The notes below the pieces were generated by a model that searched no databases, had not been told where the DNA came from, and saw only the letters and a program-made list of their open reading frames with translations. DNA of 24,133 bases from a virus, in the IMG/VR virus record IMGVR_UViG_3300010354_000640, positions 1 to 24,133 of that record. One strand, 5' to 3'. Of the stretch, positions 1 through 24,133 are shown piece after piece. Made by a program: the position numbers and the translations under genes. Numbering within the stretch: the stretch's first letter is position 1; each line of letters begins with the position of its first letter.

Positions 1-2
1 AA

Positions 3-260
3 AATGACTCAAAAACCTCTAAGTACTCGAACGACCATAAGAGAAGAGTTTTCGTATATCTACATAGTATTACGAGAACTTTGGAGTATGGCGTGGAACA
101 GATAGACCATGTTATAATAGATTATAGTAGTCACGTTATATACGCCATGAGTAACTATGGAAAGCAGGTAAGAGTTCAGTTTCCGAACTACAATGCATTC
201 ATGCAAGGGATTCAGAAATGCTGTAACTGGCTTCCTGCGGAAAGAATACTAAGGTTCTGA
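3..260 (+). CDS. C-terminal part of an unidentified gene (left-truncated)
   Basis: An open frame enters from the left edge and ends at the TGA at 258-260, giving about 85 residues with no internal stop. The product is mixed in charge, with a basic patch near its start (DHKRR). It has several Tyr, Ile and Val residues, a CCNW segment near the end and the C-terminus PAERILRF. I do not recognise the family. The only competing frame, from the ATG at 4, stops after 33 codons, so this frame is preferred. The true start lies outside the window. It is followed by about 40 AT-rich bases and then the AbrB-like gene on the same strand. Confidence 0.55.
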   Translation, partial: NDSKTSKYSNDHKRRVFVYLHSITRTLEYGVEQIDHVIIDYSSHVIYAMSNYGKQVRVQFPNYNAFMQGIQKCCNWLPAERILRF

Positions 261-279
261 AAAATTTACAAAAACTTGC

Positions 280-290
280 TATATAAAATG
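280..290 (+). promoter_or_regulatory. possible late-promoter-like AT box
   Basis: The sequence TATATAAAATG lies between the stop of the first partial gene and the ATG at 302. It resembles the T4-type late -10 box TATAAATA imperfectly (about six of eight matches), and I see no properly spaced -35 box. It is listed because this is the only AT box in the short gap and no good Shine-Dalgarno sequence explains the downstream start. Evidence is weak. Confidence 0.25.
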
Positions 291-301
291 ATTGTTAATT
301 T

Positions 302-487
302 ATGAATATGACTACGACATACGAATCAACCGTTGAGTACAACGAAGATTTCAAAGAATACTTCCTTACAATTCCAGAAGAATTAATCGAAAGGCTTGGC
401 TGGGAGGAGGGAGATATGCTAGAATGGCATCTTAACAAAGACGGCACTGTTCTTCTAGAGCGTGTCGATGAATATACTGCTGAATGA
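302..487 (+). CDS. small AbrB/MazE-like (SpoVT-AbrB fold) protein
   Basis: This is a 61-residue protein. The segment EYFLTIPEELIERLGWEEGD, followed by a short strand-rich tail (LEWHLNKDGTVLLERV), fits the swapped-hairpin AbrB/MazE/SpoVT pattern: a strand, 'IP.E.....GW..GD', then two strands. Members of that fold are usually dimeric DNA-binding regulators or antitoxins. No toxin gene is visible next to it, so an antitoxin role is not supported. A second ATG at 308 is an alternative start. No clear Shine-Dalgarno sequence lies upstream. It overlaps the next gene if that gene starts at 468 or 462. Fold assignment is by pattern only; function in the phage is unknown. Confidence 0.7.
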   Translation: MNMTTTYESTVEYNEDFKEYFLTIPEELIERLGWEEGDMLEWHLNKDGTVLLERVDEYTAE

Positions 488-851
488 CATGGACAAGGTA
501 AATTTTTCAATTGTTGGTAAAGATGGCAAAGTAAAAGAAGACATGACTTTTAATGACTTCGATACTTTAGCAGATCATATGATGGATGTTGCTACAAAAT
601 GGTATGATGGATTGTATGATCCTGATGAAGGATTTGAGATTAGAACATTTGATGAGAATGATAATCTAGTATCTTTAGAATCTAGAAAATTTGGAGACGA
701 TATTAACGATGAATTTAATGCCGAAGAATTCGACCTCAATCTTCCAGACCTACCAGACCTCGGAAACGTACTTGAAGGACTTGGAGCAACGAGTACAAAA
801 TCTAGAAAGGGTGGTAAAGGATTTGGCAAATCCGATTCTCAGAAGAATTGA
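468..851 (+). CDS. acidic hypothetical protein with Lys/Gly-rich tail
   Basis: The product is about 127 residues and I do not recognise the family. The first two thirds are strongly acidic (for example DGLYDPDEGFEIRTFDENDN). A Pro-Asp-Leu-rich stretch follows (LNLPDLPDLGNVLEGLG). The last 20 or so residues switch to Lys, Gly and Ser (SRKGGKGFGKSDSQKN). Three starts are possible: GTG at 462, ATG at 468 with TAGAG seven bases upstream, or ATG at 489 just after the preceding stop at 485-487. I chose 468 for its weak ribosome binding site, but 489 is nearly as good. Its 3' end overlaps the next gene in another frame. In T4-like phages, small genes here often are assembly factors or baseplate accessories; nothing visible proves that. 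Confidence 0.65.
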   Translation: MNILLNDMDKVNFSIVGKDGKVKEDMTFNDFDTLADHMMDVATKWYDGLYDPDEGFEIRTFDENDNLVSLESRKFGDDINDEFNAEEFDLNLPDLPDLGNVLEGLGATSTKSRKGGKGFGKSDSQKN

Positions 852-993
852 GAAATTGGAAGAAAAGCAAGCAAAAATTCCTGACCCGTTTGTACTATAT
901 TACAAACCACCAAAGCACGAAGAATACCAAAAAATAGATGAAGTATTGGATAATATCCATGTTCGTCTAAATAATTTAGAGGAATTGCAATAA
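772..993 (+). CDS. small coiled-coil protein overlapping the preceding gene
   Basis: The frame ending at the TAA at 991-993 encodes a helical protein with clear heptad spacing of Leu, Val and Ile: LEQRVQNLERVVKDL, then ILRRIEKLEEKQ. It continues with IPDPFVLYYKPPKHEEYQKI and a second short helix, VLDNIHVRLNNLEELQ. The nearest ATG upstream (691) would overlap the previous gene by 160 bases. A TTG at 772 with GGAAA about seven bases upstream gives 73 residues and an 80-base overlap; a GTG at 811 is also possible. The start is therefore uncertain. The product probably oligomerises through its coiled coil. It could be a chaperone or minor structural protein, but I do not recognise it. It is also possible that this frame is reached by frameshifting from the upstream gene. 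Confidence 0.6.
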   Translation: MKDLEQRVQNLERVVKDLANPILRRIEKLEEKQAKIPDPFVLYYKPPKHEEYQKIDEVLDNIHVRLNNLEELQ

Positions 994-998
994 AGTAA

Positions 999-1373
999 AT
1001 GCCTTTATTAGTTGGTCCAGTAACTCCAGACACAACATCAATTAATGGTCCATGCACATATCCTGCTAAACCAGTGTCTGGTGCATTTACATCACCAAAT
1101 ATAAGAGTCAATAAGCAATCTTTAAAATATTTACATAATTTAATACCACCAGATACTGTAAATGGTGTTCCTAACAATCCTTTGATACCCTGTGTTATTC
1201 CAGTGGCAATCAGAAAGGTAGTAACATCAAAAAATCAGACAGTATATTTCAATAAACTGCTAGCAGCTGTACAAGGTGATGCTACAGAACTGACATCATT
1301 TCCTGGAACAAAGAGAGTTTTCGTTGCTCCGTTTCAACATCCGAATCTTTTTGTTGCCAATAAAGGGAAATGA
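999..1373 (+). CDS. PAAR-like protein, possible spike tip (gp5.4-like)
   Basis: This 124-residue protein is rich in Pro, Val and Asn and looks like all-beta structure. The segment QTVYFNKLLAAVQGDAT resembles the PAAR signature in which a strand with 'V..NG..AA..GD' precedes a turn. An earlier NIRVNKQSL strand and a Cys-Pro-rich early region (NGPCTYPAKP) also fit. PAAR proteins form a small cone that sharpens the membrane-piercing spike; in T4 this is gp5.4, encoded between gene 5 and gene 6. Here the gene is also just upstream of gp25 and gp6, which supports the call. The match is degenerate and the usual metal-binding His/Cys set is not obvious, so the assignment is tentative. AGAGGA at 978-983 is rather far from the ATG at 999 to act as its ribosome binding site. 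The 3' end contains the -35 element of the next unit. Confidence 0.55.
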   Translation: MPLLVGPVTPDTTSINGPCTYPAKPVSGAFTSPNIRVNKQSLKYLHNLIPPDTVNGVPNNPLIPCVIPVAIRKVVTSKNQTVYFNKLLAAVQGDATELTSFPGTKRVFVAPFQHPNLFVANKGK

Positions 1374-1382
1374 TGCTATAAT
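1354..1382 (+). promoter_or_regulatory. near-consensus sigma70 promoter
   Basis: TTGCCA at 1354-1359 (five of six to TTGACA) is followed by a 17-base spacer and a perfect TATAAT at 1377-1382. This is the best host-type promoter I found in the window. The predicted start of transcription is near 1389, about 17 bases before the ATG at 1406. The promoter overlaps the last codons and stop of the PAAR-like gene. It should be read by the bacterial housekeeping polymerase, independently of the phage late sigma factor. Confidence 0.75.
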
Positions 1383-1405
1383 ATCAAAATCTTACGAGGT
1401 AATTC

Positions 1406-1552
1406 ATGGCAAAAGCAAAGATTGGTCTAGTAAAAACGAATTATGTTCCTGGCAAACCGAAAGTTACTCGTCAAGGGCGAAGCAAGAACACGCATTTGGG
1501 AGCATCTTCTCGGAATGGTAGGAAGAAACGCTACCGTGGGCAAGGAAGTTGA
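1406..1552 (+). CDS. 48-residue highly basic protein (moron-like unit)
   Basis: The ATG at 1406 follows CGAGGT (a good Shine-Dalgarno match) and opens a 48-codon frame ending at the TGA at 1550-1552. The product has 8 Lys, 6 Arg and no Asp or Glu. It starts MAKAKIGLVKTNYVPGKPKV, and the C-terminal half is Gly/Ser/Arg-rich (SSRNGRKKRYRGQGS). I recall similar short basic proteins in marine cyanophages but know no function. Such composition suggests nucleic-acid binding or a disordered ribosomal-protein-like tail. It has its own sigma70 promoter upstream and an intrinsic terminator 17 bases downstream, so it can be expressed apart from the late operon. An overlapping 65-codon frame (1324-1521) lacks a good ribosome binding site and is rejected in its favour. 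Confidence 0.8.
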   Translation: MAKAKIGLVKTNYVPGKPKVTRQGRSKNTHLGASSRNGRKKRYRGQGS

Positions 1553-1568
1553 TTAAAATTTGAGTATC

Positions 1569-1593
1569 AAACGCCATTTTTTGGCGTTTTTTT
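1569..1593 (+). terminator. rho-independent terminator
   Basis: AAACGCCA (1569-1576) and TGGCGTTT (1582-1589) form a perfect 8-bp stem around a five-T loop, and the T run continues to 1593, giving seven Ts from 1587. There is no matching A run on the left flank beyond the stem, so it should work mainly on the + strand. It lies 17 bases after the stop of the 48-residue gene and would stop transcripts from the promoter at 1354-1382. Confidence 0.9.
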
Positions 1594-1687
1594 ATGGAAA
1601 TAACCGAATACTTGCGAGATTTCTCGATATTTTCGGGATAGCAACCCCGTAAAAAGTTCTGTTTTACACCTTTTTGGAGAAAAACAG
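1594..1687 (+). promoter_or_regulatory. structured leader before the 63-residue gene
   Basis: This stretch between the terminator and the ATG at 1688 contains three potential hairpins in a row: CGAG/CTCG (1615-1618 with 1623-1626), CGGG/CCCG (1634-1637 with 1646-1649) and GTAAAA/TTTTAC (1649-1654 with 1662-1667). The second and third share G1649, so they would compete there or stack. GGAG at about 1676-1679, eight bases before the ATG, is a good ribosome binding site. No convincing promoter is visible. I could not match it to a known riboswitch; the key conserved stretch I remember from glutamine riboswitches is absent. It may simply be an untranslated leader. Confidence 0.35.
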
Positions 1688-1879
1688 ATGGCAAAATACC
1701 AAGTTGACCGAGATTCTGAGTATATGAAACAAAATTGGGGCACTACAAAGCTCATTACTGACTATGGGGCGTTGACTCCGACAAATAAGAAGAGGGCAAA
1801 CGACCCACCAGAAGATAGAATGACACGACCATGCGGTGGAGCAGGTGGATTTGATGATTATGTTGAGTGGTGGGCATGA
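1688..1879 (+). CDS. 63-residue hypothetical protein
   Basis: The ATG at 1688 has GGAG eight bases upstream and the frame ends at the TGA at 1877-1879. The protein is hydrophilic. It begins MAKYQVDRDSEYMKQNWGTT, has a basic turn (TNKKRAND) and ends with a Gly-rich, acidic-aromatic tail (GGAGGFDDYVEWWA). There is a single Cys near the C-terminal third. I do not recognise the family, and no membrane segment or signal peptide is present. It sits alone between the terminator at 1569-1593 and the late-promoter boxes at 1897-1916, so its expression must come from read-through or from an unrecognised promoter in its leader. Confidence 0.75.
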   Translation: MAKYQVDRDSEYMKQNWGTTKLITDYGALTPTNKKRANDPPEDRMTRPCGGAGGFDDYVEWWA

Positions 1880-1896
1880 TATCTTGAGGTACGGGG

Positions 1897-1916
1897 CATA
1901 AATAATAACATAAATA
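1897..1916 (+). promoter_or_regulatory. tandem late-promoter boxes before gp25
   Basis: CATAAATA occurs twice as a perfect direct repeat, at 1897-1904 and 1909-1916, offset by 12 bases. It matches the T4-type late -10 element TATAAATA at seven of eight positions, and NATAAATA is the form described for cyanophages. No -35 box is needed for such promoters. The second box would start transcription almost at the gp25 ATG (1926), leaving little or no leader; the first would leave roughly 15 bases. Confidence 0.7.
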
Positions 1917-1925
1917 GAGTGTTTT

Positions 1926-2318
1926 ATGCCCCAATTTAAGCAATTTAAAGACTTAAGCATAACATTTGACAAGCATCCTCAGAGCAGAGACCTTTTGGTA
2001 GTCAAGAATGAGAATGCAATCAAGATGGCTATTAAGAATTTAATAGTCACAATGAAGGGTGAAAGGTTTTTCAACAGTAGTTTTGGCACTTCTGTGTCTA
2101 ATCTACTGTTTGATAACATGGATTTTGGTATTGCTGGTCAGTTACAGAACGAAATTAGTCTTGCAATTGCCAAATATGAGCCAAGAGTTAATTTAACGAA
2201 CGTAACTGTTCTACCAAATTTTGATAACAATGGTTATGATGTAGAAGTTGAATTTGAAATCAAGGGCATTGATATCATTCCAACAAATATGGAATTCTTT
2301 TTAGAGAGAACTAGATAA
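1926..2318 (+). CDS. 25: baseplate wedge protein gp25
   Basis: This 130-residue protein is close to T4 gp25 in length (132). It carries the GPW/gp25 fold features: an N-terminal strand region, a helical segment beginning KNENAIKMAIKNLI, the GERFFNSSFGTSV turn after the first helix, and the YEPRV motif (about residues 83-87). The EPR motif is conserved in gp25 and sheath-initiator proteins of contractile machines. In T4, gp25 sits in the inner baseplate, contacts the gp6-gp7 bundle and seeds the first sheath layer. The start follows the late boxes at 1897-1916; only a weak AGAG lies about seven bases upstream. The gp6 gene starts one base after the stop, indicating co-expression. Confidence 0.95.
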   Translation: MPQFKQFKDLSITFDKHPQSRDLLVVKNENAIKMAIKNLIVTMKGERFFNSSFGTSVSNLLFDNMDFGIAGQLQNEISLAIAKYEPRVNLTNVTVLPNFDNNGYDVEVEFEIKGIDIIPTNMEFFLERTR

Positions 2319-2319
2319 C

Positions 2320-4125
2320 ATGCCATACGCACAACTCAACAATTTAGACTTCCAGCAGATAAAGCAGACGCTTAAGGATTATCTGAAAGCAAATAGTGCG
2401 AATGGTGACTTGTTAGATTATGATTATGAAGGATCTGTAATCAATAATCTACTGGATTTATTAGCGTATAATACTTATTATACGGCATTTAACACCAACA
2501 TGGTGGCGAATGAGGTATTTCTAGATTCTGCCACATTGAGAGATAACGTTGTATCATTGGCAAAGCAGCTGGGATATAGACCAAGATCAATAACCTCTCC
2601 GTCAACAAATATAAATTTCAATGTTGCTTTTGATGGAACTCCACCATCTTCAATTATTTTAAAAGCAGGATCAGCATTTACAACAATTTTTGATGATAGT
2701 GCATATCAATATAGTGTTATTGATGATGTAAGAACATCTGTAACAAATGGAGTAGCAGAATTTAGAGATGTATTCATAAAAGAAGGTACATACGTCACAA
2801 CAAGTTTCACAGTAAACGAATCTTCGACATCACAAAGATTTGTATTAAGAAATCAAGGTATAGATACTTCAACAATTAGAGTTAGAGTTTACCCAAGTCA
2901 AAATGACAGTAACTACACACTGTATCAAGCAGCAGATAATATTTTAAATTTAAACGCTCAATCTTTAGTATATTTTGTTAGCGAAATTGAAGATGAGCAA
3001 TATGAATTAATTTTTGGAGATGGTATTTTTGGAAGAAAATTAGAAAATAATGAATATATTCAAATAACATATCTGACAACCACTGGACCTGCATCCAATG
3101 GTGCAAATTCTTTTGTTTTCAATGGTATTTTGCAAGATGAAACAGGAAATATCTTCACGACAGATGTATCAATCGTAGGAGTACCAGAAAATACATCTGG
3201 TGGAGAAGATATTGAATCTATTAACAAGATAAAGAAAAACGCTCCTAAGCTTTATAGTGCTCAAGAAAGAGCAGTAACAAAAGAAGATTACGCTGCATTA
3301 GTTAGAAAATTATACCCTGCAACGTCAGACGTTTATGTGTATGGAGGAGAAGAAGAATTACCTCCAGAATATGGAACAGTAAAAATTGTAATCAAACCAA
3401 AAAATGCAGAATCTTTGACTCCCAGTACAAAGAAAAAAATTCTAGATGATCTGAAAAAATATTCAGTTGCCTCTGTGAGACCTTTTATCATAGATCCTTC
3501 AATTTTGTATATTGAATTGACAAGTAGAATTTTCTATAATTCTCTCAGTACCTCTAAAACAACGGAAGTTATTCGTTCTTTAGTAATAGAAGTTTTAGAA
3601 AATTATCTTTCAGTATCCGAAACTGAAAAATTTAATGGAAAATTCAGACACAGTAAAGCAGTCAGTGCAATTGACAATGCCGATCCTTCAATTACTAGTA
3701 ATTTAACAAACCTTAGACTCCGAAAAGATTTTTATCCAATTTTAAATACTCCATCTTACTACGAAATTTGTTTCCAAAACGTTCTTGATCTAGAATGTGA
3801 TGAATCTACCGTTTATAGTACTGGATTTGTTATTAGAGAGTATCCAAATGATATTGTATATTTGGAAGATAGATTTGGCGTGATGGTAATATATAAATTA
3901 GATTCTCAAACTCAACAAAAAGTTGTTTTAAAACCTGACGTAGGTTATGTGGACTATCTAAATGGAGAAGTCAAACTTTATGATATCACTATCATAAAGG
4001 GTTCATATTCAAACAACAAAATTGAACTCAGAGTTATACCAAAAAATAATGACATTCTTGCAAAAAGAGAATCATATTTAGATGTTGATATTTCTAAGAG
4101 CACTTTCACAGTAAGCCCAGAGTAG
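2320..4125 (+). CDS. 6: baseplate wedge protein gp6
   Basis: The protein is 601 residues (T4 gp6 is 660). The N-terminus has the helical block found in gp6: LDFQQIKQTLKDYLKA, LLDLLAYNTYYTAFNTNMVA and LAKQLGYRPRS. A beta-rich region follows. Around residues 290-395 lies a baseplate-J-like signature: SGGEDIESINKIKKNAPKLY, then AQERAVTKEDYAALVRKLYP. The C-terminal third is beta-rich. In T4, two gp6 copies per wedge pair with gp7 and join neighbouring wedges into the inner ring that holds the baseplate together. The start is set by the position right after gp25 and a GAGAG upstream. Its stop is four bases before the gp7-like gene, so gp25, gp6 and the gp7-like gene form one transcription unit. 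Nothing looks broken. Confidence 0.93.
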   Translation: MPYAQLNNLDFQQIKQTLKDYLKANSANGDLLDYDYEGSVINNLLDLLAYNTYYTAFNTNMVANEVFLDSATLRDNVVSLAKQLGYRPRSITSPSTNINFNVAFDGTPPSSIILKAGSAFTTIFDDSAYQYSVIDDVRTSVTNGVAEFRDVFIKEGTYVTTSFTVNESSTSQRFVLRNQGIDTSTIRVRVYPSQNDSNYTLYQAADNILNLNAQSLVYFVSEIEDEQYELIFGDGIFGRKLENNEYIQITYLTTTGPASNGANSFVFNGILQDETGNIFTTDVSIVGVPENTSGGEDIESINKIKKNAPKLYSAQERAVTKEDYAALVRKLYPATSDVYVYGGEEELPPEYGTVKIVIKPKNAESLTPSTKKKILDDLKKYSVASVRPFIIDPSILYIELTSRIFYNSLSTSKTTEVIRSLVIEVLENYLSVSETEKFNGKFRHSKAVSAIDNADPSITSNLTNLRLRKDFYPILNTPSYYEICFQNVLDLECDESTVYSTGFVIREYPNDIVYLEDRFGVMVIYKLDSQTQQKVVLKPDVGYVDYLNGEVKLYDITIIKGSYSNNKIELRVIPKNNDILAKRESYLDVDISKSTFTVSPE

Positions 4126-4129
4126 ATAA

Positions 4130-7100
4130 ATGAGCCAAGATAAAAAACTCTCCTTATTAGTAGATTCTCAACTTCCAAATTTTATTTCGGATGAATACGA
4201 GAATTTTGCTAAATTCATAGAAAAATATTACCAATACTTAGAGTCTACTGGTCAGTCACTAGACATTATCAATAATATAACAAAATATTATGATATTGAT
4301 TTTTATGATGATAAGAATACCGCATCATCAACAACTTTAACAGGTAGTATAACTGGCTCATCTACTACTATTAATGTTGCATCTACTCTAGGATTTCCAA
4401 AAAAAGATGGTTATATTCAAGTAGGAACTGAAGTAGTTTTCTATAAGGAAAAAACTGCTACAAGTTTTACAGGTTGCTATAGAAATATTCGAGGAACAAC
4501 CAAATTAGGTGATTTATATCACACTAATGATTTTGCTACAGTGGCGAATGGAACAGTTGGTATTGGTATGCCACATTCCCCTGGAGAGATTGTCAACAAT
4601 TTAAGCACTCTATTTTTAGACGCTTTTATCAAGAATTTTGAAAAGCAATATCTAGCTGGATTCCCAGAAAAAAATTTAAAAGAAGCAGCATCAAAAAATT
4701 TATTAATTAGAAATATTAATAAATTTTACCAATCAAAAGGTTCTGAGTATTCTTTCCAATTTTTATTCAATACTGCAGTAGAAACGCAAGATGTTGATGA
4801 TGTTCCGACTATCTTGTATCCAAGAGATAACACCATTAAGTTATCTGGTGGAGAGTGGGTAAACAAATATGTATTACAAGTTTCTGTTATCTCTGGAGAT
4901 ATTACAAAACTTGTTGGTCAAAAAATAGAAGAAGTAAGTAGTGATAATTATGCAACAGCTATTGTAGATACTGTTTACTATTCTGGAAAGCAAGATGGTA
5001 TTGATTTATATGAATTAACTCTATCCGATTCTACAGTAGTTGGTAATTTTTCACTTTCTTCAAAAACAAAATTAACGTCAAATTTACCATCCACAAATGG
5101 AGATGGCGAAAAAATTGATGTATTTTCTACATTTGGATTTTCTGGCGAAGAAATTATAATTGGTGGGGAAAAAATCACAATAAATGATAAAAATGTAAAT
5201 CAATTTACTATTTTACAAAGATCAACAAACGTCACTCATCTTTCTGGATCTGTAGTTTTTTCAAAACCAGTTTTAACTGGATATTATGAAGATAACAATG
5301 GAGATATACAGCAAGTATCACTAATTACATTAGGTTATCTGTATGATGTTGATACTTCTGGATCTGTTCCGTATTTAAAATCTGGCGATAGATTGAATAT
5401 TGATAATGCAGGATCAATAATTTCATTTTCTCTGCCATATTTAAATTTTATCAACGAAAATAACACTAGAGGCAGTGTTTCTGGAAATTCACAATTATTA
5501 GATGACGTAAACGCTAATATTTCTGGAGTTTATGAAGATTCTCAATATTATTATATTGCTTCTTCTGGATTTCCTTCCCATACAATAGGTCCATTTTCAT
5601 TATCTTCTCCTCAAGATCAAAAATTACTTAAATTAATTAGAAAAATACCTTCAGTTACATCTGACATTTATCCAACTCCAAATTCTGATGTTGGTATATT
5701 TGCAAATGGAGTAAGAGCATATTCTTATAAAGATACAGAGAAAATTATATACGGAAATGTAGAATCTATCACTGTAACAAATTCTGGAACGTCATATCAA
5801 AATCCACCATTTGTTTTAATTGAAGGAAATGCTACTGCTACGGCTATTATGTCTGGTCAGTATCTAGATCATATTGAAATAACAAATTCTGGATCAAATT
5901 ATGAACAAGATCCTGTTGTCACAATAACATCGGGTAGAAATGCTGTAATTACAGCCACAGTAACTGGAGATAGAGTAACTAGATTGAATATTATCAATCC
6001 AGGAGAATATTATTCTACTCCACCAACAATTATTATCAAAGATTCTTCTGGCAGAGGTAAATTTGCGGAATATACAGCAAATATTTCTACAACTGGGCAA
6101 ATTATTAGTTTTAATAAAATTAGTGAAGGAAAGTTTTATAGTCAAGACAATATTTCTGTAGAAGTAGTTGCTGTTGGAAAAGGAGCAACAGCAATTGCTT
6201 CTGTAAAAAGATGGACTAAAAATAGATATGTAAAATTAGCATCTTCTTTGGATTCTAATTATGGTTATTATTTTAATAATGTTGATACTACTTTAGGATA
6301 TGGATATGGGTATGTCGGGAATCCAAAAGCATTACGAGTATCTTTACAAGATAATTTGAATGCTAATTTTACCGTTCCTGGAACATTAGTTCATTCAAAA
6401 ATTCTAGGATATGCTTATGACGGCAATCCTATTTACGGTCCTTATGGATATTCGAATCCATTGAATCCAAGTTCTTCTATTATTAGAATGACCAGTAGTT
6501 ATTCGTTGAACACTAGCAGAACTGGAGGTCCATCACAACCTTTGGGAACTTTTATTGAAGATTATCGTTATGTTCATAAATCAGGCACTTTAGATGAGAA
6601 CAATGGAAGGTATTGCATAACTCCAGAATATCCAAATGGAGTATATGCATATTTTATTACCATAGATTCTTCAAATAATCCTGTTTTCCCATATTTAATT
6701 GGAGAAAACTTCTATAGCCTCCCAGTTTCGCTAAACTACGAAAATAAATTAAGTCAAGATGATCTCCCCAAAAATGTAACCAGATTAAAAACACCGAATA
6801 CTCCAGATAATGGTTTAGATTTTTCTGTATTTGTCAATTCTGTAAATTCGGGTGGAATTGATACAGTGAATGTAGTATCATCTACAAATAATTTTGCAGT
6901 TGATTCTAAAGTATACTTAAATGATTATTTGGAAGAAAATTCTGCTTTGTTAAAAGTTTCTTCTTTGAAGGGAAAGACAGTAAGTAGTATAAAATCACAA
7001 CAAACTAAAATTATTAAAATAGCAACCAATAATATTGCATATTTTTATAATGGTGATACTATTACACAATCAACTTCTGGAGCTATTGGTACTGTAGTTG

Positions 7101-10100
7101 GAGATGTTTTTGATGCCAGAGATTTAGTAATTGAAACTTCATCGGGTACATTCACCAATACAAATACAATTAGTTCAAATAGAACTATAGAAAATTTAGT
7201 ATTAACTACACAATCATCTTTTTCGAGAGATTCTGAAATTTATTTGACAAATGGAAAACAAGCAGTAATTGAAAATATATCATCCAATACTTTAAACGTT
7301 TCGTTAAATTCTTTTAGTAATAATGATCCTATTGTTTTCTCAATCAATTATTCTAATATTTCGTCAAGTCAAATATATTATGTAAAAAATGCGACCTTAA
7401 CATCATTCCAAATATCTACAACTCCTGGTGGATCTACAATTACTCTAACAAGTTCAACAAGTCCAGGATTAGTAGCACTAAGCGAAAAAGCTAGAGGAAA
7501 AGTTTTACAATCAACCAATCGCCAAAATACAGTAAAAGTAGAACTAATTAGAGGATTGTTTAGTGTAGATTCAAACTATTATATTGCAAGTCCAACTTTA
7601 TCAAATACAGTTGGTTCTCAGATAACAGATAAAGTTTCCTTAAGTAAAAATATTGAAATATTTTCTCTTGATAGAAATGTTGCCATGGTTACAACTACAG
7701 GAGATCATCAGTTATCTTTAAATGATGAAATTAATATTGATATTTCTCCAAATGATACCAACACAACAACAACATATTATGTAAGGAAGAGAATACACCA
7801 AAAAGCTTTATTGATACAACCAACTTACAGTGGAAAATTGGTAGACACTGGAATAGGTAATGGTAGAATATTAAACAGAGGTTCAAATTACGCTAATAAC
7901 ACCTATACTAATGTTGAATTAATTTTTGCTGATCCATCTCTTTCTAGAGATGCTTATGGAAAAGTTGTAGGTAATACTGCAAATGCTGTAATTGGATCGG
8001 TAGGAAATATTAATAACGCAAAGGCAACTATTTCAGTTTCGTCAAATAAAGTATCCACTATAACTATCACAACAAAAGGAAAAGGATACAAGAGAGGCGA
8101 TATACTAACGGTAGTTAGATCATCCTTGAATGGAACAGCAACAACAAATTACCCATTTATATTTGAAGTGGTACATGTTGGATTTGCTGATGGAGAAACT
8201 CGTTTATTCGTTGATAATCTAGATAATTTATCAAATGATGATTATTTACAGATAAATGATGAAATAATAAAAATTACTGCAGTTGGTTCAAACTACATTG
8301 ATGTTTCAAGAGCTCAAAATGGAACATCTTCTACAAATCATTCAGATGGTGCCAATTTGACATTGGTAAATCCACAATACAGATTAAATGTAAATTATAC
8401 AATAGGATCTGGTACTGGTTCGCCAACTGTTCTTTCCTACGATCCAGAATCTAGTATTTTAAACGTTGTTTATCAAACATCACAAACTCTTGCTACCATA
8501 AATCCATTAAATAGAACCGTCTTTTTCTTAGATCAAAGTACACCAGCAAAAGTTGTTTCTGTAAGTACAGAATATGATTCTGAATATAATTTTGAATTTT
8601 CAAAAGGATCTAGTTCTGGACCATGGATTAAAAATCCCATAATAGAAGTTCAAAAATTCTATAAGTATAAATTTGATACCAGTAGCAGTACATTATCTGG
8701 ATCATACTTAGAATTTTCTCCAAGTATAAACAAAAATATAATTACTATAGAGCAAACTACAAATTTAGCTCCAGGCACCTTTGGAGCATATGTTGATGTT
8801 AAATTTGGATACGGAGATAGAAGAACATCAAATACTTATACAACTAAATTGCCGTCATCGTATGTAAATTATTTTTATTACGACAAAAACAATATTATTA
8901 AATCTGAAAATTCTTATCTGACAGTTATTGATGATCCGCTTCAAGGAAATAAAAATGTAATTTATCGAACACCAAATAAATTTGTTTATTCTGTTGATAC
9001 ATTACCACCATATGATGGTTCTGGAGCAATTACTTATAGCACGACTTCTAAAAGTGCATATGGCAACATCAACTCTGTAAGTATTGCTAATTTTGATGAT
9101 AAGTACGAATCATTACCAGAAGTAATAGCAGCAGAAGTATATGAAGTTAATAGAGCAGTTATTGAAGTAGATTGGAATAAAAATCGCCAATCTATAGAAA
9201 ATATAAAAATTGTTAGTGGAGGATTGAATTACACTTCTCCAGTTTTAATTATCAAAGGTGATGGCAAAAATTTTGCATATGAGATTGTTAAAAATTCTGA
9301 TGGGTCAATAGCTTCAATTAATGTAATTAATCAAGGATCTGGATATACATATCGTCCAGAGATTACTGTTTGTGAATCTCAGATTGATTTAAAACTAGAA
9401 AGTTCTAGTATTGGAACAGCAAAAACTTTGAAAATTTTAAATAATGGTTATGGTTCATACAATGATAAATCATTGAGACCTATTGTAAAATCTCCCTATA
9501 TTTTGACGCTAAAAAACTACATTAGTGGAGGAATTATCAATGGAGAAAATATTGAACAATATGAAAATAGTACACTAATAGCATCTGGAGTTGCTTATAC
9601 GAATTATGGCAACAATATCATTAAAGTAACTGATGTTATTGGTAGTTTCAAAGAAAATTTACCGATTATTGGAAAATCTAAAAAATCTTCATATGTTGTC
9701 TCTAAAGTTTCTGTTTCTGATTTTGTCACTGATATCAGACCATATTACAACAACCAAGGAAAATATGTTTCTGATAAATCTTCGTTAAACTCAGAATCTC
9801 AAAAAATAACAGATTCTTATTATTACCAAGATTATTCTTACGTTGTAAAATCAAGGACATCTATTGAAAATTGGAGAGATTTAGTAAAATCTACTACACA
9901 TCCAGCTGGATTTAATCTATTTTCTCATATGGACATTGAATCTTCTGGAGATTCTTCAATGTCTTCGACTCCAGAACCAAGAGAGATAGTAAGTGTAATA
10001 CAGTTGTGGGATGACACTAAAAATAGAGTCACAGTACAATCATCTAAAATAACATCAACCTATACTATTGTAAGGTTATCAGATTTAGATACTGTAGCAG

Positions 10101-12736
10101 GAAAAGGAAGCGTTATTGCCTCTTCATTTGATAGCAGTGAGATAACTTCATTTGATATTAGATTAACTCCAGATTTTAATGGATATTTTGGATCTGATGG
10201 TAATAGAGTAGGTACAACCACTTTTACCATGCTTCTAAGCGGTTCTAATACACCATATGCTTTACCAAGAAATGAAAATATTGTTATATCTTTAGATGGC
10301 ATCGTTCAAGAACCAGGGGTTGCATATACTATAACTGACACACAAATTACTTTTAACGATCCGCCACTTGGATATAGAAACTTAGAAGGAGATGCTATTC
10401 CTTTTGCTTCTTATAGAGAGGGTATTGATACTCCCCCACAAAAATTTATCGGAAAAACCATAAGATTCAAAGATCCTGGCACCAATGATCAGTTGTTTAG
10501 AAAAATAAAAAGTATATCTGCTCAAATAGATGGTTTAACAGACACATTTAATTTATATTATACAGATAACACCCCTGTCGATTTATTGAGTGGAGAAAAT
10601 TTATTAGTATCTATAGACGGCATTATTCAATTAGCTGGTTTCACTCCTTTAATTCCTATCGATAGAGCATACTATATCAGAAGAAGCGTTGTACCAAATC
10701 AAATTGTTTTTAGAGAACCACCTGCAGTAGATTCAGGAATAAAGCAGAATTTCTTTGCATATTCGATAGGTTCGTATGAAAGGATAGGTATCGATGAAGA
10801 GAATATAGATGGGGTATCTGGACCATTTAGAATTTTCTCATCAGTCACTGGAAGAACTATAACATTAGATGACGAAAGAAACGTTTTGGTTTTTTCTGAT
10901 GGAGTGCTGCAAAAAAGAATTAAAAATTATAATTTATCGAGTTCTTCTATCACATTCACGGAACCATTGAAGAAAAATCAAAAAATTAACATCATACATT
11001 ATTATGGAAAAGACCTAGAAAAATCCTTGCTAGCGTTTAACTTTGATTATGATGCATTTTTAAATTCATACGAAATGGTTCTGACTGGTAATAGATCATT
11101 GGGAGTATATGATGTTTTGACCACTGCAAGTGGAGCAAGAGCACTTGTAAAATCAATTAAATATAATCAATTTGTCAATAGAACTTATGTCGATGTTGTT
11201 TCGCAAAATGTTTTATTAAATACAACAGATAACATCACAGTAACTAATCAAATTACGGGTTCTGTATATACAATTAATAGTGCAGATATAGTTGCTATTC
11301 AAAATATTTTAGAAGATGATGGATTATCTATTTTAGAAAGAACACATGGTTATCAGCACAGATTTGCAGGTACTTTAAAATTCCAACCATCGACCGATTC
11401 GTTCATTAAAAAGGATGACTACATTCGTGTTCATGGTGAAGATGATTTTAGATTAGTATTAGGAATACCAAAAATTGCAAAAAGAACACAGTGTAGAATA
11501 AACGATGATTTATCTGCATCTTATTTTGGAAAAATTAAAGTATCAAATTATAATAAAGATGGAAGAGGCGAAAAATTAGAAGTAATACCAACTATACAAA
11601 ATGGTTCTGTAGTATCATTGTCATGGAATAAACCAGATTGGCCAAATTATGCCACTCCTGGTTTTGGATATGAAACTGCTCCAATGTTACATTTTGTTTC
11701 TCAACCTATAAGAAATGATAGTGGAGAAGTAGTATCATCGGCTGTTGGTGGAGGTGCTTCTGCAAAAGTAATACTTTCATCCAGTGGTGATGTTGTTGAT
11801 ATAGTTTTAACTAATGGTGGCAGTGGTTATCTGACTCCTCCAAAAGTTTATGTTGCAAAAAAATACGATTTAAAGAAAACTAACAGACGTGTTCATGTTA
11901 ACAATTTTATTAGATCATATGAATCAGAACTTGCAGCATATGCATCAGATACTTCTTATCTGGAATTAACGTTCCCTGGTGTCGTTGATGAATCGGTTAG
12001 AATTGTTCTGTTTGCTGATACTGGAATAACTGATGCTACAAAAGAATATGTTAGAATTTTCCAATTACCTTATGCTAGTGGAATTATTGAAATTGATAAA
12101 CAATTAGAAAGATCATTCTCTACATTTGCAGATGTCAGCGCACCAGATAATTCAATTTATGTTTGTGATAGAATTAGGTTATCAGAACCTACTATAACAT
12201 TTGATTTGACAGAAGAAACAATATTCAGTCAAGAATTTGTAGTAGGTGTGATTGATACTACTTTATTAAACATCACAAACAAATATAGCGGCAATGTTCT
12301 AGGACAAACTTTTAGAGCATTTTACGATATAACAGATATGGACAACGGTTATGCTGCAGTAAGTGGTTTGAGCATTTATGATATGAATTTTACATACCCA
12401 GGATTAACTATCGCTATGGTTGATGATGCTTTTAATAATGGCGAATTCAACACTTTAAAAGTTCCTCAATCCAATATTCCATTCTCATATACATATGGTT
12501 CAATTCAAGAACACATGACTAGACTTACTAGTTCTGTAGGAACTACTGATAATACCCTTTTTGTTCCAAATACATCAAGATTCCCAGCATCTGGAGTTAT
12601 TTTATTAGAAGATGAATTAGTTTATTATGGAAATAAATTGAGTGATCGTTTCAGAGACGTAATACGAGGTTATAATGGTACAATAGCGAAAACTCATGCT
12701 GCAGGAGCATATATTAGAACAATAGTACAATCTTGA
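4130..12736 (+). CDS. 7: giant gp7-like baseplate wedge protein (2868 residues)
   Basis: It occupies the gp7 position between gp6 and gp8 and is nearly three times T4 gp7 (1032). Blocks that I align by eye to the C-terminal third of T4 gp7 occur in order: FAKFIEKYYQYLES (about 26-40), FYQSKGSEYSFQFLF (about 198-213), LVGQKIEEV (about 260), and SYVVKSRTSIENWRDLVKS with HPAGF (about 1898-1928). Between them lie inserted modules: a beta module at 66-135, Gly-Tyr beta repeats (about 540-700, 1240-1330, 1690-1780), and a YHYH-like domain (about 745-870). After HPAGF come three or four repeats built on 'DGIxQ' (about 2047-2300), another Gly-Tyr repeat (about 2540-2580), and a final module (about 2790-2868) resembling the one at 66-135. 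In T4, gp7 forms the wedge core with two gp6 chains and reaches to the periphery. The reading frame is intact. Gene identity as gp7 is an inference from position and motifs. Confidence 0.8.
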   Translation: MSQDKKLSLLVDSQLPNFISDEYENFAKFIEKYYQYLESTGQSLDIINNITKYYDIDFYDDKNTASSTTLTGSITGSSTTINVASTLGFPKKDGYIQVGTEVVFYKEKTATSFTGCYRNIRGTTKLGDLYHTNDFATVANGTVGIGMPHSPGEIVNNLSTLFLDAFIKNFEKQYLAGFPEKNLKEAASKNLLIRNINKFYQSKGSEYSFQFLFNTAVETQDVDDVPTILYPRDNTIKLSGGEWVNKYVLQVSVISGDITKLVGQKIEEVSSDNYATAIVDTVYYSGKQDGIDLYELTLSDSTVVGNFSLSSKTKLTSNLPSTNGDGEKIDVFSTFGFSGEEIIIGGEKITINDKNVNQFTILQRSTNVTHLSGSVVFSKPVLTGYYEDNNGDIQQVSLITLGYLYDVDTSGSVPYLKSGDRLNIDNAGSIISFSLPYLNFINENNTRGSVSGNSQLLDDVNANISGVYEDSQYYYIASSGFPSHTIGPFSLSSPQDQKLLKLIRKIPSVTSDIYPTPNSDVGIFANGVRAYSYKDTEKIIYGNVESITVTNSGTSYQNPPFVLIEGNATATAIMSGQYLDHIEITNSGSNYEQDPVVTITSGRNAVITATVTGDRVTRLNIINPGEYYSTPPTIIIKDSSGRGKFAEYTANISTTGQIISFNKISEGKFYSQDNISVEVVAVGKGATAIASVKRWTKNRYVKLASSLDSNYGYYFNNVDTTLGYGYGYVGNPKALRVSLQDNLNANFTVPGTLVHSKILGYAYDGNPIYGPYGYSNPLNPSSSIIRMTSSYSLNTSRTGGPSQPLGTFIEDYRYVHKSGTLDENNGRYCITPEYPNGVYAYFITIDSSNNPVFPYLIGENFYSLPVSLNYENKLSQDDLPKNVTRLKTPNTPDNGLDFSVFVNSVNSGGIDTVNVVSSTNNFAVDSKVYLNDYLEENSALLKVSSLKGKTVSSIKSQQTKIIKIATNNIAYFYNGDTITQSTSGAIGTVVGDVFDARDLVIETSSGTFTNTNTISSNRTIENLVLTTQSSFSRDSEIYLTNGKQAVIENISSNTLNVSLNSFSNNDPIVFSINYSNISSSQIYYVKNATLTSFQISTTPGGSTITLTSSTSPGLVALSEKARGKVLQSTNRQNTVKVELIRGLFSVDSNYYIASPTLSNTVGSQITDKVSLSKNIEIFSLDRNVAMVTTTGDHQLSLNDEINIDISPNDTNTTTTYYVRKRIHQKALLIQPTYSGKLVDTGIGNGRILNRGSNYANNTYTNVELIFADPSLSRDAYGKVVGNTANAVIGSVGNINNAKATISVSSNKVSTITITTKGKGYKRGDILTVVRSSLNGTATTNYPFIFEVVHVGFADGETRLFVDNLDNLSNDDYLQINDEIIKITAVGSNYIDVSRAQNGTSSTNHSDGANLTLVNPQYRLNVNYTIGSGTGSPTVLSYDPESSILNVVYQTSQTLATINPLNRTVFFLDQSTPAKVVSVSTEYDSEYNFEFSKGSSSGPWIKNPIIEVQKFYKYKFDTSSSTLSGSYLEFSPSINKNIITIEQTTNLAPGTFGAYVDVKFGYGDRRTSNTYTTKLPSSYVNYFYYDKNNIIKSENSYLTVIDDPLQGNKNVIYRTPNKFVYSVDTLPPYDGSGAITYSTTSKSAYGNINSVSIANFDDKYESLPEVIAAEVYEVNRAVIEVDWNKNRQSIENIKIVSGGLNYTSPVLIIKGDGKNFAYEIVKNSDGSIASINVINQGSGYTYRPEITVCESQIDLKLESSSIGTAKTLKILNNGYGSYNDKSLRPIVKSPYILTLKNYISGGIINGENIEQYENSTLIASGVAYTNYGNNIIKVTDVIGSFKENLPIIGKSKKSSYVVSKVSVSDFVTDIRPYYNNQGKYVSDKSSLNSESQKITDSYYYQDYSYVVKSRTSIENWRDLVKSTTHPAGFNLFSHMDIESSGDSSMSSTPEPREIVSVIQLWDDTKNRVTVQSSKITSTYTIVRLSDLDTVAGKGSVIASSFDSSEITSFDIRLTPDFNGYFGSDGNRVGTTTFTMLLSGSNTPYALPRNENIVISLDGIVQEPGVAYTITDTQITFNDPPLGYRNLEGDAIPFASYREGIDTPPQKFIGKTIRFKDPGTNDQLFRKIKSISAQIDGLTDTFNLYYTDNTPVDLLSGENLLVSIDGIIQLAGFTPLIPIDRAYYIRRSVVPNQIVFREPPAVDSGIKQNFFAYSIGSYERIGIDEENIDGVSGPFRIFSSVTGRTITLDDERNVLVFSDGVLQKRIKNYNLSSSSITFTEPLKKNQKINIIHYYGKDLEKSLLAFNFDYDAFLNSYEMVLTGNRSLGVYDVLTTASGARALVKSIKYNQFVNRTYVDVVSQNVLLNTTDNITVTNQITGSVYTINSADIVAIQNILEDDGLSILERTHGYQHRFAGTLKFQPSTDSFIKKDDYIRVHGEDDFRLVLGIPKIAKRTQCRINDDLSASYFGKIKVSNYNKDGRGEKLEVIPTIQNGSVVSLSWNKPDWPNYATPGFGYETAPMLHFVSQPIRNDSGEVVSSAVGGGASAKVILSSSGDVVDIVLTNGGSGYLTPPKVYVAKKYDLKKTNRRVHVNNFIRSYESELAAYASDTSYLELTFPGVVDESVRIVLFADTGITDATKEYVRIFQLPYASGIIEIDKQLERSFSTFADVSAPDNSIYVCDRIRLSEPTITFDLTEETIFSQEFVVGVIDTTLLNITNKYSGNVLGQTFRAFYDITDMDNGYAAVSGLSIYDMNFTYPGLTIAMVDDAFNNGEFNTLKVPQSNIPFSYTYGSIQEHMTRLTSSVGTTDNTLFVPNTSRFPASGVILLEDELVYYGNKLSDRFRDVIRGYNGTIAKTHAAGAYIRTIVQS
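4325..4535 (+). repeat. beta module copy 1 in the gp7-like protein
   Basis: This encodes about residues 66-135. The pattern is a Thr/Ser-rich lead, TINVASTLGFPKKDGYIQVG, a strand with TEVVFY, then CYRNIRGTTKLGDLYH. The final module of the same protein has the same order: LFVPNTSRFPASGVILLEDE, LVYYG, VIRGYNGTIAKTHAAG. Partial copies occur near 8190-8370 (IQINDEII-like then RAQNGTSSTNHSDG) and 5100-5270. The repeat is seen at protein level only; the DNA has diverged. Confidence 0.6.
6370..6730 (+). other. YHYH-like domain inside the gp7-like protein
   Basis: This encodes about residues 747-866. It carries HSKILGYAYDGNPIYGPYGY, then RYVHKSGTLDENNGRYCITP, EYPNGVYAYFITID and FPYLIG. The YHYH family has the order 'G.A.DG.PIYGP.GY ... 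LD..NGR...TPEYP.G.Y.Y.....D..FPY..G', and every element is present. The 'YHYH' itself is replaced by YAYF. The biochemical role of the family is not known to me. Confidence 0.8.
10270..11020 (+). repeat. DGIxQ beta repeats in the gp7-like protein
   Basis: Three clear copies and a looser linker region encode about residues 2047-2297. Copy 1 has IVISLDGIVQEPGVAYTITD with ITFNDPP. Copy 2 has LLVSIDGIIQLAGF with IVFREPP. Copy 3 has VLVFSDGVLQKRIKNYNLSS with ITFTEPL. The shared pattern is 'xVSLDGIxQ..g..Y.....I.F.epP'. This motif is common in phage fibre and baseplate proteins, where it makes small beta domains. Confidence 0.65.
12500..12733 (+). repeat. beta module final copy in the gp7-like protein
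   Basis: This encodes the last 80 or so residues. It shares the 'GFP..G.I...E.V.Y......RG..GT....H..G' order with the module at 4325-4535, which interrupts the N-terminal gp7-like blocks. Having one copy near each end makes it a candidate linker or docking module rather than part of the wedge core. Confidence 0.55.
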
Positions 12737-12744
12737 TACAACTA

Positions 12745-12762
12745 CTATAAATATAAATAAAT
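12745..12762 (+). promoter_or_regulatory. overlapping late-promoter boxes before gp8
   Basis: TATAAATA occurs at 12746-12753 and again, overlapping, at 12752-12759. Both match the T4 late -10 consensus exactly. They lie in the 56-base gap between the gp7-like stop and the gp8 start. Transcription would begin roughly 20-30 bases before the ATG at 12793. GAGAG at 12781-12785 provides a ribosome binding site. Confidence 0.7.
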
Positions 12763-12792
12763 CAGATTTAAAACTTAGCAGAGAGTATAAAA

Positions 12793-14793
12793 ATGCCAGC
12801 AATTATCTCTGAAAAATTCAGAATTTTTAATGCAAAACAATTTATTGAGTCTTTATCGGAAGGTACGCCATCTGGATCTGCAGGAGATTCTTCGGCAGAT
12901 AGAACCAGATTATATTTCTTTTTAGGAAGACCTCAACTTTGGAAAGGTTATATTGAAATTTATAACCAAAACAACCAACTTTTTACAGTAGGAATGACCG
13001 TCACCAATGGTTCATTTACCGCCACTGTTTCTGAAGTTTATCCTAATTCACTTTTAGTTACAGGTATGACAGTTGGAGTTAATCCAACTGTTGGAGGAAC
13101 TTTAACTGGTACTGGAGGCACGCCACCAACCGCTAAAATTGGTTCTTGGAGATATGCCTCTGAGGATACTCCAGCTACTCCATACGATTCACAAGAAGAG
13201 AAATATCATGTTTACGAAGACATGATTGCTCTAAAAAGAATTGATTCTACCAACGTAAGACACGTAACTAGGAGATACAATTATAGTATTGCAGTCAATC
13301 CTAAATTTGACATGTGGAGACCAGATTATTCTACTGGCAGACTTACAGCAACTGGTCAATCTTCGTTGTCTTCTGGCAAATATTTTGTTATGAACAGCGT
13401 ATATGAAGTATTTGCTTGCGTTTTTAATGGCACTAGCGTAACTAATCCAACAGGAACTAATATCAACGAAGAACCTATTACATCTAGTGCAAACTATACT
13501 GGCGGTTTTTATACTCAATCCGATGGGAATTACAAGTGGAAGTATATGTATACTATCCCAACTACTGATGTTATCAAATTTGTCTCTTCTGATTTTATTC
13601 CTGTTATTATTGATCCAACCATCTCTGCAGCTGCAGTAGCTGGAAAAATTGAAGCAGTGGTTTTACGCGATGCTGGAACTGCTAGTACTTTTGCCGCAAA
13701 CCGAGTAATTTCTGTCAACCCACTATATGCAGCTATTGTTGGGGATGGGAGTGGCGGTATTGTTAAATTTGGCACAAATGCAAATGGTCAAATAAATGCT
13801 GTTGCAGTTCATGCTGGCGGAAGTGGATATACATATGGCAATGTTTTACTTCAAACTGGTTCTAGTGGTGTAGGCGTATTCACTGATGCATCACTATCTA
13901 CTCCTTCTACAGTAACTACAGTTTCGTCAGGTGGCGTAGGCAATATTGAAGCAATCATTCCACCTCAAGGTGGATATGGTTCTGATGCAATTATTGAATC
14001 TGGCGCCAAGCGAGTAATGATGAATGTTAGATTGGAAAATCTAGAAGGTGTTGGTGATTTCCCAATTGATAATGATTTTAGAAGAATTGGCGTAATCCAA
14101 GATCCCCTCCAATTTGGCACTACTTCTTATTACACTAATCCAACTGCTTCTCAATTAAGAGCTATTAAATTGACCAGTGTTTCTTCTGGTAATTTTGGAG
14201 TTGATCAAATTATTACTCAAGGTACTGGAAATACACAGGCAAAAGGAACTGTAGTTTCTTGGACTTTAGATGATGGCAGTACAAACTCTGGAATTCTAAA
14301 ATATTACCAGTCATCTGAAATTCACACAGTAAATGGTAAGGTAAACGCCTTCACCAGTGGTGGTGGTATTGTTACAGAAAGAGATTCTGCAGGAACTGCT
14401 GTGAGAACAGCAAGTGTTGACACCACATATGGAACTGTAGGAAGTTCTAGCGCATGGGCAGCAAGTACATCTGTTACATTGAATGCGTTCATTACGGCAA
14501 ACGTCACCAGCAATATTGCTGGTCAGGGAACTATAACCCAAACAATTACCTATAAAGTAACTTCAGCTGGAACAACTGGAACTGCTGCTCCTACTCATAC
14601 TTTTGGAGCAGCAACAAATGGTACTGCGACATTAACTGTCTATGAACCAGTGTTGGGAACTAACTATACAGCTGGATTATCTGATCCTGAAATTAGATTA
14701 AACTCTGGAGAAATTATCTATATAGAAAATAGAAGATTAGTAGCAAGAGCTGCAGACCAGATTGAAGATATTAAATTAATTATTGAGTTCTGA
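12793..14793 (+). CDS. 8: baseplate wedge protein gp8 (expanded)
   Basis: The protein is 666 residues against 334 in T4. Conserved blocks are all present in T4 order: SEKFRIFNAKQFIESLSE with YFFLGRPQLW (5-50), MIALKRIDSTNVRHVTRRYN (about 138-157), NYKWKYMYTIPTTDVIKF (about 246-263), IGVIQDPLQFG (about 432-442) and the C-terminus LNSGEIIYIENRRLVARAAD then IEDIKLIIEF (about 636-666). The last block aligns well with the remembered end of T4 gp8 (SGEMIYMENR...DQTEEINILF). The extra length lies in three insertions, roughly 55-120, 275-400 and 445-630, which contain Gly-rich beta repeats like those in the neighbouring giant proteins. T4 gp8 is a dimer on the wedge that binds gp7, gp10 and gp6. The start has a good GAGAG ribosome binding site and late promoters upstream. 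Confidence 0.93.
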   Translation: MPAIISEKFRIFNAKQFIESLSEGTPSGSAGDSSADRTRLYFFLGRPQLWKGYIEIYNQNNQLFTVGMTVTNGSFTATVSEVYPNSLLVTGMTVGVNPTVGGTLTGTGGTPPTAKIGSWRYASEDTPATPYDSQEEKYHVYEDMIALKRIDSTNVRHVTRRYNYSIAVNPKFDMWRPDYSTGRLTATGQSSLSSGKYFVMNSVYEVFACVFNGTSVTNPTGTNINEEPITSSANYTGGFYTQSDGNYKWKYMYTIPTTDVIKFVSSDFIPVIIDPTISAAAVAGKIEAVVLRDAGTASTFAANRVISVNPLYAAIVGDGSGGIVKFGTNANGQINAVAVHAGGSGYTYGNVLLQTGSSGVGVFTDASLSTPSTVTTVSSGGVGNIEAIIPPQGGYGSDAIIESGAKRVMMNVRLENLEGVGDFPIDNDFRRIGVIQDPLQFGTTSYYTNPTASQLRAIKLTSVSSGNFGVDQIITQGTGNTQAKGTVVSWTLDDGSTNSGILKYYQSSEIHTVNGKVNAFTSGGGIVTERDSAGTAVRTASVDTTYGTVGSSSAWAASTSVTLNAFITANVTSNIAGQGTITQTITYKVTSAGTTGTAAPTHTFGAATNGTATLTVYEPVLGTNYTAGLSDPEIRLNSGEIIYIENRRLVARAADQIEDIKLIIEF

Positions 14794-14800
14794 TTTTTTA

Positions 14801-14810
14801 TATTAAATAC
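14801..14810 (+). promoter_or_regulatory. weak late-promoter-like box
   Basis: TATTAAATAC lies in the 37-base gap after gp8 and 21 bases before the ATG at 14831. It resembles the late -10 box with an altered 5' half. Since gp8 and the next gene are close, read-through from the gp8 promoters is also likely. Confidence 0.35.
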
Positions 14811-14830
14811 TTCTAGAGATTGGAAATAAA

Positions 14831-17800
14831 ATGCCACAGAAGACAAATCTAAGCGTACCTCCATATAATGATGATTTTGACTCATCAAAAAACTTTTATA
14901 GAGTTTTATTCAGACCAGGATATTCAATTCAATCTAGGGAATTAACAACACTACAGTCAATTCTCCAATCTCAAATTGAGAATTTTGGCAAAAACTTATT
15001 TAAACAGGGGGACATGGTTGTTCCTGGTGAAGTAGGTTTTAACAATTCATTAAATTATGTTAAATTATCTTCCGTTTCCGATGTGGCATCTGCAGATGCC
15101 ACTGGAAATATTATATTTGAAAAATATAATATTAAAAATTTGATAGGATATGATATTAAAGGATTATCTTCTGGTGTAGTTGCTTCTGTTGTGGCGGCAG
15201 AACTTGCTAATGAAAATGAAAGTGATATTTTATTTGTAAATTACAAAAATAGCGGCAATTCTAATAACGAAAAAACTTTTAGACAAGGCGAAAGATTAGA
15301 AGTAGTAGATTTGTCAAATAGTCCTATTTTAACAGTAGGAACTGATGGTAGTGCATTACCAACCACAATTATTAGATATGATGGAGAAACTGGAGAAGCA
15401 TTGTCCCCAATTACCAGCAAAGCAATGGGGGTTGCTTCCGCCATTAAAATACAAGAAGGAATTTACTTTATTAATGGAACATTTGTAAGGAATAATGAAG
15501 AAATAATTGTCATAGACAAATATTACAACAAACCAACATGCAACATTGGTTTTAACATTGAAGAATCAATTATCACTCCAGAGGAAGATTCTTCTTTATA
15601 TGATAATGCTAAAGGATTTTCAAATTATTCTGCACCAGGCGCACACCGTTTAAAAATTGAGTTATCTTTACAAAGTTTTAATTTTAACGAAAGTTATAGC
15701 AGTAATTTTGTAAAGCTTTTATCAATCAAAAATGGTCAAGTCGAAACTCTTGTAAGACAAACAGATTATAATTTAGTACAAGAGATTTTATCAAAAAGAA
15801 CTTTTGATGAGTCAGGAGATTATGTAGTAGATAATTTCTCTATAGATTTAAGAGAATATTATCAATCAACAACTAATAAAGGAGTTTATTCTGCAAATTC
15901 TAATAATATTGTTAATGATAAGTACACAATAAATGAAGCAACTTCAAAAATGGTTGCTGGTATTGGTACTGGAAAAGCATACATCAAAGGTTATGAAATT
16001 ATTAATAATGATTTAAAATACCTAGAAGTAGAAAAAGCTAGGGATCTTTTCTCTAAAGATAATAATAGAATTAAGGTTAAAAATATACCTTCATATAATA
16101 TCACCAATGTTTATAATTCAATTTCATTAAATTCAGTAGGTCAAGATTTAATTTCTTATCCTACTTTGTATCTCAATGGTGTTTTTAACGACGGAACTTT
16201 AGGATTTAATAATACAGAAACTGTTACAAATTACAAGCAAACAGTTGATCGTAGAGGAAAGACATTTAGTTTAGACGATGGCATAAAAACTATATACATT
16301 CAATTGGGATCTGGAAAACAAGGACCGTTACAAAATGCTGATGGTACTACTAATTTAACTAGTTATTTTAGTCCATCTTCTAACGCAACATATGGAGTTG
16401 ATTATCCTGCGCTTTGGTATATAAAAACAAGAGGAACAGGAGTAAACACCACAACAACAGCAAATCCAATTGAAATCATTGCATTTAATAATATTAGTAG
16501 ACCAGATATTACATCAAATACTCTCATAGAGCTCACAGTAAGAGGAAACAAATTTGATTTGCAAGAGTTATTAGTAGAATATGATGATGAAGATGTAAAT
16601 AGTACAGCACCACAAACTGCTTTAAGAAGAAGAAAATTATTCTTAGAAAGATCCAATGCTACTAGCAATACCGATTATTGGGGATACATCGTCGATTATA
16701 ACGAAGTAATAACTCCCATTGTTGGACTATCAAAGCCAAAGAATTTTTCTTTCTTAGAGAAAGGAGTTGGATTTAATTCTGATAAAGATAAAATTATTTC
16801 AAAAGGAAGATTATCAGACGGAACTGCATCATATAATTCTATCTTTAGTCTTTCTTATTTCAACCCAGTATTTTTTACTAGAATTACAGTAGATACAAAA
16901 ATAACAACTGGATTTGAATCTGGAAAATATGTTACAGGTGCTACTAGTGGAGCATATGCAGTAATTGAAAATGCTCAGGGTGGAAGTTACTCTTTACCAA
17001 ATAGCACTATGCTTTTTGTGCGTATGCTATCTGGTAGATTTGTAGATGGAGAAACTTTGATTGATGAAGCAGGAAATTCGTTAAAAATAGCAAAAGAAAA
17101 TACAATTTCTCATTTTATTGTAACCAAGCGAGGAACTGGTTTTAATGCTACTAATAATAGCACAAGAATAAAAATAAATGGGGAACTTATATCATCTTCA
17201 GCTGTAGACGTAAAAATAGATACAAATAACGCAAATTCTATATACGCTGTCAATATAAAAGATAAAAATTTATTATCACAAGAATATCTATATCCACCAA
17301 CTATTCAACCCGTTGATATTACTTCCAGTGCATTAAATACAACTGCATTAATAGAACCTGTTTTATATAGAAATACAATATACTATTATACTGATAATGA
17401 TGTAAAATCTATCACTTCCCAAATAGGTTCTGCATATAAATTTACCTGCGATGTTGATTTATCAACTAATGGTTATTATAATTCTGAAAGTGTAACTAAT
17501 TTTATTTTTATTGGAACTGCGGGCAATAAGTATCTAGAATGCCAAGGATTTTCTGGAGATGCTACCCTGTTCTTGAAGCAAGGAGATATTATTCAATATA
17601 CTGATGTAAACAATAAAGTAATAAGATCTATAGTTCAATATGCAACTAAACCACAAGGATTATTAAAGACAAGAATATATTTAGATTCTGCATTACAAAA
17701 TAACGTTTCTAGTAATGTATTGAAAATTTTTACAAAAGTAGAAAATTCAAATAGTACTTTATTAATTCCTTCAGGATCTCAGTATTTAAAATCAGTTGTA

Positions 17801-20800
17801 GTATCTAATTCAGATTCAAAAATTTCTTATTTCTCCAGAAGAGATTTTATTGTATCTGCTTCTTCCAGTGGAGGCACATTAACATTTAGAGCAGAGCTTC
17901 AATATGGTACTCAAACTTTTGCAGAATATTCAGAAAACAATTTCTTACTGACTGTATTGAATAATGGATATCAAACAGGAGCAGTTACAGATATTAACAA
18001 TGGAGATATCATTTATATTGATAAAGATTGGGTAACAATTCAAAATAGCACAGATCTCTCTGGATTAACAGCAGGAACTGTTACAATTAATATTCCTTCC
18101 AGTTATTTTGGAACTGGATTAAATTATACTAATTTAAAGTTAAAATTATCGGCAACTTTAAACACATCTAAAGCATTGCCAAGAATTAAAACTTTAGTAG
18201 AAAACAAAAGAATTACAATCAATTCTTCGGGAGACAAAATTATTATCTTGAGAGGTCAAGATTTTGATACTGGAGCTCCAGATATATTATCTTATTCTGA
18301 TGCCATAAAAGTAAAATACATTTATGAAGGAACTGCTACATCTGCTCCAACTGTTAATGATAATGGAGATTTAATTGACGGTAAAGATTTAACTGAACAA
18401 TTTACATTTGATGATGGTCAAAGGGATACTTTCTACGACGTTTCTAGAATTGTTCTAAAACCAGGATATGATTCTCCAAAAGGAGTTTTACTAGTATGCT
18501 TTGATTATTTTGAGCATTCTCAAGGTGATTTTTGCACGGTAGATTCTTATCTGCATGATTCAGGAGTTTCAATAACAAAAATTCCTGAATTTAATTCATC
18601 TGTTTTAGGTAAAATATCTCTTAGAGATGTGATTGATTTTAGACCAAAAGTTGATAGCACTTCTATATTCAGTGGATTTCAAAATAATAGTTTAGTAGCA
18701 CAATCCAACTATTCTTCTTTCAACGGATCTGGAGGAGTATTTTCTTCAACTCCTGCTCCAGATGATAATTTAGATTACACTATAACTTTCTCATCTACCC
18801 AATATTTGGATAGAATTGATGTCGTGTCTTTAGATAAGGATGGTAACTTTAGTATTACTAAGGGAAATTCTTCTTTAAATCCAGTAAGACCAGATATCAA
18901 AAAAGATAGTTTGCCGTTATATTATATTTACATTCCATCATATACAAATGATGTAAATGATGTCAAGATAATTCCCGTGAATAATAAACGTTATACAATG
19001 AAAGATATTGGAAAATTAGAAAAACGTTTAGAAAGATTGGAGAATTACACTTCTCTGACCGTATTGGAACAACAAGCATTAAATATGCAAATTAGAGATG
19101 AATTGGGATTTGAAAGATATAAAACTGGATTTGTTGTTGATCCCTTTGATGCTCATTCTCTAGGAAATTTAACGTCTCAAGATTATTTGTGTTCTATAGA
19201 TCCACAACAATCAGTTCTGAGACCACAAACTATTGTTTCGAACGTAGAATTAAAAGAATTAAATGTCACTGAAGATCAAAGAACAACAAATAACTACAGA
19301 AATAGCAATGGTATAGTTACCTTACCTTATACCAGTTTAAAAACTCTATCAAATAAATTTGCTTCTGACACAATAAATCCAAATCCATTTGTAGTTTTAC
19401 AATATGTTGGGGATTCTAGTTTGTCACCTTCTTTTGATCAATGGTATGATGATGAGCAAAAACCATCTATCTTGAATAATGATAATTCCTTATACTCTGT
19501 GTTCTATGCAAATTCTTCTACAAAATCAGCATTTAATTCGATTTATAATTTTTATTTGACTAACTGGGTAGGAGTAGATAAAGTTTTTTATACTAAATCA
19601 TCACTAAATCTTTTATCAAAAGATACCGCAACGACTACAATTAAATTATCTGAAGTTTCTAGTTCTTCAAATATAAGTCCTCAAAATACTGAATTACCAA
19701 GAAATGTCAATATTGTAAATATTTCTGATAAATCTGTCGTAACTTCTGTAAACTTATGGTGCAGAACTAAACCAGTATATTTTAAATTATCGCGTTTAAA
19801 GCCAAATACAAAATTATATGTTTTTGTTGATGGTATAAACATTAGCAGATGGTGTGCTCCAGATTACAAATTTACATCAATTCCAGGAAATTCTGTTAGT
19901 TTCTTTGGAAATGAAATAATTACTGATGCTAATGGTAATGCAAGTGGTTTACTACTTATTCCATCTGGTCACCCTCCAGTAGAGGGATCAGAATGGAAAT
20001 CTGATATTAATTTATTGGAATACGATACATCTTCTCCCCAAGTTAATTTATCAGTAGGAACAAAAACTATCAAGTTTGTGTCTGATATAAGTGGCAATAA
20101 ATCTATTGCAGATACTTTCACTGAAACGAAATATTATGTTACAGGAATAATTCCTCCCTCTATTTCTACCATAACATCTACTGTTCCACCTATTTTTAAA
20201 TCTGAAGAGGGAATACAAACTACTGAAACATCAAAGACAACATTAAAACCAAATCCTTTATCACAAACTTTTAAAGTAGAAAATTACGAAGGTGGAGTTT
20301 TCATGACAGGCGTAGATCTTTTCTTTAGTCAGAAAAGTTCTACATTACCAATTAGAGTTTATTTGACAAATACAGAATCTGGAAAACCTGGAAAATATAT
20401 TTTACCAGGATCAGAATCAGTAAAGTATCCATATACACACCTCAAAATTTATACAAATGGCACTGTTAACATCAACAAAAATGAAATAGTAACTGGAGTA
20501 AAATCTGGAGCATTTGGACCAGTATATTCGGTATCTGACAAGAATGGAATTGATTTAACTGCATCAATTGATGGACAATATACTTTAGAAGCAGATCAGG
20601 TATATACTTTAGTATTAAGTGATTATAATGGTGTTAATTTTGTACAAGATGAAGATTTAACTATCCCATCTGTTACCACATATAATGCAAAAAACAATAC
20701 TGATTTGCAAGTTAGTATTGCAAAAGATTCAGGAAGAATTAGCTCTCTGAAAATTGAGAATACTGGATCCAATTATGAAACTTTATCATTAACTATTGAA

Positions 20801-22996
20801 AGTCCTTCTCTACCTGGAGGATCTACCGCAGAAGCAACAGCGTATGTGTCTGGTGGTGAATTATATGATGTACAACTAAATCTTTCTGGATCAGGATATA
20901 CTAGTATCCCATCGGTTGTTATTACTGGAACTGGAGCTGGAAATGGTGGCGCTATTATCACAGCAATACTTACTATTGATACTCCTGCAGTTTTAATGGG
21001 AGTATCTACAGATCAAAATTCACAAATCCCAGGAGTTATACCAACAAGGTTTGAGTTTGATTATCCAGTATATTTACAAAATAATAATGAATATACTTTA
21101 GTTATAGAAACAGATTCAACTGATTACTTACTTTGGACTTCAAAGTTAGGTAAAAAAGATGTTTCAACAAATGATGTAATTACCCAACAACCATCACTCG
21201 GATCTGTATTTAAATCACAAAATATTGGCGGATGGACAGAAGACATTTTCGAAGACATAAAATTTAATTTATACCGAGCAAAATTTGATACAAAAAATGC
21301 TGGAATCTGTTATTTAATTAATAAACCTCTTGGATATGAAAGATTAAAAGTTGATGCATTTGAAACAGATTCTTCACAGGACAGTTCAGCTACTTCTAAT
21401 CTCTTCCGAAATAATAATAAAATTATTAAAGTATATCATGAAAATAATGGATTTGAATCTCAAGGAAATTCATTTGTTAATTTTAAAAATTCAACAACTG
21501 TTGGTGGAATAAACGAATCTGTTATTAACCAAACATTGTTTAAAGTTATAAATGGTTCAAACAAGTATTATCACATAGAATCTCCATCTAGAGCAGGTTC
21601 CACAGTATTTGCTGGAGGTTCAGATATACTAGCATCACATAATAAAAAATACGAGACATTATATCCTCAAATTTCTACAATGTCTCTTTCTGGAACTGAA
21701 TTAATTGCATATGTTAAAACTACAGACATGTTGCCATATGATTCATTAAGTTCCACGATAGTATCATATGATGTTACTGATTACGAAAAAACTTTCTTAA
21801 ATGAGGAACATTATTTTACAAATCAAAAAGTTTTATGTTCAGATATTAATAATTTAAAAAATAATATCTCAGAAAGTTTAATTTATAAGATGACTCTTAC
21901 AAGTGCATCTGATAATTTATCTCCTGTAATTGATTTGAGAAATGCTAGTGTTAAATTAAAAACCAACATCATTGATAATCCATCTGGATATGAAGATAGA
22001 TTTGGTGCAAAATATCAAATGTTAGAATTTTATCCTATTTACAGAATGTCTCTTGGTGGTCTATCTGGAACATCACCAAATGCAAATCAAACCGTAACAG
22101 GAAATAGTACAAAAGCACAGGGAACAATTGTGAAATGGGATTCTGCAAATGGAAAACTATATGTAAAGGTCACATCAAATTCTCTATTTAATCCTGGAGA
22201 AACTTTATCATTTAGTTCACAATCATTGAGCAATATAACCGTAGGTAGTTCTGGTGTAGAATTTTATCCTATTAATTTTGCAATAGGAACAACATTCACG
22301 GCGATGGATTCATTATTTACCCCATATACTAATAAAATTTCTGGTAAGATAATTTCTTGGGATTCTAAAAACAGAAAACTCTACGTTTTAAACAATAAAC
22401 AACCAATAAATGATAATTATACATCAGCAGCATCTGTAGGAACTGATTTTGCTAGAACTACCGTAAGCAACCAAAATGCTGATATTTTCAGAACTGGCGA
22501 TATTTGTACTTATCAAGGTATAGTTGCTGGTGAAGAAAAATTTGTAGAAATTTCTAAAGTATCTTTGACTACAGGAATTTCATACGTTTCTGATTTAAAT
22601 TCAAAAAATAGTTCATCTATTGCTAAGTATGTTACTAAAGAAATCTCAGTTGAAATACCTTCTACATGTCTTTCAGTGAGATTAAAAGCAAATGCACTGA
22701 GATCAGAAAATATTAAAGTTTACTACAAGATAAGAGAAGCAAATTCACAGTTTAATTTTGCTGATATTGATTGGAGAGAATTTAACACGGGAGGATATTC
22801 TGATAATTTAGTAGTTCCTTCCGCTATCAATAGCATTTCTGGATATTTTGAGCAACAAGAATCATATAAGGAATACGAATATACAGTAGATAATTTACCA
22901 GAATTTACCACATATTCTATAAAAATTGTTATGAACAGTACAGATCCATGTTATGTTCCTAAGATTCAAGATTTTAGATGTGTTTCTGCAGTTTAA
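14831..22996 (+). CDS. giant DUF4815-type virion structural protein (2721 residues)
   Basis: The N-terminus (PPYNDDFDSSKNFYRVLFRP, then GYSIQSRELTTLQSILQSQI and FKQGDMVVPGEV) is the typical opening of DUF4815 tail or baseplate proteins. A second conserved block is at about 1388-1445: YTMKDIGKLEKRLERLENYT, a short coiled coil, then GFERYKTGFVVDPFDAHS and DYLCSIDPQQSVLRPQ. At about 1812-1845, SQTFKVENYEGGVFMTGVDL with the following LPIRVYL also belongs to this family. A Gly-Tyr beta repeat (about 1972-2047) appears inserted before PVYLQNNNEYTLVIETDS. The C-terminus is beta-rich (for example IPSTCLSVRLKANALRSENI). It lies where T4 carries genes 9 and 10, so a peripheral baseplate or fibre-attachment role is likely, but homology to gp9 or gp10 is not shown. 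The start has TTGGA upstream. The frame is intact throughout. Confidence 0.85.
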   Translation: MPQKTNLSVPPYNDDFDSSKNFYRVLFRPGYSIQSRELTTLQSILQSQIENFGKNLFKQGDMVVPGEVGFNNSLNYVKLSSVSDVASADATGNIIFEKYNIKNLIGYDIKGLSSGVVASVVAAELANENESDILFVNYKNSGNSNNEKTFRQGERLEVVDLSNSPILTVGTDGSALPTTIIRYDGETGEALSPITSKAMGVASAIKIQEGIYFINGTFVRNNEEIIVIDKYYNKPTCNIGFNIEESIITPEEDSSLYDNAKGFSNYSAPGAHRLKIELSLQSFNFNESYSSNFVKLLSIKNGQVETLVRQTDYNLVQEILSKRTFDESGDYVVDNFSIDLREYYQSTTNKGVYSANSNNIVNDKYTINEATSKMVAGIGTGKAYIKGYEIINNDLKYLEVEKARDLFSKDNNRIKVKNIPSYNITNVYNSISLNSVGQDLISYPTLYLNGVFNDGTLGFNNTETVTNYKQTVDRRGKTFSLDDGIKTIYIQLGSGKQGPLQNADGTTNLTSYFSPSSNATYGVDYPALWYIKTRGTGVNTTTTANPIEIIAFNNISRPDITSNTLIELTVRGNKFDLQELLVEYDDEDVNSTAPQTALRRRKLFLERSNATSNTDYWGYIVDYNEVITPIVGLSKPKNFSFLEKGVGFNSDKDKIISKGRLSDGTASYNSIFSLSYFNPVFFTRITVDTKITTGFESGKYVTGATSGAYAVIENAQGGSYSLPNSTMLFVRMLSGRFVDGETLIDEAGNSLKIAKENTISHFIVTKRGTGFNATNNSTRIKINGELISSSAVDVKIDTNNANSIYAVNIKDKNLLSQEYLYPPTIQPVDITSSALNTTALIEPVLYRNTIYYYTDNDVKSITSQIGSAYKFTCDVDLSTNGYYNSESVTNFIFIGTAGNKYLECQGFSGDATLFLKQGDIIQYTDVNNKVIRSIVQYATKPQGLLKTRIYLDSALQNNVSSNVLKIFTKVENSNSTLLIPSGSQYLKSVVVSNSDSKISYFSRRDFIVSASSSGGTLTFRAELQYGTQTFAEYSENNFLLTVLNNGYQTGAVTDINNGDIIYIDKDWVTIQNSTDLSGLTAGTVTINIPSSYFGTGLNYTNLKLKLSATLNTSKALPRIKTLVENKRITINSSGDKIIILRGQDFDTGAPDILSYSDAIKVKYIYEGTATSAPTVNDNGDLIDGKDLTEQFTFDDGQRDTFYDVSRIVLKPGYDSPKGVLLVCFDYFEHSQGDFCTVDSYLHDSGVSITKIPEFNSSVLGKISLRDVIDFRPKVDSTSIFSGFQNNSLVAQSNYSSFNGSGGVFSSTPAPDDNLDYTITFSSTQYLDRIDVVSLDKDGNFSITKGNSSLNPVRPDIKKDSLPLYYIYIPSYTNDVNDVKIIPVNNKRYTMKDIGKLEKRLERLENYTSLTVLEQQALNMQIRDELGFERYKTGFVVDPFDAHSLGNLTSQDYLCSIDPQQSVLRPQTIVSNVELKELNVTEDQRTTNNYRNSNGIVTLPYTSLKTLSNKFASDTINPNPFVVLQYVGDSSLSPSFDQWYDDEQKPSILNNDNSLYSVFYANSSTKSAFNSIYNFYLTNWVGVDKVFYTKSSLNLLSKDTATTTIKLSEVSSSSNISPQNTELPRNVNIVNISDKSVVTSVNLWCRTKPVYFKLSRLKPNTKLYVFVDGINISRWCAPDYKFTSIPGNSVSFFGNEIITDANGNASGLLLIPSGHPPVEGSEWKSDINLLEYDTSSPQVNLSVGTKTIKFVSDISGNKSIADTFTETKYYVTGIIPPSISTITSTVPPIFKSEEGIQTTETSKTTLKPNPLSQTFKVENYEGGVFMTGVDLFFSQKSSTLPIRVYLTNTESGKPGKYILPGSESVKYPYTHLKIYTNGTVNINKNEIVTGVKSGAFGPVYSVSDKNGIDLTASIDGQYTLEADQVYTLVLSDYNGVNFVQDEDLTIPSVTTYNAKNNTDLQVSIAKDSGRISSLKIENTGSNYETLSLTIESPSLPGGSTAEATAYVSGGELYDVQLNLSGSGYTSIPSVVITGTGAGNGGAIITAILTIDTPAVLMGVSTDQNSQIPGVIPTRFEFDYPVYLQNNNEYTLVIETDSTDYLLWTSKLGKKDVSTNDVITQQPSLGSVFKSQNIGGWTEDIFEDIKFNLYRAKFDTKNAGICYLINKPLGYERLKVDAFETDSSQDSSATSNLFRNNNKIIKVYHENNGFESQGNSFVNFKNSTTVGGINESVINQTLFKVINGSNKYYHIESPSRAGSTVFAGGSDILASHNKKYETLYPQISTMSLSGTELIAYVKTTDMLPYDSLSSTIVSYDVTDYEKTFLNEEHYFTNQKVLCSDINNLKNNISESLIYKMTLTSASDNLSPVIDLRNASVKLKTNIIDNPSGYEDRFGAKYQMLEFYPIYRMSLGGLSGTSPNANQTVTGNSTKAQGTIVKWDSANGKLYVKVTSNSLFNPGETLSFSSQSLSNITVGSSGVEFYPINFAIGTTFTAMDSLFTPYTNKISGKIISWDSKNRKLYVLNNKQPINDNYTSAASVGTDFARTTVSNQNADIFRTGDICTYQGIVAGEEKFVEISKVSLTTGISYVSDLNSKNSSSIAKYVTKEISVEIPSTCLSVRLKANALRSENIKVYYKIREANSQFNFADIDWREFNTGGYSDNLVVPSAINSISGYFEQQESYKEYEYTVDNLPEFTTYSIKIVMNSTDPCYVPKIQDFRCVSAV

Positions 22997-22999
22997 TAA

Positions 23000-23212
23000 A
23001 TGAGATATAGTAAAGTACACGGCCACGATTACCTTTTAAGAGACAATACTACAGGTGCTATTATAAATACAGATAAAAGACTCCTTAATTATTCAAAAAA
23101 TAAAGAAGTTGTTTTGCAAGTAAACCAACTTCAAGAAAATTTCGATGAATTGAAAAATGAGATATCCGAAATTAAAAACTTACTAAAAGAGATACTGACC
23201 AATGGCACTTAG
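23000..23212 (+). CDS. 70-residue coiled-coil protein
   Basis: The ATG at 23000 comes three bases after the DUF4815 protein's stop, and the frame ends at the TAG at 23210-23212. The N-terminal half (MRYSKVHGHDYLLRDNTTGA, then IINTD) is a small mixed module. The C-terminal half is a clear coiled coil with Leu/Ile/Val heptads: VNQLQENFDELKNEISEIKN followed by LLKEIL. I recall similar small proteins beside structural genes in marine T4-like phages, without known function. It overlaps the next gene by 11 bases, so translation is probably coupled. It may be a trimerisation or chaperone partner of the adjacent structural protein, but this is only inferred from position. Confidence 0.8.
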   Translation: MRYSKVHGHDYLLRDNTTGAIINTDKRLLNYSKNKEVVLQVNQLQENFDELKNEISEIKNLLKEILTNGT

Positions 23213-24133
23213 AAACGTATCAAAAGATAATACCTTTGAAGAACAAAGAGTTATTCTAAATCAAGTTGCAGGTGACTTGGGCGATCTCACATCTTTAAAT
23301 ACAACTAGTAAAGCAAGTTTAATTTCTGCAATCAATGAGTTACAAGCAGATACGGCAAAAGTAGGTGTAGGTCAAGATGTTTCTACTTCGACATCATTAA
23401 CCATTCCTTTTTTGCCAGGAACTTCTGGCACACAAACATTAAAATATAATACAGATTTACAATATGTTCCCAGCACTGGAACATTAAGACCAAAAAATCT
23501 GACCATTTCAAATACCCAAGGAGTTGTAACATTACCAGAAGGTAGTTCAGAATCTCCTTCGTTAGTATTTGAATCTGCTGGAAGAAATAAAGCAGGATTT
23601 TACAGAAAGAATGATTCTGTTGGCGTTGGATTCCAAGGAAGACCACCACAAATCTTTTTCAATAATGATGGTACTATCACTTCTGCGGGTGTTCAAACTG
23701 CAAACGCATCAGAATTACAGCTAACAAATAATCCAAAATGTTTATATGTTAGTGAGCAAGAATACTATGCTAGTGATTCTTGGACAAATAATGGATTAAG
23801 TTTAAACAAACCATTTAAAACAATCACTAGGGCATTACTAGAAGCTGCTCGTCAATCATATGTTGTTGATACAGCAGCAGATAAAAATAACGACAAATTT
23901 GAATTTTTTACTATTATTGTATTTCCAGGAAATTATGAAATTGATAATAGACCTGGAGATTCATTATCAGTAGAAAATGCCATTGACTTTTTCTCAAATC
24001 GTGTTAATTATGGTCCAACTGGTAAGGTTGGATTTGCTGTACCAGCAACTATTGTTGCTACTACAACTACCACATTTGTTTACAACCAATCCACAATTAC
24101 AGTAGCATCTTCTACTGGTATTGTAGCAGGATT
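23202..24133 (+). CDS. N-terminal part of a beta-helix-like virion structural protein (right-truncated)
   Basis: The ATG at 23202 lies inside the end of the 70-residue gene and the frame stays open to the edge (310 full codons). The start MALRNVSKDNTFEEQRVILN is a pattern I associate with cyanophage structural or fibre-like proteins, followed by LGDLTSLNTTSKASLISAIN, a short helical segment. A beta-rich stretch follows. At about residues 183-250 comes YVSEQEYYASDSWTNNG, SLNKPFKTITRALLEAA and FFTIIVFPGNYEI, the usual entry into a right-handed beta-helix of the pectate-lyase type. The last visible residues (STITVASSTGIVAG) look like the start of the small beta module found in the gp7-like protein. 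Role: probably an outer baseplate or fibre component. T4 gp10 or gp12 equivalence cannot be judged from this part. Confidence 0.8.
   Translation, partial: MALRNVSKDNTFEEQRVILNQVAGDLGDLTSLNTTSKASLISAINELQADTAKVGVGQDVSTSTSLTIPFLPGTSGTQTLKYNTDLQYVPSTGTLRPKNLTISNTQGVVTLPEGSSESPSLVFESAGRNKAGFYRKNDSVGVGFQGRPPQIFFNNDGTITSAGVQTANASELQLTNNPKCLYVSEQEYYASDSWTNNGLSLNKPFKTITRALLEAARQSYVVDTAADKNNDKFEFFTIIVFPGNYEIDNRPGDSLSVENAIDFFSNRVNYGPTGKVGFAVPATIVATTTTTFVYNQSTITVASSTGIVAG

Follow-up and report, generated by a model that had tools for sequence, protein, structure and literature searches.

The moron genes of temperate phages, such as lambdoid phages, have their own sigma-70 promoter and terminator within a block that is otherwise transcribed. 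In T4, the small early genes repEA and repEB at oriE have host-polymerase promoters amid late genes, and repE is transcribed in the direction opposite to the late genes. The T4 gene 32 leader pseudoknot and the gene 43 operator are short structured leaders that precede a start codon. The locus analyzed here combines a small gene, signals of the host type and a structured leader, and its gene belongs to the protein family PHROG 516 (also named S-PM2 T4-LIKE GC 394), whose homologues Syn9 gp96 and S-PM2 p079 have no described function. It lies in a virus record of 24,133 bases, which is referred to as the window.

The preliminary description had reported a TTGCCA-17-TATAAT promoter, a ribosome binding site, a 48-codon gene in which 14 codons are for Lys/Arg and none for an acidic residue, and a terminator with an 8-bp stem, all within 1354-1593. 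Each of these was confirmed in the sequence, as were the T4-type late boxes nearby, two copies of cATAAATA at 1898 and 1910 before gp25 (Table 1). The -35 element (TTGCCA, 1354-1359) is separated by a 17-nt spacer from the -10 element (TATAAT, 1377-1382), which is extended by a TG at 1374-1375 (TGC ahead of TATAAT), and the transcript is predicted to start near 1389. The -35 element overlaps the final codons of the upstream PAAR-like gene, and the stop codon of that gene is inside the spacer. The ORF runs from an ATG at 1406 to a stop codon at 1550-1552. The stem-loop of the terminator (1569-1589) has a folding energy of -10.8 kcal/mol (z -2.9), and its T run reaches 1593.

The genes of this region are ordered PAAR-like, PHROG 516, phrog_1414 and gp25. 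The PAAR assignment is weak (phrog_281, E 0.013); it relies chiefly on where the gene lies and on how its equivalent is annotated in S-RSM4 and S-ShM2. Values of GC3 are 0.34-0.38 in the genes at 1406-1552, 1688-1879 and 1926-2318, compared with 0.15-0.21 in the PAAR-like gene, gp6 and three large downstream genes. A perfect 11-nt inverted repeat, AAATTGGGGCA / TGCCCCAATTT, is found at 1732-1742 and 1927-1937, across the 1414-gp25 junction. In addition, the gene at 302-487 encodes a DNA-binding protein of 61 aa that is MazE/AbrB-like (Pfam MazE_antitoxin, E 1.1e-8; phrog_661), and no partner toxin was identified for it.

Table 1. Features at and around the PHROG 516 gene in the window
Feature	Position	Strand	Basis
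PAAR-like small gene (phrog_11361; weak phrog_281 PAAR)	999..1373	+	position, profile
Sigma-70-type promoter TTGCCA-17-TATAAT, extended -10	1354..1382	+	sequence and comparative support
Ribosome binding site GAGG	1396..1399	+	sequence
48-aa basic protein gene, PHROG 516 / S-PM2 T4-LIKE GC 394	1406..1552	+	profile match, purifying selection
Intrinsic terminator (8-bp stem, loop of 5, T run)	1569..1593	+	scan, folding energy, relatives
Conserved RNA leader, outside the promoter-gene-terminator unit	1634..1687	+	motif counts, covariation, folding
Gene for a 63-aa protein (phrog_1414), preceded by the RNA leader	1688..1879	+	profile
Two cATAAATA late-promoter-like boxes before gp25 (starts 1898 and 1910)	1898..1916	+	sequence
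gp25 baseplate wedge gene, constant downstream neighbour	1926..2318	+	profile, synteny

A scan for promoters and terminators spanned 20 kb. Only three sites in it matched the promoter at 11 of 12 positions, and among them only the one at 1354-1382 has the TG. Promoter-like sites were slightly in excess (134, compared with 105.8 in shuffled sequence, sd 11.0), and terminator-like sites in the same 20 kb showed no excess over shuffled sequence. Such a single-sequence scan is by itself weak evidence, and it is the comparative test that carries the case.

For the comparative test, the best sigma-70 PWM score within 110 nt upstream was recorded at 103 dereplicated loci with a cut-off of 9. Upstream of the PHROG 516 gene, 35% of the loci reached a score of at least 9, and the control rates were 3% each for the stretches ahead of gp25, ahead of gp6 and further upstream, and 1% each for shuffles and for the interior of gp6. 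Moreover, TGnTATAAT with at most one mismatch was present 12-45 nt before the ATG at 46 of the 103 loci, versus 17 of 497 shifted windows. The -10 element is mostly placed 22-31 nt ahead of the ATG while the surrounding sequence varies between lineages, whose variants include TTGACA-17-TACAAT, TTGGCA-17-TATAAT, TGTGCTATAAT and others. This fixed distance despite differing sequence points to turnover under constraint rather than mere relatedness. On a gp6 tree, the promoter trait needs 11 changes, compared with 29.7 when shuffled; it was found in 35 of the 46 rows of the window's clade and in none of the 23 rows of another clade. Judged by these comparisons, the predicted host-type promoter upstream of the gene is real.

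Strong sigma-70 sites in S-PM2 are strand-biased (30 forward, 6 reverse) and sparse in structural regions. One of them lies just upstream of psbA (TTGACG-17-TGCTATAAT), and its -10 element, TGCTATAAT, is the same as that before the PHROG 516 gene; the S-PM2 homologue has ATATGCTATAAT ahead of its ATG. On these sequence grounds, transcription of the gene by the host polymerase is likely, and we infer that it takes place early. About half of the relatives showed no recognisable promoter, among them Syn9, P-SSM2, S-RIM2, S-RIM8, S-ShM2 and S-CAM8, so early expression would not be universally required. In Syn9, P-SSM2 and S-RIM2 the gene is probably co-transcribed with its upstream neighbour, and in Syn9, S-RIM2 and S-CAM8 it begins within a few bases of that neighbour's end.

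Strong terminators follow the gene at 26 of the 103 loci, versus 15 of 471 control windows. When both signals were tallied, nine loci had both, 40 had only the promoter, 19 had only the terminator and 35 had neither. Across these 103 loci, co-occurrence of promoter and terminator is rare and not above chance; therefore, the complete unit belongs to the window's closer kin. The junction at which the gp25 block follows the region of tiny genes is better regarded as a boundary between transcription units, with promoters and terminators that are gained and lost.

The 48-aa window protein (8 Lys, 6 Arg, no Asp or Glu, pI about 12) matches the PHROG 516 profile over its full length (E 2.9e-20, residues 1-47 against profile positions 1-47 of 48). 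It has the same length and the same position before gp25 as Syn9 gp96 and S-PM2 p079, and shares with the homologues the motif TRQG-x-S/G-x-N/H-T-...-SRN-xx-K/R-K-x-YRGQG; unlike the window, many of these homologues are without the host-type promoter and terminator. A tblastn search identified homologues in 449 phage records; apart from five "Marine virus" records, all of these are named as cyanophages. The strongly positive 48-residue predicted protein is near-universal in viruses of marine cyanobacteria. In the P-SSM2 reference genome, an unannotated copy was observed at L189 11820-11957 (about 71819-71956 of the P-SSM2 record). Among 131 distinct variants, the length ranges from 43 to 50 aa and the net charge from +10 to +15, and Q23, G24, K41 and the GQG at 45-47 are invariant in the alignment. 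Values of dN/dS against the window's relatives are mostly 0.04-0.18, which indicates that the ORF at 1406-1552 is a real gene. Pfam, PDB sequence and profile searches gave no function or family match for the window protein, and its AlphaFold2 model (mean pLDDT 58) is mostly unstructured with one low-confidence C-terminal helix. The composition, the charge and the frozen Gly/Arg/Lys motif suggest that the protein binds nucleic acid or the ribosome.

In the T4-like phages, gp25 was found within about 1.5 kb downstream of the gene and on the same strand in 171 of 174 fetched loci, a set gathered via PHROG 516 itself, so that phages without the gene would be under-represented in it. P-SSM2, which was picked independently and without an annotated homologue, also has the gene. 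Given this synteny, the PHROG 516 gene of T4-like cyanophages is, as far as its genomic position tells, core and syntenic just ahead of gp25, and no occasional insert. The preliminary description had read the unit as a moron, and its proposed search for an insertion or deletion between the PAAR-like gene and gp25 found this junction occupied in all of these 171 relatives. What stands of that reading is that the gene has its own host-type promoter and terminator, which are above chance and recur in relatives and in S-TIM66, and with them the predicted capacity for autonomous expression; sporadic insertion, and a coupling of promoter and terminator across relatives, do not stand. The suggested early timing and binding to nucleic acid or the ribosome are plausible. 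Similarly, the idea of an autonomous cassette is lost as far as sporadic insertion among T4-like relatives is concerned, and gains support at a deeper level from copies in other phage types. The unit had also been placed inside a late block. Tiny genes crowd the upstream stretch in Syn9, S-PM2, P-SSM2 and P-HM1, and the unit is therefore better described as sitting at the start of the late block.

The gene was also detected in other phage contexts. In S-TIM66, an unrelated cyanomyophage of the genus Aurunvirus, the homologue follows speD near psbA/psbD (L405 4960-5150), with the extended -10 element TATGATATAAT upstream and a terminator that overlaps the stop codon. It lies beside nrdB/nrdA in L180, a phage-like contig with a tRNA, beside tRNA genes in the cyanophage-like contigs L373 and L349, and beside tail-fibre genes in the siphophage S-CBS4, where a terminator-like hairpin comes after the gene. 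These varied contexts make a function tied to the T4 baseplate unlikely. A cellular homologue was rejected: all 12 matches in genome assemblies are MAG contigs, 11 of them with gp25 and most also with gp6, and the other one is L180. This contig is labelled as a Microbacteriaceae MAG and is probably a mis-binned phage.

Besides the gene and its signals, a conserved RNA leader was identified ahead of the next gene, which starts at 1688. Its core (1634-1661) is CGGG-AUAGCAAC-CCCG-UAAAAA-GUUCUG, in which the stem CGGG/CCCG closes the loop AUAGCAAC, followed by the linker UAAAAA and the tail GUUCUG; a second hairpin comes after the tail and reaches up to the next start codon. The motif GATAGNAACC is present between the PHROG 516 gene and gp25 in 116 of the 174 loci (two thirds), and a looser pattern search found one copy per record having the leader (15 of 18 records). 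The geometry is near-fixed, with a 4-bp stem, the loop AUAGNAAC, the tail GUUCUR and a 6-nt linker (118 of 121 copies), and the start codon is usually 18-29 nt past the tail. The first stem shows covariation in a comparison of 57 distinct cores, and double-change cells number 35 for the structure as a whole, compared with 8.4 when shuffled, all slid versions collapsing. The tail is complementary to the loop in bases that are almost invariant and so beyond the reach of covariation; an H-type pseudoknot between loop and tail is possible. In 55 of 69 copies the second hairpin has a higher stability than shuffled sequence, and for some copies it would pair the same tail with the region of the ribosome site. 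Since the tail could be used by either the loop or the second hairpin, a switch between two states is possible. About half of the copies have the late-promoter core TAAATA, which ends 4-8 nt ahead of the stem and would thus place the leader right at the 5' end of a late mRNA; that box is missing in the window. Rfam at gathering score gave no match in the window, Syn9 or other relatives, and the Rfam models of manA, wcaG and PhotoRC-II, cyanophage motifs named in Weinberg 2010 (PMC2864571), did not match the leader. Supported by covariation and absent from Rfam, the leader is a concrete target for probing.

We consider it reasonably probable that the PHROG 516 gene encodes a conserved cationic nucleic-acid-binding protein that is expressed early by the host polymerase in the window's phage and in much of its clade. 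Unmodified host RNA polymerase would read the gene from the extended -10 sigma-70 promoter within the end of the upstream gene and would produce a short monocistronic mRNA of about 205 nt ending at 1593, and late read-through from upstream may contribute further transcript. The product, a small, largely unstructured and strongly cationic protein, would probably bind nucleic acid (RNA, ribosome or DNA) and would be wanted ahead of late-gene onset. Alternatively, this could be an ordinary late gene of the PAAR-gp25 block, transcribed by read-through or by the late polymerase, to which the sigma-70 site adds little. The many relatives without the promoter, the starts so close to the upstream neighbour and the near-constant synteny with gp25 all favour such a late gene. 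We nevertheless regard it as unlikely, because strong promoters are 10- to 30-fold enriched with their distance to the ATG kept through sequence turnover, and because other phage types carry copies of the gene at sites away from PAAR and gp25. The latter copies, which in S-TIM66, L180 and L373 lie among photosynthesis, nucleotide-metabolism or tRNA genes, also make it distinctly improbable that the protein is produced in bulk for the virion, as a small baseplate component or an injected internal protein, a role for which the baseplate neighbours in T4-like phages and the tail-fibre neighbours in S-CBS4 would speak. A host-type promoter would moreover be unusual for a structural gene. The xxE motif, which might recall prohead-protease cleavage, is absent from the window protein, and the idea of a prohead-protease substrate was rejected.

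A recent moron, that is, a cassette newly inserted between PAAR and gp25, would agree with the promoter-gene-terminator architecture, the homologues in unrelated phages and the GC3 of the gene (0.35, compared with 0.18 in the PAAR-like gene and 0.20 in gp6), which lies beyond the range of 5,000 simulations that used the codon usage of its neighbours. Nevertheless, the two genes downstream have similarly high GC3 (0.38 and 0.34), and the identical junction shared by the T4-like relatives largely refutes a new insertion, which leaves it very improbable. There is equally little chance that the promoter mainly makes an RNA primer for replication, as at T4 oriE: no direct repeats (iterons) were found at 950-1950, the coding sequence is under purifying selection and the promoter is missing from many relatives.

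In a broader and more tentative proposal, PHROG 516 could serve cyanophages in general as a factor for takeover or expression, and several unrelated marine lineages would use this tiny cationic protein, which would bind RNA or the ribosome. Beside it lies a new RNA leader, whose GUUCUR tail would pair either with the loop of its own hairpin or, for some copies, with the region of the ribosome site, and could in this way switch the beginning of the gp25 transcript. For the many core cyanophage genes of unknown function, timing is a strong functional clue. A tiny core gene whose host-type promoter persists through sequence turnover, and whose cassette is found in an unrelated phage, is a good candidate for a factor that interacts with the host early.

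With respect to the described systems, the leader resembles the T4 gene 32 leader pseudoknot and the gene 43 operator in being a short structured leader before a start codon with pseudoknot-compatible pairing; unlike them, it stands before a small gene ahead of gp25. Its loop holds CAAC or UAAC, as does the T4 gene 43 operator hairpin or its SELEX variant (PMC3014915), a likeness to be taken as a lead only. The gene itself is comparable to repEA and repEB as a small, putatively early gene with a host-polymerase promoter amid late genes; it differs from oriE in that neither iterons (at 950-1950) nor a sequence match were found, and from repE in being on the late strand. As in lambdoid morons, a sigma-70 promoter and a terminator enclose the gene within an otherwise-transcribed block. 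Morons, however, are sporadic among close relatives, whereas the PHROG 516 gene is core and syntenic and it is its promoter and terminator that come and go.

Follow-up and report, generated by a model that had tools for sequence, protein, structure and literature searches.

A giant gp7-type baseplate wedge protein with an interrupted core in a virus genome fragment

Background

A stretch of viral DNA of 24,133 nucleotides (IMG/VR record IMGVR_UViG_3300010354_000640, positions 1 to 24,133; hereafter the window) holds, between genes of the gp6 and gp8 types, an open reading frame of 2868 residues. This locus raises the question of whether a protein of such size is the phage baseplate wedge subunit gp7 and, if so, how its core is arranged.

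Several gp7-type proteins were described previously. In the available excerpts of the respective reports, gp17 of Vibrio phage XM1 is a 242-residue ortholog of T4 gp7, the N-terminal helices of which join the gp6-type dimer in the core bundle, while two regions without resolved structure lie in the tail-spike density (PMC10457771); the gp7-like part of AlgoCIS Alg12 is in contact with fibres and is described as a re-engineering hotspot (PMC8894135); and loops 1 and 2 of the T6SS protein TssG each anchor a TssK trimer (PMC6300606). In an excerpt of Sullivan et al. 2010, gp7, gp10 and gp12 are described as so divergent that they fall into up to nine clusters, among the non-cyanophage core genes (PMC3037559).

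Results and discussion

Genomic context of the giant ORF

The gene order in the window is gp25 type, gp6 type, the 2868-residue ORF, gp8 type and a 2721-residue ORF, and reading frames run off both ends of the virus record; all features given here, in window positions, are on the plus strand. The gp25-type gene (1926..2318) for a baseplate wedge protein or sheath initiator matches PF04965 GPW_gp25 (46.6 bits) and phrog_261. It is followed by the gp6-type wedge subunit (2320..4125; phrog_219, 642 bits; PF21379 and PF21871 above cut-off), the expected partner of a gp7 core. The giant ORF (4130..12736) has an ATG start and no internal stop, and the gp8-type wedge subunit (12793..14793) matches phrog_438 (488 bits) and PF09215 (38.2 bits). 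Thus, the giant ORF occupies the position immediately downstream of gp6 within a gp25-gp6-gp7-gp8 cluster, as expected of a gp7-type gene.

At the DNA level, the window has two matches among phage records, both of them short. A tblastn search with the giant protein found 471 phage records, of which 459 have Synechococcus, Prochlorococcus or Cyanophage in their names, and identity was below 60% at the best place in each record.

The ORF after gp8 (14831-22996) belongs to phrog_358, of unknown function, and contains at residues 1970-2043 a stretch similar to module B described below; ORFs annotated as 'virulence associated' follow gp8 in S-PM2 and S-CAM1. In S-PM2 and Syn1, an extra virion gene, T4-GC 827 (L018:18148-18675), separates the giant gene from gp8; the corresponding gap in the window is only 56 bases.

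Direct comparison with T4 gp7

The preliminary description of this DNA had placed four blocks resembling T4 gp7 in the giant protein, in the T4 order. The motifs are found at residues 199 (FYQSKGSEYSFQFLF), 261 (LVGQKIEEV), 1897 (YYYQDYSYVVKS), 1915 (WRDLVKS) and 1924 (HPAGF), and their T4 gp7 counterparts FYSTKG, LVGQ and HPVGF at 734, 781 and 884. Thus, the distance from LVGQ to HP.GF is 1663 residues in the window protein vs 103 in T4 gp7, which bears out the claimed separation of about 1,600 residues between the third and fourth blocks.

Profile-profile comparison, the check suggested in that description, was carried out by hhalign, with 19 overlapping tiles cut from an alignment of nine window-family proteins compared to five T4-family gp7 proteins, and with the same 19 tile profiles reversed as the control. 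Four of the tiles matched above noise, all at the expected places and in the T4 order. Tiles 1-300 and 151-450 align window residues 196-222 and 196-266 to T4 731-756 and 731-786 (E 2.1e-4 and 1.6e-4), and tiles 1651-1950 and 1801-2100 align residues 1902-1933 and 1902-1934 to T4 862-893 and 862-894 (E 6.8e-3 and 6.4e-3). The best matches of the other 15 tiles were each at E 0.1 or worse, and those of the reversed controls at 0.19 or worse. Both core regions therefore match T4 gp7 in the order described; the direct block 4 match does not by itself survive correction for 19 tiles and is supported by its position and by the relatives presented below.

Combined with the alignment and HMMs, these matches delimit three core pieces. 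Block 1, which is helical (residues 1-59; 4130..4306), corresponds to the part of T4 gp7 that starts near residue 642; BLASTP aligns window 4-37 to T4 642-675, a match that is not significant alone. Block 2 with the domain-V-like block 3 extends from residue 158 to about 316 (4601..5077), and its residues 196-266 correspond to T4 731-786. Block 4 comprises residues 1876-1945 (9755..9964), of which 1902-1934 match T4 862-894. As in T4 gp7 (PDB 5IV5/5HX2), the core blocks stand in the same order and the genes follow the order gp6-gp7-gp8; the difference is that about 640 residues precede the core in T4, whereas the window protein starts at the core. In agreement with the earlier remark that the N-terminal two thirds of T4 gp7 have no visible equivalent, none of the 19 tiles had its best match above noise in T4 gp7 1-640. 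The Pfam domains Gp7_helical, Gp7_5th and Gp7_6th, all three of them present in T4 gp7, were not detected in the window protein at E 0.1, and it is not a full-length gp7 of the T4 type, as defined by the 1-640 region together with these three domains.

Other searches with the window protein gave less. Pairwise BLASTP against T4 gp7 was not significant (best E 0.14), a single-sequence search of the PDB was uninformative, and NCBIfam has no match for the window protein, the SRB7757 protein or T4 gp7. PF23786 Baseplate_wedge scores 23.4 bits in the window protein, in block 4 only and below the cut-off of 27, and 19.7 bits in the S-PM2 giant protein, again in block 4 only. Three PHROG families (phrog_26741, 2885 and 17744) are common to T4 gp7 and the window protein.

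Relatives that connect the giant ORF to gp7

Since the direct tile matches are modest, intermediates were sought. In SRB7757 and phiOC, compact proteins of 586 and 631 residues, respectively, are encoded directly after gp6. They match T4 gp7 at 644-897 and 644-924 (E 1.2e-7 and 6.4e-9), and PF23786 exceeds its cut-off in both (28.6 and 45.1 bits). By profile comparison, they also match the N-terminal piece of the window protein (E 5.7e-14 and 1e-13) and its block 4 piece (E 1.9e-17 and 1.4e-12); blocks 2 and 4 of this same core are just 43 and 35 residues apart in SRB7757 and phiOC. In Cr30, pf16, RHph, DLP6 and Melnitz, both window parts were matched at E 6.4e-8 or better, and the matches to T4 gp7 are weak (E 1.1e-4 to 6.2e-3).

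A profile was then built from 48 IMG/VR sequences whose inserts are short or middling; 32 of them have both blocks and 16 the N-terminal part only, and T4 gp7 is not included. PF23786 is found in all 48 at E 0.01. Among 177,635 PDB sequences, this profile ranked T4 gp7 first (E 3.6e-11, profile 12-270 on 646-911) and the gp7 of another phage second (9f4a, E 4.2e-8), the next match being at 0.071. An N-region profile of 12 giant-type and 7 other proteins placed the same two gp7 sequences first in the PDB (E 3.2e-4 and 3.3e-3; next 0.032). For block 4, a second-round profile of 85 distinct non-T4 segments was searched over 686 ORFs, and all five T4-family gp7 proteins were its top non-members (E 0.0019-0.048; next 1.1).

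In each of seven cyanophage genome records, the large gene that follows gp6 is the only one hit by the short-insert core profile at E 0.001 or below. Core matches are confined to one gene each in all ten named phage records searched, the window itself covering only part of a genome; in S-CAM1, one core match reads across a stop just upstream of the gene. At the level of sequence, INTERMEDIATES (relatives such as SRB7757 and phiOC) settle the gp7 identity, and the giant ORF is almost certainly a gp7 homologue, the core of which is interrupted by 1,579 residues.

Two annotations among the relatives deserve mention. The protein of 896 residues in Melnitz-2 annotated as 'hypothetical protein' (L016:9518-12208) is a gp7 homologue (PF23786, 40 bits) with an insertion of about 100 residues just after the first helices, at a position unlike that of the cyanophage module. 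In phiOC, the product annotated as 'T4-like gp7' (L017:6121-8004) occupies the gp6 position just before the gp7 homologue and joined the gp6 profile, so that its label looks like a misannotation.

Insertion sites and size range in the family

HMMs for blocks 2 and 4 were run on the 686 ORFs of the gathered loci. Block 2 was found in 113 ORFs and block 4 in 103, all of which hold both; five of the ten ORFs with block 2 alone are the T4-family gp7 proteins. With the window included, 104 proteins hold blocks 2 and 4, 91 of them distinct by block sequence. All 104 contain block 1, and in every one of them block 2 precedes block 4; because core patterns served to collect the loci, with the best 80 of at least 488 relatives taken in the largest scan, the sample is not random and the constant block order is partly selected. 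A gp6 gene lies directly upstream in all 97 loci with enough DNA (six were too short), and also in the window by PHROG and Pfam.

Between blocks 2 and 4, the 91 distinct proteins have 15 to 2,648 residues (median 270), with 29 proteins under 100, 7 at 100-199, 36 at 200-399, 6 at 400-999 and 13 at 1,000 or more. Insertion at this site is family-wide, and the window insert (about residues 317-1875, 1579 residues between HMM block ends; 5078..9754) is toward the large end of the range.

A smaller insertion of about 98 residues (residues 60-157; 4307..4600), identified by alignment and HMM, separates blocks 1 and 2. It is the extra module claimed in the preliminary description, and it recurs across the giants: of the 13 distinct giant proteins, 12 have a gap of 90-102 residues between these blocks, and the S-RIM2 protein (L024:6-19142) has one of 598. 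The site is empty in six of the seven relatives from phage records with short or middle inserts, the seventh, Melnitz, having about 100 residues placed differently. The median gap is about 0 in 79 proteins (near-copies included) with a main insert below 400, and the maximum, 103, is that of Melnitz.

In a midpoint-rooted tree built from 130 columns of block 2 only, the 13 giants fall on one side of one branch (support 100/96, and 100% of 200 bootstrap trees). They adjoin Melnitz and a further relative, L069, with weak support.

Contents of the insert and of the C-terminal region

Two repeated modules were recognised by profile searches. Module A, of about 75 residues, occurs within the smaller insertion (residues 66-142; 4325..4555) and again at 2795-2868, where it ends the C-terminal region; a similar copy at 1348-1424 (8171..8401) was found only with the profile of the C-terminal copy (E 9.7e-7). 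Module B, of the GxxYxxPP type (residues 541-650; 5750..6079), recurs at 1644-1755 (9059..9394; E 1.1e-7), with weak matches at 991-1063 (0.003) and 2530-2587 (0.002). P-SSM2, S-RIM2, S-PM2 and the 2721-residue ORF of the window (0.00099) contain it as well, and Melnitz matches weakly (0.02). The module searches gave nothing below 0.05 in two shuffled controls, T4 gp7 or SRB7757, nor in gp25, gp6, gp8 and the partial last ORF of the window.

The insert also contains a YHYH-family domain (residues 723-847; 6296..6670; PF14240, 99.5 bits), which is likewise matched in the S-PM2 giant protein. The C-terminal region after the core (residues 1946-2868; 9965..12733) found no T4 counterpart with the hhalign tiles against T4-family gp7.

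Structure models

The model of a compact relative of 340 residues (L035) is of middling quality (pLDDT 67.9, pTM 0.38). Foldseek ranked gp7 chains first to third for this model (E 9.4e-9 to 4.2e-6; next 0.25), and VIA-align of residues 1-301 against gp7 gave Z-scores of 8.5, 8.0 and 6.9 at an rmsd of about 16 A; at this rmsd, the local fold order agrees with gp7, and domain packing is not established. The other VIA-align rows were mostly part-matches near model residues 129-251, many to translation-factor domains, at Z 5.0 or less.

The model of window residues 1-1190 is poor (pLDDT 46.6) and shows, at low confidence, a helical N-terminus and otherwise mostly beta structure. In the PDB, nothing matched it at E 0.001 or below, and the best match was a phage tail tube (E 4.3e-3). 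Its 64 viral-library matches at E<=0.001, some of them labelled as baseplate wedge or cyanophage structural proteins, were set aside, as TM-scores were <=0.2 relative to the query in the rows listed.

Named and unnamed giant proteins

The finding is partly anticipated by existing gp7 annotations. The P-SSM2 protein (T4-GC 107, 5195 residues), already named gp7 in GenBank, has the same split core with an insert of 2168 residues at the same site; it is larger than the window protein and about 29% identical to it in the N-terminal region. The still larger S-RIM2 protein (6378 residues), already named 'similar to gp7', carries an insert of 2648 at this site, again within a split core. S-PM2 and Syn1 represent the window's own subfamily (T4-GC 826; 3048 and 3274 residues, inserts of 1515 and 1513), and their proteins are annotated as hypothetical or virion structural proteins, without the gp7 name. 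One RefSeq relative, from S-H9-2, is labelled baseplate wedge subunit.

In the available excerpt on the S-SZBM1 structural proteome, a 'baseplate wedge initiator', S-SZBM1_208, is given with the figures 724.20, 6619, 71 and 13.5%, read here as kDa, residues, peptides and coverage, and a second protein of the same name has 615 residues (PMC9146016). Since S-SZBM1_208 is part of that proteome, giant proteins of this name appear to be virion components.

No description of the split-core anatomy was found in the open-access literature searched, among the matches listed. Likewise, among the matches listed there, no cryo-EM of T4-like marine cyanophage baseplates was found; A-1(L) and Pam3 appear, which are simpler phages.

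Proposed architecture and alternative explanations

What is directly established is that the pieces are homologous to T4 gp7, along with their order, the site of insertion, its size spectrum and the gp25-gp6-gp7-gp8 order. On this basis, the ORF encodes gp7, the subunit that would form the baseplate wedge core with two gp6. Its own core amounts to about 300 residues and is divided into three pieces (1-59, 158-316 and 1876-1945), with a module of about 100 residues between the first and second and about 1,580 residues, apparently mostly beta, between the second and third. The chain would exit the core after the domain-V-like region, form a peripheral arm built partly of repeated modules, and return, with block 4 then completing the core next to gp6. 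By analogy with other gp7-type proteins, the arm would probably dock peripheral or fibre proteins and transmit their movement to the wedge. We consider this reading likely as a whole. That the core closes on itself despite the insert is very probable, and for the insert being an arm that docks other baseplate or fibre proteins the chances appear even. The latter proposal draws on XM1 gp17, the gp7-like part of AlgoCIS Alg12 and T6SS TssG, which contact spikes, fibres and TssK, respectively, and were compared through their published descriptions.

The insert may instead be mainly an enzymatic or host-surface domain, such as a YHYH-type hydrolase carried on the wedge. This would fit the PF14240 match in the window and S-PM2 proteins and the G-(Y/F/W)-A-(Y/F)-D-G-N-P-I-Y-G stretch kept in all eight giant proteins checked, and YHYH domains are predicted to be tail-associated metal-dependent hydrolases in an excerpt of one report (PMC7824862). 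However, the YHYH tetrapeptide is absent from the window domain and from all eight giants, and the domain accounts for about 125 of some 1,580 insert residues, which makes a mainly enzymatic insert improbable. Somewhat less probable still is that block 4 packs in the neighbouring wedge or elsewhere, with the insert as a bridge between wedges: 1,580 residues could reach the next wedge, but the same blocks are 15 residues apart in the shortest relative, which favours packing within one subunit.

The insignificant BLASTP match to T4 gp7 and the label of the best PHROG match (phrog_4406, 'head and packaging, virion structural protein') could suggest an unrelated virion protein with chance or mobile-motif resemblance to gp7. 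Against this stand the tile matches, the compact relatives, the block 4 ranking, the PDB-wide profiles, the constancy of block 1 and gp6, and the restriction of the short-insert core profile to the large gene after gp6 in the cyanophage records, and such a coincidence is highly unlikely. An assembly artefact or a fusion of frames, conceivable for a 24-kb virus record whose outermost reading frames are truncated, has a negligible probability, given that 59 of the 471 matching phage records cover at least 80% of the protein in one place and that named phages have giant relatives annotated as single genes.

Conclusions

The idea that the T4 N-terminal domains were replaced by others after the core is not supported, since the compact SRB7757 and phiOC proteins also start at the core. 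Among the ten named phage records, PF07880 (T4 gp9/gp10) was found in two, T4 and S-RIM2, and PF08677 (T4 gp11) in T4 alone; neither was found in SRB7757 or phiOC, although divergent members could be missed by this search. As these families were not found with a compact gp7 either, their absence does not go hand in hand with the giant insert. It looks as if a small core was extended twice and independently, by the N-terminal part in T4 gp7 and by the insert in cyanophages. The results suggest a minimal gp7 core of about 300 residues, to which the N-terminal gp7 domains of T4 would have been added in that lineage.

The T4-GC 826 group of S-PM2 and Syn1, unnamed in those genomes, is assigned to gp7. 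One loop is pinned down as a strong insertion hotspot that accepts inserts of 15 to 2,648 residues. A more speculative and rather doubtful extension is that the segments of a three-piece core come together over separations of more than 1,500 residues, with six arms, each up to several thousand residues long, radiating from one baseplate, and that gp7 of this lineage, through module duplication at one permissive loop, may take on peripheral roles divided among several proteins in T4. The proposed architecture supplies a concrete prediction for cryo-EM of cyanophage baseplates.
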